From Bacteroidales bacterium (GTDB lineage: Bacteria; Bacteroidota; Bacteroidia; Bacteroidales; UBA12077), in the NCBI GenBank assembly GCA_028282785.1, contig JANQHE010000024.1, forward strand, positions 1 through 64,000: a stretch of 64,000 nt of DNA. The letters run 5' to 3'. This document shows, in pieces, positions 1 to 64,000 of this stretch. Position numbers and translations under genes: made by a program. Below the pieces are notes generated by a model. It saw nothing but the letters and a program-made list of their open reading frames with translations. It was not told the DNA's origin and searched no databases. The number at the start of each line of letters is the position of its first letter. Position 1 is the stretch's first letter.

Positions 1-219
1 CTCATCGGAAAAATCTGTTGCTAAAAGTTTATACGCATTTAGGGCAAGTACTTTCGAATAAGTTCCGTTACCACAACCTAACTCCAACGTATTTTTCAGG
101 TTTTTTTGCTCTGAGATTTTATTTAATATCAGATGCATATCTTTTTTACCAACAACGTAATTGTTACGTTCTTCAAAATCACTGGCAAAACGCGACCAAT
201 ATATTTCTTTTTGCATCAT
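1..219 (-). CDS. Class I SAM-dependent methyltransferase, N-terminal part
   Basis: The gene begins at an ATG at 219 and runs off the left edge of the window, so only 73 residues are visible. Motif I of class I SAM-dependent methyltransferases, LELGCGNG, lies at residues 45-52, followed by the motif II-like LLATDF near residue 65-70. This predicts a soluble cytoplasmic enzyme; the substrate cannot be read from this part. It follows the ABC transporter gene on the same strand after 65 bp and may be co-transcribed with it. A second ATG directly after the first (at 216) is an equally possible start. Confidence 0.75.
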   Translation of the reverse strand, partial: MMQKEIYWSRFASDFEERNNYVVGKKDMHLILNKISEQKNLKNTLELGCGNGTYSKVLALNAYKLLATDFSDE

Positions 220-280
220 TAACTTTATTATATGTGTGTTATATACAACCAGTTTTCAATTTGTTAATATTATCTCTTTG

Positions 281-300
281 TCAATTATCCATTATCAACT
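281..300 (-). repeat. AT-rich short repeat overlapping an ABC gene's 3' end
   Basis: On the minus strand this reads AGTTGATAATGGATAATTGA. It resembles the repeats flanking the four-helix-bundle gene near 2.04-2.12 kb and 2.49-2.52 kb. It contributes the last codons (VDNG) and the stop of the downstream ABC transporter gene. Low-complexity AT content means chance similarity cannot be excluded for one copy alone. Confidence 0.45.
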
Positions 301-2030
301 ACAACTTGTTTTTTCAGCTTCCAGCCCGTAGTTTTTTGTTGCGTGTTCCAGTAATTTGCATATAATCCTTTGTTATTCAATAATTCTTTATGCGTGCCTT
401 GTTCTGCAATGTTTCCATTTTCTAATACAATTATATTATTGGCATTACGAATGGTTTGCAGCTTATGGGCAATTACTACTACGGTTTTTTCTTTTACCAG
501 TTCCTGTATAGCTTGTTGGATATATATTTCATTTTCGGGGTCGAGCGATGCCGTGGCTTCATCAAGTAAGATTATTGGTGTATCTTTAAGCATGGCACGA
601 GCTATGGAAATGCGTTGCTTTTGTCCGCCGGAAAGATGAGAACCTCCTTCGCCCACCATTGTTTCAATGCCTTTTGGCAGAATGTTTAAGAATTCGGTAA
701 CCTGTGCTTTTTCTGCAACCTGCATTATTTCTTTATAAGAAGCATCAGACTTGCCTATTTTTATATTATTATAAACTGTGTCATCAAAAAGATATACGTC
801 TTGAAATACCTGGCTTATTAATTGATAAACGTTTTGTGGTGACATGTTTTTTACATTGACACCACCAATGTTAACACTGCCTTGCTGTACGTCCCAAAAG
901 CGGGCAATCAGGTTGGCAATGGTAGTTTTTCCTGAGCCGGAAGCTCCTACCAGTGCCGTTAACCCTTTTTCGGGAATGTTGAAACTTACATTTTTCAATA
1001 TTTCCCTGTCGAGATAAGAAAAGGTTACCTCTTTAAATTCAATGTGATATGTGTTGGGAATTTTGTCGTTTCCTTTGTCCTGTAATGGCGATTGTAGTAA
1101 ATCGATGACTCGTTTGAGACTCACATTCATATAGCGCAGAATGGCATAGTCTATCATCAATAATTTAAGTGGCTCATAAAGTTTGTAACCTATTACAAGA
1201 AAAGCAATGAGGGCTGGCATGTCAAGAGTATCCCCCGAAAGACGAAGAAGACCGTAGTAAACCATTAACAGAAAGAAAAGCTCAAAAATCATGAAACTCA
1301 ACAATACAAAAGGACCAGGAACAGCCTCTACACGTATACTGTCTTTGCGCAGCTTTTCAAAAGCCTGTTTTAAAGAAGAAAAACGTTCCCCGGTTTGATT
1401 AAATGCTTTCAAGTGCCTGATGCCAATTACATACTCAATAAATCGACTCCCCGTGCGGTTACGTGATTGGATATGTTCCTGGCTGAGTTTTTTCATAACC
1501 AGGGTCGCCAGTATTACAAACAAGTATGCTAATGGTATGGCTGTCAACAATACTAAAGCTAGTTTCCAATCGGTAATCAAAAGAAATATGGAAAGAAAAA
1601 ATGTGCTGAGAATAGCTCCAAGAATATTAGGCAGAGAGTGCCCCAAGATGGTTTCTATATTGGAAACATCCTGCAATACTATTGAAGCTAAATCACCAGG
1701 TTCGCGTCTTTTATAAAATCCCAGGGACAGTTTTTGTAAGTGATCACCTAACTTGATGCGTAACCGTGATGTCATGTTGTAAATGGAAAGGTTGGTTCTG
1801 ACATATATTTTTCTAGCCAGCAACATTTGCAGGATAAACATAGAAACCATAAAGGCTAATAATTGCCAGATGTAAGTTTTATTCGGGATTTCTTTGAACA
1901 GTTCCCAGATTATTAATAGCAATATTCCTGTCGGAGCTGCCAGTAAAAGACCATGCAGGAATTCTCCGGCTATAACTTTGTTTAACCTTATTTTTGTTAA
2001 TTTAAAAAGGGACAGCATATTTTTTAACAT
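285..2030 (-). CDS. ABC transporter half-subunit (permease-ATPase fusion), second of a pair
   Basis: A 581-residue exporter-fold half-transporter: a six-helix membrane domain in about the first 310 residues, then an ATPase domain. It carries Walker A GASGSGKTT, signature LSGGQKQR, Walker B IILLDEATAS with the catalytic Glu, and the H-loop His in VVIAHK. It lies downstream of the MATE gene, a second ABC half-transporter and a small four-helix-bundle gene, so the two ABC proteins probably form a heterodimer. The TetR regulator and the TonB receptor/DUF4374 pair nearby suggest a siderophore or related molecule. Exporter-fold pairs can also import (mycobacterial IrtAB), so direction is not decided. 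The last residues VVVDNG come from a short repeat. M5 is an alternative start. Confidence 0.88.
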   Translation of the reverse strand: MLKNMLSLFKLTKIRLNKVIAGEFLHGLLLAAPTGILLLIIWELFKEIPNKTYIWQLLAFMVSMFILQMLLARKIYVRTNLSIYNMTSRLRIKLGDHLQKLSLGFYKRREPGDLASIVLQDVSNIETILGHSLPNILGAILSTFFLSIFLLITDWKLALVLLTAIPLAYLFVILATLVMKKLSQEHIQSRNRTGSRFIEYVIGIRHLKAFNQTGERFSSLKQAFEKLRKDSIRVEAVPGPFVLLSFMIFELFFLLMVYYGLLRLSGDTLDMPALIAFLVIGYKLYEPLKLLMIDYAILRYMNVSLKRVIDLLQSPLQDKGNDKIPNTYHIEFKEVTFSYLDREILKNVSFNIPEKGLTALVGASGSGKTTIANLIARFWDVQQGSVNIGGVNVKNMSPQNVYQLISQVFQDVYLFDDTVYNNIKIGKSDASYKEIMQVAEKAQVTEFLNILPKGIETMVGEGGSHLSGGQKQRISIARAMLKDTPIILLDEATASLDPENEIYIQQAIQELVKEKTVVVIAHKLQTIRNANNIIVLENGNIAEQGTHKELLNNKGLYANYWNTQQKTTGWKLKKQVVVDNG

Positions 2031-2040
2031 AATATCTTTT

Positions 2041-2117
2041 AATTAATAGTTAATAGTGGATAATGGACAATTGGTACGGAAGGGTTATTAATTATCCATT
2101 GTATATTGTCAATTATT
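2041..2117. repeat. Opposed AT-rich repeats downstream of the S23-type gene
   Basis: Two repeat-like stretches face each other: 2047-2072 (TAGTGGATAATGGACAATT core, plus strand) and 2089-2117 (minus strand AATTGACAATATACAATGG core). The arms TGGATAAT (near 2056) and ATTATCCA (near 2092) can pair as a hairpin. The last codons of the adjacent small gene (AACAATGGATAG, encoding NNG and stop) look like part of the same repeat. With the copy at 2489-2522 this frames the small gene on both sides. Confidence 0.55.
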
Positions 2118-2474
2118 CTATCCATTGTTTTTCGAAGTTTTTACAATTGAGATAAGCATTTTTAGAAGTTCAACTGCATCTTTACTAATCGAATCATAAG
2201 CGTTTGCCTGAATGTATTCTGTTTTATATAGCAACACAAGCCAGTATTCTGTTTCATTGGCTTCTTTTAAGGCAATCGACATTTTATGAATAAAGTCTGC
2301 CTTACTCTGAGCATGCTCCGCTTCACGAATTAAAGCTCCTATTGAAGTCCCCGAGCGAAGAAGTTGTTTAGAAAGGACGAATTCTTTCTTTTCGTCCTGA
2401 AGATATTTAAACATCTGCACTACTCTTATTGCAAACGAAAATGATTTATCCTTTATGATATTATTTTCTTTCAT
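2118..2474 (-). CDS. Four-helix-bundle protein, S23/23S-rRNA intervening-sequence family
   Basis: A 118-residue, mostly helical protein. The family features are visible: an N-terminal SFAIRVVQMFKYL helix, then VLSKQLLRSGTSIGALIREAEHAQS, then ALKEANETEYWLVLL. These match the small S23-type four-helix-bundle proteins first found inside 23S rRNA intervening sequences and common as free-standing genes in Bacteroidota. Their molecular role is not established. The gene sits between the two ABC half-transporter genes and is bracketed by short AT-rich repeats, which looks like insertion into an existing operon. It has no evident connection to transport. It starts at an ATG 12 bp after the stop of the upstream ABC gene. 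Confidence 0.85.
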   Translation of the reverse strand: MKENNIIKDKSFSFAIRVVQMFKYLQDEKKEFVLSKQLLRSGTSIGALIREAEHAQSKADFIHKMSIALKEANETEYWLVLLYKTEYIQANAYDSISKDAVELLKMLISIVKTSKNNG

Positions 2475-2486
2475 GTTTAATCTATT

Positions 2487-4268
2487 TTAATTACCCATTA
2501 TCAATTGTTCATTGTTAATTATTTCGAACTCTTTTGCCCTTTTGTGTGCATTCCACATTTTGTTGTATAGCTTACTTGCTTCAAGCAATTCGCTGTGCGT
2601 GCCAATGGCATCCGCTTTCCCGTTATTGAGCACAACTATCTGATCGACTTCGGCTATGGTTGATAAACGATGGGCAATAACAACAATGGTTTTATCCTGT
2701 ATTATTTCACTGAAAGCCTGCATGATAAGGTGTTCATTTTCCGGGTCACTAAAAGCGGTTGCCTCATCAAGTATCAATACTTTTGGGTCTTTTAGTACGA
2801 CACGAGCCAATTGGATGCGTTGTTGTTCACCACCGCTCAAATGAACTCCCTTATCACCAAATTTAGTATCGTATTCATCGGGTAGTTTCATAATGAAATC
2901 ATGACAGCGTGCAATTTTTGCTGCAGCTTTGACTTCTTCCAGGCTTTTGTTGCTACCCATGCGGATGTTATCATAAAAACTCTGGAAAAACATCATGTTA
3001 TCCTGGAAAACAAAGCCAATATTCTCCATCAGTTTTTCAGCTTTAAAATCATTGATGTTGATACCACCTAAACTAATACTTCCATTTTTTACATCGTAAA
3101 AACGTGCGATAAGCTGACCGGCGGTTGATTTTCCTGAACCTGAAGGTCCAACGAGCGCCGTTATGCTTCCCTGCGGTACTTTAAAACTCAGGTCTTTCAG
3201 TACTTCTGTGCCTTCAACATATGAAAAGTCCACATTTTTGAATTCAACAGAAAAATCATCGGGTTTTGCTGCTTTACCGTATTGCTGTTCCTCCACTTCA
3301 AATAAAATTTCATCGATGCGTTTAACACCGTGGTTGATAATACTTATTTGAGGTCCCAGGCTCATGAGCGCAAATACCGGCCTTACAAAGCCTACGCCAA
3401 GTATCAGGAATAAGAAGAAAACGGGAAGTGTTAAGCTATTAGTAAAGTAAAATAGTAAACCTACAGCTAACAATGGTAACAAGGCATTGTTCAGAAAACT
3501 AATCAGCATACCCCAAACACTAGCTGATATTTTTGTCCATCTTTCTACAAATGTGTTGTATTCATCAACTTTAGAGCTATACTTATTAAATGCTCTGGCC
3601 GATTGTCCAAAAATTTTCATTACAGGCATAGCTCTTACAAATTCAACAATCCCAGCATTCATGTCTTCGAGCGAACTGTGATATTTTTTCATAATTGCTT
3701 TGGCTTTGGGGGTTGCAAAAGCGAAGAATACTACAATCATAACTATTGCCAGGGGGACAAAAGTAATTAATGACAACCGCCAGTCGATGGTAAACAAAAA
3801 TATAAGCATCATGGTTGGAAGTGCAATAGCTTTTATCGAATCCGGAATACCATGGGCAATAAAGGTTTCGATTCGTTCAACATCATCGGCTAGTATTTTT
3901 TTTAACGAGCCTGAACTCCTCTTTCCTACATATCCCATGGGCATTTTACCCAACTTATCAGCAATTTTACAACGCAATTCGTATAAAATGTTGAAGGCAG
4001 CAATATGCGATGCCATACCGGAAGCATACATTAGTACAAAAGAGCCTGATATGGCTAAGAAAGCCCAAACCAGCCACTTACTAATTTCTCCCGCAGAAAT
4101 ACCTATAGTCAGTAATTCTTTCAGAATATAATACACTAAAGCATAAGGTACCAGTGTTAGTACTGCATGAACAATTGCGAGAAGTCCTGACAGGAACAGT
4201 AAACCTTTACGCTTGCCAGCGATTTCGAGCAAACGGGCTATTCCGGATTTTTGTTTCTGTTTTTTCAT
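2487..4268 (-). CDS. ABC transporter half-subunit (permease-ATPase fusion), first of a pair
   Basis: A 593-residue exporter-fold half-transporter with membrane helices in about residues 15-310 and an ATPase domain behind. Visible motifs are Walker A GPSGSGKST, signature LSGGEQQR, Walker B VLILDEATAF with catalytic Glu, and H-loop VVIAHRLST, so the site is intact. It follows the MATE gene after 35 bp and precedes the second half-transporter, so a heterodimer is likely. The tail NNEQLIMGN is encoded by the short repeat that borders the four-helix-bundle gene, which means the original stop codon was replaced. The substrate is inferred only from context (siderophore-type locus under a TetR regulator). 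Confidence 0.88.
   Translation of the reverse strand: MKKQKQKSGIARLLEIAGKRKGLLFLSGLLAIVHAVLTLVPYALVYYILKELLTIGISAGEISKWLVWAFLAISGSFVLMYASGMASHIAAFNILYELRCKIADKLGKMPMGYVGKRSSGSLKKILADDVERIETFIAHGIPDSIKAIALPTMMLIFLFTIDWRLSLITFVPLAIVMIVVFFAFATPKAKAIMKKYHSSLEDMNAGIVEFVRAMPVMKIFGQSARAFNKYSSKVDEYNTFVERWTKISASVWGMLISFLNNALLPLLAVGLLFYFTNSLTLPVFFLFLILGVGFVRPVFALMSLGPQISIINHGVKRIDEILFEVEEQQYGKAAKPDDFSVEFKNVDFSYVEGTEVLKDLSFKVPQGSITALVGPSGSGKSTAGQLIARFYDVKNGSISLGGININDFKAEKLMENIGFVFQDNMMFFQSFYDNIRMGSNKSLEEVKAAAKIARCHDFIMKLPDEYDTKFGDKGVHLSGGEQQRIQLARVVLKDPKVLILDEATAFSDPENEHLIMQAFSEIIQDKTIVVIAHRLSTIAEVDQIVVLNNGKADAIGTHSELLEASKLYNKMWNAHKRAKEFEIINNEQLIMGN
2489..2522 (-). repeat. AT-rich repeat encoding an ABC protein's C-terminal tail
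   Basis: The minus strand reads ATAATTAACAATGAACAAT then TGATAATGGGTAATT. It supplies the final codons (INNEQLIMGN) and stop of the upstream ABC transporter and ends just before the four-helix-bundle start codon at 2474. It is the same kind of unit as the stretches at 2047-2117 and 281-300. Confidence 0.6.
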
Positions 4269-4303
4269 TAAGTTATATTCTTTATTTAATTGATATTTTA
4301 TTT

Positions 4304-5701
4304 TTAGCTATTGGTTTGGTTTACTATCATTTTTCCAAATAACTTTCTTATTATTAGCACTATCCATATTGTCAAGATAATGTCGATTAGAGTGGAACCA
4401 TAGTATACCCAGTTGGTACCAAAGAAACGTGGCAATAAAAGCATTACGGGGATGTAGAAAATTACCTGACGAACTATTCCAATTATAGTTCCGTATTTAC
4501 CTTCATTAATAGCGGGGAAAAATGTAAGCGCCATAAATATGATTGGGAGCAATGGCAATATCAACATGTATATCCTGAAATTTAATAAATCGTTAACCGT
4601 GAAGTTCATATCAGGTAAAGCCATCCGAAGTGAGGCTTCAGGGAAGATAGTCATGAGTATCCAAAAAGGAAAAACAATATAAAAGCCTGTTTTGGAAAAC
4701 AGTATAAAACTTTGTTTTACTTTATCGTACTGTTTAGCTCCAAAATTTATGCCTGCAATGGGCTGTAAGGCACGCATGAGACCAAATAGAGGTGTCATAA
4801 GGAACAATAATATACGGTTGGCAGCAGCAAAAAAAGCAAGATCCTTATCAGTGCCATAACTGTTTAAAGCATTAAAAACTACAATAGCTTGCAAAAGAGC
4901 CATGATACTCATAATAAAACCGGGCATCCCGAGTGATAGAATGGATTTAAAAACTACTTTATCGAATTTCAACTGGGTGATATTGGCGAGAAAAGAGGCT
5001 TTCCCACGTTTAAAATAACGATAACCGACTACGCTGTAAATCAGCATACCAATGTTTGTTGCCCAGGCTGCACCGGAAACTCCCATATTGAATACAGCAA
5101 TAAACAAGGGGGTGAGCATAACATTAACAATAAGGCCATAACTCATCATAATGGCTGCTTCTTTCATTTTACCTTCACCCCGGATAACAAGGTTAAGTCC
5201 CAATCCATACACCCAGAATATGGAACCTATAAGAGTAACTTTAAAATATGCTGTCCCTTCCTGAAGGATTTCACCTCGTCCGCCCATCATTTTTATGAGT
5301 GGTTCGGCAAAAATATAAGCTGGTACAGCAAATATTATCGTGCTAGAAAGCATTAAAACAGTTGCATTACCTAATAATTCTCGTTGGGTATCCTTGTCGT
5401 TGGCTCCTAAGGCAATACTTAATGCAGAAGCTGCTCCTGTTCCTGCCAGGGAACCAAGTCCAAGCATAATACTTGTTAAAGGGTATGCCATTGCTACTCC
5501 TGCCAGGGCTGTCTCGTTCAAAAGCTGGCCGACAAAAACTGTATCGAGAAAAGCATTTAACCCATACAACACCATGGCTATTATGGCAGGCAGGGAAAGT
5601 TTCCACATTACTTGCTTTAAGTTGCCATTAAGTATAAGTTGCTTTTGCTGGTCTTTTATTGTTGCTGTTTCTATTGTATTTTTACGCTTTGAAGTTTTCA
5701 T
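4304..5701 (-). CDS. MATE family multidrug/metabolite efflux transporter
   Basis: A polytopic inner-membrane protein of about 465 residues with twelve predicted helices in two similar halves. The MATE features WKLSLPAIIAMVLYGLNAFLD near residue 32 and GAAWATNIG in the middle are visible. MATE proteins export cationic or metabolite substrates using Na+ or H+ gradients. The ATG at 5701 is preferred to the TTG two codons upstream. A palindromic TetR-type operator lies 27-47 bp upstream, in the 48-bp gap after the tetR stop. The gene leads the MATE-ABC-S23-ABC group. In a locus that also imports an iron chelate, it could export the chelator, its breakdown product or a toxic analogue; that is inference. 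Confidence 0.88.
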   Translation of the reverse strand: MKTSKRKNTIETATIKDQQKQLILNGNLKQVMWKLSLPAIIAMVLYGLNAFLDTVFVGQLLNETALAGVAMAYPLTSIMLGLGSLAGTGAASALSIALGANDKDTQRELLGNATVLMLSSTIIFAVPAYIFAEPLIKMMGGRGEILQEGTAYFKVTLIGSIFWVYGLGLNLVIRGEGKMKEAAIMMSYGLIVNVMLTPLFIAVFNMGVSGAAWATNIGMLIYSVVGYRYFKRGKASFLANITQLKFDKVVFKSILSLGMPGFIMSIMALLQAIVVFNALNSYGTDKDLAFFAAANRILLFLMTPLFGLMRALQPIAGINFGAKQYDKVKQSFILFSKTGFYIVFPFWILMTIFPEASLRMALPDMNFTVNDLLNFRIYMLILPLLPIIFMALTFFPAINEGKYGTIIGIVRQVIFYIPVMLLLPRFFGTNWVYYGSTLIDIILTIWIVLIIRKLFGKMIVNQTNS

Positions 5702-5727
5702 TATCAATATATCGTATTTTTAAAAAA

Positions 5728-5748
5728 GAACAATGTTCAGAATTGTTC
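5728..5748. promoter_or_regulatory. TetR-type operator upstream of the MATE gene
   Basis: Positions 5728-5734 and 5742-5748 form the inverted repeat GAACAAT-N7-ATTGTTC, with an embedded GAACA-A-TGTTC dyad at 5728-5738. The site lies between the tetR stop and the MATE start. The same half-sites recur at 6372-6382 and 10250-10270, which supports a single regulator. Confidence 0.75.
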
Positions 5749-5755
5749 AAAAAAA

Positions 5756-6367
5756 TTATACTTTCATTATCTTTTTCCATCCGGCAGTACCGAATTCCAT
5801 AAATTCCGAAATGAATTTTTTAATTACTTCATTACTTAAGTCGTGCGATACAATCTCGCCAATTATGCTAAACCACCATGAACTCATGGTATGAAGAAAG
5901 AATTCGGATATATCCGAATTGATATAAGGATATTTTTCTTTCATTTTATCAATGTATTCTACCCCGGCTTTTGTATGTCGGTCTGTGTATTCATCCCTGA
6001 AATTCTCAAAGCTTGAACCATATGATTTAAAAAACAAAAGATTTAATTCATCCTTATAATTGATAATTAGTTCAAGGTATTGGTTAATATGTTTTATTTG
6101 ATGTTTATCTGATGTAAAATAGTCTATGGTAATATTTTTGGGATTATTATGTTCTAACATTAGCTTATCCAATTCATTAGTAAGAGGAGCAAGGACCTCA
6201 ATAAAAATCTCATTTTTATCCTTAAAATAATTATAGATATTGCTTAATCCAACCTTAGATTTTTTAGCAATAGTACGCATATTAGAATCTTTAAAACCCT
6301 TGTTAAGGAATTCTTCTCGTGCTGCAATCAATACGTTTTTTTTTATATCGTCTTTTTGTATCTGCAT
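5756..6367 (-). CDS. TetR/AcrR family transcriptional repressor
   Basis: About 203 residues. The N-terminal helix-turn-helix reads IAAREEFLNKGFKDSNMRTI then GLSNIYNYFKDKNEIF, the classic TetR DNA-binding domain; the C-terminal half is an all-helical ligand and dimer domain. An upstream ATG at 6457 would extend the protein by 30 residues, but the operator-like palindrome at 6372-6382 falls inside that extension, so the ATG at 6367 (MQIQKDD) is preferred. Operators in front of its own gene, the MATE/ABC group and the TonB receptor/DUF4374 pair imply autorepression and repression of import and export genes. The ligand is unknown; an iron chelate is a reasonable guess. Confidence 0.88.
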   Translation of the reverse strand: MQIQKDDIKKNVLIAAREEFLNKGFKDSNMRTIAKKSKVGLSNIYNYFKDKNEIFIEVLAPLTNELDKLMLEHNNPKNITIDYFTSDKHQIKHINQYLELIINYKDELNLLFFKSYGSSFENFRDEYTDRHTKAGVEYIDKMKEKYPYINSDISEFFLHTMSSWWFSIIGEIVSHDLSNEVIKKFISEFMEFGTAGWKKIMKV

Positions 6368-6371
6368 AAAA

Positions 6372-6382
6372 GAACAATGTTC
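6372..6382. promoter_or_regulatory. TetR-type operator in front of tetR
   Basis: A perfect 5-1-5 dyad, GAACA-A-TGTTC, lies 4 bp upstream of the preferred tetR start codon. It matches the half-sites at 5728-5748 and 10250-10270, consistent with autoregulation. Confidence 0.7.
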
Positions 6383-6547
6383 GTTAATACAAATTAACAT
6401 ATTAAAATACTTGATAGCAATACCTAAATGTTGTGATTTTAAGTAAGTATAGCCCATACCAAAGTATTACCGGGATGAGCTATATACCTAGTTTTCTAAG
6501 CTTTATTAAATAGAATAATATTTGAATACTTCTGATATTTTTTATTA

Positions 6548-7765
6548 TTAATACATTTCGCCAAAATGACGAAATGCCATAGGCATTCCTGTGGTTTTAA
6601 TAATTGCACTTGAACTAGCTTCACCTGTTGTAATATCATAGGTGTAAAATCCATTATCATTATCAGTAGTAAGCCCAAACATTATTTTATTATTATAAAT
6701 ACCCACAGAATTGTAGGAATTGCTGCGAGGAAGGCCAAGCTTTTTTATAGTTTTAGTATATAAGTCAATTTCTGCTGCTATACATACACGGTCTTCAAGA
6801 TAACTTACGGGATTACCCCAGTAAGCTGGAATTATAAGCGTGGCATATAGTTTGCCTCCGCCTGCATATTGCACAAAACAAAACATGTTTGAAAAATTAC
6901 TTTCTCCCTCAATAGCAGCATCGTTTAGTACAAAGTTGTAACTATCGTCAAATACTGTTTCTCCCGAATTTATTCTAAGTATTCCTGCTTTATGCCCGGG
7001 TTGAGCACCAAAAGCTCCCATAGTAATTAAATAAATATCATTGTTTTCATCAACAAATATTTGCTTACAGTCTATAGGCCTTGTTGCTTGGGACATGCCG
7101 GTTGTTTCTTCTGTAATCATTTTTTCTACCTCGTCTGTTGCCGTATTTATAATAAGTACATCAGATTTAGCTCTGTCAGTAGCAGCATAATACCCACCAA
7201 CCATCTGGTTTAGAGCAACATATAATTTACCATCTCTGATAACCATTTGTGAAGGGTCCGGGCAGCCGTCTCCAACAGCATATGCTGATATATCAATTTC
7301 ACCTGTTTTTGTCATGGTGGATGGGTTGATAATTAGTATTTTGGCCCTACCCATAATTGAAACATAAGCTTTTGTTGAGCTTTGAAGCACAATAGCAGTT
7401 GCAGCAGAATTATCGTCTAAGCTAAGTTGGCCTGTTTCTTGAAGCTCTTTATCGGCATTGCGTGTGTATTTCCTTATCAGGTTACTTTCAGCAAAAGGCA
7501 GAATAAAAATATCTTCTCCTCTCATCACAAATTGATCACTCATAGTAAAAGGAAAGGCTACTGAATTGTCATAAGTTGCAGGTGTTAGATCTTCTATTAA
7601 CTGCAAATATGTAGTACCAGACATACCATCAGGGCTTGTTATAACAGAAGCTAATGCTATTTCTCCTTTGGCTACGGATTCGTTGGGATCATCCTCTTCG
7701 CATGAAATGAAAACCGTACTTGTTAGTATGAAAAATGCAATTGAACGTAAAAGAAATGTATTCAT
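6548..7765 (-). CDS. DUF4374 surface lipoprotein, XusB-like siderophore-binding protein
   Basis: A 405-residue lipoprotein with signal peptide and lipobox ending at Cys22 (TVFISCEEDD). The rest is beta-rich and propeller-like, with repeated short strands and turns. DUF4374 lipoproteins pair with TonB receptors in Bacteroidota; XusB of Bacteroides thetaiotaomicron, which captures foreign siderophores at the surface, is the described relative I have in mind. The gene follows its TonB receptor after 64 bp in the same transcription unit, upstream of tetR. No PepSY-type inner-membrane partner (XusC) is in the window. The family call is good; ferric-siderophore ligand is by analogy. Confidence 0.75.
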   Translation of the reverse strand: MNTFLLRSIAFFILTSTVFISCEEDDPNESVAKGEIALASVITSPDGMSGTTYLQLIEDLTPATYDNSVAFPFTMSDQFVMRGEDIFILPFAESNLIRKYTRNADKELQETGQLSLDDNSAATAIVLQSSTKAYVSIMGRAKILIINPSTMTKTGEIDISAYAVGDGCPDPSQMVIRDGKLYVALNQMVGGYYAATDRAKSDVLIINTATDEVEKMITEETTGMSQATRPIDCKQIFVDENNDIYLITMGAFGAQPGHKAGILRINSGETVFDDSYNFVLNDAAIEGESNFSNMFCFVQYAGGGKLYATLIIPAYWGNPVSYLEDRVCIAAEIDLYTKTIKKLGLPRSNSYNSVGIYNNKIMFGLTTDNDNGFYTYDITTGEASSSAIIKTTGMPMAFRHFGEMY

Positions 7766-7829
7766 AATAATATGTTTTAATTAATATTTATTTGTTATTG
7801 TTAAATTTTATATTAATACTAAAATCTTA

Positions 7830-10175
7830 TTACCGTATTATATACCTTAGCTTAATTCCCGCTGTTCTTCCAGGCATGGGACGATTAAAAATAGTAATCA
7901 TTTCTTCATCGGTAATATTGTTAACTTGTAATCCTATAATTATATTTTTATTCTTGAAACTATGTTCCAGTCCTAAATTATAAGTTATAGAACGCGGTAT
8001 TCGCTTTTTCTGATGAACGCTTTGTTCGAAATTGTAGAAATATTCTTCTACGAAAGAATTTTCGAAATAAAATTTACTTTCCTGATTTATTCCTCCAAAT
8101 AAGTTTTCTTCATGGAGTTCAAACCCGGCATTTGTGTACAGATAGGGAATGTTGGGCATCCTATCACCATAAGTAGGATTATCCTCACTTGAACCAGGTT
8201 CTTTTTTCCTTGCATCTCTTAGATCCTGGTAAGTTCCATTAGCATAAACATAAAGAAAACTGGTAAGGTCGTATTTTATATCTATATCCATTCCCCTGGA
8301 TTCCATTTCTCCAAAGTTTTCGTATTTCGATTGCAGAAAACTTCCGGTAAAACGAATCATATTTTCTAAATAGGTATAGAAAAAATTAATTTCGAATTGA
8401 AACCTGTTATTTTTTACATTGGTTCGGTCATACATAAACCCAATGTTTACATTTGTATTCCGTTCAGGTTCTAAATCGCCGGCAGGTACAGTAATAAAAC
8501 CATCTCCTAGTAGTTCATTTTCAGAAGGCAAACGTACATCGTAGGCAAAAGATGCTTTCACTAAAAACTCCGGTGTAAACCTATATCGAATGGCATTACT
8601 AAAACCGAAATCGCTTTTATTAAGATCATGAGGTTTTTCTTCATGGTCATGAGAATAAATATCAATTAAGGTTGTATTGACACTATAATAATAATGTTTA
8701 ATTGTTGCAGAGTTAGTGAATTTATGATTAAAAAAATCAAGTTCGTAGTTAAGGCCGCTAACATAGCTGTTCATTGTACTATTGAAATTGCTTTTATATC
8801 CTATAACCGCATCTTTTAAAGTATCTTCTGGTATTCCATATGCATAATTGTAAACGCCGTTAAGATTTATCGAACTATTTTCGTTTATGATATAGTTAAG
8901 GTTTGTTTTTTGAAGAATAGTATGTTTCTGATTATATGAATCGTTTGGTGTAGTTCCAATTTCGCCACCAAGGATTGTAACAGGCTCATAGGTAGTTCCA
9001 TCCCAGTTATATCTTTGCATGGACTTATCCTGATATTTAAAAATAGTATAGGCATAAGCCAGGCTGAAATCAAAATCCAATCCTTTAATTAAAAGGTCTT
9101 CTTTTTCTATAGTGTTTGCAATAAGAAAGGCATCTGAATAGGTTACTGCTTCCTGGATATTTTCTGTTATACCTTGAATCTCTTTTTTTGTTGATATATA
9201 AACAGGTTCAAATTCAATCTCATCGAACCACCATTTCTTAGCTGTAAAATTTCCTGCAACTGCTATTTTCTTAAAAGCATCGTGGTCACGTTTTTTGTTT
9301 TTTATGTCATAATCCGGGTCATTTAGGCTAAAAGTATAATTATTGTCGGAATAGCTGTAAAAACCTCCTCCACCAAATTCGTATCCCTTTTCGGTATTAT
9401 TGCGCTTAAAGACTAAAGTAGCATTATGTGTATTATACGACTGAAGGCTATATCCAACATCTATATATTTAGGAGGAAACTCTTTTATTACAATATTAAT
9501 AGCCCCTCCAACAGCAGAACCACCGAATTTAGCAGGAACAATACCTTTATAAACCTCGATTCGCTCAATCAGGTCAAGTGGAATATCGTTAAAACTAACA
9601 AAATCAGATTGGTCGTTTATGGGCATACCATTTATAAAAGACCCTACACGTTTACCTTCCAAACCTCTTACTGATATGCGCTGTGCGCTTCCAGCGCCTC
9701 CAGAACTTCTTATTTTTATTCCTGACGTTTTTGTAAGTAGTTCGCTTACATTACTAACAGTCCCTTGTATTTCATCAACTGTTATTACAGAAACAGGTGT
9801 TGCCTGCTCTCTTACTTCTCTGGCCTCGGATTTTGCTGTTATAATTATTTCGTCAAGTTGGGTTATTGATTCTTTTAATTTAACATTTAGTGTGGTTTGA
9901 TCCTTATTACAAGTTATTTTTTTGCTTTGAGATTCATAACCCATTGAGGAAAACACAAAAGTGTATGTTCCTCTAGGTAAAACAAATTTATAACTCCCTG
10001 ATCCGTCGGAAATAGTACCTTTTTGCAATTCCTTTATAATTACATTTGCTCCTATTACAGGTTCCTTGGTCTTAGCGTCACGTATAACACCAGTTACTTT
10101 TGTTTGTGCTGATAATCCTGATATTGCAGTTATAAGCAATAACAGAGTGATTATAAACCTTTGTTCAGATTTCAT
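7830..10175 (-). CDS. TonB-dependent receptor, XusA-like, siderophore uptake
   Basis: A 781-residue outer-membrane receptor: signal peptide (cleavage near ALSAQ, residue 23), a CarboxypepD_reg-like domain (about 24-110), plug domain (about 115-225, with ISVRGLEGKRVGSFINGMP) and a beta-barrel ending in RYIIR. It should import an iron chelate using TonB energy. The DUF4374 lipoprotein gene follows directly. An operator resembling the two TetR sites lies 75-95 bp upstream of the ATG. The DHEEKPHD segment in an extracellular loop is His/Asp-rich and may contact metal. The TonB partner proteins are not encoded nearby. Confidence 0.88.
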   Translation of the reverse strand: MKSEQRFIITLLLLITAISGLSAQTKVTGVIRDAKTKEPVIGANVIIKELQKGTISDGSGSYKFVLPRGTYTFVFSSMGYESQSKKITCNKDQTTLNVKLKESITQLDEIIITAKSEAREVREQATPVSVITVDEIQGTVSNVSELLTKTSGIKIRSSGGAGSAQRISVRGLEGKRVGSFINGMPINDQSDFVSFNDIPLDLIERIEVYKGIVPAKFGGSAVGGAINIVIKEFPPKYIDVGYSLQSYNTHNATLVFKRNNTEKGYEFGGGGFYSYSDNNYTFSLNDPDYDIKNKKRDHDAFKKIAVAGNFTAKKWWFDEIEFEPVYISTKKEIQGITENIQEAVTYSDAFLIANTIEKEDLLIKGLDFDFSLAYAYTIFKYQDKSMQRYNWDGTTYEPVTILGGEIGTTPNDSYNQKHTILQKTNLNYIINENSSINLNGVYNYAYGIPEDTLKDAVIGYKSNFNSTMNSYVSGLNYELDFFNHKFTNSATIKHYYYSVNTTLIDIYSHDHEEKPHDLNKSDFGFSNAIRYRFTPEFLVKASFAYDVRLPSENELLGDGFITVPAGDLEPERNTNVNIGFMYDRTNVKNNRFQFEINFFYTYLENMIRFTGSFLQSKYENFGEMESRGMDIDIKYDLTSFLYVYANGTYQDLRDARKKEPGSSEDNPTYGDRMPNIPYLYTNAGFELHEENLFGGINQESKFYFENSFVEEYFYNFEQSVHQKKRIPRSITYNLGLEHSFKNKNIIIGLQVNNITDEEMITIFNRPMPGRTAGIKLRYIIR

Positions 10176-10249
10176 TTATAAAAATATTTGTAGGTTATAG
10201 TACTTTATTTATTATGGTTCGGTGCTTTTTACAACAAGCATTCAATAAT

Positions 10250-10270
10250 GAACAGTATTAGACATTGTTC
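10250..10270. promoter_or_regulatory. TetR-type operator upstream of the TonB receptor/DUF4374 pair
   Basis: An imperfect inverted repeat, GAACAGT-N7-ATTGTTC, with one mismatch between arms. Half-sites and spacing are the same as at 5728-5748. It lies 75-95 bp upstream of the receptor start codon and links this gene pair to the TetR regulator 4 kb away. Confidence 0.7.
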
Positions 10271-10366
10271 ATTAGAGCGCTAAAAATTAAGCCTTTACAA
10301 AAATGGGTGTAAATAATTTGGTGGACAATCCTAATTAATAGTGATTTTGTTAATTCAGGAAAAACA

Positions 10367-10394
10367 AAAACAGGTAGATCTTTCTACCTGTTTT
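10367..10394 (-). terminator. Intrinsic terminator of the first flavodoxin gene
   Basis: A perfect 12-bp stem (AAAACAGGTAGA/TCTACCTGTTTT) with a 4-nt loop, directly downstream of the flavodoxin stop. On the minus strand it is followed by a T-rich run. Confidence 0.85.
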
Positions 10395-10398
10395 AAAA

Positions 10399-10896
10399 TT
10401 ATTTGAACTCCTGTTTAATCTGATCGAGCCAATTATTAATTCTTTCTTCAGTTAATTCAGCTTGATTATCTTCATCAAGTGCTAAACCAACAAATTGCCC
10501 GTTTATTATCGAAGGAGATTCGTCGTATTCGTAACCATCAGTATTGGTAAATCCTACTATTTTGCAGCCTTTATTTTTAACTTCCTGATAAATTTTTTCC
10601 ATACTACCTACAAAGCTATCAGAGAATGAATCGCTATCACCTAAAGCAAATATGGCAATTACCTTTCCGGAAATATCTGCATTTGAGAAATCCGATATAA
10701 AATCTTCCCAATCGGTTTGAAGGTCACCGATTCCTGTTGTAGAAGTTCCAAGTATTAAATTATCATATTCTGCAATCTCATTTATTGGTTTTTTAGCCAC
10801 ATCATAAAGATCAGCATTAATTTTTTCCGATATTCTTTTAGCAACAGATTCTGTATTACCTGTTGATGACCCGTAAAATATTGCTGTTTTTACCAT
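10399..10896 (-). CDS. Flavodoxin with altered FMN-stacking residues
   Basis: A 165-residue long-chain flavodoxin. The phosphate loop SSTGNT (residues 10-15), GIGDLQTDW and the C-terminal RINNWLDQIK are typical, so it should bind FMN and replace ferredoxin under iron limitation. Two positions that usually sandwich the flavin differ: residue 54 is Thr where family members have Trp (STTGIGD), and residue 91 is Phe where Tyr is usual. The second flavodoxin at 26.1 kb keeps both. This could shift redox potential or flavin affinity. The gene is monocistronic, with its own promoter (10923-10953) and terminator. Confidence 0.9.
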   Translation of the reverse strand: MVKTAIFYGSSTGNTESVAKRISEKINADLYDVAKKPINEIAEYDNLILGTSTTGIGDLQTDWEDFISDFSNADISGKVIAIFALGDSDSFSDSFVGSMEKIYQEVKNKGCKIVGFTNTDGYEYDESPSIINGQFVGLALDEDNQAELTEERINNWLDQIKQEFK

Positions 10897-10922
10897 GTTT
10901 TTTTCATTTATAAATTAATACA

Positions 10923-10953
10923 TAAAGCTAGCACTCAACAAAAGAGTGTGCAA
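10923..10953 (-). promoter_or_regulatory. Bacteroidota-type promoter of the first flavodoxin gene
   Basis: On the minus strand TTG (10953-10951) is followed after 20 nt by TAGCTTTA (10930-10923), seven of eight matches to TAnnTTTG. The ATG is 27 nt downstream. An inverted repeat CACTC-N7-GAGTG (10932-10948) sits between the two boxes and could be an operator. Confidence 0.55.
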
Positions 10954-10991
10954 TAGCTAAAACTTATGATTTTAGAATAGATTTTAAAAAG

Positions 10992-10999
10992 TATCTTTG
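10992..10999 (+). promoter_or_regulatory. -7 promoter box before the DUF1007 gene
   Basis: TATCTTTG fits the TAnnTTTG consensus exactly and lies 17 nt upstream of the ATG at 11016. A clear TTG element 20 nt further upstream is not present, so only the -7 box is claimed. Confidence 0.45.
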
Positions 11000-11015
11000 A
11001 ACGGAATTTAAGAAT

Positions 11016-11615
11016 ATGACAAAAACAGGGTTAAAAATATTACTATTCGCATTAATGCTTTGCTTATCATCAAAGGTGAAATCTCATCCTCATGTTTTTG
11101 TAGATGTTGATATGACTATAGAATTTAATGATAATGGATTATACAAATTACACATTAGGTTCTATTTTGATGACATGTTTAGTGAAAATTTAAAACTTGG
11201 CTTTGATAAAAATAAAAACCGTGTTTTCGATCCGGATGAAGTTGAGGAATTAAGATTGAATGCTTTTTCCAATCTGGCAAATTACAATTATTTCATTCAC
11301 TTTATTCATAAAGAAAAAGAATTGGAATTTTCTAAAGCATCTGATTTTAATGCTATAATAAAAGATGGAAAAGTAATTTATTCTTTTGAATTGGATATTG
11401 ATTTACCGGTAAACAATTCCGAAGAAAAATATAGATTAGCATGTTATGATGATTCTTATTACGTTGATGCACTTTTAAATAAAGAAAATATTAAGTTTTT
11501 AAATAAAGAAGGATATACATTCAGTTACAAGATTGAGGAAGATAAATCGCAGGCATATTACTTTGAGCAATTATATCCTGAATGTATTTTCTTATCTGTA
11601 AAAAAGGAATTATAA
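11016..11615 (+). CDS. DUF1007 periplasmic protein, metal-export partner
   Basis: A 199-residue secreted protein with signal peptide (cleavage after about residue 23, KVKSHPHVF). The family signature is the HPHVFVD start of the mature chain, followed by an alternating beta-strand domain. DUF1007 proteins are commonly encoded next to NicO-type nickel/cobalt permeases and are presumed periplasmic helpers, perhaps binding metal through the N-terminal His residues. The NicO gene begins 1 bp after this stop, so the two are cotranscribed. The exact biochemical role is not known. Confidence 0.85.
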   Translation: MTKTGLKILLFALMLCLSSKVKSHPHVFVDVDMTIEFNDNGLYKLHIRFYFDDMFSENLKLGFDKNKNRVFDPDEVEELRLNAFSNLANYNYFIHFIHKEKELEFSKASDFNAIIKDGKVIYSFELDIDLPVNNSEEKYRLACYDDSYYVDALLNKENIKFLNKEGYTFSYKIEEDKSQAYYFEQLYPECIFLSVKKEL

Positions 11616-11616
11616 A

Positions 11617-12564
11617 ATGTTAAAATTTCAAATAATTTTTATACTTACTCTTTTCATTACTTCCATTAACCAGGTGTACTCGCAACAAAATCCTTTTTTT
11701 ACACCTAATGAACCTAAGGATAGTGTGCAAGTTGAGAAATTAGAAAAAAATTCCGATCAAACATTGGAAAAAAGAAAGAATTTTAAATTCTCTGTTTTTA
11801 ATAAGTTCATAAAGCAAAACGCCAGGCTTCAGAAAAAAATAAAGGATAAATTCTCCACTATAGCAAAATCATACAATAATTCGGGTTCGGTTAAGGCTTT
11901 GGTAATGGTTTTTTTACTGTCTTTTTTATATGGAATTTTTCATTCTTTGGGTCCGGGACACGGTAAAGTATTTATTTTTTCATATATGCTAACAGAGAAT
12001 CCTAAAATTATTAAAGCAATTTATATCAGTTATTTAATAGCAACTGTGCATGCTATTTCCGGTATGGTTGTTTCATTAATCATTATATATAGTTTAAGAA
12101 CATTTTCGGCTGCATCGGCTTCAATTACTAATGCTTCTGACTTTATATCGCAAATTAGTTTTGCTCTTATTACAGGTATCGGAATATATTTATTGATTAA
12201 AGCAATAAGACCCAAGAAACATTCACATTCTCATGATCATAATAAGTTAAACAAATTACCTTTTATTCCATTTATATTATCTGTTGGAATTGTGCCTTGC
12301 CCTGGTACAGTAATTATTGTAACTTTTCTTGCCTCCATTGGATTACTTTCGGTTGGTTTATTTTCGGTATTTTTTATTATTCTTGGAATGGGAATCACTA
12401 TTTCGGTGATAGGTTTAATTTCACTTTTCTCAAAAAGATTTGTTCAGAAAATTGCATCATTAAAACTTAAAAACTATGATATTATTTATAGGGGAGTTTC
12501 AATATTTGGTGCAAGCCTCTTGGTTTTTTTTGGAATTTTGTTTCTTATTGGTAGCCGTAGTTAG
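11617..12564 (+). CDS. NicO/RcnA-family nickel-cobalt efflux permease
   Basis: A 315-residue inner-membrane protein with signal-like N-terminus, a charged periplasmic stretch (about 25-85) and six membrane helices. The family motifs HSLGPGHGK (near residue 112) and GIVPCPGTVIIV (near 226) are present, separated by a cytosolic His-rich loop KKHSHSHDHNK that probably binds metal. RcnA/NicO proteins export Ni2+ and Co2+. Next to haem and CobN-like genes, the pair may remove Ni/Co that competes with iron; that is inference. The gene meets the next one convergently with a 31-bp gap and no clear terminator. Confidence 0.85.
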   Translation: MLKFQIIFILTLFITSINQVYSQQNPFFTPNEPKDSVQVEKLEKNSDQTLEKRKNFKFSVFNKFIKQNARLQKKIKDKFSTIAKSYNNSGSVKALVMVFLLSFLYGIFHSLGPGHGKVFIFSYMLTENPKIIKAIYISYLIATVHAISGMVVSLIIIYSLRTFSAASASITNASDFISQISFALITGIGIYLLIKAIRPKKHSHSHDHNKLNKLPFIPFILSVGIVPCPGTVIIVTFLASIGLLSVGLFSVFFIILGMGITISVIGLISLFSKRFVQKIASLKLKNYDIIYRGVSIFGASLLVFFGILFLIGSRS

Positions 12565-12595
12565 TATGAATTGATGAAAAATAAAATATTAACTG

Positions 12596-13090
12596 TTAGT
12601 TTTTACAAATGATACAATATGTACCCTTATTGTGATTATCGCGAATGTTGTTTATAGATTCGATACTTAAATGATGGCTGTTTATGAGTTTTATAATATC
12701 AACATATTTAAAATAAATTGATTTACTCTTCTGATTTTTTATCCATTTCTGGTGTTTAGTGAAAAATAGTATTTCACCATTGTATTTTAATAGCCGGTTT
12801 ATATGTTTAAATACTTTATGTTCAGGTAAACTATTGTCTGCTGTTATAATTATCTGATCATAACATTTTTGTTCAAGTTGATATTGAACATTCATAATAG
12901 TATTTCCTCTTACACATTTATACCTTATAGGGCACTCATGGCAATTAGGGAATTCACTTTTATTTAAACAATCATATTCAAACGCAGGAACATAATGAAA
13001 TGTATTAAATCCAGGCCCTATTTGAAGTATCTGCGCTTGTGTTTGTTTTTTATTTAAGGTACTTAAGGTTTTTTCTACTGTATAATCCAT
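12596..13090 (-). CDS. Unrecognised Cys-cluster protein with methyltransferase-like fold
   Basis: A 164-residue soluble protein that I do not assign to a family. The segment AQILQIGPGFNT near residue 20 resembles SAM-binding motif I, and INRLLKYNGEILFF near 100 resembles the late strand of class I methyltransferases. Inserted between them is a cysteine group, C41-X8-C50-X2-C53-X5-C59, with further cysteines at 76, 159 and 162. This could be a metal-binding, possibly Fe-S, site on a degenerate methyltransferase scaffold. It is monocistronic between the nickel-cobalt exporter and the hemerythrin/LuxR pair. Confidence 0.5.
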   Translation of the reverse strand: MDYTVEKTLSTLNKKQTQAQILQIGPGFNTFHYVPAFEYDCLNKSEFPNCHECPIRYKCVRGNTIMNVQYQLEQKCYDQIIITADNSLPEHKVFKHINRLLKYNGEILFFTKHQKWIKNQKSKSIYFKYVDIIKLINSHHLSIESINNIRDNHNKGTYCIICKN

Positions 13091-13262
13091 TTTAAATTAA
13101 GAATCATTTAGTGTTTTCAAGAAAACTCCAAAAACAAATTACATGTTGCAAATAAATCTCAAAACTTAGATTTTAATTACCAAAACCATTTCTTTACTAG
13201 ACATTTGCTACTTGTGGATTAATTGATTTTTGTTGTTTGTGTTTTTAACTTTAATTAGTTTT

Positions 13263-13880
13263 TTAAGAATCGTTATTTAGTATTTCTTGTTCAGGATCAA
13301 TATAGTTATTTAAGATAGCATACACTGTGAGCCCGGCTATCGTTTTTATGCCTAACTTTTCGGTAATATTTTTTCTGTGAGTTATAACTGTATTAATGCT
13401 AATAAATAATTTATCTGCAATTTCTTTATTGGACAAACCTAAAGCAACTTCTTTTAAAATATCTTTTTCCCGGTCGCTTAAAATGGTTTGATCTTTTTTA
13501 AGATCTTTTTGATTTTCTTCTTTAAAAAAGTTATCAAGTTTTTTTAAAATGTCAGATTGGTTTTCATCATAGTTTATCCATTTTATATTGGTTTTGATAA
13601 CAGTTTGGCTATTTTTTAGCAGGATGAGTGGACAATCCGGAGAAATCCTTTTGATTTCAGAAATGGTTTGTTCTATGTTATTATTAAAAATATCTTCGTT
13701 TAGAATTAAAAATAAAGAAAAAACTTGCTCTTTTAATAAATCTTTTAATTCATCTACAGACTCAACATCAAATAATTCGGGCCTTATACCAATTACACTT
13801 AGAATAGTTTTTATTCCAAGCGTATATATATAATTATTTGAAGCGATTACAACTTTCTTTATTTTATAATTTGTTTTCAC
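13263..13880 (-). CDS. LuxR-family regulator with degenerate receiver domain
   Basis: A 205-residue protein. The C-terminal LuxR helix-turn-helix (LSDREKDILKEVALGLSNKE, then LFISINTVITHR) is intact. The N-terminal half has receiver-like alternation, but the acidic pocket reads ASNNYI instead of paired Asp, and the phospho-acceptor position reads LILNED rather than an Asp, so phosphorylation by a kinase is unlikely. The start is a GTG at 13880 overlapping the hemerythrin gene's end by 17 nt, which points to translational coupling. No histidine kinase is adjacent. It may respond through the hemerythrin partner. Confidence 0.85.
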   Translation of the reverse strand: MKTNYKIKKVVIASNNYIYTLGIKTILSVIGIRPELFDVESVDELKDLLKEQVFSLFLILNEDIFNNNIEQTISEIKRISPDCPLILLKNSQTVIKTNIKWINYDENQSDILKKLDNFFKEENQKDLKKDQTILSDREKDILKEVALGLSNKEIADKLFISINTVITHRKNITEKLGIKTIAGLTVYAILNNYIDPEQEILNNDS

Positions 13881-14619
13881 GAATTTCTAATAATTTTTTT
13901 TCTAATAATTTAACTTTCGGAATAAGTACTTTATCTTCAATGTTTGTATGGACACCTAAATCGGATTCCAAACGAAATATTTCAATTAATAAATTTTGAC
14001 ATAACTCTTTGCATAAAACAGGAGGCATAAATTTAATAATCAGATTCTTTAAATCATTTAACTTAACTTCTGCATCTTCATGATTACGTTCATAGTTTTC
14101 GATAGAATTGGTTAAAATCTTTTGATACAGCTGGTCATCTATTATTTTTTGATTTAAAGCATTTTCAATTGATAAAATATACGGAAAGACATATAGATCC
14201 TCATTTTCAAGATGCAACCTTAACTCTTCTTTATATTCGTTAAAAAAACCATTTAAAAGAGTAATATTTTTATAGTTTTCCGGTTTTACTGCCCTTTCCA
14301 TTTTATCAATATATTCCTGAATTTCGGGTATTTTAACTTTTAAATAATAATCATGTGTATTTGATAAATATTCGATGATAAGTTTAGCCGGAAAATTCTG
14401 AAGGCTTTTTTTTGGAAAATAGTTACTATCGTGAAATGAATTAATTATTTCTAGAGCAAACCAAACGTTAATTTCTTTTTCGATGCAAACTTCTTCAATT
14501 GTTTTATTTCCAAACCCAAATTCAATTCCAAATCGCCCTATGATAGGGATTAATCTATAATCAGCATGAATAATATCCGCCAATCTGGATTTAGGATTAA
14601 AAAGCAACTTCTTCTTCAT
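13864..14619 (-). CDS. Hemerythrin-domain (RIC/ScdA-like) di-iron protein
   Basis: A 251-residue cytoplasmic protein. Residues 1-60 resemble the DUF542 N-terminal domain of iron-sulfur repair proteins, but the usual Cys-Cys pair is replaced (GIEFGFG). Residues 80-240 form a hemerythrin four-helix bundle with candidate di-iron ligands H89, H136/E140, H180/E181, H224 and E228. Such proteins bind O2 or NO or deliver iron. It starts 19 bp after the DUF2149 gene of the Hmu operon and overlaps the LuxR regulator, so it may be co-expressed with haem demetallation. Iron capture or NO/O2 sensing are both possible. Confidence 0.85.
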   Translation of the reverse strand: MKKKLLFNPKSRLADIIHADYRLIPIIGRFGIEFGFGNKTIEEVCIEKEINVWFALEIINSFHDSNYFPKKSLQNFPAKLIIEYLSNTHDYYLKVKIPEIQEYIDKMERAVKPENYKNITLLNGFFNEYKEELRLHLENEDLYVFPYILSIENALNQKIIDDQLYQKILTNSIENYERNHEDAEVKLNDLKNLIIKFMPPVLCKELCQNLLIEIFRLESDLGVHTNIEDKVLIPKVKLLEKKLLEIRENKL

Positions 14620-14638
14620 ATGCTTGTTCTAATTTATT

Positions 14639-14965
14639 TTATTCGGGAACATATATTATTTCTCCATTTTCAAGCTGGTATGCAACTCCAACCCGTTTAC
14701 CCCTGGTTCCTGAATTCTTGGTATCATCAGAAGGTTTATATTTTTCGATGGTTTCTCCCTTTTTAGTGATAATTTCCATGTTCTCTTTACCAGGATTTTT
14801 TACCATTGTAAAATCTTCCTGCGAAAAAACTTCGTTCATTTGATATCTTGTAACTAACGCAACCATAAGTGCAACTGCAAAAACCATTGCTATATCAAAT
14901 AAATTAGTAAGTACCGATAATGGGTCCTGATCATCATTAGCTTGCAATAATCTTCTCTTTCTCAT
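14639..14965 (-). CDS. hmuV: DUF2149 protein, HmuV-like (ExbD-like position)
   Basis: A 108-residue protein with one membrane helix (about 23-42, DIAMVFAVALMVALVT) and a periplasmic tail. DUF2149 proteins accompany ExbB-like and CobN-like genes in haem loci; in Porphyromonas this place is hmuV. It likely plays the ExbD-like part, coupling the ExbB-like channel to the HmuS chelatase. It overlaps the ExbB-like gene by 29 nt. The family call is firm; the coupling role is inferred from architecture. Confidence 0.8.
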   Translation of the reverse strand: MRKRRLLQANDDQDPLSVLTNLFDIAMVFAVALMVALVTRYQMNEVFSQEDFTMVKNPGKENMEIITKKGETIEKYKPSDDTKNSGTRGKRVGVAYQLENGEIIYVPE

Positions 14966-15584
14966 AGCTTATGTTTTTAACTATTCTTCCTTCTGAAAAA
15001 TGTTCTAAAATAGCATCAGTAAGATATTCCAGGGTATTCATATCATCGGCATACCATCTTTGCTTTATTTGTAAGGTAATAAAACCGATGGCACCGATAA
15101 ATACTCCGAGTACGGTTGTGGCAAAGGCCACTTGCATGTTGTGTGCCATAGTTGCAACATCGCCACTTGCCAAACCTACCAGTGCCGGCCCCATCGGAAT
15201 TAAGGTTCCCATTAGGCCAAGCATTGGCCCTAATTTTGTTAAACTTTTTGATTTTCCTAAATCAGTATCAGCCAGAATTTCATAATCGCCTAACAGTTTG
15301 TTAAATAGGGCTTTAGAAGATTTTTTCTCCTTTATTTTATTGATGTAAATAACCAGTGGACCATTAGAATAGTTTGTGAGCTCGAATTCCTTTATAAAAT
15401 CACCCGCGATTTTATTTTCTATAGCTTCTTTTATTTTTTGTTTATTTTTTGCCCGGTTAATATAAGTACCATAAAAACTGCCTGCCAATAACAACGATTT
15501 GACAAATAAAATAAGCAGAAATACTATAACGGGAACTAAAAGACCCGTTGTTAGCCAATAGAGCCAATTTGTTATTATATCCAT
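14937..15584 (-). CDS. hmuU: MotA/TolQ/ExbB family proton channel, HmuU-like
   Basis: A 215-residue inner-membrane protein with one N-terminal helix, a cytosolic loop and two C-terminal helices. The family motif is GPMLGLMGTLIPMGPALVGL followed by VAFATTVLGVFIGAIGF. ExbB-like proteins pass protons to drive a partner. The gene is sandwiched between a polytopic membrane gene and DUF2149 downstream of hmuS, matching hmuU of the haem locus. It probably energises HmuS or its membrane complex. Confidence 0.85.
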   Translation of the reverse strand: MDIITNWLYWLTTGLLVPVIVFLLILFVKSLLLAGSFYGTYINRAKNKQKIKEAIENKIAGDFIKEFELTNYSNGPLVIYINKIKEKKSSKALFNKLLGDYEILADTDLGKSKSLTKLGPMLGLMGTLIPMGPALVGLASGDVATMAHNMQVAFATTVLGVFIGAIGFITLQIKQRWYADDMNTLEYLTDAILEHFSEGRIVKNISYEKEKIIAS

Positions 15585-16282
15585 TTTTTTAAAAATTTAA
15601 ATTGTTTTTTGTTTTTGATTTTATTTAAAAAATAGCCTAATGATCCGAAAGCAATTACTACTAGTAAAAACACTAATAACTTAATTAAACTTGTTTCAAG
15701 CTTATAGCTGCTTTGATTATAATTAGCCAATCCTGCATTGATTATTATTGCTAATATGAGCAAGATTGCATTAATTAAAAACTTAAACTCATAACGTATG
15801 CTCTCCTGCGATAAAAAGTATTTGATCAAAACGGATAGAATCAAAATGATTTCGATTAAAACTAATGAAGTTATTAAAGCCGTTAATTTGAAATTTAATC
15901 CCGGAAATAAATAGAATATTTTTAATTCGATGTAAAAAATTGCTCCGGCAATTAATACACCTGGAGTTAACTTTAAAAATTTGATCCAAATTCTTTTTTT
16001 AGGAACAAACAGGTTTTGCAGCATCCCAATACTAATAAGAATTCCTGAAATTGCTTCCAAAGTAATTAATAAAGCTAAATTAGTTACCCTGCGACTTTCA
16101 GATAATAGAACGGTGTAGATATCTCCATTTTGTTTAATTACAATTGGATGTATTAAAAAAGCAAAAATGCCTGCAAGGCCTGCGAAAAGTAATACCCCCG
16201 AATAACTTTTATAAAAAGTGGCCTTACAGGCAAACTTTATAACAGAAAGAATGAGAATGACTTGTAATATACTTTCCATCAT
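15575..16282 (-). CDS. Polytopic membrane protein of the Hmu operon
   Basis: A 235-residue protein with about seven hydrophobic helices and no motif I recognise. Its start overlaps the end of the preceding membrane gene (ATG at 16282 or 16279), and its stop overlaps the start of the ExbB-like gene, so it is firmly part of the operon. It may form a membrane complex with HmuS and the ExbB/DUF2149 pair, or a permease for haem products. It occupies part of the hmuT position, but homology to HmuT was not verified. Confidence 0.65.
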   Translation of the reverse strand: MMESILQVILILSVIKFACKATFYKSYSGVLLFAGLAGIFAFLIHPIVIKQNGDIYTVLLSESRRVTNLALLITLEAISGILISIGMLQNLFVPKKRIWIKFLKLTPGVLIAGAIFYIELKIFYLFPGLNFKLTALITSLVLIEIILILSVLIKYFLSQESIRYEFKFLINAILLILAIIINAGLANYNQSSYKLETSLIKLLVFLLVVIAFGSLGYFLNKIKNKKQFKFLKKWI

Positions 16283-16686
16283 AATTTTGTTTTAAACCAT
16301 TTTAATGAATCTCTAACCAAAAGAATTGAAACAAAAAACAGAGGTATTAAAACAAATAACTGAATGGGGCTTTTTACCTTTGTAGAGAAAATTTCATGCA
16401 GATGCCCTGTATTTACTATTAGAGCAACAAATGACAATAACATGTTTAGTAATTTTCCGGTACTCCCTCTTAAATATTGCGTGTTTAAAATTGCTAAAGC
16501 AGGAACACAAAAGCTAAGCCCTAATATAAATAGCATAAGGGTTGGAATTATTCCATCAGCTTCTTTTTTTACAATATTAATTCCGTAAAAAACAGGTACT
16601 ATATGAAGAATAATATGAAACATTAAACCTATTAGAATAATTATCCAAAGTAGACTTATTCTTTGTTTTATTCTTTCGTTATTCAT
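16279..16686 (-). CDS. Small four-helix membrane protein of the Hmu operon
   Basis: A 135-residue protein with four predicted membrane helices. Two His pairs near helix ends, H24/H28 and H95/H97, could be haem or metal ligands. The start codon overlaps the hmuS stop as ATGA (16686-16683), so translation is coupled to HmuS. No family is recognised. Candidate roles are an anchor, electron carrier or permease subunit for the demetallation complex; this is inference from position and residues. Confidence 0.6.
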   Translation of the reverse strand: MNNERIKQRISLLWIIILIGLMFHIILHIVPVFYGINIVKKEADGIIPTLMLFILGLSFCVPALAILNTQYLRGSTGKLLNMLLSFVALIVNTGHLHEIFSTKVKSPIQLFVLIPLFFVSILLVRDSLKWFKTKL

Positions 16687-19600
16687 TTATTTTTCCTTTT
16701 TCTAATAAAAAACATGATCATAAAAAAGATTATTACTAATGAAATAATTATGATTCCATTAGAACGAGAGGATTCCTGGTCGATTTTTTGCTTGTTGGGC
16801 CTTTCCTTTTGTTCTTCTTTTTTAAGAACTACACTTTCTTTGTTCTCTTCAATTTTTACTTCTCTAACGTCTTTTATATCCTGTTTGTATTGCTCAGCTT
16901 GTTGTGGACTCAGTTTGTTAGCAATAAATTCTCTAAGTTTGGCATTATCGCAAACAAATCCGCTACATCCTGCTTTATGATTTTTGATTAGTTCTGCATG
17001 TAACTGTGCTATTTCTTTTAATTGCTGTTCACTGGCTTTCCAGTATCCTTTGCGTGCAGTTTCTAACATTACTGATGTCATCTCCTGTAAAGCATAAGGA
17101 TTTTCTTCTTCAAATCTATTCTGAACATTTAGTTCATACTTGTCTTTTACATAAACTTCGTGATATGTATTCCAGATATGATCATCAATAGCAGCCGGTT
17201 TCATAACATTCCAGCCGTAGGTATTCCTGAATGTCTCGGCAAAGGTTTCCATAGCGCTGGCTTCGCCATCTAGTAATTCTTGAATAAACTTTGGATTAAA
17301 CACCGTTGAATTGGTTTCAACTCCAATGGCTTCTTTTAATCCTTGCATTCGTGGGTTATTTATATTTCTAAAATCATTGAAATAAGCCGTAGGGTCATTA
17401 CCTGTTACATTACGAACAGCCATATTTAAACCACCCATGAATTCATAAACATGGTCAAGGCTTAAAGGGCCCCAGGTATTGCTTGACCGTGGCTGGACCA
17501 CAGTTTCGGTATTTTGTAATGCCGCTTCAAAAATACCTGCTCGGAAAGTTCCCCAATCTTCACTTTCGTCGTAAACAGCACCCATATTATTAATATAGCT
17601 GCGAGCAACCTGATTTTCATCTTCCCATGCATCGCCCTTTTCAACCAATCCCATGATGCCGGTTCCGTAATTTCCGTTTACTCCGCCAAAAACTCTTTTT
17701 GAAGCATATTTCCTTGCATCAAGGGGAGAGAAGCCTTTATCCAGCATGAATTTTTCAGCATCATGTATTCCTTTTTGTACATAATTCAAGGAGTCAGCAT
17801 CTTTTGCCTGTGCAGCCATCAATACTGCTTTATGAATTAACGCTAAACGCGAAGCAGCTAAATCTCTTAACTGCCCTGATGTTTGTACAACGACATCAAT
17901 ACGTGGCCTTCCCAATTCTTCTATAGGAATAAGGCGTAAATTACGTACAGATCCAAAACCATCACGAACCGGTTCAACTCCTAGTAAATAAAGGATTTGG
18001 GCAATGGTTGCACCTTCGGTTGAAATAAAGTTGGTCGACCATAAAGTGAAACTAACCTTTTGTGGGTAATGGCCTTTATTTTTCAGTTCATTTTCCAGTA
18101 ATGATTTACCCAATTGTACACCTACCGTCCAGGCTTCATCAGATGGCGTTCTTTCTGCATCAACTGAATACATATTACGTCCTGTTGGTAAAGCCTCCGG
18201 ATTTACAATTGGATCCCCTCCGGACGATGGTTCGGTATAACCTCCTTGTAAAGCATTATCAATAGAAAGAAGTTCCGAATTTGGACTATTTTCTAAATTC
18301 TCGTAGTATTTCTTAACTGTACGAATGCTTTGCTCAACTTGCAATATTGCTTGAGCATACCTTGCTTCTTCCTTATTTATCTTATCTATTTGGTTGTTTA
18401 TATTTTTTAGCTGGTTTTCCAATTTACTTTCCCAATCTGGCCTATTAGTTAGTTCCTTTAGGGTTTCATAATTTTCCGGATCGCAATATTTAATGCTGGC
18501 TGTATTGTTTTTATATAATTCCAGAATTGAATAACTGTTATTAAGTTCTGTTTTATTCTTACCAAAGTTGGAATTGCCGGAATCGTCAAAAAGTTTATTT
18601 AAAACCGTTAAATTATTTGCAGAATTCAGAAGAACAGCTTTTTCTTTAAGAATTTCTATTCTCTTATTTTCAATTCTATCAGCTAATGTATTATCATCAA
18701 TTAAAGTGAAAACTTCTATTTTAGTTAAACTATCTTGCATTACATCAATTAATTGTAGCATTTTTTCCTGATTGGCAATGGTAATAGCTTCATACATTTC
18801 AGGAGCCATTTTTTTCATTTTGTTTGCCATTTTTACAGCTTTTGTACGATAAACCGGATCTAATAATTGGGAAGATTTGGAAAATACTTTTGCTGATTTT
18901 AAACTAAGAATGTAATCTTTGTTTTGTTCATCTTTACATAACTCAACAATTAAGTTCACAAGATTCTCTTGATCCGTTCCACTTTTTGATTCCTCAGTTT
19001 TAGACTTATTCATCATCATCGAAATAATATCGTATGATGAATTATTTTTCTTCCATTGTTTTGCTTTTTCCTGCTCAGCTTTTGTAATGACTAAATTAAG
19101 AGAGTTATCAATAGATTTTCCGTTAAGAATTTCCGCGATAATATGTTTTGCCTTTGGGCGATAATTTTTTGAAACGTAATAATTATCCTGATATTTATTG
19201 GCTGATATTTTACCCCTAATTCCATCCAATTCAGCTAAACCAAAAGCAATTGGATCTTGTGCCATAAGTGTTACCGTTTCTTTCAACTTTTCACGACTGT
19301 ACGGAATACCCATGGTGTAAAGTCCAGCAGTTACTTTTTCTTCCTCAATTTCTTCAAGGTATTCGTGAATTTTATGCATTTCCTCAGAACCATAAGGCTT
19401 TAAGGAATCCAAACCGATAGCTCTGTGAATATTTTGTTTTTCAGCTAATAATTTAGCCGATTGTGCGTATTGTTCTTTTACCGGTCCATCGGGCAAACTA
19501 TTATATTTATCTAATTTTTGGTATAATTCTTCTAAATCATTATGTAAGCCACTTTTCATGAACGGAGGAGTAAGATAGGTAAGCAGGGTAGCATAACTTC

Positions 19601-21377
19601 TACGCTTAGCAATGATACCTTCACCAATATTACTTATGGTGTAAACATAAAAATGTGGTGTATTTCCAATTAAACGGTCGGCCCAATCATAATCTGATAA
19701 AGCTACTTGTTTGCCTGGCGTAAATTCCAGGCTTCCATGTGTGCCGAAATGAAATATGGCATCAGCCTGAAAATCTTTACTTGTCCAGAAATATGAAGCT
19801 ATATAAGTGTGCGGTGGAGCAACTTTAGCGCCATGCACTAATTGCTGCGTATCATCACCTATTCCGGGTAATGGTTGTGGTAACAGACAAACGTTCCCAA
19901 ATTGCACTCGGGTAACTGCAATGTATTGTTTATTTGCCTTTTCAACATTCATATACTTACCTGGAGCCTCCCCATATTTATCAACTACTTGTTGATATAA
20001 ATCTGCCGGTAATTCTTCCTTACACCAGTTCTCATATTCTGTAGTTTCAACCAAAGCAGGGTCACCGGTTTTTATGTATTCGTCAAATGCTCCTAATGCA
20101 TATGCTCCTAGTACGGGACCTTTTTGCATCATTATTTCCTGGAATGCTTCTTTGGTTTCAGGCAATCCATCTACATTATAGCCTTGTTTTTGTAAAGATT
20201 TTAATACATTATAAAGTGATGGAATAACTTCCATATTGGCAGCAACAAGGGCATTATTACCGGGTCCTTTGAAATAGTAAATTGCAATTTTTTTATTGGC
20301 ATTTCTTTTTGTCTGAAGTTTAAGCCAGTTAGCAGTTATTTCGCAGAAATTATCTACACGGTTTGGAATAGCATCAAAAATAAGGTTACCTGATTCTCCT
20401 TTAAATTTAGAAACAATTGCATATGGTACTGCAGCTCCGTCTAATTCCGGCATAACAATGCTCATGGAAAGCATTCCGCCATACATTCCCTGTTGGTTGG
20501 TAAGCCATTTATCGTATTTTTCGAATACGGTAAGCGGAGCAAGTACCGGAATGTTTTTTTCTTTAAGCCAATCAATGGCTTTATTCTGTTGCCCCATAGC
20601 CAGGCGCCCATGTGGGCGAAGTATTACAAGATCAGGGTTACAATCTTGTAAAAGTTCTATTTTTTTTTCTCCAAAGGATCGTATTGGATAAACATTTAAT
20701 CCTTGTTCCTCCAGTCCCTGGATTAATTTAAGGGTATGTTCCCTGTTTGAGTTTTGTATGTTTATATTTCCGGCAAGTAACGCTACTCTTGGCGCATTTT
20801 CTTTATAATATCCCTTTTGCTTATAAAATATTTCATATTCTTCTATATTCGTAAATATTTGGTCATCTTCTCCATGAAAATAAAAATCATCGGGTAAAAT
20901 AAATGCTTTGCCATAAGGCTTATTAAACCATTTTTTCTTATCAATTTCTTTTCGTGTATAATTAAAAAGGTTTTTAAAGTTAATAGCACATTTGTTATCC
21001 AATAGATCGGTGATGTAATCAAGTTCTTCACCTTCTATATTTGTAACATCATATTCCGGATTAGTTATATCTGCGATGTAGACCTTGGTTTCCTTAGTTG
21101 AAGCTTTTCTTAATAAATCAAGTTGTTCGGGTGATATTCTTACCCCATGGCCTCTTACTAGAACCAGGTCATACTGGTCAATTTTATCTAAATTATCTAA
21201 TTCAATATTTTGCAGTTTAACCCACTTGTTATCGTTTGAACGTTCCATTTTCTCCATGGTAAAATCCGGAAATGAGACGACCGCAATTTTTGTTGGAGCT
21301 ATGTTACTTTTATATAAAAAGAACAATATTATGATTAAGAAACAGATACTTAATATTGTTAAAAATCTTTTCTTCAT
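16683..21377 (-). CDS. hmuS: HmuS: membrane-anchored CobN-like haem dechelatase
   Basis: A 1564-residue CobN/magnesium-chelatase H-subunit homologue. N-terminal helix (7-24), a long periplasmic CobN-like region with HFGTHGSLEFTPGK near 540, PLPGIGDD and PTGRNMYSVD, a charged tail and a C-terminal helix at about 1537-1557. CobN normally inserts cobalt in corrin synthesis; no cobalamin genes are here, and the neighbours are HmuR and HmuY, so this is the HmuS type, linked to removal of iron from haem in anaerobic Bacteroidota. The Cys pair CSGFVC lies near residue 1472. A 90-bp gap separates it from hmuY. The flanking ExbB/DUF2149 genes suggest proton-driven action in the periplasm. Confidence 0.85.
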   Translation of the reverse strand: MKKRFLTILSICFLIIILFFLYKSNIAPTKIAVVSFPDFTMEKMERSNDNKWVKLQNIELDNLDKIDQYDLVLVRGHGVRISPEQLDLLRKASTKETKVYIADITNPEYDVTNIEGEELDYITDLLDNKCAINFKNLFNYTRKEIDKKKWFNKPYGKAFILPDDFYFHGEDDQIFTNIEEYEIFYKQKGYYKENAPRVALLAGNINIQNSNREHTLKLIQGLEEQGLNVYPIRSFGEKKIELLQDCNPDLVILRPHGRLAMGQQNKAIDWLKEKNIPVLAPLTVFEKYDKWLTNQQGMYGGMLSMSIVMPELDGAAVPYAIVSKFKGESGNLIFDAIPNRVDNFCEITANWLKLQTKRNANKKIAIYYFKGPGNNALVAANMEVIPSLYNVLKSLQKQGYNVDGLPETKEAFQEIMMQKGPVLGAYALGAFDEYIKTGDPALVETTEYENWCKEELPADLYQQVVDKYGEAPGKYMNVEKANKQYIAVTRVQFGNVCLLPQPLPGIGDDTQQLVHGAKVAPPHTYIASYFWTSKDFQADAIFHFGTHGSLEFTPGKQVALSDYDWADRLIGNTPHFYVYTISNIGEGIIAKRRSYATLLTYLTPPFMKSGLHNDLEELYQKLDKYNSLPDGPVKEQYAQSAKLLAEKQNIHRAIGLDSLKPYGSEEMHKIHEYLEEIEEEKVTAGLYTMGIPYSREKLKETVTLMAQDPIAFGLAELDGIRGKISANKYQDNYYVSKNYRPKAKHIIAEILNGKSIDNSLNLVITKAEQEKAKQWKKNNSSYDIISMMMNKSKTEESKSGTDQENLVNLIVELCKDEQNKDYILSLKSAKVFSKSSQLLDPVYRTKAVKMANKMKKMAPEMYEAITIANQEKMLQLIDVMQDSLTKIEVFTLIDDNTLADRIENKRIEILKEKAVLLNSANNLTVLNKLFDDSGNSNFGKNKTELNNSYSILELYKNNTASIKYCDPENYETLKELTNRPDWESKLENQLKNINNQIDKINKEEARYAQAILQVEQSIRTVKKYYENLENSPNSELLSIDNALQGGYTEPSSGGDPIVNPEALPTGRNMYSVDAERTPSDEAWTVGVQLGKSLLENELKNKGHYPQKVSFTLWSTNFISTEGATIAQILYLLGVEPVRDGFGSVRNLRLIPIEELGRPRIDVVVQTSGQLRDLAASRLALIHKAVLMAAQAKDADSLNYVQKGIHDAEKFMLDKGFSPLDARKYASKRVFGGVNGNYGTGIMGLVEKGDAWEDENQVARSYINNMGAVYDESEDWGTFRAGIFEAALQNTETVVQPRSSNTWGPLSLDHVYEFMGGLNMAVRNVTGNDPTAYFNDFRNINNPRMQGLKEAIGVETNSTVFNPKFIQELLDGEASAMETFAETFRNTYGWNVMKPAAIDDHIWNTYHEVYVKDKYELNVQNRFEEENPYALQEMTSVMLETARKGYWKASEQQLKEIAQLHAELIKNHKAGCSGFVCDNAKLREFIANKLSPQQAEQYKQDIKDVREVKIEENKESVVLKKEEQKERPNKQKIDQESSRSNGIIIISLVIIFFMIMFFIRKRKNK

Positions 21378-21467
21378 TTTTTTAATATAAAAAGGTGATT
21401 TCCAGAACTATCTAGCTACCAAAAACCGGATCTAATGGAAATCACACTTGTTAAAATTGAATGAAAT

Positions 21468-22097
21468 CTATTCCAGATTTGTACTACCATCTGATTGGTA
21501 TGCGTAGTCCATGGTGATAGTTCCTGAGTTATCTTCATCGTCAAGGAAACTTTTTAACCATATTTTGGCATACTTACCATCTGCAGTTCTAACAATAAAA
21601 ACTTTTTCTACAAATACCCATGCATGTTCAGCATGATCATAAGTAGCCCAATCATCGCAAACAGAATTTGCTGTAGACGTAACATAAACTGGTGGCATCG
21701 CAGGAGTTAATCTTATATCAAGATCACCATCTACCGTATAACCTGATGTTGGGGCTTCAGTTACAAGGGCAAAATCCGTTTGAGTGGCTTCCAGCATTCC
21801 ACCTTGTCCATCTCCGGATTTACCACTGTTTGTTCTTACGTCCTTGTAATGAAACGCAAGATCCCAATCTGTTCTGGCTTTCCAGTCTGCATCATCCGGT
21901 TCAGTTGGATCAGCCGAGCCGGTGCCTATAATTCCATTTTCAAAAGAAAAATAGTGCCAGATAGTATAATCTTTCGTATAAAGACTAAGTGTGTCATTTT
22001 CTGCAGGTTTGGGGTCATCATCTTCATCACATGCTACAAATAACGCCGTTGTTAATGCGATTAACAGTACTTTTAATAATAATGTTGTTTTTTTCAT
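21468..22097 (-). CDS. hmuY: HmuY-family haem-binding lipoprotein
   Basis: A 209-residue lipoprotein with lipobox ending at Cys23 (LFVACDEDDD). The HmuY signature is visible: WKARTDWDLAFHYKDVRTNS, then GGML, then a beta-rich C-terminus with MDYAYQSDG. HmuY proteins are surface or released haemophores that take haem from host or other carrier proteins and pass it to HmuR. It follows hmuR after 18 bp, an order reversed from the Porphyromonas operon. Axial haem ligands cannot be fixed without an alignment. Confidence 0.85.
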   Translation of the reverse strand: MKKTTLLLKVLLIALTTALFVACDEDDDPKPAENDTLSLYTKDYTIWHYFSFENGIIGTGSADPTEPDDADWKARTDWDLAFHYKDVRTNSGKSGDGQGGMLEATQTDFALVTEAPTSGYTVDGDLDIRLTPAMPPVYVTSTANSVCDDWATYDHAEHAWVFVEKVFIVRTADGKYAKIWLKSFLDDEDNSGTITMDYAYQSDGSTNLE

Positions 22098-22115
22098 TTG
22101 GTGAGTATTTAATTG

Positions 22116-24281
22116 TTATAAAATAAATTTGATTCCAAAAAAGAACCTTCTACCCGGATCAATTACTGCCAGGTCTTTAGTGTCCACATAATCGAATATA
22201 TTATTAACTCCGGCTAACGCCTGAATAGTTAATTTATTTCTTAATTTAAACTGTTGGTTATAAGTGAATTTCCACATAGAATAAGCATCGCTTTTATCCT
22301 TATAAATGGTTGTTTCTTCAACCCCGGTATCAGGATTTTCCTCCGTTTCCTGATATTGAAATAATCTGCCGGACGAAATTCGCCCGTTAATATTTGCACT
22401 TAACGGAAATTTTATTTTGGTAAGCTTATACGAAAGAGCAACTGTTCCGGTATGAACACTATTTCCATAAAGCTGTAAACCGGTTGATTTGTCTTCCGTA
22501 TCAGAATAAGCATAACCAGTTTTTAACATGGTATTTTTTAAAGGGCTAATTGAAACATAGCTTTCTATACCTCTTAACACTGCTTCATTTACATTCATAT
22601 AGTGTTTTTCAAGCATATCTGTTTCGCTGTTAACACGGTCGACAGACTCTATTTTGTCTTTTATTGAGTTGTTATAAGCATTTATGGAGATATTGAATAA
22701 ATTTCTGGTATATTCGGCCGAAAAAGAGGTGTAGAATGCATTTTCCGGTTTTAAATCAGGATTTCCATAAATCATAAACATTCCACTATGATCGAAGTTA
22801 TAGTGAAGTTCTTTTAAAGTAGGAGCCTTATAACCTTTCGTTATGTTCCCTCTGAATTTAAATTTTTTAGGAGAATACATTAATGATAGTTTTGGAGTAA
22901 TATGATTACCATAATTTGTATGGTATGTATATCTCAATCCTCCGACTAATACAATATCTTCAATTAGTTCATAGTCTAATTGTAAAAATGCATTGTAATC
23001 ATATGAATTTTTATCCTTATCTCCTGTTTCTCCAAATAGTTGAATTGAATAGATATTTTCTAAGTTTAATTCTGTCCCGATTATAATTTCTAGGGTATTT
23101 ACAGGAGTATAAGTATCCATTAAAAAGAATGATGAAAACTGATAGTCCGATTTTAATTCCTTTTCATCATTTCGGCTTTCGTAAACGGTATATGAGTTAT
23201 AAATGTCCGTATTCGCTCTAAATTCAATAGATTGCTTTTCATTTACCATTATGGATAATTTTCCTCCGAGGGTATAGTTTTTATTTAAATTATGTGTTGA
23301 TTTAGTACTTTTTTTAGGGTTATTAAGCTCATGCTGAAAGTAAACCCCTTGTGTAGTTAAGGTAATTTTATCATTAAGCTTATAACTTAATTTAAGCTTG
23401 CCTGAATAGTCTGTATTTTTATCAACAGTATATGAAGCGGGAGTTTCGGGTGTCAGGTCATATCCATCTGTACTGCTTCTAAATCCATTTAAATGTATAT
23501 TTAACTTATTTAACGATATACCAACATTTGATGATATGAGTAAGGTATTATTTTTTGTATATCTGGAACTTACTGTGGCGGAAAAAGGTTTTGTAAAATT
23601 GTTATCGTTGGTTATGATATTAATTACAGCACCTATTGCATTAGATCCATATAAAACCGAAGAAGCTCCGTTTACAATTTCTATTTGTTTTATGTTTTCT
23701 GCATTAAGCCTGCTGAAGTTTACATTACCCCTGGTTTCGCCAACCATTCTTTCACCGTTTACCAGAACAAGAATATAATCGTTATCCAGCCCTTGTATTT
23801 GAAGATTATCTCCATGCCCATCAGGTGAGAATTGTACTCCCGGCATTGAATATTCTAAAGCATCAAGAGCTGTAACAGCACCGGCTTCCTGTAATTCTAC
23901 CCCTGTAACAACTTTTGTTAGAATTGGGCTTTTACCTAGAGTTTTTCTGGTCCTGGTGCCGGTAACAACAACCTGCTCCATGTTGAATAAATCTTGTTCC
24001 ATTAGATATTTTCTAGATTCATCTTGTTTTATAGTATCGATAATTGTTTTGTAACCGACAAAGGATATGGCTATAACGGATTGATTATGAACCGGATTTT
24101 TTGCAATTCCATTTACCGTTGTAACCGCATGAAATTTTGCCTGAGTTTTAATTTCTTCAAAACAAATATTGGCATAAGGAATGGGTTCCTTATTTTCTTT
24201 ATCTAGCACTAAGATTTCCGGATTATTAGCATAAACCTTCCCTAGAATCAACATGAATACTAATAATGCAACTTTTTTCAT
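22116..24281 (-). CDS. hmuR: HmuR-type TonB-dependent haem receptor
   Basis: A 721-residue outer-membrane receptor: signal peptide, short CarboxypepD_reg-like domain (about 20-95), plug domain (about 105-215, TGTRTRKTLGKSP, LNAENIKQIEIVNGASSVLY) and a beta-barrel ending FFFGIKFIL. Context with hmuY and hmuS makes haem the likely substrate. Its start codon is overlapped by the end of a 46-codon ORF (ATGA), suggesting translational coupling. It leads the operon that continues at least to DUF2149 at 14.6 kb. Confidence 0.85.
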   Translation of the reverse strand: MKKVALLVFMLILGKVYANNPEILVLDKENKEPIPYANICFEEIKTQAKFHAVTTVNGIAKNPVHNQSVIAISFVGYKTIIDTIKQDESRKYLMEQDLFNMEQVVVTGTRTRKTLGKSPILTKVVTGVELQEAGAVTALDALEYSMPGVQFSPDGHGDNLQIQGLDNDYILVLVNGERMVGETRGNVNFSRLNAENIKQIEIVNGASSVLYGSNAIGAVINIITNDNNFTKPFSATVSSRYTKNNTLLISSNVGISLNKLNIHLNGFRSSTDGYDLTPETPASYTVDKNTDYSGKLKLSYKLNDKITLTTQGVYFQHELNNPKKSTKSTHNLNKNYTLGGKLSIMVNEKQSIEFRANTDIYNSYTVYESRNDEKELKSDYQFSSFFLMDTYTPVNTLEIIIGTELNLENIYSIQLFGETGDKDKNSYDYNAFLQLDYELIEDIVLVGGLRYTYHTNYGNHITPKLSLMYSPKKFKFRGNITKGYKAPTLKELHYNFDHSGMFMIYGNPDLKPENAFYTSFSAEYTRNLFNISINAYNNSIKDKIESVDRVNSETDMLEKHYMNVNEAVLRGIESYVSISPLKNTMLKTGYAYSDTEDKSTGLQLYGNSVHTGTVALSYKLTKIKFPLSANINGRISSGRLFQYQETEENPDTGVEETTIYKDKSDAYSMWKFTYNQQFKLRNKLTIQALAGVNNIFDYVDTKDLAVIDPGRRFFFGIKFIL

Positions 24282-24418
24282 TTTATATTCTTTTTTAATG
24301 TTTTCGGGTTAATTTTAGCCTGGTTTTTATTCCAATCTTCGATAAAAAAGTTTTGCGTTCCCAAGCTAAATACTCTTACATTCTTAGTTGTTTGAGTAAT
24401 TTGGATAATTTGGCTCAT
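24278..24418 (-). CDS. 46-residue small ORF overlapping the hmuR start
   Basis: ATG at 24418 to TGA at 24278, overlapping the hmuR ATG as ATGA. The product starts MSQIIQITQTTKNVRVFS and continues with FFIEDWNKNQAK; it is soluble and basic at the C-terminus, with no signal peptide or known motif. The codon pattern has no internal stops and looks protein-like. It could be a leader peptide coupling hmuR translation or a small haem-related protein. It starts 42 bp after the DUF2325 stop. Confidence 0.5.
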   Translation of the reverse strand: MSQIIQITQTTKNVRVFSLGTQNFFIEDWNKNQAKINPKTLKKNIK

Positions 24419-24460
24419 GAGGATTGTTTTTTTAAGTTTATTTAATTTCAGGTTTCTAAA

Positions 24461-25564
24461 TTATTGACTGTTTGCTGCTACTAAAAGAGTATTATATATT
24501 GAATTCATACTAGATTTTCGAAGCATGTAGTAATCTGTGCCTGTTTTTTTACAAGCTTTTTTTACCTGTAAACATGCAGCATGACTGTTAACGTCTACCG
24601 GGCATATAACTATATCGGATTGTGTTACAAGGTTCGAAAGATTTGATTCGTTCTGTCGGCAATAGCCATTGTGGTAAATAAACAGGCCTCCCATTTCCTG
24701 TACGATTTTTTTGTAAAATGATTCCAGTTTTGTAATTCCTCCCACGATTAAGACCTTTTTTTGACACAGGTCCACTTTATCGCATTCATTACATTTAGAT
24801 TGTTGAGCTTTAAATGATGATAAAACCTCGTTTAATTCCTGCTTTATATTTTCAAAACAAATAGAGTTGGAATTAACTTTTTTGTTAAGCTGTTTATTAT
24901 CTGACTCTAACTGTGTTATTAAATGGTTCTTTTCTTTTATTTGTTTTATAAGGTATTGATTGTCTGACTTTAAATTAGAATAGTTAGCATTTTCTTTTAT
25001 TAAAGAATTGTTTTGAGAAATTAGCATATAGTAATTTTCCTTTAATAGTTTCAGCTGTTTCTCAACTTCTTTTAGTTTACTCCGTATACCGTTATATTTA
25101 TCATTTATTATATTATTTTGCCGGCGGATATTTTCGTATTTTTTTTCTGAAAGTTGGTATTCGAAATACATTTGGTGACTATACATATGAAGCTTTTGTA
25201 AAATCTGTTGATTATCTTTTTCACTTAAATCAATGTATGCAGCAGAAATCCAAATGAATGCACCAAAGTCCTGTGAATTAAGGAAAGAGTCAATATCTTC
25301 GATCCATTCTTTTGCGTTACAATTAATATATAGGCCAATAAGTTTACTATACTTTTTATCCAAAATTTTTTGTGCTTGTTTTGCTATAGGTGTTTCTTTT
25401 GAAATATTCGCTATAACAAAATCATGTAAGATCTTTGAAATGAACTTTTGATTTTCTTTTTTTATATTCTTACTAAGTAATTGCCATTGCTCTTCAACGT
25501 TTAAACAAAATCCGGCAATTGGACAAAAGTACCTTTCATTTATTTCCCAAATATTCGTTATCAT
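24461..25564 (-). CDS. DUF2325 protein with Cys groups and coiled coil
   Basis: A 367-residue cytoplasmic protein. The N-terminal part has C14 and C20 (FCPIAGFC); the middle (about 140-250) is coiled coil; then CNECDKVDLC (a CxxCxxxxxC group); and the C-terminal DUF2325 domain starts at VLIVGGITKL with HNGYCRQ and DIVICPVDVNSHAAC. DUF2325 has no settled function that I can state. The Cys clusters could bind metal or haem. It lies upstream of the small ORF and hmuR on the same strand, so it may belong to the Hmu transcription unit as regulator or chaperone. Confidence 0.75.
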   Translation of the reverse strand: MITNIWEINERYFCPIAGFCLNVEEQWQLLSKNIKKENQKFISKILHDFVIANISKETPIAKQAQKILDKKYSKLIGLYINCNAKEWIEDIDSFLNSQDFGAFIWISAAYIDLSEKDNQQILQKLHMYSHQMYFEYQLSEKKYENIRRQNNIINDKYNGIRSKLKEVEKQLKLLKENYYMLISQNNSLIKENANYSNLKSDNQYLIKQIKEKNHLITQLESDNKQLNKKVNSNSICFENIKQELNEVLSSFKAQQSKCNECDKVDLCQKKVLIVGGITKLESFYKKIVQEMGGLFIYHNGYCRQNESNLSNLVTQSDIVICPVDVNSHAACLQVKKACKKTGTDYYMLRKSSMNSIYNTLLVAANSQ

Positions 25565-25619
25565 TTTACTATATCAATCAAATGCATAGTTAGTTATATC
25601 TTGTGTTTTTCGTTTATGA

Positions 25620-26015
25620 TTAAATAGCCAAAGCAAGACCTTGAGTATTGATAAAATCTGAACTTATATTTTTTCGTTTTATGTACCGGTCACATTGCTG
25701 TGTTCTATCATATCCCAGCATGATTCCCAATATAAAATCCTGCTCATCAGTGATGGCAGTTAATGATTTGTTACCGAAAGATTCTACAATTTTTACACAT
25801 TGAGTTTTACCAAAAAACACATTTATTTTTCGTTCATTAATGTTTTGTATCTTATAATAAATGCCCTTCTTGTTTAAGAGGTTTTCAGCGAGATATTGAT
25901 CTTCCTTACTCATGGTATGCAATACCAGATTTCTTAATCCCTTTTTAAACTCATAAATATGATGCAAAAATATTTGCATATCTCCTGATTTATAATCCGT
26001 ACATGGAATTTTCAT
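25620..26015 (-). CDS. DUF2023 family protein
   Basis: About 131 residues from the ATG at 26015; a TTG at 26024 would add three residues, and an ATG at 25979 (MQIFLHHIYEFKKG) gives a start more like other family members. DUF2023 proteins are small and, as I recall, found beside flavodoxin genes in Bacteroidota such as Porphyromonas. The sequence is soluble with VFFGKTQCVKIVESF in the middle. It follows the flavodoxin gene after a region holding a strong hairpin. The function is unknown; a flavodoxin-linked redox role is inference. Confidence 0.7.
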   Translation of the reverse strand: MKIPCTDYKSGDMQIFLHHIYEFKKGLRNLVLHTMSKEDQYLAENLLNKKGIYYKIQNINERKINVFFGKTQCVKIVESFGNKSLTAITDEQDFILGIMLGYDRTQQCDRYIKRKNISSDFINTQGLALAI

Positions 26016-26031
26016 ACTTCTCAATTTATTT

Positions 26032-26089
26032 TCAAAAAGAAGGGGGAGATTTATAATGGCTTACGGGTCAATCACCCCCGACTTTTTGA
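26032..26089 (-). promoter_or_regulatory. Long hairpin between the flavodoxin and DUF2023 genes
   Basis: On the minus strand TCAAAAAGTCGGGGG (26089-26075) pairs with CCCCCTTCTTTTTGA (26046-26032): 8 bp, a 2x2 internal loop and 5 G-C pairs, with a loop of about 28 nt. It ends 16 nt before the ATG at 26015. It could attenuate or process the mRNA, or control DUF2023 translation. Confidence 0.6.
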
Positions 26090-26148
26090 GAACTACTCAT
26101 GCTTCAAAATTGCCAGAAATCAAAGTGTTGAGTACTATATTAAACTAT

Positions 26149-26655
26149 CTAATTAAACTGTCCCTTCAATTGCTGAACCCAGTTTTTTATCCTTTCATTT
26201 GTTAAATTTCCTTGATTTTCTTCGTCAAGCGGTAAACCAATCAATTCACCATTTATTTCCGCTTTTGATACATCATAGCTATAACTTTCTTTAGCAACCT
26301 GGCCTATTACTTCGCATCCTTTACCTTCTAATGTTTCATATATAATTCCAATTGCATCAACAAAAGAATCCGGATAAGTATCCTGGTCCCCTAAACCGAA
26401 AATGGCAACTTTTTTTCCTTCAAGATTGGCATTTTCTATTTCCGAAAGAAAAACGTCAAAATCATCTTGCATATCGCCAACACCCCATGTAGAAGCTCCA
26501 AAAATTATATTTGAATAAGTCTCAAGATCGTTCGCACTTGCATCGCTTACTTCTTTAACATCGGCCATATCTGTTCCTAATTCTTGTTGTATTTGATTAG
26601 CTGCTGTTTCTGTGTTTCCGGTTGATGAACCGTAAAATATTCCTACTTTTTCCAT
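26149..26655 (-). CDS. fldA: Flavodoxin, canonical long-chain type
   Basis: A 168-residue flavodoxin with the FMN phosphate loop SSTGNT (10-15), Trp57 in STWGVGDMQ, Tyr94 in GLGDQDTYPDSF and C-terminal RIKNWVQQLK. All flavin-binding positions are standard, unlike the flavodoxin at 10.4 kb. It acts as an electron carrier in place of ferredoxin when iron is scarce. It begins 6 bp after the DUF6686-like gene and precedes DUF2023, so the three probably form an operon beside the haem locus. Confidence 0.93.
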   Translation of the reverse strand: MEKVGIFYGSSTGNTETAANQIQQELGTDMADVKEVSDASANDLETYSNIIFGASTWGVGDMQDDFDVFLSEIENANLEGKKVAIFGLGDQDTYPDSFVDAIGIIYETLEGKGCEVIGQVAKESYSYDVSKAEINGELIGLPLDEENQGNLTNERIKNWVQQLKGQFN

Positions 26656-26661
26656 TTTAAT

Positions 26662-27006
26662 TTAGTTATTACAAAATGAGTATTTAAAATTCTTAATTAG
26701 TTTTAATGGTTTGTTATAGATATTTGCATTAGATAAAAGGCTTTTTAGCTCATTCAATTCTTCTTTGTTTAATAAGAAATTAATGTTTTTGTGCCCTACC
26801 GGGATAATAATCTTTCGGCGGTAGTTGACCTGAAAATTTGTAATCTCCCAATAGTCACCATCTAAATCGTCAATATAACTTGCGAAGTGTTCAAATCCCT
26901 TATCGTTAAAATTGAAATTTATATTGTTAAACTCAATGTGGATCTTATCGCATGAGGCACATCGAAAAATACGTCCGTTTTTTGTTTGATATATATTGTT
27001 ACTCAT
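26662..27006 (-). CDS. Small DUF6686-like cytoplasmic protein
   Basis: A 114-residue protein with an N-terminal CxxC pair in FRCASCDKIHIEFNNINF, followed by a domain with YWEITNFQVNYRRKIIIPVG. The arrangement resembles small Bacteroidota proteins catalogued as DUF6686, but I am only moderately sure. The Cys pair could bind a metal. It leads the flavodoxin/DUF2023 group and has a 22-bp perfect dyad upstream. Confidence 0.6.
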   Translation of the reverse strand: MSNNIYQTKNGRIFRCASCDKIHIEFNNINFNFNDKGFEHFASYIDDLDGDYWEITNFQVNYRRKIIIPVGHKNINFLLNKEELNELKSLLSNANIYNKPLKLIKNFKYSFCNN

Positions 27007-27087
27007 AATTGATCATTATTTATAATGAGATGGTATTTGTAGTATATTCAATTAGTACGGCCACATTGAGCAAAAAGGTGACGCGGT

Positions 27088-27109
27088 GATGCATAACCAT
27101 TTATGCATC
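27088..27109. promoter_or_regulatory. 22-bp perfect dyad upstream of the flavodoxin operon
   Basis: GATGCATAA-CCAT-TTATGCATC, arms perfectly complementary. It lies in the 122-bp gap upstream of the DUF6686-like gene. Next to it, GGTGACGC and GGTGATGC (27078-27093) form a tandem direct repeat. No T-run follows on either strand, so an operator is more likely than a terminator. Confidence 0.6.
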
Positions 27110-27128
27110 GAATAAAGTTTTTAAATAA

Positions 27129-27491
27129 TTATTTACAAGGAGGAGCTCTGCCCAATGACAGGAATAGATTGTTGCCTTTATATAAAACAACGGAGCAAGA
27201 AAATATTTCTAAAACTAAAAATCCCAGGTATAAAAAAGCAGATAAGATTGCGATATAAAACAAAAGCTCTAAACTTTGTAAAAAGAATAATTCTGCTTTA
27301 ACATGATGATGTGTTTTACCGGAATTCTCATTCTCGGACTTATCGTAAGGATGGGCGTGTACCATAATGCTGCCATCTTCAAGTTTATGAATATGCGTAT
27401 ACATAACTTTGTTGGCTATCATTAATCCAACAAAGCATATCATGATAATAACACCAATCTTTTTTAATATGTCCCTTAATGAGATTTTCAT
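27129..27491 (-). CDS. His-rich two-helix membrane protein
   Basis: About 120 residues from the ATG at 27491; a TTG at 27506 would add five residues. There is one membrane helix near residues 12-30 and another near 70-92, with a His-rich segment between: THIHKLEDGSIMVHAHPY and KTHHHVK. This looks like an external metal- or haem-binding loop. No family is recognised. It is upstream of the flavodoxin operon on the same strand. Confidence 0.6.
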   Translation of the reverse strand: MKISLRDILKKIGVIIMICFVGLMIANKVMYTHIHKLEDGSIMVHAHPYDKSENENSGKTHHHVKAELFFLQSLELLFYIAILSAFLYLGFLVLEIFSCSVVLYKGNNLFLSLGRAPPCK

Positions 27492-27524
27492 GATACAAAT
27501 GTTCAAATTCTATTTCGGACAGGC

Positions 27525-27544
27525 AATACCTAATTGTTGGTATT
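27525..27544. promoter_or_regulatory. Inverted repeat in the divergent intergenic region
   Basis: AATACC-N8-GGTATT lies between the His-rich membrane gene (minus) and the propeller regulator (plus). It could be an operator for either. Only 6-bp arms, so chance is possible. No perfect TAnnTTTG box was found in the rest of this 235-bp gap. Confidence 0.3.
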
Positions 27545-27726
27545 TTAATTTAGAATGAATAAAAACAAGGAGGTGAAAAGAGATTTTACACTATTCATTG
27601 AAACATAATAAGTAACGGGTAGCCGGATTTTATTTAACCTTTTTCATGCTTTCAGTGTATAAAATATGAAAAATGATTTCAAAAATTTAAATTGATTATA
27701 TTAGTGGCACTTTAAGAACGAACATT

Positions 27727-30585
27727 ATGCGTATTATTATAACCTTTTTTATTTTTTTAATTGGGATTACTTACTCTTTTGCCGTAAATGAAGGAATGCC
27801 AATTATTAGAAATTTTAAAGCAGAGACTTATGAAGGAGGTAGCAGGATTTATTCTCTCGTTACAACAAAGGATGGATTGTTATACGCTGGTGATAAAACA
27901 GGAATAATTGAGTTTGATGGAGAAAATTGGAATAAAATATATAGTGGATTTGCAATTACATCCTTAGCCGCTGATTCAAATGACATAGTTTATGTTGCAG
28001 GAAGCAAAGGAATAGGAAAATTAGTGCCGGATTCTACTAATACGATTACCTATAAATCACTAAATCAAATTATTACTACCGAGAAAGATTTAAAAAAGTT
28101 TAGGTTTGCTAAAGTTTTTAATATTAAAGATCGAATTGTTTATGTTCTTGGTAAAGAAATAATAATTAACACACTGGAAAATATACGCATTTTAGAAACC
28201 TCACATGATTTTATTTATTATCAGAAGTTGGATGATGAACTATATTTTTATTCTGAGGAAGATGGGGTATATCAACTGGTTGAAAATAAACTTAAATTGA
28301 TCAATAATAATGAGCAAATCAAGAACAAAAGAGTTGTGGGATTTTTAAATTATAAAAATCAACTTCATGTTTTAATGGAGAATATTGGAATATATAATTT
28401 GGAATTAAATAAATTAAGCTTAAGCGAACAGATTATATCAAAATTAAATCAGATTAAATTACAGGGTATAGATCAAATTGATGATAGCACATACGCATTA
28501 AAGACTTACTATAATGGTGTTTTGCTTTTTAATAATAAGGGTGAGATTTTTAAGAAATACAGTTATGAGGAAGGGCTTGTAAATAATACCGTATTTTCTG
28601 TGTTTAAGGATTATTGGAATAACTTGTGGATTGGTACGGCTTCGGGAATCTCTTCCATAAGATTAAACTTTCCTTTTACAAAATTCAACAACCATCAGGG
28701 TATTGGGACAGGATATGCTTCAGTATTATATAAAAGCACATTATATTTTGCAACAAGCCAGGGATTGTATTATTCCAAAGAAAATTCTAAAGGCAACCTT
28801 GAATTTATTAAATTATTTGACGGACACGTTTGGGGATTACACCTGATAAAGAACGTTTTGTATTTTGGAAGTCCCGGTGGAATATATTCATGGGATAATA
28901 AACGGATTAAACAGGTAACATTCTATCCCGGAGGATGGAACTTGACTAAAATTGATGACAATAACAATTACTATTTGTCCGGATCTCCGGTCGGATTACT
29001 TTTGTTAAAGCATGATAGGCAACTTGAATATGTTAGATTAATAAAAGGTTTGAACGGGAATATTAGAAATATAATAAAAGATGAACAAAATAATTTTTGG
29101 GCAGAATTTGAAAATGGTCTGTATAGGTTTGTTATCAATGATGATTTAACAGATATTAAGAACCTAAGGATTTTTGACCGAATTGAATTTAATAATAAAC
29201 TAAAACAAGTAATAAAGTATAAGGATGAAGTTTATTTTGTTGCGGATAGCGGTATTTACGTATATAATAATAATCAAGGTTTTTATAAAGATACTGTAAA
29301 ATTTAAATCCATATACAAGGAGGAAAGAATACCGTCGAATATAATTATTGATAGATTTAATCGATGGTGGTTGTTTCGAAATGGAGAAATGTATTGCTAT
29401 AACATTTCTGATAAAGGTGCCGGAAGGTTCCATTTTAGTTTAACCGAATTTGCAAACGATAAATATCCAATTGATTATGAGAATGTTTTTAGTTTAGATA
29501 CTAATTTTGTAATCATAGGCCAGGAAGAAGGATTTCTGGGATATAACCTAGAGATGAAATATAACGGAACTTATTCAGCAAATAGGGTTAGAAGGATTAT
29601 TATTATGTCGCCTAAAGGTAAAGTAAAAACGTTAACCGGTAATGAGAAAACAGTTAATTGGGTACAGTATGGAGATATTGATAAAGGAATAAAGTATGGC
29701 ACCTCAATCAAGTTTTATTATTCTGCTGGATGTAGTAAACATAATTCAGTAAAGTATGCAACTTTTTTGCATGATTTTGATGAAAAGTGGCCTCAATGGA
29801 ATAATGAAACTGTGAAAGAATATACGAATCTAAACAAAGGAGAATATAAATTTATTGTAAGGTCAATTAATAAATCAGGTGAAGAAAGTACTCCTGCAAT
29901 TTATAGTTTTACTGTGCTTCCTCCATGGTATCTAACAATATATTCTAAAGTTGCATATGTTTTATTATTTGTAATAATAGTTATTTTAATTAGACAAAGA
30001 ATACGCTATCATACAAAGAATTTAAAACAGAGATTGCAAAAAGAGCAAGAGGAAATACTTTATAGAAAAGAGCAAACTCAAATACAAGAGAATCTAAAAA
30101 AGCGGCAGGAAATTGTAAAGCTTAGAAATGAAAAACTAAGAATTGATAATTTGTACAAATCTAAGGAATTAGCTAACTCAACGATGGGAGTTATTAAAAA
30201 GAATCAGTTTTTAACGGAGTTAAAGGAAGAGTTGGAGAAAATTAAGACTTACACGGAGAAAAATAAATTGGTAACAGGAGATGTAAAAGATGTGATCAGG
30301 AAAATTGATCGAGACATTGATAATGAAGAAAACTGGAAAGTTTTCGAAGATTATTTTGACCGGGTACATGAGAAATTTCTAAAACGGTTGAAAGCAAAAT
30401 ATCCTATTCTAACTTCCAAAGATTTACGTTTATGTGCTTATCTCAGAATGAATTTATCGACCAAAGAAATTGCTCCGTTAATGAATATTACTGTTCGGGG
30501 AGTTGAGATTAGCAGATATCGCCTTAGAAAGAAGTTGGAAATTGATAGAAATGATAATTTGAACGAATTTCTGCTTCAGTTTTAA
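27727..30585 (+). CDS. Propeller/Y_Y_Y sensor with LuxR-type DNA-binding domain
   Basis: A 952-residue membrane-bound regulator. Signal peptide, two-component-regulator-type beta-propeller repeats (about 30-650, e.g. VFKDYWNNLWIGTASGISS), a Y_Y_Y domain (about 650-735), one membrane helix (about 740-760), a coiled coil (about 765-850) and a C-terminal helix-turn-helix (LSTKEIAPLMNITVRGVEIS). No kinase domain is present, so the protein passes a periplasmic signal directly to DNA from the membrane, as in related Bacteroidota regulators. Its targets are probably the adjacent M1 peptidase and TonB receptor/M16 operon. Confidence 0.85.
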   Translation: MRIIITFFIFLIGITYSFAVNEGMPIIRNFKAETYEGGSRIYSLVTTKDGLLYAGDKTGIIEFDGENWNKIYSGFAITSLAADSNDIVYVAGSKGIGKLVPDSTNTITYKSLNQIITTEKDLKKFRFAKVFNIKDRIVYVLGKEIIINTLENIRILETSHDFIYYQKLDDELYFYSEEDGVYQLVENKLKLINNNEQIKNKRVVGFLNYKNQLHVLMENIGIYNLELNKLSLSEQIISKLNQIKLQGIDQIDDSTYALKTYYNGVLLFNNKGEIFKKYSYEEGLVNNTVFSVFKDYWNNLWIGTASGISSIRLNFPFTKFNNHQGIGTGYASVLYKSTLYFATSQGLYYSKENSKGNLEFIKLFDGHVWGLHLIKNVLYFGSPGGIYSWDNKRIKQVTFYPGGWNLTKIDDNNNYYLSGSPVGLLLLKHDRQLEYVRLIKGLNGNIRNIIKDEQNNFWAEFENGLYRFVINDDLTDIKNLRIFDRIEFNNKLKQVIKYKDEVYFVADSGIYVYNNNQGFYKDTVKFKSIYKEERIPSNIIIDRFNRWWLFRNGEMYCYNISDKGAGRFHFSLTEFANDKYPIDYENVFSLDTNFVIIGQEEGFLGYNLEMKYNGTYSANRVRRIIIMSPKGKVKTLTGNEKTVNWVQYGDIDKGIKYGTSIKFYYSAGCSKHNSVKYATFLHDFDEKWPQWNNETVKEYTNLNKGEYKFIVRSINKSGEESTPAIYSFTVLPPWYLTIYSKVAYVLLFVIIVILIRQRIRYHTKNLKQRLQKEQEEILYRKEQTQIQENLKKRQEIVKLRNEKLRIDNLYKSKELANSTMGVIKKNQFLTELKEELEKIKTYTEKNKLVTGDVKDVIRKIDRDIDNEENWKVFEDYFDRVHEKFLKRLKAKYPILTSKDLRLCAYLRMNLSTKEIAPLMNITVRGVEISRYRLRKKLEIDRNDNLNEFLLQF

Positions 30586-30589
30586 AAAA

Positions 30590-30607
30590 GGGCTATCTGA
30601 ATAGCCC
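30590..30607. terminator. Bidirectional terminator between convergent genes
   Basis: GGGCTAT-CTGA-ATAGCCC, flanked by an A-run on the left (poly-U for the minus-strand gene) and an A-rich right side. It separates the propeller regulator (plus) from the M1 peptidase (minus); the U-tract favours termination of the latter. Confidence 0.75.
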
Positions 30608-30630
30608 CTAAAAATAAACCTAACAAAACA

Positions 30631-32763
30631 TTATTTATACATTATATCATTTTTGGGAAAACTGTATTTACTCCAATTAATTGGCACTTTATCATTAATA
30701 ATATATTTTAATGAAGAATTTAAAACAGGAAAATTTCCTTTTAAAGTGTTTTTAAGCGATTTACCTTCAAATCCAACATAACTGAAATTACTATAGTGCA
30801 TTAGTTTCATATTCAATTGACCAATTAAGGAAGGATTATTACTATTTACATATCCAATGGTTTCATTCTCGTTTTCAGGGTTGGGAATCGTAAAAACAAC
30901 GAGTTCATGATTATTCAAACTATCAATTTTAGATAAAGTTTCTTTGCTTTCAACCAAATTATATTTTTCACGAAAACTTATATACTTTGTAAAAGCATTT
31001 TCAGCTCCTAATATCCACACTGAACAATTACCCGGGAGTTTATCGATCTTATTATCATTTACCATTTGAATATCTATTCCTCGTTCAGAGTACATTCTCG
31101 ACCAGGATATTGCCAGGTTTTTATAATGGAAATAGTCTTTGCTCGATTTGGGTAAAATAATTGTCCATTTATTTGATCCCAAAATTTGAGAAAACGTCGG
31201 AGGTACCTCATCCCGATTCAGTTTTCTCATTACATCAAATAAAGGATCAATATCTATTCTTACTGGTTCATCCGTAAAATTAAGAGAATATGAATGACCA
31301 GGTTCTGATAAATATAACACTTTGCGCTCAACCGTTAAATTGTTTTTAAAATATACATACACAGGAATGTCTAATTCATATGGCTTATCCTGATATGATT
31401 GAGTTATCTCGAAATTTAAAGTGTAGATTTCTTTTTTCTTTTTGACTTTTACCTTGTTTAAATTAATGTTAGGAGCACCTTCGGAATTGATCCATTGATT
31501 AAAAAAATTATCAAGATTTTCTCCGGTGACATGTTCAAAGCAATTTTTAATATCATTAAAAGATGCAGTTTCAAATTTATGATTTTGATAAAAATCAGCG
31601 TATGCTTTTAGAAAAATATCTGTTCCATATTTTACCCTAAGCATATGATTAGCCATTAATACTTTACCATAGCCAATTGCTTCGGTGGCTGCATCATGCT
31701 TTGATTTAAATTGACTTGGAGGAAAATCATTTTCAGAAGTCACATAATCAGTGTATTTTTTTAATTGGGCTCTTCTGAAAACATATCCCTCACCATCTTT
31801 TTCTTTTAGTAAATGGTCCGCCATATAGGTTGTAATTCCTTCGCACCAGTTTCCTTTGCTATAGTCAACATAAACGCTATTTCCCCAATAATTATGTAAT
31901 AGTTCATGCGGATAGGATGTATTTATTATCCAGGGGAAACGCATTACCCTTTTACCAAGCAATGTAAAAGAAGGCATACCATATCCGGTTTCCCAAAAGT
32001 TCTCAATTACATCAAATTTTTGGTACGGAAATTCTCCGATCAAATTGTAATAAAGATTCAAATAATCGCTGGTAGCATCCAGGTATCTTTGAGCCAGTAC
32101 TTTATCTTCGTTGATTAAATAAACGTTTATGTCAATACCATTTATTGCTTCGGTGTACTTGGTCCATTTATTACCAATTAAACATACCTGATTAGTAGGC
32201 TGATCCATACGGAAAAAGTAACATATGGTACTATCCTTAACTTCTTTTGAAATAATATTTCCTTGTGAAGTTAATAACCAGTCTTTATCTATATCAACAT
32301 TTATCGAAAAAGTTTTTAAATCAGCTAATTCAAAATCAGGCACCCAATAAGTTTGACCAGCTAAATAAATTCCTTTTTCGAAAATAATTCCATTTGTACT
32401 TTCATACATAGTTGCGTGTGTCATGTTTTGTATGCCATCCTTGTTATCAGAAATAATTCCTTTATATTTTATTACTATATAATTAGTATCCAGCTTAGTC
32501 GGTAATTTATATTTAATATAGTTATATTCGGAACCAATAACTGTTAATTCACAACTGGACTCATAAATAGATAAATTAGAGTTAAGATAGAAAACATTCA
32601 TTTCCGAATTGGATAATTTTATTGAATCTGTCACATTAATAAACGATTCCGGAATATTTAGCTGTACATTTAGATTATGTTGGTTATACTCGTTGTCATT
32701 AAGAGCAGTAGAGAATTTTACTGATGTTATCAAAGCGAATATTAAATAAATTAACTGTTTCAT
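30631..32763 (-). CDS. Secreted M1-family zinc aminopeptidase
   Basis: A 710-residue protein with signal peptide (cleavage near ITSVKFSTA). The zinc site HELLH is followed by NYWGNSVYVDYSKGNWC and the third-ligand Glu after 17 residues, one fewer than the usual 18. The C-terminal part (about 480-710) is an extra domain with a Rossmann-like look. M1 enzymes trim N-terminal residues from peptides. It is transcribed divergently from the TonB receptor/M16 operon with a good promoter of its own, which fits peptide breakdown linked to that system. Confidence 0.85.
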   Translation of the reverse strand: MKQLIYLIFALITSVKFSTALNDNEYNQHNLNVQLNIPESFINVTDSIKLSNSEMNVFYLNSNLSIYESSCELTVIGSEYNYIKYKLPTKLDTNYIVIKYKGIISDNKDGIQNMTHATMYESTNGIIFEKGIYLAGQTYWVPDFELADLKTFSINVDIDKDWLLTSQGNIISKEVKDSTICYFFRMDQPTNQVCLIGNKWTKYTEAINGIDINVYLINEDKVLAQRYLDATSDYLNLYYNLIGEFPYQKFDVIENFWETGYGMPSFTLLGKRVMRFPWIINTSYPHELLHNYWGNSVYVDYSKGNWCEGITTYMADHLLKEKDGEGYVFRRAQLKKYTDYVTSENDFPPSQFKSKHDAATEAIGYGKVLMANHMLRVKYGTDIFLKAYADFYQNHKFETASFNDIKNCFEHVTGENLDNFFNQWINSEGAPNINLNKVKVKKKKEIYTLNFEITQSYQDKPYELDIPVYVYFKNNLTVERKVLYLSEPGHSYSLNFTDEPVRIDIDPLFDVMRKLNRDEVPPTFSQILGSNKWTIILPKSSKDYFHYKNLAISWSRMYSERGIDIQMVNDNKIDKLPGNCSVWILGAENAFTKYISFREKYNLVESKETLSKIDSLNNHELVVFTIPNPENENETIGYVNSNNPSLIGQLNMKLMHYSNFSYVGFEGKSLKNTLKGNFPVLNSSLKYIINDKVPINWSKYSFPKNDIMYK

Positions 32764-32792
32764 AACTTTAAATTAAAAATTTACAAACATTC

Positions 32793-32823
32793 CAAAACTA
32801 ATACAGTAAAATAATTACATCAA
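32793..32823 (-). promoter_or_regulatory. Promoter of the M1 peptidase gene
   Basis: On the minus strand TTG (32823-32821), 20 nt, then TAGTTTTG (32800-32793), an exact TAnnTTTG match. The ATG at 32763 is 29 nt further on. The spacing is the same as at 33144-33174 and 52728-52758. Confidence 0.7.
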
Positions 32824-33143
32824 GTTGGTGTTTGCTGAAATGAAGTATTATAACACTAAATAAAATAATATAATTAGCTATTAAACAGATAATTATAATT
32901 AAAAGTTTGTGAAAGAAGAAAAATGTAAAAGATGTACTATTAATGTATTGGAGATTTGCAATTCAATAAAAACTTAAAAATTCTATCTGATTGAATATAA
33001 AAAATTTGAAAAAAAATAAACTCAACAAGATTACAACATTTCAAAAAAATACTTTCTCATAAGAGATGATATAAAATAAAGATAATCAGAATAAAGTTAA
33101 GAAATAAGGATCAAATATTACATCATCCGTGTTTCTTCACTTA

Positions 33144-33174
33144 TTGCAAGAAATTAATCTGCATTATAGATTTG
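33144..33174 (+). promoter_or_regulatory. Promoter of the TonB receptor/M16 operon
   Basis: TTG (33144-33146), 20 nt, then TAGATTTG (33167-33174), an exact TAnnTTTG match, 17 nt before the ATG at 33192. Its place rules out the GTG at 33129 as the receptor start. Confidence 0.7.
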
Positions 33175-33191
33175 ACAGAAAATTAACGAAA

Positions 33192-35846
33192 ATGAAAAGT
33201 TATAAATATCTATTATTACTATTTTTTACAACTATCTTTTCTATAACGGCTAATGCTCAAAAATATCAATTTAGCGGAAAAGTTTTTGATGCTGAAAAAA
33301 ATCCTTTATACTATGCCGTAGTTAATTTAAAAGGAACACATATATATGATTTAACCGATGAGAATGGTCAATACATTTTAGAAGATATTGTACCAGGTAA
33401 GTATACACTTTATGTAACTATTCTTGGATACCAAAATATTGAAAAAGAAATTGAAATTAATGGAGATGTTGTAAATTACAATTTCTATTTGGAAGAATCT
33501 TCATTAGCGTTAGACGAGGTTGTGGTTACTGCAAAAGTAACGCAAAGTAAAGAGGGGAGTACAACGTATAAAATAGGCAGTGATGCTATACAGCAAATAC
33601 AACCTATAAGTGTAAGTGACATTTTACAACTGATACCCGGGAATCAAGTTGGTTCAACTAACTTAAATAGAGTGGCTCAAGCGGATTTACGAAATGCAGG
33701 AGGTGATTACTCTAGCTTAAATGCGTTTGGCACAGCAGTGATTTTAGATGGAAATCAGCTTAGTACTGACGGAGTTATGCAATCAGGAGAGGGTGCCGGG
33801 CATTCAACAGCAAATAAAGGAATAGATTTAAGAGAGATTTCAGCTTCCAATATTGAGTCGGTAGAGGTTGTTTCTGGTGTTCCTAGTGCAAAATATGGGA
33901 ATGTTACGTCCGGAGCTATTATTATAAATAGGAAGGCAGGTTATACGCCTTATCATTTTAGTTTCAATAGTACACCTAACTCTTACCAATTTGGAGTTAA
34001 TAAAGGGTTTAAATCTGAGAAAGGTGGTTTTTTGAATATTGATGGAGATTATACATATAATAATGCAACAGGAGTCTCAAGAAAAAGATATTATCAAAGA
34101 ATAAATATGGGATTAATGTGGACAAAAGAAATCTCTAAAAACTTAGAGTGGAATCATAATATGTCATTAAGGTATGGTTTAAACTTTGACGGACAGAGAA
34201 AAGACCCTGATGAGGAAGTTGTACAGGCTAAATTTGAAAATAGGTCTCATAATATTATTTTTGGTACAAACGGGAGCTTAAAAGTTTTAGGAAGAACAAC
34301 CTATTCTATTAACGGTAATTATACACACCGGTATTCATATAAAGATGTTATTGACGGCGGGCCAACAATTGTAATGGAATCTCTAGAGGAGGGTACTCAT
34401 TTTGCTGGTTATTCTCCTGTTGTATTCAATAGAGTAACAGAATTTTATGGAGAACCTGTTAACATAAATGGAAGGCTTGAAACACAACAAACGTTTAAAA
34501 CCCTGGGTTTTAGACATAGCACCACTTCAGGATTTGAATTTTCTTACAATAAAAATTACGGAAAAGGAAGAGTCCTTGCAGACAGTACAAATGTAGCATC
34601 AAACACAGGTGGACAGAGAGAAATGAATTTTTATAATGCGCCAGCTTCAGAGATTTATTCTTTCTATTTTCAAGATGATATTAGCTTAGATAAAGAGAAG
34701 GCAAATTATCTTTTTAAAGTAGGATTACGATATGATTATATGTTAAAAAGATATCATTTATTATCACCAAGAATATCTTTATCAGCACGTTATTTTGAGA
34801 AACTAAGATTTAGGTTGGCTTATGGTATTTCATATAAGACACCATCAATGCTTCAAATGTATCCTGGACCAACGTATTTTGATGTTAAGAATCTGGATAA
34901 AAGTTATTCAGAAGATGAAGCACGGAGGATTGCTGTCGTAACAACTTATATTTATCAACCGACACATGAGAATATTGACCCTTCAAAAGGAACGACTTTG
35001 GAAGGAGGGTTTGATATTGATCATGATGGCTTTAACTTAAGAGTAACAGGGTTTTATAAGGAAATTAACAATGGTATATCCAGTGTTAGTAATTTACTAA
35101 CTTTCGATAAACAAGTATGGGATACTTTAACAATAGCGGGAACCAATGCACTTACAGCAATTCCTACGGATAGCATAGTAAGAGTTTCAACAACATTCCC
35201 GGTTTATGAGAACTCAGTTCAAAGTCAAACTCAAGGAATAGAATTGTCTGTACAATTTCCTAAAATAAAGGCAACATCGACTACAATAAACCTTTCAGGG
35301 AGCTACTTAAAAACCCATGAAAGTAATGATGCATTAACAATTAAAGGGTCTCCCAATTTAGGGGGAGCTTCCGAATTAAGATATGGTGTTTATGAGAGGC
35401 CATCCTATGATACTTATGTAACACGCTCTAATTTGACTATCGCACAACATATACCTCAAATTAAATTGATGGTTACATTAATGACGGAAATAAACTGGAT
35501 AAATAAAAAGGAGCTCACAAATGATCCAAGTCCGTATCCTTTTGCATATTATAGTATAGATGGTACGTATAATGTGATACCTGAAGGTGAGAGAGCAAAT
35601 GAAGAGTATAATGATTTATATCGCTCAAGTGAATATTTCACTACGGCTCCGCAACCTATTTATTTTAATTTTCATGTACAAATAAGAAAAGAAACAAAAC
35701 AAGGGCACAACTTCTCTTTTTATGCTAGCAATTTTTTATGGTATAATCCCACTTATGAAGGAAAAGCCTCTCTAGATGGCAGAAAAGCGATACATTATCT
35801 TAATTCGAAAGTAACTTTTGGTATTGGATTCAATTTTAAATTATAA
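33192..35846 (+). CDS. TonB-dependent receptor of the DUF4876/M16 operon
   Basis: About 884 residues from the ATG at 33192, which begins a good signal peptide (MKSYKYLLLLFFTTIFSITA). An upstream GTG at 33129 lies before the promoter and is rejected. A CarboxypepD_reg-like domain follows (KYQFSGKVFDAEKNPLYYAV), then a plug (VVTAKVTQSKEGSTTYKIG, VSGVPSAKYGNVTSGAI) and a beta-barrel ending FGIGFNFKL. It imports a ligand unknown from sequence; the ChaN-like neighbour suggests haem. The lipoprotein gene follows after 26 bp. Confidence 0.88.
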   Translation: MKSYKYLLLLFFTTIFSITANAQKYQFSGKVFDAEKNPLYYAVVNLKGTHIYDLTDENGQYILEDIVPGKYTLYVTILGYQNIEKEIEINGDVVNYNFYLEESSLALDEVVVTAKVTQSKEGSTTYKIGSDAIQQIQPISVSDILQLIPGNQVGSTNLNRVAQADLRNAGGDYSSLNAFGTAVILDGNQLSTDGVMQSGEGAGHSTANKGIDLREISASNIESVEVVSGVPSAKYGNVTSGAIIINRKAGYTPYHFSFNSTPNSYQFGVNKGFKSEKGGFLNIDGDYTYNNATGVSRKRYYQRINMGLMWTKEISKNLEWNHNMSLRYGLNFDGQRKDPDEEVVQAKFENRSHNIIFGTNGSLKVLGRTTYSINGNYTHRYSYKDVIDGGPTIVMESLEEGTHFAGYSPVVFNRVTEFYGEPVNINGRLETQQTFKTLGFRHSTTSGFEFSYNKNYGKGRVLADSTNVASNTGGQREMNFYNAPASEIYSFYFQDDISLDKEKANYLFKVGLRYDYMLKRYHLLSPRISLSARYFEKLRFRLAYGISYKTPSMLQMYPGPTYFDVKNLDKSYSEDEARRIAVVTTYIYQPTHENIDPSKGTTLEGGFDIDHDGFNLRVTGFYKEINNGISSVSNLLTFDKQVWDTLTIAGTNALTAIPTDSIVRVSTTFPVYENSVQSQTQGIELSVQFPKIKATSTTINLSGSYLKTHESNDALTIKGSPNLGGASELRYGVYERPSYDTYVTRSNLTIAQHIPQIKLMVTLMTEINWINKKELTNDPSPYPFAYYSIDGTYNVIPEGERANEEYNDLYRSSEYFTTAPQPIYFNFHVQIRKETKQGHNFSFYASNFLWYNPTYEGKASLDGRKAIHYLNSKVTFGIGFNFKL

Positions 35847-35872
35847 ATAAAGTTTAACTAAACCCAATTACT

Positions 35873-37111
35873 ATGGAAAACAAATTTAAATTATTCTTAG
35901 CAATGACATTAGCTACAATTATGGCTATAAGTTTTGTTGCTTGTGATGACGATGATGAAGTAAAATTAGCGAATTTGAATGTTCAAGTTGATATAGCAGA
36001 TTCGTTTACAGGCTTATCTGCTGCTAATTTGTACGTTTATATTACAAACACTTCAGATAATGGAGTAGATTCAGCATTAACAGATGCAACAGGTTTAGCT
36101 GCATTTGTTGATTTGGCTCCTGGAACATATAATGTTTCTGCCGAAATGGAATTAACTGCAGAAGAAGCTGGTGCTGCATCAGGTTATTACGAGGAAATGA
36201 CATTAGTTGGAACTGCAATTAATGAGGAATTATTAGGCGGATTCGATCATGAGGCTTCTATTGAGTTAGATGGAAAACCAGCAAGTAGCCTTGTTATTAA
36301 AGAGCTTTATTTTAATGGATCAATGGTTGATTTTATTTTCTATAAAAGTCAGTTTATTGAACTTTTTAATAATTCAGATGACGTTGTTTATGCAGATGGT
36401 TTATATGTTGCGATGCTTGCGCCACAAACTAATGGGTCAGGAACAAGCGATGTACCTACAACTTTAGATTTAACAGAAACGGTATATGCACAAAAAATAA
36501 TGAGAGTGCCAGGAACTGGTAGTGATTACCCCATTCAAGCAGGCGAAACTTTTCTTATAGCGCTAAATGCTGTTGATTATAGTAATGGAGGAGCATCTAC
36601 TAACGTAGATCTTTCCGGGGCAGATATGGAAACTTTTGCAACCGCATGGATGGAATCTTTAGGAAGAACAGGAGCTATTGATGATGTTGATAATATTGAT
36701 GTTCCTAATATGGAATGTGTTTATTTAAATCAAACTTATGGATGGTACCAAATGGATCCGGGTAGCCCAAGTGTTGTTATTTTTAGAAATGAATCTTTCA
36801 CAATCAATGAAATAACAGATCCGGCTGCGGATATTCCTGCCGAAATTTATGAAATATACGCAGAAATTAATGTTGAAGATATCTTAGATGGAGTAGATAT
36901 TATGGTAAATGCAGAGACCGGAAATTTCAAAAGACTACCATCAAACATTGATGCCGGATTTAGCTATATCGATGGTTATTTTACTAACAAGAGTGTTAGA
37001 AGGAAAGAGGAAAGAACCGTAAGTGGACGTAAAATTTTAAAGGACACAAATAACAGTACTAATGATCTAGAAGTTATTGATACTCCTACACCAGGTGGAT
37101 TTGGAAATTAA
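35873..37111 (+). CDS. DUF4876 lipoprotein, receptor partner
   Basis: A 412-residue lipoprotein with lipobox ending at Cys24 (AISFVACDDDDE). An N-terminal Ig-like/carboxypeptidase-regulatory repeat (about 35-125, TDATGLAAFVDLAPGTYNVS) is followed by a lamin-tail-like beta domain (YFNGSMVDFIFYKSQFIELF). This matches the DUF4876 lipoproteins that follow TonB receptors in Bacteroidota. It probably sits on the cell surface and captures or gates the ligand. A hairpin separates it from the next gene. Confidence 0.75.
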   Translation: MENKFKLFLAMTLATIMAISFVACDDDDEVKLANLNVQVDIADSFTGLSAANLYVYITNTSDNGVDSALTDATGLAAFVDLAPGTYNVSAEMELTAEEAGAASGYYEEMTLVGTAINEELLGGFDHEASIELDGKPASSLVIKELYFNGSMVDFIFYKSQFIELFNNSDDVVYADGLYVAMLAPQTNGSGTSDVPTTLDLTETVYAQKIMRVPGTGSDYPIQAGETFLIALNAVDYSNGGASTNVDLSGADMETFATAWMESLGRTGAIDDVDNIDVPNMECVYLNQTYGWYQMDPGSPSVVIFRNESFTINEITDPAADIPAEIYEIYAEINVEDILDGVDIMVNAETGNFKRLPSNIDAGFSYIDGYFTNKSVRRKEERTVSGRKILKDTNNSTNDLEVIDTPTPGGFGN

Positions 37112-37117
37112 TAATAA

Positions 37118-37147
37118 TTAAGGTTGCTCTTTTTAGGGCAACCTTAA
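37118..37147 (+). terminator. Intercistronic hairpin, partial terminator or mRNA stabiliser
   Basis: TTAAGGTTGC (37118-37127) pairs perfectly with GCAACCTTAA (37138-37147) around a 10-nt loop. No T-run follows, so partial termination or mRNA processing between the lipoprotein and the next gene is more likely than full termination. Confidence 0.6.
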
Positions 37148-37162
37148 ATCAAAATTCAGAAT

Positions 37163-38728
37163 ATGAAAAACTTATTGCTCATATTATTTTTTGTACAGAG
37201 TATTGTTGTTTTAAGTAAAGCTTCAGATACAACCAATGTTAGATTATCATTGGTTCATGATCCAAACAGAGAGTTTTATTTAAAAGAACAACTTGATGTA
37301 TACAAATTCTTACCTTCTAACATTGGATTATGGGATAATGGTGATTATTCGGCAATATTTGTGAAAGGAGGCACAGATCAAGGCAGTTTTAAGTTGATTG
37401 ATGAATTTGATAAAAATGAGCAATTTTCTTTTAAAAGCGAATCTGTTCAATCTTTTGAAAAAGCAGGATGGAGATTTTATGGAAACTTCACTTTTAATAT
37501 TTCAGACCATGAAAAGGCTGATTGGAATTTAGGATATCAAAAATCTGAAATAGGAAACCCATTTCGATTAATAACAGAAAGGACAGGAGATTTTAATGTT
37601 AAGCATTATGGTTTAAACGGAATAATGAATAAAAAGCTGGGAGAAAAAATATCTTTGGCTTTAGGAATTGTTTACAGCGGAGACTTATATTTCAGGTTAC
37701 GAGACACTCGAAATGAATTTTATAATGTAAAAACAGAAATTAACGGTTCTTTCAGTTATGCCATAACGAAAAGCAAACACATGTCTTTAGGTTTGTCTTT
37801 CTATTATAAAAAGGGTTCTCCACAATTTAGTAACACGTTCTTTGGAACGGAACCAGATCAGAAACTAAATTTTAATGAAGGCTTGGGGGATTTTAGTGAA
37901 ATTGACAACCTTAGTAATCAATATTATTTAACAAATAAAAATCCCAAATATTATGTTGGTTATTTTTCTGGTATAAGAAATAAGTTTTCCATAGCTTATT
38001 CTTTATATTCAGGAGATGAACTATGGGAGAATAGAATTTATAGTGAACCAATTGATTCTGTTTATCAGTCACACGAGGAGCTCTATAAGTACGAATACTT
38101 AAGTCAAGAGATCATTAGTTCATATCTAATTGATAAATCAAATTATAAAGTCTTTAATTTTCTAAGTGCAAAATATATAAATGGCACAGGATATAGATAT
38201 AGGGGATTTTACGAAAAGACATACATTTACGATGGTTTAAATATAAAAGCAACTTCTCAGTTGTTGAGGCCAAATTCAAGTTTTTTTAATTTAAGTAAAT
38301 TAACATTGGATTATGAAAATGTAAGCAAAAAAGGTATGTTGTATGCCAATCAAATTGACTATACTAACATAACAACCAATATTAGAACCGGCTATTCTTT
38401 TAAATTGAATACCAGTAATAAACTAGCTTTCAATATTGATGGGAGTTATAAATATAATCTGTCTTATAAGCATGATGTTGTAGCGGCAGCTCAAAGAAGG
38501 TACACGGAAGTTTTTGCACATAATGAAGTTGCATATCACACGACAAACTATTATACAATCGGGGGCGAAATAAAATGGCTTAAACAATCGCAGAAAATGG
38601 GAACCGAACTGCTTGTTAAATACCGTTACTTAACTCCGACCGACGTAAAATTTATAAATCAATATTCAATAATATCTGATAAGAATTATAGATATTATTG
38701 GGAGGCTTGTCTTAACTTTTACTTTTAA
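37163..38728 (+). CDS. DUF6850-like outer-membrane beta-barrel protein
   Basis: A 521-residue protein with signal peptide (MKNLLLILFFVQSIVVLSKA) and strands throughout, ending in an aromatic-rich C-terminus (YYWEACLNFYF), as expected for an outer-membrane barrel. I believe it belongs to the DUF6850 group commonly found after DUF4876 genes; that family call is moderate. It may be a second porin-like component of the uptake system. The next gene starts 13 bp later. Confidence 0.65.
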   Translation: MKNLLLILFFVQSIVVLSKASDTTNVRLSLVHDPNREFYLKEQLDVYKFLPSNIGLWDNGDYSAIFVKGGTDQGSFKLIDEFDKNEQFSFKSESVQSFEKAGWRFYGNFTFNISDHEKADWNLGYQKSEIGNPFRLITERTGDFNVKHYGLNGIMNKKLGEKISLALGIVYSGDLYFRLRDTRNEFYNVKTEINGSFSYAITKSKHMSLGLSFYYKKGSPQFSNTFFGTEPDQKLNFNEGLGDFSEIDNLSNQYYLTNKNPKYYVGYFSGIRNKFSIAYSLYSGDELWENRIYSEPIDSVYQSHEELYKYEYLSQEIISSYLIDKSNYKVFNFLSAKYINGTGYRYRGFYEKTYIYDGLNIKATSQLLRPNSSFFNLSKLTLDYENVSKKGMLYANQIDYTNITTNIRTGYSFKLNTSNKLAFNIDGSYKYNLSYKHDVVAAAQRRYTEVFAHNEVAYHTTNYYTIGGEIKWLKQSQKMGTELLVKYRYLTPTDVKFINQYSIISDKNYRYYWEACLNFYF

Positions 38729-38741
38729 AAACGAAAATAAA

Positions 38742-39713
38742 ATGAAAAAAATAACAAGTATTATTCTGATAACTTTATTACTACTAAATACATCTTTTGC
38801 AAAAAGAGATAAAAAAAAGAATAAAGACGAACAAAAAACATACACAAGTGATTTACCGGCATATGTAATTTATAATTCTGAAGGAGAGAAAGTTACCTTC
38901 TCAGAAATGATGGAAGAACTCTATAAACATGACATTTGTTTATTTGGAGAAATGCATGATGATCCTATCTCCCATTGGTTAGAAAAAATGGTTACAGAAG
39001 CAATGGTTAAGGAAAAAGGACAAAATCTTGTATTAGGTGGTGAGATGTGGGAGGCTGATCAGCAATTGTTAATGGATGAATTTATGGTTCATAAACTTGT
39101 AGATAAAAAGGCATATGTAGAAAGCGCTAAAAACTGGCCAAATTTCAGAGATTATAGACCTTTGTTGGGAATTGCACTTCGTAACGATCTTAAGTTTGTT
39201 TGCACCAATATACCTCGTCGTTATGCTAAGGTAGTTTATAAAAAAGGAATTGAATATTTGGATAGTTTGCCGGAGGCAGCCTATCAATATCTTCCTCCTA
39301 TGCCCATTCATTTTGACTTAACACAACCTGCATATGCTAATATGATGAGTGTTTTTGGTCCGGATGATACTGCTCATAATAAAAATGCAGGGGCAGCATC
39401 AGCCATGATGGCTTACAAAGGTTCAAACCTTGTAAAGGCTCAAGCAATAAAGGATGCAACGATGGCATATCGAATCTTACAAAATTGGGAAAAAGGGAAA
39501 TACTTTTTACACTACAATGGTACCTATCATTCGAAATTCTATGATAGTATCTATTATTACTTGAAATATTATAACCCGGAAGTTGATATTGTAACCATTC
39601 ATACCTGGGAAGTAAAGGATAATTTGGAGTTGCCAGAGGAAGAAAATGCTGCTGATTTTAACATTATGGTTCCTACAACTATGCCAAAGACTTATGATAG
39701 CGGTGCGTTATAA
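38742..39713 (+). CDS. ChaN-like haem-binding protein
   Basis: A 323-residue secreted protein; signal peptide ends near TSFAKRDKK, without a lipobox Cys. The ChaN/Tiki-type fold is shown by ICLFGEMHDDPISHW, then GGEMWEADQQ, and the C-terminal HYNGTYHSKFYDS. ChaN proteins bind haem, and the related Tiki proteins are metallopeptidase-like. The operon position between the barrel and the M16 peptidases supports handling of haem or a haem peptide in the periplasm. Confidence 0.8.
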   Translation: MKKITSIILITLLLLNTSFAKRDKKKNKDEQKTYTSDLPAYVIYNSEGEKVTFSEMMEELYKHDICLFGEMHDDPISHWLEKMVTEAMVKEKGQNLVLGGEMWEADQQLLMDEFMVHKLVDKKAYVESAKNWPNFRDYRPLLGIALRNDLKFVCTNIPRRYAKVVYKKGIEYLDSLPEAAYQYLPPMPIHFDLTQPAYANMMSVFGPDDTAHNKNAGAASAMMAYKGSNLVKAQAIKDATMAYRILQNWEKGKYFLHYNGTYHSKFYDSIYYYLKYYNPEVDIVTIHTWEVKDNLELPEEENAADFNIMVPTTMPKTYDSGAL

Positions 39714-39806
39714 TTAAAATTACACATAAGTTAACATAACTTTTTTAATGCATAAATATTAAGTAAAATATATTTAAGCCAGCGATAGCTGTATAAAGAA
39801 TAAAAT

Positions 39807-41126
39807 ATGAAGAAAATTATCGTTATAATGTTGTTAATACTTCCATCAATTCTATGTGCTAAAAAGAAACCAATGGCAGAATTCGTGGAGTATGATCTAG
39901 ACAATGGTTTACACGTAATTATTTATCACGATGTAAATGAACCTAACGTTGTTGTCGGAACTAAATATCATGTTGGTTCTAAAAACGAAGAAGCAGATCG
40001 TACGGGATTTGCACATTTCTATGAGCATTTACTTTTCCATGGTACTAAAAATATACCACAAGGCGAATTCGAAAATATAGTTATGAATGCCGGTGGATAT
40101 TGTAATGCATATACAAGTTATGATGTAACCTACTACTATCAACTTTTACCGGCTCATGAGTTTAAATTAGGTTTATGGGTTGAATCGGAAAGAATGTTGC
40201 ACCCGGTAATTACAGAGGAAGGAATAGATCGCGAGCGAGAAATTGTAAAAGAAGAAAAACGTATGCGTTATGATAATAAAGTATTGGGTAATGCATATTA
40301 TGATATGATGGGTGCAATGTTTACATACGAAACCTATGGACATAATATGATCGGTTCCATGGAAGATCTGGATGCTTCATCAATAAAAGATTTTGATGCT
40401 TTCTTCAAAAAATATTATGTACCTAATAATGCATGCTTAGTTGTAGCTGGTAACGTAGATATTCCTGAAACTAAAAAGTGGATTGATTATTATTTTAAAG
40501 ATATTCCAAAAGGAAAAGAAGTCAAAAGACCAACCAATTTTGGAACACCGTCGGGAAAAGAAAAAATTATAGAGAAAACAGAAAAAGGAATTAAAGAAAC
40601 CGCTGTTGCATTATGTTATTATGCAATGCCTGAAACACATGAGGATTCTTATGTGATGAACGTAATTGCAGCAATTTTATCCGGGGATAATTCGTATTCT
40701 TATTTTGACAAGGATGTTTTAGTCGATAGTGATACAATTATTAATCATGTTTCCGCGACAACTGAACTATGGGAAAAAGTTGGAGCATTTAGGATTAAAG
40801 GAAAACTCAAGGTAGAAAACCAGGAGCAACACTTAATCTCAAAAGTTGAAGAACAACTGGAAAGATTAAAAAATGAACCTGTAGACGATTATGTATTACA
40901 ACAAGTTTTAAATGTTTTTGAAGTAAGTTATACTGATTTTTATTTTCATGCCGAATCCTTAGCCGATCAAGTTACCAACTTTTACCACTTCTGGGGAGAT
41001 GCAAGCGAATTTAATAATGTAATTGAGCACTATACGAGCATAACTAGTGAAGATATTCAACGTGTTGCAAAAAAATACTTTAATAAAGATAATCGGGTAA
41101 CTATTATTTATCATCCTGAAAAATAG
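39807..41126 (+). CDS. M16 family zinc peptidase, active subunit
   Basis: A 439-residue exported protease: signal peptide (residues 1-17), then the inverted zinc motif H70-F-Y-E73-H74 (HFYEHLLFHG) and the distal Glu in the EREIVKEEKR segment about 75 residues on. Size and order match M16B half-enzymes that work as heterodimers. It is preceded by a 93-bp gap with a weak hairpin, so it may have extra transcription control. The next gene starts 6 bp after its stop. It likely degrades an imported or receptor-bound polypeptide. Confidence 0.88.
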   Translation: MKKIIVIMLLILPSILCAKKKPMAEFVEYDLDNGLHVIIYHDVNEPNVVVGTKYHVGSKNEEADRTGFAHFYEHLLFHGTKNIPQGEFENIVMNAGGYCNAYTSYDVTYYYQLLPAHEFKLGLWVESERMLHPVITEEGIDREREIVKEEKRMRYDNKVLGNAYYDMMGAMFTYETYGHNMIGSMEDLDASSIKDFDAFFKKYYVPNNACLVVAGNVDIPETKKWIDYYFKDIPKGKEVKRPTNFGTPSGKEKIIEKTEKGIKETAVALCYYAMPETHEDSYVMNVIAAILSGDNSYSYFDKDVLVDSDTIINHVSATTELWEKVGAFRIKGKLKVENQEQHLISKVEEQLERLKNEPVDDYVLQQVLNVFEVSYTDFYFHAESLADQVTNFYHFWGDASEFNNVIEHYTSITSEDIQRVAKKYFNKDNRVTIIYHPEK

Positions 41127-41132
41127 ATTGTC

Positions 41133-42590
41133 ATGAAAAATATTATATTATCATTAATTATATTGTTCATTGTTGTCAAAGCGAATGCACAAGTTGACAG
41201 AACACAAGTACCACACCCAAATAGTCCTGAAAAATTAAACGTGGGAGTATTAATTCCAATTAAAATGGACAATAATTTGCAGGTTTATTTAGCCCCAATA
41301 AAAAAATATCCAAAATTTACAATCTCTATAAATATAGAGCAGTTAGGCTTTGATGAGGATGAAAGACAAGAGGAAAAAGGAATTTTGGGAAAGGCATATT
41401 ATTCAAAATTATCAGAAAAATACCCAAATGGTGAAATAGATTCTTTGGTAAAATTAAAAGGCTCAATGTTGTCTGTAACTGCTCATGGAGGTACAATAAA
41501 GGGTATGAACAGAGATATTGAAACTTTGTTGGATATGTACTTTGATTTACTTCAAAATCCTGTAATAAAGAAAGAATACATAAAGGAGGAGGCAGAAAAT
41601 CACAAGAAGTCTTTGGAGAGAAAGAAAACATCAAAAGGAGGTGTTTTTAATAACAAATCATTTGATAAAGAGAGATTAATAGATTCGCTATTATATGGTA
41701 AAAGCCAGGAAAAAGAGAAAAAGGAAGAAATAATTCTAAACTACGATAACATCGGAGTAAACGAGGTTAAAGATTTTATTCAAAAAAGAATGGTAGCCAA
41801 CAATTCAGTTGTAGTAATTATTGGCGATTTTACTGAGAAGGAAACCAAGAAACTGATGGATAAATATTTTGGTGATTGGCAGCAGGGAGAATCTTTTGTA
41901 AGAAAAAGGGATCTTAAAACATATGAACCACTTATTAAAAATCGTAAAATTATAGTTCTGGATAAGCCTAATGCAGTTCAATCCAGATTAAGTTTGCAAT
42001 GGATTTTAAAAGGTGCATATATGTATGATGAAAACAGTGTAAAAATTGAGGTTTTAAATGAAATATTAGGCGAAAGCCAGTTATCGTATTTATATAAAAA
42101 TGTTCGAGTAGATAAAGGTTTATGTTATTTTATCGGATCAAGTATTACGCCTGATGATAATGGAGGCAGAGCATCCATATGGACACAGGTGCGTACCGAT
42201 CAAACTGCATACGCAATTGAAAATATTATTTTAGAAATGCTCCGAATCAGAAATTACGACGTTTCGGATCAAGACCTAAAAGTTGCTAAAAGTAGCTTAA
42301 TAGGTGAGTTTACGCGTTCTCTAAGTGGGATAGCACCAGTTCCATATATCTCATTTGCAATGGTAAAGGAGCTGTATAATTTACCAGACGATTATTTACA
42401 AAACAGAGTTTCGAAATATTACGAAATTACAAAGAAAGATATTCGTGAAATGGCAGAGAAATATGTAAATCCTTTTGAGTGTATAGTTATTGTGGAAGGG
42501 AAAGCTGCTGAGCTACACGGTACTTTAGAACGATTTGGAGAAGTAACCTATTTAGATGAAGATGGAAAAGGGTTAATTTTTGAGAAATAG
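41133..42590 (+). CDS. M16 family peptidase homologue lacking the zinc motif
   Basis: A 485-residue exported protein (signal peptide ending KANAQ). The fold and C-terminal M16 half are recognisable (LQWILKGAYMYDENS, YKNVRVDKGLCYFIGSS), but at the place of HxxEH it reads GILGKAYYSKL, so it cannot bind catalytic zinc. In heterodimeric M16B peptidases one subunit is such a non-catalytic partner that shapes the substrate chamber. It pairs with the active subunit directly upstream and ends at a terminator. Confidence 0.85.
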   Translation: MKNIILSLIILFIVVKANAQVDRTQVPHPNSPEKLNVGVLIPIKMDNNLQVYLAPIKKYPKFTISINIEQLGFDEDERQEEKGILGKAYYSKLSEKYPNGEIDSLVKLKGSMLSVTAHGGTIKGMNRDIETLLDMYFDLLQNPVIKKEYIKEEAENHKKSLERKKTSKGGVFNNKSFDKERLIDSLLYGKSQEKEKKEEIILNYDNIGVNEVKDFIQKRMVANNSVVVIIGDFTEKETKKLMDKYFGDWQQGESFVRKRDLKTYEPLIKNRKIIVLDKPNAVQSRLSLQWILKGAYMYDENSVKIEVLNEILGESQLSYLYKNVRVDKGLCYFIGSSITPDDNGGRASIWTQVRTDQTAYAIENIILEMLRIRNYDVSDQDLKVAKSSLIGEFTRSLSGIAPVPYISFAMVKELYNLPDDYLQNRVSKYYEITKKDIREMAEKYVNPFECIVIVEGKAAELHGTLERFGEVTYLDEDGKGLIFEK

Positions 42591-42608
42591 ATAATTTTTA
42601 GGGGTTAA

Positions 42609-42649
42609 AGGGGCTTCTATGTTGTAAAGCAAGTAGAAGCCTCTTTTTT
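42609..42649 (+). terminator. Terminator of the TonB receptor/M16 operon
   Basis: GGGGCTTCTA pairs with TAGAAGCCTC (one G-U pair) around a 14-nt loop, followed by TTTTTT, 19 bp after the stop codon. Confidence 0.85.
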
Positions 42650-42681
42650 GTATATAATCATTAAGTCCGGGATTCTTTTTC

Positions 42682-42703
42682 TAACTTTGTTATAAAACAA
42701 AGT
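42682..42703 (+). promoter_or_regulatory. Candidate operator/promoter of the RND operon
   Basis: TAACTTTG (42682-42689) fits the -7 consensus TAnnTTTG. It overlaps the perfect inverted repeat ACTTTGT-N6-ACAAAGT (42684-42703), a possible repressor site. No TTG lies 20 nt upstream. The ATG is 84 nt downstream. Confidence 0.4.
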
Positions 42704-42773
42704 ATTCTTTAAACTTTATTTCTAAACAATTGTCTTAGCTTACGGACTTAACAATAAACAAGATTTTAAAATA

Positions 42774-43910
42774 ATGAAAAAAATTGACAGAAGAATAGTC
42801 ATTGTAGCAGCATTTATTTTTATTGTAGGGCTTGCTTTCGGTTTAATGAAGTTTTTAGCAGCACAAAAACCTAAACCACCGAGAAGGCCTACTGTTGTTG
42901 CTAAACGTTTGGTTAAAGCGGAAGAAATAAAATATACAACAATAACATCGCCGGTTTCAGCCCCTGGCAGGGTAGCCTCTATTTCAGAAGTAGATATTAT
43001 AGCTGAAGCCTCTGGTAAGATTTTAATAAATAATGTTCCGTTAAAAAAGGGAGCTGAATTTAAGAAAGGAGATGTATTGTTCACAATCTATCCGGATGAA
43101 GTTAAATTGGCATTAAAATCTAAAAAGAGCCAATACTTAACCACACTGGCAAATTTATTGCCGGATATAAAAATCGATTATCCGGAATATGAAGAGCAGT
43201 TCAGAAAATTCTTTAACTCGATTGATGTAAATAATAAATTACCGGAATTTCCAAAAATTAAAAACGAAAAATTGGAGATTTTTCTTGCAAGCAGAAATGT
43301 ACTGAGTGATTATTATAGCATATTAAAGGACCAGTTACAACTAAGCCGTCATACTATAGTTGCTCCTTTCAACGGTACTTATTCTGAAGTTTATTTAGAG
43401 GCAGGAGCATATACCAATATGGGAGGTAAAGTTGCCCATGCTATTCAAACTGATATTCTTGAAATCGAAGTTCCGTTAGATAAGTTCGATGCTGAATGGG
43501 TTAAAATAGGAGATAAAATTGGTTTATACTCAGAATCAAGGGATATAAAATGGATAGGAACTGTTGTCCGTAAGAGTCGGTTTGTTGATGAAAATACTCA
43601 GTCACAGGGAATTTTTATAAGGGTTAAAAATACAGGTAACAAACCCTTAATGGCAGGAGAATATTTAAAGGCAAAGTTTCCTGGGCATCCTATTGAAAAT
43701 GTAATGGAGGTTCCAAGAAATGCTGTTTTCAATACCAACGAAGTTTTTATCGTTGAAGAAGGTAAAATTCACAAAGAAACCATCAATATTATTAAATTGA
43801 ATGAGAGAACTCTTATTTTCAATGGTATTGAAGAAGGAAAAACGATTGTAACACAACCATTGATTAATGTGCTGGAAGGAACAATGGTGGATGTACAGGG
43901 AAAAGAGTAA
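42774..43910 (+). CDS. RND efflux periplasmic adaptor (HlyD/AcrA type)
   Basis: A 378-residue adaptor with an N-terminal membrane anchor (about 8-28), a barrel-sandwich (lipoyl-like) domain split around a short helical hairpin, and a beta-barrel. Visible features are SAPGRVASISEVDIIAEASG and the second lipoyl half VAPFNGTYSEVYLEAGAYTN. It links the RND pump with the outer-membrane channel. The RND gene begins 18 bp after its stop and the TolC gene follows, forming a complete tripartite set. Confidence 0.9.
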   Translation: MKKIDRRIVIVAAFIFIVGLAFGLMKFLAAQKPKPPRRPTVVAKRLVKAEEIKYTTITSPVSAPGRVASISEVDIIAEASGKILINNVPLKKGAEFKKGDVLFTIYPDEVKLALKSKKSQYLTTLANLLPDIKIDYPEYEEQFRKFFNSIDVNNKLPEFPKIKNEKLEIFLASRNVLSDYYSILKDQLQLSRHTIVAPFNGTYSEVYLEAGAYTNMGGKVAHAIQTDILEIEVPLDKFDAEWVKIGDKIGLYSESRDIKWIGTVVRKSRFVDENTQSQGIFIRVKNTGNKPLMAGEYLKAKFPGHPIENVMEVPRNAVFNTNEVFIVEEGKIHKETINIIKLNERTLIFNGIEEGKTIVTQPLINVLEGTMVDVQGKE

Positions 43911-43928
43911 TTCTAAATCATTTTAGGT

Positions 43929-46900
43929 ATGAAAAAGATAATTGAGAGGTTTGTTGAATATCCTATATATGCTAATTTAATAATTGCCTTTGTACTAATT
44001 GCCGGTATTGCAGGGCTTTTAAGCATGAAAAAGGCATTTTTTCCTGAGGCTGAAAGTAGAATTATTAATATCTCTGTTTTTTATCCTGGTGCTTCACCGG
44101 TAGAAATGGAAGAAGGTGTTACTTCACGAATTGAAGAAGCTGTTAGGGGTTTGGTAGGAATCAAAGAAATTAATTCAACATCCGTAGAAAATAGTTCTGT
44201 TGTTACGATCGAAACAACGGGGGAATATCCCATTGATGAAGTTTTAATGGAAGTTAAAAACGCAGTTGATGGTATTTCATCATTACCTTCAGCAGCTGAG
44301 CGACCTATTGTATCTAAACGAAGGTCAAGGTCCGGGGCGTTGTACATGACCCTGGTAGCTGAAGAAGGGTCAGAAATCGATTTAATGACACTAAAAGAAT
44401 ACGGACAAAGGGTCGAAGAAGACCTTATGAGATCCGGTGTAATGAGCCAGGTAGATTTGTCAGGCTTTCCCACACCTGAAATTTCTGTAGAGATAAAAGA
44501 AGAAGAGTTGTTAAGGTATAATATCACGATTAATGAAATTATAAGAGCAATTCAATCCAATAACCAGGATATTTCCGGTGGTCAAATTAAATCTGACGAA
44601 GAAGAGCTGTTGATCCGCTTACGTTCCAGAAGCACAAACCCGAACGAAATTGGAAATATAATAGTTCGTGGTACTGATAATGGTGGTTATATTCGAATAA
44701 GAGATATAGCTGAAGTTAAAAAGAAGTTTGCCGACACATCGAATAAATCATGGATAAACGGTAAAAACTCCGTATTCCTAAGTGTTGATAAACTTCCGGA
44801 AGAGGATTTGGAAGAAATTACGGAATATGCAGAAAAGTATGTTAAAGAGTTTAATAAAGAAAATCCGGGTGTTGAGCTCGATGTTTCTTTTTCCTTTCTG
44901 GAAATACTGAATAGCCGGCTTGACCTATTAATTAAAAATGGTAGAATAGGATTGATTCTGGTAGTTCTGGTTATATCTATGTTTTTAAATGTTAGAGTAT
45001 CTTTCTGGGTTGCTTTTGGTATTCCTTTTAGTTTTCTGGCTATGTTTATTTATGCAAGCCTGATTGGTATAACTTTAAATATGATTTCCTTATTTGGAAT
45101 GATACTCGTTATTGGTATTCTGGTTGATGATGGGATTGTTATAGCTGAAAATATATATCTTCATTTCGAGAAAGGAAAAACCCCAATGAGAGCTGCTGTC
45201 GATGGTACCCTTGAGGTTTACCCGGCAGTATTAACTTCAGTAACAACAACTATAATTGCATTTGTTCCTTTATTATTGCTTTCCGGTACCCGGATGGAAA
45301 TGATGTACGATATGGCAATTGTGGTAGTCGTAAGTTTATTCTTTTCTTTATTTGAAGCCTTTTTTGTTTTACCAGCCCATTTAAGCAGCCGGCTTATTTT
45401 AAGAAGGCAAGACATAGAAAATAAAAAGCGTGGGATAAAAAGATATTTCGAGAGATTTATGGTGTGGTTGCGCGATGATATTTACCATTACGCATTGAAT
45501 TGGTTGTTAAGGTGGAGGCATGCGATAATAGGAATACCCATAGCGTTTTTCCTTATCACTTTTGGTTTATTAAATGGAGGTTTTATTAAAACTACCTTCT
45601 TTCCAATGGTAGACTTTGATAATTTCCAGGTAAATATTGCATTTACTCCGGGAGATGGTGAAAAACAAACAAAGGAATATCTTGATAGGTTTGAAACAGC
45701 TGTCTGGGAAGTAAATGATGAATTGGTTGAAGAATTGAAACTGGATAGCGATATTATTGATATTGTTTCAAAATCGATAGGAAACTCTTTCAGTGGGCAA
45801 GAGATTGGTTCACACGCAGGAAACCTAAATGTTTATCCGGTAAATCTTGAAGGAATAAACATTAGCGGACATGAAATATCCAATAGGGTTCGAAATAAAA
45901 TTGGTAAAATTCCTGAAGCCAGAAAATTTACTGTAGCCGGAAGAAATAGATGGGGGGCTCCGGTTTCAATTAGTTTAATGTCGAAAAACTTACAGGAACT
46001 TGATCAGGCTAAGGAATATTTAATGAGCCGGTTAACTGAACTTCCGCAATTGAAAGATATTAATGAGAACGTTGCTTTAGGAAAACAAGAAGTTCAGCTT
46101 AAATTAAAACCAAAAGCATATTTCCTGGGTTTAGATGAAAATACGATAGCACAGCAGGTCCGCCAAGGATTTTATGGTGGACAGGCCCAGCGTTTACAGG
46201 AAGGAAGAGATGAGCTACGGGTTTGGGTTCGTTATCCAAAATCAGGTAGAATGACTCTTGGGCAAATGGAGAATATGAAAATTAAAACAGCAACAGGCGA
46301 ATACCCATTAACCGAACTGGCAGAATACCATTTAGAGCGAGGCCCTGTCGCAATTAAGCGCTATCAGGGTTCTCGTGAAATACGTGTTGAAGCAGAGCTG
46401 GTTGACCCAACGGCTCCGGTTCCTGAAATTTTAGCACAGATTTCAACGGAAATAATGCCTGATGTTGAAGCTCAATTTGCAGGGATCCGATACGAATACC
46501 AGGGGCAACAAAAGTTCGGAAACGAAGCGGTAAATAGAATATGGCCCTATTTCCTGGTATCATTTATTATTATTATTTTCTTAATGATTATTCATTTCAA
46601 AAGTTTTAATCAAACGCTTATTATTCTTTTCATGATCCCTCTATCTATTTTAGGAGTATTTTGGGGACATGGAATTCATGGTAAACCTGTTTCATTGATG
46701 AGTTTATGGGGAATGGTAGCATTGACCGGAGTAATTATTAATGATGCAATCGTATTTTTATCAAAATATGATAGAAGTTTATTGGAAGGTAAAAAAGTTA
46801 AAGATGCAATTGTTGAGGCTGGGAAATTAAGGCTTAGGCCAATTATTTTAACAACAGTTACAACCTCTGTCGGATTATTTCCGATGATCCTGGAAAAAAG

Positions 46901-47156
46901 TATCCAGGCACAATTTTTAATTCCTATGGCAATTAGTTTAGCTTATGGTGTTGCAATCGGTACAGTATTTATTCTGATATTCTTCCCCGTTTTAATTATG
47001 TTACTAAACGATGTAAGAGTGTATATGAAATACTTATGGACAGGTGTAAAACCGGAACGCGAGGATGTTGAAGTAGCGATAATATTACATAAGCGAAAAA
47101 TGAAATATGAAAGAAATGGTCATGCGCCTATTCAAGAGGAAAATAAACCGGAATAA
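43929..47156 (+). CDS. RND-family efflux pump, inner-membrane subunit
   Basis: A 1075-residue pump with twelve membrane helices and two large periplasmic loops. The hydrophobe/amphiphile RND signs are present: N-terminal ASPVEMEEGVTSRIEEAVRG, the helix-4 proton relay GILVDDGIVIAEN with paired Asp, and WGMVALTGVIINDAIV in the second half. Substrates cannot be told from sequence. Operon position between adaptor and TolC is standard. Confidence 0.92.
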   Translation: MKKIIERFVEYPIYANLIIAFVLIAGIAGLLSMKKAFFPEAESRIINISVFYPGASPVEMEEGVTSRIEEAVRGLVGIKEINSTSVENSSVVTIETTGEYPIDEVLMEVKNAVDGISSLPSAAERPIVSKRRSRSGALYMTLVAEEGSEIDLMTLKEYGQRVEEDLMRSGVMSQVDLSGFPTPEISVEIKEEELLRYNITINEIIRAIQSNNQDISGGQIKSDEEELLIRLRSRSTNPNEIGNIIVRGTDNGGYIRIRDIAEVKKKFADTSNKSWINGKNSVFLSVDKLPEEDLEEITEYAEKYVKEFNKENPGVELDVSFSFLEILNSRLDLLIKNGRIGLILVVLVISMFLNVRVSFWVAFGIPFSFLAMFIYASLIGITLNMISLFGMILVIGILVDDGIVIAENIYLHFEKGKTPMRAAVDGTLEVYPAVLTSVTTTIIAFVPLLLLSGTRMEMMYDMAIVVVVSLFFSLFEAFFVLPAHLSSRLILRRQDIENKKRGIKRYFERFMVWLRDDIYHYALNWLLRWRHAIIGIPIAFFLITFGLLNGGFIKTTFFPMVDFDNFQVNIAFTPGDGEKQTKEYLDRFETAVWEVNDELVEELKLDSDIIDIVSKSIGNSFSGQEIGSHAGNLNVYPVNLEGINISGHEISNRVRNKIGKIPEARKFTVAGRNRWGAPVSISLMSKNLQELDQAKEYLMSRLTELPQLKDINENVALGKQEVQLKLKPKAYFLGLDENTIAQQVRQGFYGGQAQRLQEGRDELRVWVRYPKSGRMTLGQMENMKIKTATGEYPLTELAEYHLERGPVAIKRYQGSREIRVEAELVDPTAPVPEILAQISTEIMPDVEAQFAGIRYEYQGQQKFGNEAVNRIWPYFLVSFIIIIFLMIIHFKSFNQTLIILFMIPLSILGVFWGHGIHGKPVSLMSLWGMVALTGVIINDAIVFLSKYDRSLLEGKKVKDAIVEAGKLRLRPIILTTVTTSVGLFPMILEKSIQAQFLIPMAISLAYGVAIGTVFILIFFPVLIMLLNDVRVYMKYLWTGVKPEREDVEVAIILHKRKMKYERNGHAPIQEENKPE

Positions 47157-47168
47157 ATCACGATAACT

Positions 47169-48461
47169 ATGAATACAATTTTAAAATATATCATATCAGT
47201 TTTTATTCTATTTTCATCTTTTCAGTTGGTAGCCCAGGATATGGAATTATCCCTTTCAGGTGCCATTGAAAAAGCATTGGAAAATAATTATGGTATCATC
47301 GTTTCGAAATCTGATATTGAAATTGCCGAAATTAATAATTCCTGGGGAACAGCTGGCAGGTACCCAACGATTGGATTTGATGTTACATCTTCAAATAGTG
47401 AGGAGTTAATTGATAATACAACAACGAATCGAATATCGGGAGGTGTAGGCATTAACTGGACCATATTCAACGGATTTAAAGTTAACATCACTAAAGATAA
47501 ACTTGAAAAACTCGAAGAAATTGCAAAAGGAGGTTCTGGTGTAACCATCGAGAATACGATTCAGGATGTTGTAATGGCATACTATAATATCCTATTACAA
47601 GAAGAAAGACTTGAAGTATTGCACGATGTGATGCTATTATCTAAAGATAGATACGATTACGAACAAACCAAACTTGAAATAGGAAGCTCGGTTACTTACA
47701 ATGTTTTGTTGGCAAAGAACATTTTTTTGGATGATAAAGCTTCATTTTTAAATCAGGAAGTGGTTGTACGAAATGCTGTTCGGAACCTGAACTTTCTTTT
47801 AGGGGAGCAACCGGCAGTATCATGGAATTTTACAGATGATTTCAGTTCTGATACTGTAGAATTTATACTTGGAGATTTGATGGATAAAATGATGGCTAAT
47901 AATCAGACTTTGAAAAATCAATATGCCAACTTATTGTTACAACAAGATGAGGTTAAGTATCAAAAAGGATCATATTATCCGAGAGTAAGTTTATCGGCAG
48001 GTATTGATAATTCTTATTCATGGATAAACTCCGGTTCAGGTGAAACTTATACCGAAGCATTAACTCCTTATGGAAATATAACTTTATCATACGATATTTA
48101 TAACGGAGGAAACAGGAAAAGTGCTATTGAAATTGCTAAAATTAATGAGCAAATCACACAGATTGAAACAGAAGAAATAAAGCATAGTTTAACAAACCAG
48201 CTTTACAACGAATATGAAACTTACAACCTGCGAAAAGTACTTTTAAATGTTGCCAACGAAAGCTTGGAAACAGCAGAACTGAATCTGCAAATTGCAGAAG
48301 AGAAATTTAAAACAGGAGCTATAAACTCATTTAATTACCGCGATATACAATTAAATTATCTGAATTCGGCAATTAATCAATTACAATCGATATATAACCT
48401 TATATATTCAAATACAAGCTTAACAAGGTTAACCGGTGGTTTTCTGGAACAGAACGATTAA
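47169..48461 (+). CDS. TolC-family outer-membrane channel
   Basis: A 430-residue protein with signal peptide (ending LVAQ), then long helices and four beta-strand segments in two repeats, typical of TolC: LSGAIEKALENNYGIIVSKS at the start and ALTPYGNITLSYDIYNGG in the middle. It starts 12 bp after the RND gene. A terminator follows 4 bp after its stop. Confidence 0.9.
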   Translation: MNTILKYIISVFILFSSFQLVAQDMELSLSGAIEKALENNYGIIVSKSDIEIAEINNSWGTAGRYPTIGFDVTSSNSEELIDNTTTNRISGGVGINWTIFNGFKVNITKDKLEKLEEIAKGGSGVTIENTIQDVVMAYYNILLQEERLEVLHDVMLLSKDRYDYEQTKLEIGSSVTYNVLLAKNIFLDDKASFLNQEVVVRNAVRNLNFLLGEQPAVSWNFTDDFSSDTVEFILGDLMDKMMANNQTLKNQYANLLLQQDEVKYQKGSYYPRVSLSAGIDNSYSWINSGSGETYTEALTPYGNITLSYDIYNGGNRKSAIEIAKINEQITQIETEEIKHSLTNQLYNEYETYNLRKVLLNVANESLETAELNLQIAEEKFKTGAINSFNYRDIQLNYLNSAINQLQSIYNLIYSNTSLTRLTGGFLEQND

Positions 48462-48464
48462 AAT

Positions 48465-48509
48465 AAAACGCCTTCTAATCCTGATAGCTATCGGGAGGAA
48501 GGCGTTTTT
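48465..48509 (+). terminator. Terminator with nested palindrome after the RND operon
   Basis: AAAACGCCTTC pairs with GAAGGCGTTTT as a perfect 11-bp outer stem. The loop holds CCTGATAGCTATCGGG, itself almost a palindrome, giving a double hairpin followed by a T-run. The inner unit resembles a palindrome I have seen repeatedly in Bacteroidota intergenic DNA. Confidence 0.85.
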
Positions 48510-48514
48510 AATTA

Positions 48515-48734
48515 TTAAACAATTTCTTTTCTATACAAGATCTTCTTATTTGGAATATCATAAATTTCTATAACTGCACCTTCTTCTTATAAAACCTTTC
48601 TTTGAGATGTATTTTTGTAGAACAGGATAAACTTTCATAATGCTAAACATAACTGACATTTTTTCTTTATATGGAAAATAAGTTACAATATATTCTTTAC
48701 GCAGGTTTGTTTTGATTTTATTCTCCGGTTTTAA
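48515..48734 (-). pseudogene. Frameshifted remnant of a GyrI-like effector-binding domain
   Basis: Downstream of the esterase, the minus strand encodes LRKEYIVTYFPYKEKM and MKVYPVLQKYISKKGF in one frame, then GAVIEIYDIPNKKILYR ending at a TAA in the next frame. The two parts look like the C-terminal half of a GyrI-like/AraC effector-binding domain. The total is one nt over a multiple of three, so a single-base shift near 48580 explains the break. No start is visible; the fragment overlaps the esterase stop. Confidence 0.55.
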
Positions 48735-49513
48735 TTACCATAAATATATTTAAAACCTTCTTGAAAGCCTTCCATGGGAACATGTCCGGATTCTTCTAAT
48801 CCTTCACAGTAAAACATAAGGATTGGAAATTTGCTCTTGATTAATTCACTAAATTGTGGCACATAGTCAGTAACCCTCGACATCTCATTTTTTAAGCCAT
48901 ATAAAATATAAAGATGTTTACCTTTCATTACATCGGTTGGGTAATCTTTTTTTATTAAGCCGGTCATAAATTCATTGCAGTGGCCAATAGTTGGGCTTAG
49001 AGAAATAAAGGATGAAAATTGAGAAGGTTGAGTAAGCATTGTATAAATTGTAAATAATCCTGCATTCGAAACTCCGAATAAAATATCTTTTCCGGTTGTT
49101 TTATAATTCTGATCAATATATGGTTTTAGTTCTGTGGTTAGAAAGTTTAAGAAATTATATGCTCCTCCTGATCCTTGACGGCTGCTTATTTTAACAGGGA
49201 TCATATCTCTGCTTCGATTTTCTCTGGTTCCAATGCCAACTATAATATGAGGATTTGACTTAACATATTCAAGAACTAATCCATAAGGCCTTGTCATTTC
49301 TGCATCAAGCATATAAATTACAGGATATGATTTTACATTGGCATCTTTTGGTGCAAAGACGTATAAATCCCGCTTTTCATTTAATATATCAGAATGATAT
49401 TCCTTATATAATACATCTTTAAATGCTTTATCTGGCGTTTGATTTTGCGAAAATGAAGTTTTGCTAAAAAATATTAAAAACAGTATAAAGAAATAATTTA
49501 GTGTCTTTTTCAT
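48731..49513 (-). CDS. Secreted alpha/beta-hydrolase, esterase-D/IroE-like
   Basis: A 260-residue secreted esterase (signal peptide ends SKTSFSQ). The nucleophile elbow is GVSNAG, and the catalytic His is probably in EESGHVP; PVIYMLDAEMTRPYG is the usual N-terminal strand-turn. The PF00756 fold includes siderophore esterases such as IroE and Fes as well as S-formylglutathione hydrolases. It follows the CBM9-like gene after 11 bp, so the substrate could be carbohydrate ester or a siderophore; the sequence does not decide. Confidence 0.8.
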   Translation of the reverse strand: MKKTLNYFFILFLIFFSKTSFSQNQTPDKAFKDVLYKEYHSDILNEKRDLYVFAPKDANVKSYPVIYMLDAEMTRPYGLVLEYVKSNPHIIVGIGTRENRSRDMIPVKISSRQGSGGAYNFLNFLTTELKPYIDQNYKTTGKDILFGVSNAGLFTIYTMLTQPSQFSSFISLSPTIGHCNEFMTGLIKKDYPTDVMKGKHLYILYGLKNEMSRVTDYVPQFSELIKSKFPILMFYCEGLEESGHVPMEGFQEGFKYIYGN

Positions 49514-49524
49514 GATTAGTTATT

Positions 49525-50211
49525 TTAGATTTTTATTTGCAACCAGCTATTAGGTTTAAATTGTAGTCCATTTTTGGCCGAGCCCGATATCAGCTCTTTG
49601 TTTAAGCAGTCATCATTCAACCCAGATGGTAATTTAGCTATTTTTTCTTCTGCCTTAATTTGAAAGAAAACAACGCTTATAAAAAGCTTTTTTTGCTGTA
49701 ATTCAGTTAACGGAATTGCATATTCAGTTTCAGAATAATCACCCATTTCTATTAAGTTGGCGTACCAACCAAACTGTTTAAGTTTGGACTTTCTATACTC
49801 AGGAGTTAAACGAACAGGACCACGAGAATATTTTTTACCATTAACATTAAGTGGCTCTTTAAAATCATGTATGAGTTTCCATGCGTCATTAATAATTATA
49901 TATTCGGCTGTTATCAAACCTGTTGATGAATGCAATATTTTAAATCCATTGTCATTTCCAATTGCAATTGAGCAAAACCCTCCTGCTTTTCCTTTTACAG
50001 CAATGAATAATGTGTCTTTAAAACGTTGAATTTTTACAAATTCACCACCATGTAAAGGTAGTATATATGATTTTTCCCATTCTTTTAAATTAATCGTTCC
50101 ATCAATTAATATCTTATCTCCTTTTGGTACATTGATACATAAATTTTGTGAATAAGTGGATAGGCAACAACCAATAAAAATCAGGCTTAACTTAATAAAA
50201 TTTAATATCAT
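49525..50211 (-). CDS. Secreted CBM9-like beta-sandwich protein
   Basis: A 228-residue exported protein with a signal peptide containing a Cys pair (IGCCLSTYSQ). The segment ILIDGTINLKEWEKSYILPL resembles the start of CBM9/DOMON-like beta-sandwich domains, and the rest is strand-rich with an aromatic surface. Such domains bind sugars or haem. It lies between an FtsX-type permease gene and an esterase in one operon. The ligand is unknown. Confidence 0.6.
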   Translation of the reverse strand: MILNFIKLSLIFIGCCLSTYSQNLCINVPKGDKILIDGTINLKEWEKSYILPLHGGEFVKIQRFKDTLFIAVKGKAGGFCSIAIGNDNGFKILHSSTGLITAEYIIINDAWKLIHDFKEPLNVNGKKYSRGPVRLTPEYRKSKLKQFGWYANLIEMGDYSETEYAIPLTELQQKKLFISVVFFQIKAEEKIAKLPSGLNDDCLNKELISGSAKNGLQFKPNSWLQIKI

Positions 50212-50239
50212 GAATTATAAGCTTTTAAAGAAAGAGTAA

Positions 50240-52594
50240 CTATTCATATCTTAAAGTATCAGCTGGATTAGTTCTTGAAGCTTTTATAGTTTGTGTGCTT
50301 ACAATTAGCAATGCAAGAAACAATGCAATAAATCCTCCAATTAAAAACATCCACCATTGTATATTAATTTTATATGCAAAATTATCTAACCAACGGTTCA
50401 TAAAGTAATAGGTAATAGGAGTCGAAATAATAAATGATAATAGAATCCATTTTAAGAAACTGGAAGATAATAAGAAGTGAATGTCACGAAATCTAGCTCC
50501 CATAACTTTTCTAATTCCAACTTCTTTTGTTCTTTGATCAATTATAAAACTCGTCATTCCTGTCAAACCTAGTATAGATATAAACATTCCGATAAAAGTA
50601 AAAAATATTATGATAGATCGAATTACTTTATCCTGATTATAAAGCTGAGCTAAACTTTCATCAAGAAAATAGATATTGAAAGTATTTTGTGTTTCATATC
50701 TGTTCCAATGTTCAGTGAGTAATTCCCTAACCTCTTCGATGCGATTAATATTAATTTTAAGGAATGCCCAACCGCAATTATCTGGTTCAAATCTGATTAT
50801 TTGATTATCAATGTGTGAACGTAAAGATCTGAAATGATAGTTTTTTGCCACACCTATAACTGGTTTTTTTATAGGATTATCTTTTGTCCATACGAATTTC
50901 CCTAAAGGAGAATCAAGGTTCATCGCGGCAACAGATGATTCATTTAGTATTATAGCATTAGAGTCTGATGCAAACTTCTCCGAGAAAGCTCTTCCTTCAG
51001 AAATTTTGATATTAAAAGTTGAGAAATAATCATAATCAACAAATAACGCTCTAAATAAAGTTTCCTTCGAAAGATCTTGACCGTCCCATCTAAATCTACT
51101 ATTTGAATAATTATAACCATCAGTTAAAACGCTCCCTGTGCGTGTCATATTTATAATTCCAGGATGCTGAAGGAGATCTTCCTTAATAGTATAATAATGT
51201 TCGTAAAATCCTTCCTGCATATAGAAGTATATTATATTCTCTTTATCATATCCTAAATCCTTATTAAGCATGAAGTTGATTTGTTTAGTCATAATTAATG
51301 TTGCGGTTATGAGCACAATGGATATGGTAAACTGAAAAATTACAAGGATTCGTCTTAAATTTCTTTTTCCGTCTTGTATTGATCCTTTAAGAACATTAAT
51401 AGGTTTAAATGAGGAAAGGTAAAGCGCTGGATAACTACCAGCAAAAATTCCGGTAATTAACACAATTCCTAACAGAGCTAAATAAATTCTAATATCACTA
51501 TAATCAATATTAAGTCCAATATGGGTTATATTATTAAAGGCAGGACGAGCTAATTCAACAAGCATCATTGCAATAATTATAGAAATAAATGTAATAAGTA
51601 TTGTTTCACCTAAAAACTGACTAATTAAATTTGGTTTATGTGCTCCTGATACTTTTTTCATTCCTATCTCTCTTGTTCGACGAGAAGCTCTGGCAGTAGA
51701 AAGGTTCATAAAGTTGATACAAGCAATTACTATAAGAAAAACTCCAATGATCAGAAATATCTGCACGTATTTTCCATCCACCGTATTAGCATATTCAAAA
51801 TCATAACCTGTTGTTAAATGAATGTCTTGTAATGATTGTAAATCAAGTTTTGCGAATTCTTCCAGTGTGGGTTTGGATTGAAGAAAATTTTCAATTTTTT
51901 CTACACCTTGTTCTCTCGTAAAGCCTTTATTTAAAGAAATATAAGTAAAGTACCCACTATTATCCCATTGATCAATAGTATAGCCAAAATTTGTTCCTAA
52001 ATGTTCAAAAGGAATCATATAATCAAACCACCAGTGAGTTTCTTTAGGATAATCTTCAAATACAGCTGTTACAAGAAACTCCCTGTCCGGAGGAGCACTA
52101 ATAGTCTTTCCTATTGGATCTTCTTCGCCAAAATATTTTTTCGCAAAACTTTCTGAAATAGCAATATTGTTGGGCTCAGATATAGGTTCATTTTTTAACT
52201 TCTTAGTTATTTTAATGGTGAACATATCAAAAAAAGAAGGATCAGCATAAGTTCCTCGTTCACGAAACGCCTCTTCGCCCTTTAAAAATTGAAGCCCTGA
52301 GCCACTTAACCGGCAATAATCTGTAATTTCCGGAACTTCTTCTTTTAAACTTGGGCCTAATGGACCTTGAGTAATACACCAGGTAGTATAATCTTCGAAT
52401 TTTATATGTTGAATTACTCTGTAAACATTACCTGAATTTGTATGAAAATCATCAAAGCTTGTGTGGTACTTTACCCAAAGTAAAATTAGAATAGAGCAAG
52501 CCATTCCTACAGATAATCCTAAAATATTGATGACTGAAAATCCTTTGTATTTCCAGATATTTCGAAGTATGAGCTTTAAATTTGTTTTAAACAT
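50240..52594 (-). CDS. FtsX/MacB-type ABC transporter permease
   Basis: A 784-residue protein with two FtsX-like modules: an N-terminal helix (about 20-42), a MacB-type periplasmic core, three helices with TREIGMKKVSGAHK, a second core, and three more helices with TKEVGIRKVMGARF. Such proteins work in mechanotransmission or lipoprotein/peptide export with a separate ATPase, which is not encoded here. It is transcribed divergently from a sigma54 regulator and has a TGGCAC element upstream, so it may be a target of that regulator. Confidence 0.88.
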   Translation of the reverse strand: MFKTNLKLILRNIWKYKGFSVINILGLSVGMACSILILLWVKYHTSFDDFHTNSGNVYRVIQHIKFEDYTTWCITQGPLGPSLKEEVPEITDYCRLSGSGLQFLKGEEAFRERGTYADPSFFDMFTIKITKKLKNEPISEPNNIAISESFAKKYFGEEDPIGKTISAPPDREFLVTAVFEDYPKETHWWFDYMIPFEHLGTNFGYTIDQWDNSGYFTYISLNKGFTREQGVEKIENFLQSKPTLEEFAKLDLQSLQDIHLTTGYDFEYANTVDGKYVQIFLIIGVFLIVIACINFMNLSTARASRRTREIGMKKVSGAHKPNLISQFLGETILITFISIIIAMMLVELARPAFNNITHIGLNIDYSDIRIYLALLGIVLITGIFAGSYPALYLSSFKPINVLKGSIQDGKRNLRRILVIFQFTISIVLITATLIMTKQINFMLNKDLGYDKENIIYFYMQEGFYEHYYTIKEDLLQHPGIINMTRTGSVLTDGYNYSNSRFRWDGQDLSKETLFRALFVDYDYFSTFNIKISEGRAFSEKFASDSNAIILNESSVAAMNLDSPLGKFVWTKDNPIKKPVIGVAKNYHFRSLRSHIDNQIIRFEPDNCGWAFLKININRIEEVRELLTEHWNRYETQNTFNIYFLDESLAQLYNQDKVIRSIIIFFTFIGMFISILGLTGMTSFIIDQRTKEVGIRKVMGARFRDIHFLLSSSFLKWILLSFIISTPITYYFMNRWLDNFAYKINIQWWMFLIGGFIALFLALLIVSTQTIKASRTNPADTLRYE

Positions 52595-52625
52595 GATATA
52601 AAGATATTAGAATAACCTTTTGTAA

Positions 52626-52640
52626 CCTAAAAATGTGCCA
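52626..52640 (-). promoter_or_regulatory. Possible sigma54 promoter of the permease gene
   Basis: On the minus strand TGGCAC (52640-52635) then 5 nt and TAGG (52629-52626). The -24 half is perfect, but the -12 half has GG instead of GC, so the match is partial. It lies 32 nt upstream of the permease ATG, beside a sigma54-dependent regulator gene. Confidence 0.35.
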
Positions 52641-52705
52641 TGATTTATAATTATCAATAAATCAACAATTAATGGTGTTATATTTTTATTTGTGAGAAAA
52701 TAATG

Positions 52706-52723
52706 TGTTGCATTTTCGCAACA
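52706..52723. promoter_or_regulatory. Inverted repeat, candidate activator site
   Basis: TGTTGC-N6-GCAACA, a perfect 6-bp dyad in the divergent region between the permease gene and the NtrC-type regulator. Its position, 66-83 bp upstream of the TGGCAC element, suits an enhancer site for the encoded activator. Confidence 0.45.
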
Positions 52724-52727
52724 GTAA

Positions 52728-52758
52728 TTGTGCGATATTAAAACAATCATTACATTTG
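52728..52758 (+). promoter_or_regulatory. Promoter of the two-component operon
   Basis: TTG (52728-52730), 20 nt, then TACATTTG (52751-52758), an exact TAnnTTTG match. The ATG at 52776 is 17 nt downstream. Confidence 0.7.
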
Positions 52759-52775
52759 ATTATTAAAATGTCAGT

Positions 52776-54149
52776 ATGGATTTGGAAAAAGGAAAAATTT
52801 TAGTGGTTGATGATGATATAGGTGTGCTACATAGTGCACAAATGTTTCTTAAGCAAATATTTGAACAGGTAAAAATTACCGATAAACCGGAAGAAATGCT
52901 CCAATTATTGAAAAAGGAAAGTTTTGATGTGGTTTTACTCGATATGAACTTTACAAAAGGAGAAATTGGTGGAGCAGAAGGAATTGGATTATTACAACAA
53001 ATTCTTCAGAGTGACCCTGACCTTCAGGTGATCTTTATAACAGCTTATGGTGATTTTGATTTGGCTGTTAATGCAATTAAGTCAGGAGCACATGATTTCA
53101 TTGTAAAACCATGGAAAAACCAAAAATTGCACGCAAGTATTTTATCAGCTTTAAAATTCAGGGAATCCAGGCATAATTTAAATAAGTATAAAGGAGCTAC
53201 TAATCAGTTAGAAAGTGACAATGAATCGGATTACAAAGATTTCGTTTTTAATTCGCTTGCTATGAAACGAATTAATGATTTAATTGAGCGAGTGGCTATT
53301 ACGGATGCAGATGTTTTAATAACCGGTGAGAATGGAACAGGTAAGGAGATGGTTGCACGCCAGGTTTATGCAAAATCGAATAGAAAAGACCAAATTTTTT
53401 TAAAAGTTGATGTGGCTTCAATTCATGAAAATTTATTTGAAAGTGAGCTTTTTGGACATGAGAAAGGATCATTTACAGATGCAAAAGAAAAAAAGCTGGG
53501 AAGATTCGAGCTGGCATCCGGAGGAACACTCTTTATCGATGAGATTGGAAATTTAAATTTAAAGTTACAAGCGAAACTTTTAAGCGTATTGCAAAATAGA
53601 GAGATCTTCAGGGTAGGCGGAACAAAAGTTATTCCAATTGATATTCGATTAATTTGTGCAACAAACCAGGACTTATCGGAAATGGTAAAACAGGGAACCT
53701 TTCGGGAGGATCTGTATTATCGAATCAATATGTTTGAATTATCGTTGCCTCCTTTGCGTGAGAGATTAGACGACATAGCTGTTTTAACAAACCACTATCT
53801 GGAAAAATTTAAGACTAAGTATCAAAAGAAAAATATTAAAATTTCCCCTGCAACAATAGAAAAACTAAAACGTTATAAATGGCCGGGAAATATTCGTGAA
53901 TTAAGAAATTCAATTGAAAGGGCTGTAATACTGGAATCTAAAAATCAAATTTCGGCAGAATCTATCTTTCCACCCCATTATACAGTTGTTAAAACTACAA
54001 ATACAAAAACCTTTAACTTAGTTGAAAACGAAAAGCAGCTGATATTGGATGCAATTCGGAAAAACAAAGGAAATATGACAAAAACAGCGCAAGACTTAGG
54101 ACTTGAGAGAACTGCTCTTTACAGAAGAATGAAAAAATACGGACTATAA
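52776..54149 (+). CDS. NtrC-family sigma54-dependent response regulator
   Basis: A 457-residue activator: receiver domain (1-125) with acceptor Asp in VVLLDMNF, an AAA+ domain (about 150-385) with Walker A GENGTGKE and Walker B GGTLFIDEIG, and a Fis-type helix-turn-helix (MTKTAQDLGLERTALYRRM). The sigma54-contact loop reads GSFTDA instead of GAFTGA, a variant that keeps the Phe-Thr core. The kinase gene follows after 2 bp. Likely targets include the divergent permease operon. Confidence 0.9.
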   Translation: MDLEKGKILVVDDDIGVLHSAQMFLKQIFEQVKITDKPEEMLQLLKKESFDVVLLDMNFTKGEIGGAEGIGLLQQILQSDPDLQVIFITAYGDFDLAVNAIKSGAHDFIVKPWKNQKLHASILSALKFRESRHNLNKYKGATNQLESDNESDYKDFVFNSLAMKRINDLIERVAITDADVLITGENGTGKEMVARQVYAKSNRKDQIFLKVDVASIHENLFESELFGHEKGSFTDAKEKKLGRFELASGGTLFIDEIGNLNLKLQAKLLSVLQNREIFRVGGTKVIPIDIRLICATNQDLSEMVKQGTFREDLYYRINMFELSLPPLRERLDDIAVLTNHYLEKFKTKYQKKNIKISPATIEKLKRYKWPGNIRELRNSIERAVILESKNQISAESIFPPHYTVVKTTNTKTFNLVENEKQLILDAIRKNKGNMTKTAQDLGLERTALYRRMKKYGL

Positions 54150-54151
54150 CA

Positions 54152-55507
54152 ATGATACTACGACAGTTTTATATCAATCTTGTTATCAGAATAATATCTA
54201 TTCTTTTAAATATGATTGTTTTGGCGATCATTGCAAGAGATTTATTTCAAAATCAATTGATGTTTACCTTTGTGGTTATAGCTTTTGTTTTGGTTTTACA
54301 AGTTGTGCTATTATTTAACTATATAAAAAAAACCAATAAACTATTTACAAAGTTTATATTAACTATATCCAACATGGATTTCGTTTCGAAATTTGGAGAA
54401 GATTATACACAAACACCCCACAAAGGCTTGAATAAAGCTTTTAACAAAATTCTGGAACAATATCACGGCATCTCCCGGGAAAAGCAAAAACAATATTTCT
54501 TAACCCAACATATAATTGAAACGATTCCGGTAGGAATTCTTGTTTTTAACGAGTACGACAAGGTTAGTTTTAAAAATAAATTAGGAGAAGAGCTTTTGGG
54601 AATTGAAGAGGTGTATTCATTAGGCCAGATAAATGATGAGGTAAAGGAGTTTGGAGTCAAACTAAAAGAGATAAGAAATTCGGAGAATTTTATGCTTGAA
54701 TCCTATATAGGTAAAGAAAATAAAAAATTGGCTATTTCTGTTAAAACAATAAACCTGTTTAATCAAAAACAAAAGCTAATTTCAATCCAGGATGTTAGAA
54801 AAGAATTTGATGCCGGGGAATTGGATGCTATTCAACGATTAATGAGAATTTTAACTCATGAGATTATGAATTCTTTAACTCCAATCAATTCTCTTACCGA
54901 GACAGTGATCATGTTAATGAGTGATGAGAAAGGACATGAAAAACCATTTAAGGAGTTTTCAGATAAAAATTACAGTGATGTAAGGGAATCAATACTGGCC
55001 ATTAAAGAAAGAGGTGAGGGCCTGGATCATTTCGTGAACAATTTCAGGACTTTGACCAGGCTTCCTGAAAAGTTAAAAAAAGAAACAGTTTTTGTGAAAG
55101 ACCTTTTTAGTTCGGTATGCACAATAATGAAAGTTGAAACAACCGATGTTGTTATTCAAACCGATGTCAATGATAAAGAACTGGATATTGCAGCTGATCA
55201 GGCATTAATTGAGCAGGTAATCATTAACCTGGTAAAAAATAGTATTACTGCTGTAGTAGGCAAGGAAAACCCTCTGATAAAACTTAAATCGTTTAAAAAA
55301 GAAGATAATACAATCATACAGGTTATAGATAATGGTATTGGAATTCCTAAAAATAAAATAAATGATATTTTCATTCCATTTTATACCACTAAAGAGAAAG
55401 GATCAGGTATAGGTTTAAGTTTCGCCCGACAAATTATGAATCTTCATAATGGAGTTATTACGGTTCAGTCTAAAGATCAAGAAACTATATTTACATTAAA
55501 GTTCTAA
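54152..55507 (+). CDS. Sensor histidine kinase paired with the NtrC-type regulator
   Basis: A 451-residue kinase with two N-terminal membrane helices (about 8-30 and 36-54), a PAS-like region (about 110-210), an H-box with phospho-His in LTHEIMNSLTPI, and an ATPase domain with N-box VIINLVKNSITAV and G-boxes DNGIGIP and GSGIGLSF. The sensor region between the helices is very short, so the signal is probably membrane or cytoplasmic rather than a soluble periplasmic ligand. Confidence 0.9.
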   Translation: MILRQFYINLVIRIISILLNMIVLAIIARDLFQNQLMFTFVVIAFVLVLQVVLLFNYIKKTNKLFTKFILTISNMDFVSKFGEDYTQTPHKGLNKAFNKILEQYHGISREKQKQYFLTQHIIETIPVGILVFNEYDKVSFKNKLGEELLGIEEVYSLGQINDEVKEFGVKLKEIRNSENFMLESYIGKENKKLAISVKTINLFNQKQKLISIQDVRKEFDAGELDAIQRLMRILTHEIMNSLTPINSLTETVIMLMSDEKGHEKPFKEFSDKNYSDVRESILAIKERGEGLDHFVNNFRTLTRLPEKLKKETVFVKDLFSSVCTIMKVETTDVVIQTDVNDKELDIAADQALIEQVIINLVKNSITAVVGKENPLIKLKSFKKEDNTIIQVIDNGIGIPKNKINDIFIPFYTTKEKGSGIGLSFARQIMNLHNGVITVQSKDQETIFTLKF

Positions 55508-55626
55508 TTAAAAAAGAGGTTGTTCAAAAATTTGCACTCCCTTTAGGAGAGGCGCAATGCTGATTTTCAAAATTAAAAAAGACTTCCATAAGTTTGAAAG
55601 CCTTTGTTTTATTTGGATGTAGATTT

Positions 55627-57585
55627 TTACAATTTTTCAACTGCCATTAAAGCTTGATCTTTCGAAATTAAGGTTCCATCTTCCACCAGGATCTTTACGA
55701 TTTTACATTTATACGGAGCTTCAATTTCATTGAAAAGCTTCATTGCTTCTAAAATACAAATGGGGTCACCTTCTTCTACCACATCACCTTCTTGGACAAA
55801 TGACGGTTTATCAGCCTCTGGTGAACGATAAAATGTTCCTGCCATAACAGCATTGATGGTTTCTCCATAATCTTGTGTGTCGGCTACTGCAGGAGTTTCT
55901 TTTGGTTTTTCAGCAACTTCTTCAGCTTGTGCAGGCTTTACTTCATCATGTACCTCTGGGTGAACTGATTCGATTAATGGCTCAGCTATGATATGACCTT
56001 TTGTGCTACCATTCCCAGATCGCATTGAAAGATTGAAATCTCCTTTGCGAATAACCAGTTCGCTGAGTTGCATTCGAGCTGCCTTTTCTAGGATAGTATT
56101 CATTCCATCATAATCTTCCGGATGAAGAAGTGGATCAGCTCCTCCTGAAACCTCAGATTTTACATGTACTTTATCCTCTTCCGGTTTCTTAATCAAATCT
56201 TCAATTTCAATATCAGCTGGGGTTTTTGGCCTTTTACCTTCTTCAATTGCTCTCCACTTGAAATATTCCATAGATACTTCAGGGAACAAGCAATACGATA
56301 ATATATCTTCTTCGTTTTCGATCAGCTTAGGATCAGAAACGTTCTTGGTTGCTGTTGGTAAAATAGGTTTCAGATCATCAGCAGGTCTGTGATCTATGGG
56401 TTTCTCACTTCCTAGTATTTGTTTTATGAATTTTGGAGCAATTGGAGCAGGTGAACGGCCATACATTCCTTTTACATAATTCTTCACTTCCTGGGGAACT
56501 ACTTTGTATCGTTCTCCGGTTAAAACATTCATTACGGCTTGTGTTCCCACGATCTGGCTGGTTGGTGTTACCAATGGAGGGTATCCAAGATCTTTACGAA
56601 CTCTTGTAACTTCTTCAAGTGCTTCTTCTAATTTTTCACTGGCACCTTGTTGTTCCAGTTGTGAGCGGAAGTTAGAGATCATTCCGCCAGGAATTTGGTG
56701 AACTAATATTTCAGAATCGATTATCGGTTCATATCCTCTGCCTTTTGAACGCTTAGGAGTTAATTCTTTAAAATATTTATTTACTTTTCTTAATGCATCC
56801 AGATCAAGATCAATATCATACTCTGTTTCATCGAAAATAGCATGAATAGTTTCAACAGGAGGTTGAGATGAAAATCCGGCCATAGATGAAATAGCACAAT
56901 CCACTGCACCAGCACCGGCCTTTGCTCCTTCGTAATAAGCTGTTTCTGACATTCCACTGGTAGCATGGCAATGTACCTGAATTGGAATATCAAATTCTTT
57001 CTTTAAAGCTGAAACGAGATTCTTTGACATCGTTGGTGATAACAATCCGGCCATATCTTTAATGCAAAGTGAATCAATACCCATTTGTACCTGTTCTTTT
57101 GCATCACTTACATATTTTTCGATGGTATGAACCGGACTAATTGTATACGAAAGTGTTCCTTGTGCATGAGCACCATGCTTTTTAACTGCTTTAATAGCAG
57201 CTTCAAGGTTTCTTGAATCATTCAAAGCATCAAAAATCCTGAAAATATCAATACCATTCTCGTGCGCAGTTTCTACGAAACGATCTACCAAATCATCCGG
57301 GTAATTTTTATATCCAACTATATTTTGTCCTCTTAGTAACATCTGCAGAGGGGTTTTTTTAGCTTTCGATTTGATCAATCGTAATCTTTCCCATGGATTT
57401 TCTCGTAAAAATCGTAAGCAAACATCGAAGGTTGCACCACCCCAAACTTCAAGCGAATAATATCCAACCTGGTCTATGATATCTAAAATACCAAGGATAT
57501 CTTGCGTACGCATTCGGGTTGCCCAAAGTGATTGATGTCCATCCCGTAATGTAGTATCTGTAATTCTAATTATATTCTTTTTCAT
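55627..57585 (-). CDS. Pyruvate/oxaloacetate carboxyltransferase fused to an AccB-like biotin domain
   Basis: About 652 residues from the ATG at 57585 (a TTG at 57597 is rejected). The N-terminal TIM barrel (about 5-265) has DTTLRDGHQS, the metal site VHCHATSG and the lysine in SLCIKDMAG, followed by the PYC/OadA conserved domain to about 480. The C-terminal part differs from OadA: SELVIRKGDFNLSMRSG resembles the N-terminus of AccB, and AGTFYRSPEADKP plus ILEAMKLFNEIEAP (biotinyl-Lys) is an AccB-type domain. It ends the accD-accA unit. It may carboxylate pyruvate (or decarboxylate oxaloacetate) and also serve acetyl-CoA carboxylase; no AccC is in view. Confidence 0.85.
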   Translation of the reverse strand: MKKNIIRITDTTLRDGHQSLWATRMRTQDILGILDIIDQVGYYSLEVWGGATFDVCLRFLRENPWERLRLIKSKAKKTPLQMLLRGQNIVGYKNYPDDLVDRFVETAHENGIDIFRIFDALNDSRNLEAAIKAVKKHGAHAQGTLSYTISPVHTIEKYVSDAKEQVQMGIDSLCIKDMAGLLSPTMSKNLVSALKKEFDIPIQVHCHATSGMSETAYYEGAKAGAGAVDCAISSMAGFSSQPPVETIHAIFDETEYDIDLDLDALRKVNKYFKELTPKRSKGRGYEPIIDSEILVHQIPGGMISNFRSQLEQQGASEKLEEALEEVTRVRKDLGYPPLVTPTSQIVGTQAVMNVLTGERYKVVPQEVKNYVKGMYGRSPAPIAPKFIKQILGSEKPIDHRPADDLKPILPTATKNVSDPKLIENEEDILSYCLFPEVSMEYFKWRAIEEGKRPKTPADIEIEDLIKKPEEDKVHVKSEVSGGADPLLHPEDYDGMNTILEKAARMQLSELVIRKGDFNLSMRSGNGSTKGHIIAEPLIESVHPEVHDEVKPAQAEEVAEKPKETPAVADTQDYGETINAVMAGTFYRSPEADKPSFVQEGDVVEEGDPICILEAMKLFNEIEAPYKCKIVKILVEDGTLISKDQALMAVEKL

Positions 57586-57599
57586 AGCAATTTTCAATA

Positions 57600-58472
57600 T
57601 TATTTAACTGTGAATTTTCCCATAGCGGAGAATTTTTCAAACCTACTTTGGATTAATTCTTCAACAGATAATTTTTGTAATGATTTAATATTTTTAACCA
57701 CTGCTTTTTCAATTAAATCAGCTACTTTTTTAACATCAGTATGTGCTCCTTCGCCTGGCTCTTCAATGATCTCGTCGATGACACCGTGCTTATGAAGCGC
57801 TTTTGCTGTTAAGTTAAGAGCTTCAGCAGCATCAGGAGCAAAGGCAGCATCTCGCCATAATATCGAAGCGCAACCTTCGGGTGAGATTACCGAATAAATA
57901 GCATTTGATAACATTAGAACTTTATCACCAACACCAATTCCTAAAGCTCCACCACTTCCTCCTTCGCCAATAACAACGCAAACAATAGGCACTTCTATTG
58001 AAGCCATTTCTGTTAAGTTTTTTGCAATAGCTTCTGCTTGTCCTCGTTCTTCAGCTTCCAGACCCGGGAAAGCTCCGGGTGTATCTATAAATGTAATAAT
58101 AGGTACATTAAATCTCTCTGCTAATTTCATTAAGCGTAAAGCTTTTCGGTAGCCATCAGGTTTAGCCATTCCAAAGTTACGTTCTATGTTTTCGTGAGTC
58201 TTTTTTCCTTTGTTGTGTCCGATAAGCATCACTTTTTGACCACCTATTTCGGCAAAACCTCCAATCATGGCTTTATCATCCGAAAAGTATCGGTCGCCAT
58301 GGAATTCAACAAAGTTATTTACAATGTGCGATATATAGTCTTGCAAAATGGGTCGCTTTGGGTGTCGGCTAACCTGGACAATTTCCCAAGGTGTCAGGTC
58401 CTTTTTTGTTTTCTTTTTCGTTTTCTTCACCTCCGGTTTTTCCATTACAATATGATCAGTTTCTTGTCCCAT
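57600..58472 (-). CDS. accA: Acetyl-CoA carboxylase carboxyltransferase subunit alpha
   Basis: A 290-residue AccA with VQVSRHPKRPILQDYI, FHGDRYFSDDKAMIGG, FIDTPGAFPGLEAEERGQ and GEGGSGGALGIGVGD. It forms with AccD the carboxyltransferase that moves CO2 from biotin to acetyl-CoA, making malonyl-CoA for fatty acids. The N-terminus is Lys-rich. It lies between accD and the biotin-bearing fusion, with 41-bp and 14-bp gaps. Confidence 0.92.
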   Translation of the reverse strand: MGQETDHIVMEKPEVKKTKKKTKKDLTPWEIVQVSRHPKRPILQDYISHIVNNFVEFHGDRYFSDDKAMIGGFAEIGGQKVMLIGHNKGKKTHENIERNFGMAKPDGYRKALRLMKLAERFNVPIITFIDTPGAFPGLEAEERGQAEAIAKNLTEMASIEVPIVCVVIGEGGSGGALGIGVGDKVLMLSNAIYSVISPEGCASILWRDAAFAPDAAEALNLTAKALHKHGVIDEIIEEPGEGAHTDVKKVADLIEKAVVKNIKSLQKLSVEELIQSRFEKFSAMGKFTVK

Positions 58473-58513
58473 AATTTCTAATTTTAAGATGTGATTTGGT
58501 AATCTTTAAATAT

Positions 58514-59341
58514 TTATCGATTATAGTAACTGAGAACGTTGCTTAAATAATCTTTTAAATCTTTGCGATTTACAATGGAGTCAACAAATCCATGCTCGCG
58601 AAGATATTCGGCAGTTTGAAAATTATCGGGAAGCTTTTCCCCAATGGTTTGTTCAATCACTCTTCGTCCGGCAAATCCGATCAATGCACCTGGTTCCGAT
58701 ACATTAATATCGCCCATCATGGCATAGCTTGCAGAAACACCACCGGTAGTTGGATTGGTTAGTACAGATATGTAAGGAATATTTTTTCGGTTTAAACGGG
58801 CAACACCTGCACAAGTCTTGGCCATTTGCATAAGTGATAAAGCGCCTTCCTGCATTCTGGCTCCTCCTGATGCCGAAATCACAATGTATGGCAAATTATG
58901 ATCGTATGCATAATTAGCTGCTTGTAGTATTTTTTCACCTGTTCCGCTACCCAGACTACCACCAAGAAACCTGAAATCCATTACAGCAATTACTACCGGG
59001 ATACCATTCATTTTTCCGTGTCCGGTAACAACTGCTTCATTAATTCCGGTTTTCTTGATATTTGCTTCGTACTTATCTTTATAACTTCCTTTCAAATCAT
59101 TGAATTTCAATGAATCCTTCGGGCTGATATTGGTAAATAACTCTTCAAAGGTGTTTTCGTCGAAAAGTAAATTGATTCGCTCATATGAGCTTATTGCCCC
59201 GTGGTAGTTACAATTTGGGCAAACATTAAGGTTTTCTTTCCATTCCTTTGCATAAATGTGCGAATGACATTTTTTGCATTTTACCCATAGTTCTTTTTTT
59301 GATTTGTTTTTTTTTGTTGTAGTTTCAGTATACCAAGCCAT
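58514..59341 (-). CDS. accD: Acetyl-CoA carboxylase carboxyltransferase subunit beta
   Basis: About 275 residues from the ATG at 59341; a GTG one codon earlier is less likely. The zinc ribbon has C22, C25, C41 and C44 (CKKC, CPNC), and the crotonase-like core has GGSLGSGTGEKI and ISASGGARMQEG. It is the first gene of the unit and is preceded by a region with a 13-bp inverted repeat. It works with AccA in malonyl-CoA formation. Confidence 0.92.
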   Translation of the reverse strand: MAWYTETTTKKNKSKKELWVKCKKCHSHIYAKEWKENLNVCPNCNYHGAISSYERINLLFDENTFEELFTNISPKDSLKFNDLKGSYKDKYEANIKKTGINEAVVTGHGKMNGIPVVIAVMDFRFLGGSLGSGTGEKILQAANYAYDHNLPYIVISASGGARMQEGALSLMQMAKTCAGVARLNRKNIPYISVLTNPTTGGVSASYAMMGDINVSEPGALIGFAGRRVIEQTIGEKLPDNFQTAEYLREHGFVDSIVNRKDLKDYLSNVLSYYNR

Positions 59342-59369
59342 CACTCATTTCTCCCCTTTTTATTATGAG

Positions 59370-59503
59370 TTAACATATACCTAAATAACGTAATTTTTAT
59401 CTCCATATTAGATAAAATTTGAGATAAATAGTTTCGAAAAATAGTCATTTTTATAATTAAATGCTACTTAATTTAGAATTAATATAAGAGAGGTATATGT
59501 TAA
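59370..59503. repeat. 134-bp segment bounded by 13-bp inverted repeats
   Basis: TTAACATATACCT (59370-59382) and AGGTATATGTTAA (59491-59503) are perfectly complementary. The segment between is AT-rich without an ORF. It lies just upstream of accD. It could be a MITE-like element with short terminal repeats, or paired operators for a fatty-acid regulator; no target duplication is obvious. Confidence 0.5.
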
Positions 59504-59579
59504 ACCAGTCTTAAAAAACTGTTAGACAGATTCAAACATACAATGTTAAGAATTCGATCGAAGGTTGTAATTTATAAAT

Positions 59580-59916
59580 TTATTTACCTGGTTTTTTCAT
59601 TCTTGTTTCAAGAATGGTTTTGTAAAGCTCACCTGGCGATTTATGGCCTAACTCTCTAAAATCTTTGTAATTTGCTAAAAAATCAAGAATGCTTGGCCTA
59701 AGTGGTTTTTTATCATTTCTGTCCTTAAGTTTATGTTCAAGACCTAGTTTAGTAAGTTCAATTGCATGGTTTTTCCACTGGCTTTCTTTATCTTGCCGAT
59801 CTCGTTCTCTCGAATGCTTTTTACTAATTGAGCCTTCTGCTACACAGATTATTATTGCTCCTTAAGGTGCCAATCGATTGTAGTAATGCCGATAAAACTT
59901 CCGGGTCCATAGCCAT
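59580..59916 (-). pseudogene. Small gene broken by a one-base frameshift
   Basis: From the ATG at 59916 the frame reads MAMDPEVLSALLQSIGTL and soon stops. The next frame continues ICVAEGSISKKHSRERD, WKNHAIELTKLGLEHK, RPSILDFLANYKDF, ELYKTILETRMKKPGK and ends at 59580. The length is one base over a multiple of three, so one insertion near 59850-59870 joins the two into a protein of about 111 residues. The family is not recognised. Confidence 0.55.
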
Positions 59917-60142
59917 TTTTTGATTTCGATTTTATATTGTTTATTCCCTCTACCGTTTAGGTATTCTAATCAGAGGGTTTTATCATCAAATTGCTGGTTT
60001 ATAAAAAAACTTCATGGCAAGGAGGGTTCGCAGCCCACAATAAATTCATATATTTTTTCGCCATCAATGAATGCCTGAATAACATTTTCATTTGGTTCCG
60101 GAATAATCTCAACATTCTTAGTACTGTACTGGCAAATTATAT

Positions 60143-60179
60143 AAAACCCTGCGAGGATTTTAAATCCTCGCAGGGTTTT
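60143..60179. repeat. 37-bp near-perfect palindrome (REP-like)
   Basis: AAAACCCTGCGAGGATTT and AAATCCTCGCAGGGTTTT flank a single T: 18-bp perfect arms, much richer in G-C than the surroundings. Similar ACCCTGCGAGG palindromes recur in Bacteroidota intergenic DNA, to my recollection. The neighbouring bases on the right encode coding-like residues (FGHLIGGKWKYS, minus strand), so the palindrome may be part of a larger repeat. Confidence 0.75.
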
Positions 60180-60294
60180 GAATACTTCCACTTTCCACCA
60201 ATTAAGTGCCCGAAATTGTTATCTCCCGGTTGGCAACAATTATACCTGGGCAAAAATTGTAGGTTTATTCTTTATCCAAACTTTTTTAAAAGCA

Positions 60295-62349
60295 TTAAAA
60301 ACTTTGATACTCCTGATCAATACTATCGTTAGAATCAAGCACAATATTTACACCTTTTATTTCTTCTCCCTGATTTTTAACGGATCCGTTACCGGGTTCC
60401 TTTTTTAAAGCTTGATACTCTTTTAGAACAGGTTTTTTATTTGTTTTAAGAGAACGATTTTGTTCGTTACCATTGATTCTGAAAAACCCAATGGTTTCTT
60501 TTAGTTGCTCAGCCTGACTGGCTAATTCTTCAGCGCTTGTAGCCATTTCTTCACTCGCTGCTGCATTTTGTTGTGTTACGTGGCTTAACTGCTGAATTGC
60601 ATTGTTAACCTGGTCGGCTCCACTACTTTGCTCCATACTGGCCGATGAAATTTCCTGAACCAGATTTGCTGTTTTTTGAATTTCAGGAACCAGTTCTTCC
60701 ATCAATTTTCCAGCTTCCTCGGTTAAATTAACACTCGACTTTGATAATACGTCAATTTCTTCTGCAGCTATTTTACTTCTTTCGGCAAGCTTTCTAACCT
60801 CGGCTGCAACTACTGCAAAACCTTTTCCGTGCTCTCCTGCTCGCGCAGCTTCAACGGCGGCATTTAACGCCAATATGTTGGTTTGAAAAGAGATATCACC
60901 AATAATAGTTATCTTTTCAGCTATTTCTCTAATAGACTTTAAACTTTCTGTTGATGCTGTTCCAACTTTTTCAACACTGCCTGCTGCTTTTACAGATATC
61001 TTTTCCGTTTGCTGGGCATTGTCATTGTTTTGTTGAATATTTGAGGCCATCTCTTCCATAGATGAGGAGACTTCCTCGGCAGATGATGCCTGTTCAGAGC
61101 TTCCTTGTGATAATTGTTGCGATGTGGAACTCATTTCTACAGATGCTGAAGCAATATTATTGGCTCCTGAAATAATGTCGTTAACAATTTCTTTAAGCTT
61201 AGTGGCCATTGATTGTAATGCAACAGCTAACTCTCCGATTTCATCTTTTTGATCTATTTCGACTTGTGCCGTTAAATCACCTGAGGCAATGAGTTTGGTA
61301 AATTTAACACCTTTTAGAACAGGTTTTATGATGCCACGGGTAATAATTAATGATAAGATAACAGCTGTTATTACGGCTATAAAACTAAATATTAAAACAC
61401 CGCTGCGGGTTGAGCTTGTTTTTTCCGACATCATAAGTTTCTTTGCTTCTATTTCGATTTGTGCTTTCTCGATTATACCGTTAAAAATAGATCCAACGTT
61501 TTCTAATGCTACCATAGTTTTAGTATTGTATATTTCATTAGCCTGGTTCATTCCATCCATGTTATCATCCTGGTATTTTAGAACTTCATCTAATAAATCA
61601 AGTGTTTCATGGGCATGATGATGCGTGTTTTGCATATAATGATTATAGGCTCTGTCGAAATTTCCGGTTTTAATATAACGTTCAATTTGAATAGCACTTT
61701 CGTGTAATTTCTTATGAGGTTCCTCTACTCTTGTAATTAAGGTATTAAAATTAGAATTATCTCGCTTCAATTTTTTAACTTCTTCGCTTTCCAGCCATTT
61801 ACCAAGGTTACATTTGTGATGGTCTGTCTGTACATTAAGTTCCCGGCTTTTGTTTAATACAGCATCTTTAATAGCATGCATCCAAAGTAAGTGGTCACTT
61901 TTAACCTCTCTTATTTTAGAACCAATTTTAAAATCGGATTGTATAAACACTTCAGAAATTTCAATAGCAGATTCATGAAGATGTATATGAGGTTCTTCAA
62001 TTTCTTTTAATAATGGCTCAATTTCAGGGATTAACTTTATTGCGTTTTCTTTTCCTTCGCCATAGTACCATTTCCCAAACTCGCATTTGCGATGATCCGT
62101 TTGAACATTAAGCTCTTCAACATTAGCATCGGTTAATAATTTATTAACTTCATTGGCCCATTTAAGGTGATCAATATGCCTTTGTTCGATATCAATAAGT
62201 AATTTATCAACTTCCATCATATCGTCAGAATTTCGAACAATTCCGTTGAGACCTTTAATGGCCCAAAATGTTACAATAATTAGTATAACAATTATGATTC
62301 CAAAAGCTATGGACAATTTTTTTCCAAGTTTTATGTTTTTCCAGTTCAT
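60295..62349 (-). CDS. Methyl-accepting chemotaxis protein with two periplasmic CZB domains
   Basis: A 684-residue chemoreceptor: helix 1 (about 12-31), an outer region with tandem CZB zinc-binding modules (about 47-130 and 148-225), helix 2 (about 317-338), HAMP (about 340-390) and a signalling hairpin with [20 protein letters not shown]. The two modules repeat NVQTDHxKCxxGKW and EEPHxxLHESAI; candidate zinc ligands are H61, C89, H121, H125 and H153, C180, H212, H216. A further HHHAH cluster lies at 243-247. CZB domains are usually cytoplasmic and sense zinc or oxidants. CheW and response-regulator genes lie upstream. No clear pentapeptide tail is seen. Confidence 0.9.
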
Positions 62350-62421
62350 AATAATATGTTTAGTTATTAATTTGTTGTGTTTTAATATTTCAATTGTTTG
62401 GTTTTATTTTAGAATTATGAT

Positions 62422-62928
62422 TTAAATGGCTTCATTAATGAACAATGTTTCTTTTGATGTGAATACTTTATTAAGATCAAGCAACATGATAAAACGTTCA
62501 TTGATTTTCCAAACACCATTAATGAATTCCGAACGATAGTTTGAACCAATACTTGGGGTAGAATCAATCAAGTCTTCATTAACTTCAAGAACTTCTTGCA
62601 CACTATCTACAATAGCACCTAATTTTACTTCATCATTTCCGATTTTAACCTGGAGAACCAGAATACAAGTTTCATTCGAAAATTTAAGATCAGATATTCC
62701 GAATATGATTCTTAGGTCTACAACAGGAAGAGAATTTCCTCTCAAGTTTATTAATCCGCTAAAATAATCGGGAGACTGAGGGACTTTTGTGATTTCTTTC
62801 ATTTCAAGAATGTTAAATACATTTTTGACATTTACACCGAATAACTCATTATTTAGTTCGAAACACAAATAAGTCTCAATGTGGTTAAGGTTTCCAAGTT
62901 TGGCTTTTTTCCTTTCCATATTATTCAT
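62422..62928 (-). CDS. cheW: CheW-like chemotaxis coupling protein
   Basis: A 168-residue CheW domain with YLCFELNNELFGVNVKNVFN, the conserved PDYFSGLINLRGNSLPVVDL and GAIVDSVQEVLEV. It couples receptors to the kinase CheA, which is not in the window. The MCP gene follows 72 bp downstream. M4 is an alternative start. Confidence 0.93.
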   Translation of the reverse strand: MNNMERKKAKLGNLNHIETYLCFELNNELFGVNVKNVFNILEMKEITKVPQSPDYFSGLINLRGNSLPVVDLRIIFGISDLKFSNETCILVLQVKIGNDEVKLGAIVDSVQEVLEVNEDLIDSTPSIGSNYRSEFINGVWKINERFIMLLDLNKVFTSKETLFINEAI

Positions 62929-62958
62929 ATTAAGATATTTATTATTAATTGGTCGGAC

Positions 62959-63366
62959 TTAGTTAGGTTTATCTTTAATTTTCATATTTTTCGGAAATAA
63001 ATAGTTGTTATTACTTACTATATCAATAACTTTATATATTTTATCGAAAACATCAGATTTAAAAATACAAGCTCGAAAACCGGCACTCATTATTTCGTCC
63101 AGATATGCTTTGTCTTTATACATAGTAATTGCAATAAATTTAATTTTACTGTTTTCCCAGAGCATCAGTTTAGCTGCTTTTAACCCGTCCATTATTGGCA
63201 TTTCAATATCCATTAGTACGATTTCAGGAACATAAGAATTTATTAAGTCCACAGCCTGGATTCCGTTTTCAGCTTCACATATTATTTCATACTTCTTATT
63301 CTTTTCCAATAAATGCCTTAATGCAAGCCTAAAAGATTTATTATCATCTACAAGCATTATTTTCAT
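62959..63366 (-). CDS. Single-domain response regulator
   Basis: A 135-residue receiver domain only: acidic pair in VDDNKS, acceptor Asp in EIVLMDIEMP (about residue 53), Thr in FIAITMY and Lys in CIFKSD. It resembles the receiver of NarL/LuxR-type regulators but lacks the output helix-turn-helix. It lies between cheW and a LuxR-type response regulator on the same strand, so it may act in chemotaxis or as a phosphate sink. Confidence 0.88.
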   Translation of the reverse strand: MKIMLVDDNKSFRLALRHLLEKNKKYEIICEAENGIQAVDLINSYVPEIVLMDIEMPIMDGLKAAKLMLWENSKIKFIAITMYKDKAYLDEIMSAGFRACIFKSDVFDKIYKVIDIVSNNNYLFPKNMKIKDKPN

Positions 63367-63462
63367 GATAGAAATTAGTTAATCATTTTCTGTTATAAAT
63401 TTATTTCAGAAAACTTTAAAATTTCTAGGTAAGTTTACGGGAATATTTTAAAAAAACACTTG

Positions 63463-63474
63463 CGTAATTTTACG
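63463..63474. promoter_or_regulatory. Short dyad between two response-regulator genes
   Basis: CGTAA-TT-TTACG, with a related TTTACGGGAAT 25 bp away. It lies in the 228-bp gap upstream of the single-domain response regulator and could be a site for the adjacent LuxR-type regulator. Short arms make this tentative. Confidence 0.3.
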
Positions 63475-63594
63475 TATGGAATAAAACAGACTGTTGTTGT
63501 AAAGTTATGAGTGGTCAGTATTTTGTTTAATATTTGGGATGAATCATCTCAAATCAATTTTAACATATAAAAAATAATGTGTTTTAAAAAGAAT

Positions 63595-64000
63595 TTAAAT
63601 TTCGATTAATTTATTTTTAAAAGCCTGAACAATTATGTTTGCAGTATTTTGAGCATTAAGTTTATCCATTATTCTGGATTTATGACCTTCTACGGTACGT
63701 ATAGAGATATATAGTTTGTTGGAAATTTCTTTGGTAGAAAGGCCGTCACATATTAATTTCAAAACTTCATTTTCTCGGTTGGTAAAATGAACAAATTTCG
63801 TTTCTTTCTCAGTTATAACTTTTTTAGTTGTTCCAAAATTTATTATAATACTTTTCATTAATTCCGGAGAGAAAAAATCATTTCCGTTAGTTACTGACCG
63901 GATAGCTTCTTCCAACTCATCACTACTGGCTTTTTTTATCACAAACCCTTTGACTCCGGCTTGTATCATTTTGTAATAGTATGCTTCGTCACCATTCATT
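63595..64000 (-). CDS. LuxR-type response regulator, C-terminal part
   Basis: The gene runs off the right edge; about 135 residues are visible. The end of the receiver domain (YYKMIQAGVKGFVIKKASSD, with the conserved Lys in VIKK) is followed by a LuxR helix-turn-helix: FTNRENEVLKLICDGLSTKE, then LYISIRTVEGHKSRIMDKL. The ATG at 63999 is internal to the family's usual length, so the true start lies outside the window. A NarL-type regulator, probably paired with a kinase beyond the edge. Confidence 0.88.
   Translation of the reverse strand, partial: MNGDEAYYYKMIQAGVKGFVIKKASSDELEEAIRSVTNGNDFFSPELMKSIIINFGTTKKVITEKETKFVHFTNRENEVLKLICDGLSTKEISNKLYISIRTVEGHKSRIMDKLNAQNTANIIVQAFKNKLIEI

Follow-up and report, generated by a model that had tools for sequence, protein, structure and literature searches.

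A conserved six-gene Bacteroidota operon joining a TonB-dependent receptor to an M16 peptidase pair and a ChaN-like protein: a candidate for protease-associated import

Six open reading frames (ORFs), all in one direction on the plus strand, occupy positions 33192-42590 of the window, the 64,000-nucleotide stretch of Bacteroidales DNA analysed here, and are separated in gene order by gaps of 26, 51, 13, 93 and 6 bp. They encode a TonB-dependent receptor (884 amino acids, 33192-35846), a DUF4876 lipoprotein (412 amino acids, 35873-37111), a DUF6850 outer-membrane barrel (521 amino acids, 37163-38728), a ChaN/Tiki-superfamily protein (323 amino acids, 38742-39713), an M16 peptidase of the active-subunit type (M16a, 39807-41126) and an M16 homologue of the inactive-subunit type (M16b, 41133-42590); the ORFs and Pfam matches bear out the gene order and families of the original prediction. 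A GTG at 33129 offers an alternative start for the receptor.

The predicted terminator was likewise recovered: a plus-strand hairpin at 42607-42646, with a T run extending to 42649, folds at -20.8 kcal/mol (z -4.4), and an equally good fold arose in 1 of 200 shuffles, although a consensus terminator scan did not report this site. Upstream, a candidate promoter (TTG-N20-TAGATTTG, 33144-33174, plus strand) matches what we take to be the Bacteroidota promoter consensus, and TAnnTTTG lies at the aligned place in three of four species; the single promoter that had been proposed is thus a candidate by consensus match. An Rfam scan of the window at gathering score gave no matches, and a shared Fur-like site was dropped, as no candidate outscored shuffled sequence.

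The receptor contains CarbopepD_reg_2 and plug domains ahead of a TonB-dependent receptor barrel (Pfam, 1e-20). It scores 54.5 bits against the SusC/RagA model TIGR04056, whose cut-off is 368, and none of the six operon proteins matches SusD in Pfam, so a SusC/SusD system was rejected for this operon; a phmmer search of PDB sequences, run to an E value of 10, failed to hit a full-length receptor of any kind and so had no power to speak for or against kinship with FusA. The second protein (Pfam DUF4876, 2e-28) carries a lipobox-like Cys24 followed by DDDDE, the cysteine being invariant across 76 sequences, and its structure model (pLDDT 90) has 4q1z (BT_1938) as best structural match (E 8e-26, TM 0.54). 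The third (Pfam DUF6850, 1e-48) is modelled with about 18 strands (pLDDT 92), for which a fold search returned generic TonB-receptor and FadL-type barrels (TM 0.23-0.41); a literature search yielded three papers for DUF4876 and none for DUF6850.

In the M16 pair, Pfam identifies M16 and M16_C domains in M16a and M16_C only in M16b. The zinc motif HxxEH, at residues 70-74 of M16a, is lost from M16b, in keeping with the active/inactive pair that had been proposed; across eleven cassettes, including the window, it occurs in the first M16 protein of all eleven and in the second of none, and H70, E73 and H74 of M16a are invariant across 10 aligned sequences. Both proteins point to the 3AMJ heterodimer, whose inactive subunit is the best PDB match of M16b (3amj_B, 2e-9) and whose active zinc-peptidase subunit is the second-best match of M16a (3amj_C, 4e-38). 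By these sequence criteria, M16a and M16b of the cassettes probably form a heterodimeric protease.

The ChaN-like protein (Pfam ChaN, PF04187, 2e-46) has a signal-peptide-like start and four residues, E70, H72, E101 and H263, that are invariant in the alignment. Its PDB match is the Campylobacter jejuni ChaN (2g5g), with which it shares the Pfam family and a matched stretch spanning the ExH region, but from which it differs in having no lipobox, the match reaching only E 2e-6. The C. jejuni protein is described as haem-binding in the accessible text of PMC7979712, according to which the ChaN fold also includes hydrolases such as EreC.

The six-gene order is identical in 10 further named genomes, or 11 with the window, and one carrier, Marinilabilia rubra, can be cultured; the arrangement is therefore more than chance, and a constant separation of the M16 pair from the receptor, which would have counted against the original proposal, is not what these genomes show. 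Gene trees across the cassettes are largely congruent. Cassette copies form one clade for M16a (against 11 other copies sampled) and one for M16b (against 7), and receptor-linked ChaN proteins form a single clade against other ChaN copies. One cassette, L248, has exchanged its receptor and retained ChaN and M16: the receptor groups with those of L217/L219/L225 (support 100/100), and forcing it into the window group is rejected (AU p 0.0002), whereas L248 ChaN clusters with the window set (100/99), and L248 M16a joins L200, L201 and the window (100/100).

M16 and ChaN are also linked outside the cassette. In at least 5 of 393 genomes of the order (G459, G628, G521, G604, G405), a single-chain M16 adjoins ChaN, and in G327 the two are fused in one protein of 1252 amino acids; SusD and DUF4929 genes lie directly upstream on the same strand in G327, G459, G628, G521 and G604, but not in G405. 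Among 14 non-cassette ChaN loci inspected, 13 showed neither core genes nor M16 within the stretch fetched; at the fourteenth (L104), M16 and ChaN are fused, and a receptor gene and a SusD gene precede them. A weak DUF4876 label at L101 (20 bits) was not borne out by Pfam. The conserved order, the trees, the fusion and the SusD-type operon together argue that receptor and protease belong to one unit, as originally proposed. Were M16 and ChaN instead merely co-transcribed with the receptor and acting on envelope proteins, their usual separation at the 13 loci would be expected, as would the abundance of M16 genes (308 PF00675 matches in 50 chosen genomes); the order, however, persists in 11 genomes and survived a receptor exchange, which, together with the L104 fusion, makes such a housekeeping role very improbable.

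The first three genes belong to a wider core. Among 200 distinct directons (same strand, gaps below 300 bp), receptor, DUF4876 and DUF6850 genes are all present in 184, the window being among such loci, and stand in uninterrupted order in 174; these loci were gathered by searches starting from this system, so that the shares are not population frequencies, and "distinct" means only that loci sharing identical last 150 DUF4876 residues were dropped. ORFs were chosen by length, without a gene finder, a procedure that initially masked ChaN and M16a in L207 and yielded no DUF4876 directon at L055, L110, L152, L227 and L230.

Partners of the core vary between loci, and several are proteases. M16 genes occur in 22 of the 200 directons (23 including L207), the automatic count leaving 178 without M16, and ChaN in 12 (13 including L207); the three single-chain M16 proteins tested (L036, L148, L217) match PqqL and FusC. 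The accessory proteins scanned also include S46 peptidases (L155, L169, L178, L196), a met-zincin (L178) and an M28 peptidase (L065), as well as HEAT-repeat proteins in which HxHG and DxC columns are invariant in 26 of 26 sequences; a reading of the latter as clan-CD cysteine peptidases was unconfirmed by Pfam, NCBIfam and PDB sequence searches. Relative to a genome background rate taken from those same 50 genomes, picked among those carrying loci, M16 is enriched in accessory genes (11 seen, 0.9 expected, with the window and L087 left out) and in the flanks too (12 seen, 1.5 expected). The excess of directons over their own flanks is weak: 16 of 461 inside against 13 of 918 in the flanks (p 0.012), with p 0.031 for tight neighbours and p 0.13 without the window and L087.

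Other partners bear on what might be imported. MauG-type di-haem peroxidase genes, present in 22 of the 200 core directons, and ABC plus DUF4857 genes, present in 34, would suit an importer of a metallophore or other small metal complex; what the M16 proteins and a hydrolase of the ChaN type opened would then be a peptide or ester carrier, not a protein. Six cassettes (L203-L208) moreover follow an ECF sigma gene, a gene for a short membrane protein and one for a protein of 150-180 amino acids. One of two such proteins scanned weakly matched Metal_resist (E 0.002, below cut-off), but a profile search of the PDB with the sensor-like protein retrieved no metal sensor, and the metal-sensor reading stayed weak. 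M16 enzymes cleave polypeptides, which also counts against a small-molecule cargo, and we regard such an importer as improbable.

Related loci respond strongly to iron. According to the accessible text of PMC10434189, iron depletion raised expression of Porphyromonas gingivalis PG1019-1022 by 20.8-214.5-fold and of Bacteroides thetaiotaomicron BT_3631-3633 by 112-128-fold; the P. gingivalis DUF4876 gene was under-expressed in excess hemin (log2 change -5.42; accessible text of PMC10470040). PG1019-1022 and BT_3625-3633 resemble the window operon in carrying TonB receptor and DUF4876 genes, but the accessible text of PMC10434189 mentions neither M16 nor insulinase, whereas the window has the M16 pair. 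The earlier claim that the system was undescribed is thus too broad for the receptor/DUF4876 part, already published as iron-starvation loci, and holds for the protease association in that text; a literature search of openly accessible papers, most available in less than full text, found no description of the six-gene operon.

A further alternative is haem uptake: the receptor group might take up haem or haemoproteins, ChaN bind the haem and the M16 pair clear the protein part. The 2g5g match and the hemin response fit this, as do the hmu-type genes and two flavodoxins that lie, with a TetR gene, within the same 33 kb as the operon. The hmu-type genes, about 9 kb away, are however separate from the operon, and in 9 of the 11 cassette genomes a search did not find the CobN/HmuS family, for which reason we rejected the operon as an hmu accessory. 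The invariant E70, H72, E101 and H263 would also suit an enzyme, albeit with an E-H spacing unlike that quoted for EreC, and of the core directons few carry ChaN, as counted above. Haem is not established, because the ChaN fold includes hydrolases and CobN/HmuS was not found in most cassette genomes, and we consider haem uptake unlikely, though the least unlikely of these three alternatives.

We slightly favour protease-associated TonB import, in which a protein or peptide cargo would be brought in and then cleaved by M16 in the periplasm; the six-gene order kept in 11 genomes suggests such import and cleavage of a protein or long peptide. A protein or peptide cargo is itself rather more probable than improbable, haem cargo making up a minority of that, and import and cleavage would probably serve iron supply. 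We infer localisation, complex, cargo and direction of transport as follows. At the outer membrane, the DUF4876 lipoprotein and DUF6850 barrel would sit beside the receptor and, with it, capture a protein or long peptide bearing iron or a cofactor, which the receptor would carry across into the periplasm. There, M16a and M16b would close as a heterodimer of a zinc-site half and a catalytically dead clamp half and cleave the cargo, and the ChaN-like protein would take the released haem or other cofactor, or hydrolyse what is released.

This proposal resembles Fus (FusA/FusC) and YddB/PqqL, in which a TonB-dependent receptor gene also stands beside an M16 gene and iron is involved, and related core loci (L036, L148, L217) carry the PqqL- and FusC-like single-chain M16. 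The likeness to Fus consists of the gene pairing and the iron link, the receptor itself having been compared with the PDB only by sequence. In contrast to Fus, the window adds a lipoprotein, a second barrel and ChaN, and in place of the single-chain protease of FusC and PqqL it has a two-gene active/inactive pair closest to the 3AMJ subunits. The published Fus survey was based on FusA homology and reports Proteobacteria (accessible text of PMC6793856).

More tentatively, M16 plus ChaN may be a portable processing module, joined independently by two unrelated outer-membrane receptor sets of Bacteroidota, receptor/DUF4876/DUF6850 and SusD/DUF4929, the former being a phylum-wide protein importer that evolved separately from Fus and has exchangeable proteases: the M16 pair, PqqL-like M16, S46, M28 and, perhaps, a HEAT-repeat clan-CD cysteine peptidase. 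Few systems for whole-protein import via TonB receptors are known. The Fus survey reports them in Proteobacteria (accessible text of PMC6793856). If this reading is true, a separate, modular Bacteroidota version would assign a role to DUF4876, DUF6850 and possibly DUF4929, in loci that in oral and gut species count among the strong responders to iron starvation, and the cargo of these loci would become testable.

The original prediction placed six plus-strand genes at 33192-42590 of the window, a reading borne out by ORFs and Pfam matches: a TonB-dependent receptor (33192-35846), DUF4876 (35873-37111), DUF6850 (37163-38728), ChaN (38742-39713), M16a (39807-41126) and M16b (41133-42590), separated by gaps of 26, 51, 13, 93 and 6 bp. 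It also had the operon running from one promoter to one terminator; a strong terminator does close it, and the promoter stands as a candidate, a promoter-like match at 33144-33174 upstream of the receptor gene. The following gene, for an HlyD-type protein, starts at 42774, 183 bp past M16b. Upstream lie a regulator-like gene (27727-30585, plus strand) and an M1-type peptidase gene (30631-32763, minus strand), retained at 67% identity in the congener G311, where the genes 3′ of the operon are not those of the window. The sequences CTTTCTCA (33052-33059) and TACATCA (33119-33125), 5′ of the receptor gene, are identical across four aligned species.

The M16 pair had been described as having one zinc motif intact and one lost, and this pattern holds throughout, with HxxEH present in 11/11 M16a and 0/11 M16b proteins. 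The best solved relative of M16b is the inactive subunit of 3AMJ, whose active subunit is the second-best solved relative of M16a. The DUF4876 model (pLDDT 90) matches 4q1z, the DUF4876 entry BT_1938, whose title assigns no function, and DUF6850 is modelled with confidence as a barrel of some 18 strands. A lipobox-like cysteine occurs in all 11 DUF4876 proteins; the lipobox pattern is absent from ChaN in 10/11, the one match (L202) falling inside a hydrophobic stretch.

A DUF4876 alignment was used to scan GTDB genomes. Of 496 related stretches the best 80 were kept, and among these the same six genes, in order, were found in 10 further loci (nine by length-picked ORFs, the tenth, L207, by inspection), confirming conservation of the gene order. 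The carriers are Marinilabilia rubra, MAG82 (the G311 contig), Labilibaculum sp. MAG11, HGW-Bacteroidetes-7, Rikenellaceae UBA12406, Bacteroidales UBA5548, Bacteroidales C8_concoct, an uncultured Alistipes, HGW-Bacteroidetes-5 and Saccharicrinis sp. UBA6048. Compared over the window and nine cassettes, ChaN is 51-87% identical to the window protein, M16a 43-88% and M16b 34-71%. Within the same 80 stretches, L219 and L225 carry the receptor/DUF4876/DUF6850 core and ChaN without the M16 pair, and L217 has a single-chain M16 ahead of the core. The cassette is rare within the order: DUF4876 occurs in 71/393 genomes, and among fetched loci (L110 and L152 left out) ChaN shares a directon (same-strand genes, gaps under 300 bp) with it in the window and G311 only. 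Among 78 genomes, its own included, a search for cassette-type ChaN picked out the window and G311 (87%), the remaining matches listed having ≤47% identity; all six genes are present in G311, at 61-88%.

With the window and L087, the second cassette locus, left out, M16 was observed 11 times in accessory positions vs 0.9 expected (Poisson 4e-9); in flanks, the same genome-rate comparison gave 12 vs 1.5. Inside vs flanks, the counts were 16/461 vs 13/918 (p 0.012; with both cassette loci removed, 0.13; among tightly neighbouring genes, 0.031). The general M16-core link is graded moderate, and the six-gene cassette itself firm.

Quick trees, including 16 other ChaN, 11 M16a and 7 M16b copies, set the cassette copies apart (support 61, 93 and 66, respectively). 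A careful ChaN tree places L219 and L225 among cassette ChaN, and the clade is therefore one of receptor-linked ChaN. The gene trees share their branching except for low-support swaps near the tips and L248, whose receptor joins L217, L219 and L225 (100/100; alternative rejected, p 0.0002), with DUF4876 and DUF6850 likewise outside the window group in quick trees; its ChaN joins the window set (100/99), and its M16a L200, L201 and the window (100/100). In L248 the receptor part has been swapped and the processing part retained.

DUF6850 matches occur in 37/296 phylum genomes (29 above cut-off), and all three core genes in 189/206 directons (184/200 distinct). Per 200 distinct directons, partner families, named from Pfam scans of representatives, are ABC (51), DUF4857 (38), c8 (32), HEAT proteins (27), MauG (22), M16 (22), BNR propellers (19), Fer4 (12) and ChaN (12), with L207 adding one each to M16 and ChaN. 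The HEAT-repeat proteins (~735 aa; L036:8784-10991, L038:11165-13420, L059:3531-5759 and others) have HxHG and DxC in 26/26 aligned, suggestive of a putative clan-CD cysteine peptidase. A MauG-type di-haem cytochrome c peroxidase gene follows DUF6850 in L041, L044, L045, L047, L052 and L056. Directly 5′ of the receptor, L204:5924-7310 encodes an ECF sigma factor, a ~105-aa membrane-type protein and a possible metal-sensor protein of 150-180 aa, a trio found at the same place in L203, L205, L206, L207 and L208. The second core locus of the window's own genome, L036, has a PqqL/FusC-like single-chain M16 gene (5950-8775) 12 bp before its receptor gene, and MAG82 has a further single-chain M16 gene (L201:17470-20274, 934 aa), second past the cassette.

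Iron control of the six-gene operon is likely, if putative. Published work reports PG1019-1022 up 20.8-214.5-fold and BT_3631-3633 up 112-128-fold on iron depletion (PMC10434189), a DUF4876 gene under-expressed in excess hemin (-5.42) beside HmuY (-6.11) (PMC10470040), and PG_1019, HmuY, PG_1553, flavodoxin and PG_1181 among the most-changed proteins (PMC12119571). In the window, 285-26655 holds HmuY (4e-26), CobN-family, receptor, ExbB-type and TetR genes, two flavodoxins and ABC exporters. Its hmu-type haem uptake genes (14937-24281, minus strand), ~9 kb from the operon, comprise the receptor (22116-24281), HmuY (21468-22097), CobN family (16683-21377), two unassigned small genes and a MotA/ExbB-type gene. 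The neighbouring stretches (285-12564 and 26149-26655) contain two ABC exporters, MATE, TetR, another TonB receptor, the two flavodoxins, and DUF1007 with a NicO nickel transporter. The CobN family was detected in 2/11 cassette genomes, most of them MAGs of unstated completeness.

Fourteen non-cassette ChaN loci were inspected. One, L104 in genome G327, encodes a 1252-aa M16-ChaN fusion (9585-13343, minus strand; PF00675, PF05193 and, at 995-1207, PF04187); the other 13 had neither core nor M16 genes within the stretch examined. On the same strand, 5′ of the fusion, lie three genes: receptor-type (1017 aa; looked for in this genome only), SusD and DUF4929. Among matches listed in a search of the 393 order genomes with the fusion, M16 and ChaN genes adjoin in G459, G628, G521, G604 and G405 (33-39% and 43-48% identity to the respective parts); SusD and DUF4929 genes lie directly 5′ in the first four, as in G327, and on another contig in G405. 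M16 and ChaN are thus linked to each other behind two receptor sets, SusD/DUF4929 and the core, with M16 type differing between the settings. The fusion is the strongest sign of M16 and ChaN acting together.

The Fus literature describes cleavage-driven import backed by FusC in Pectobacterium (PMC6071955) and Fus-like clusters surveyed in Proteobacteria via FusA homology (PMC6793856). In our view the six-gene operon would work like a Fus-type receptor-plus-protease system, an analogy in function and not a claim of membership.
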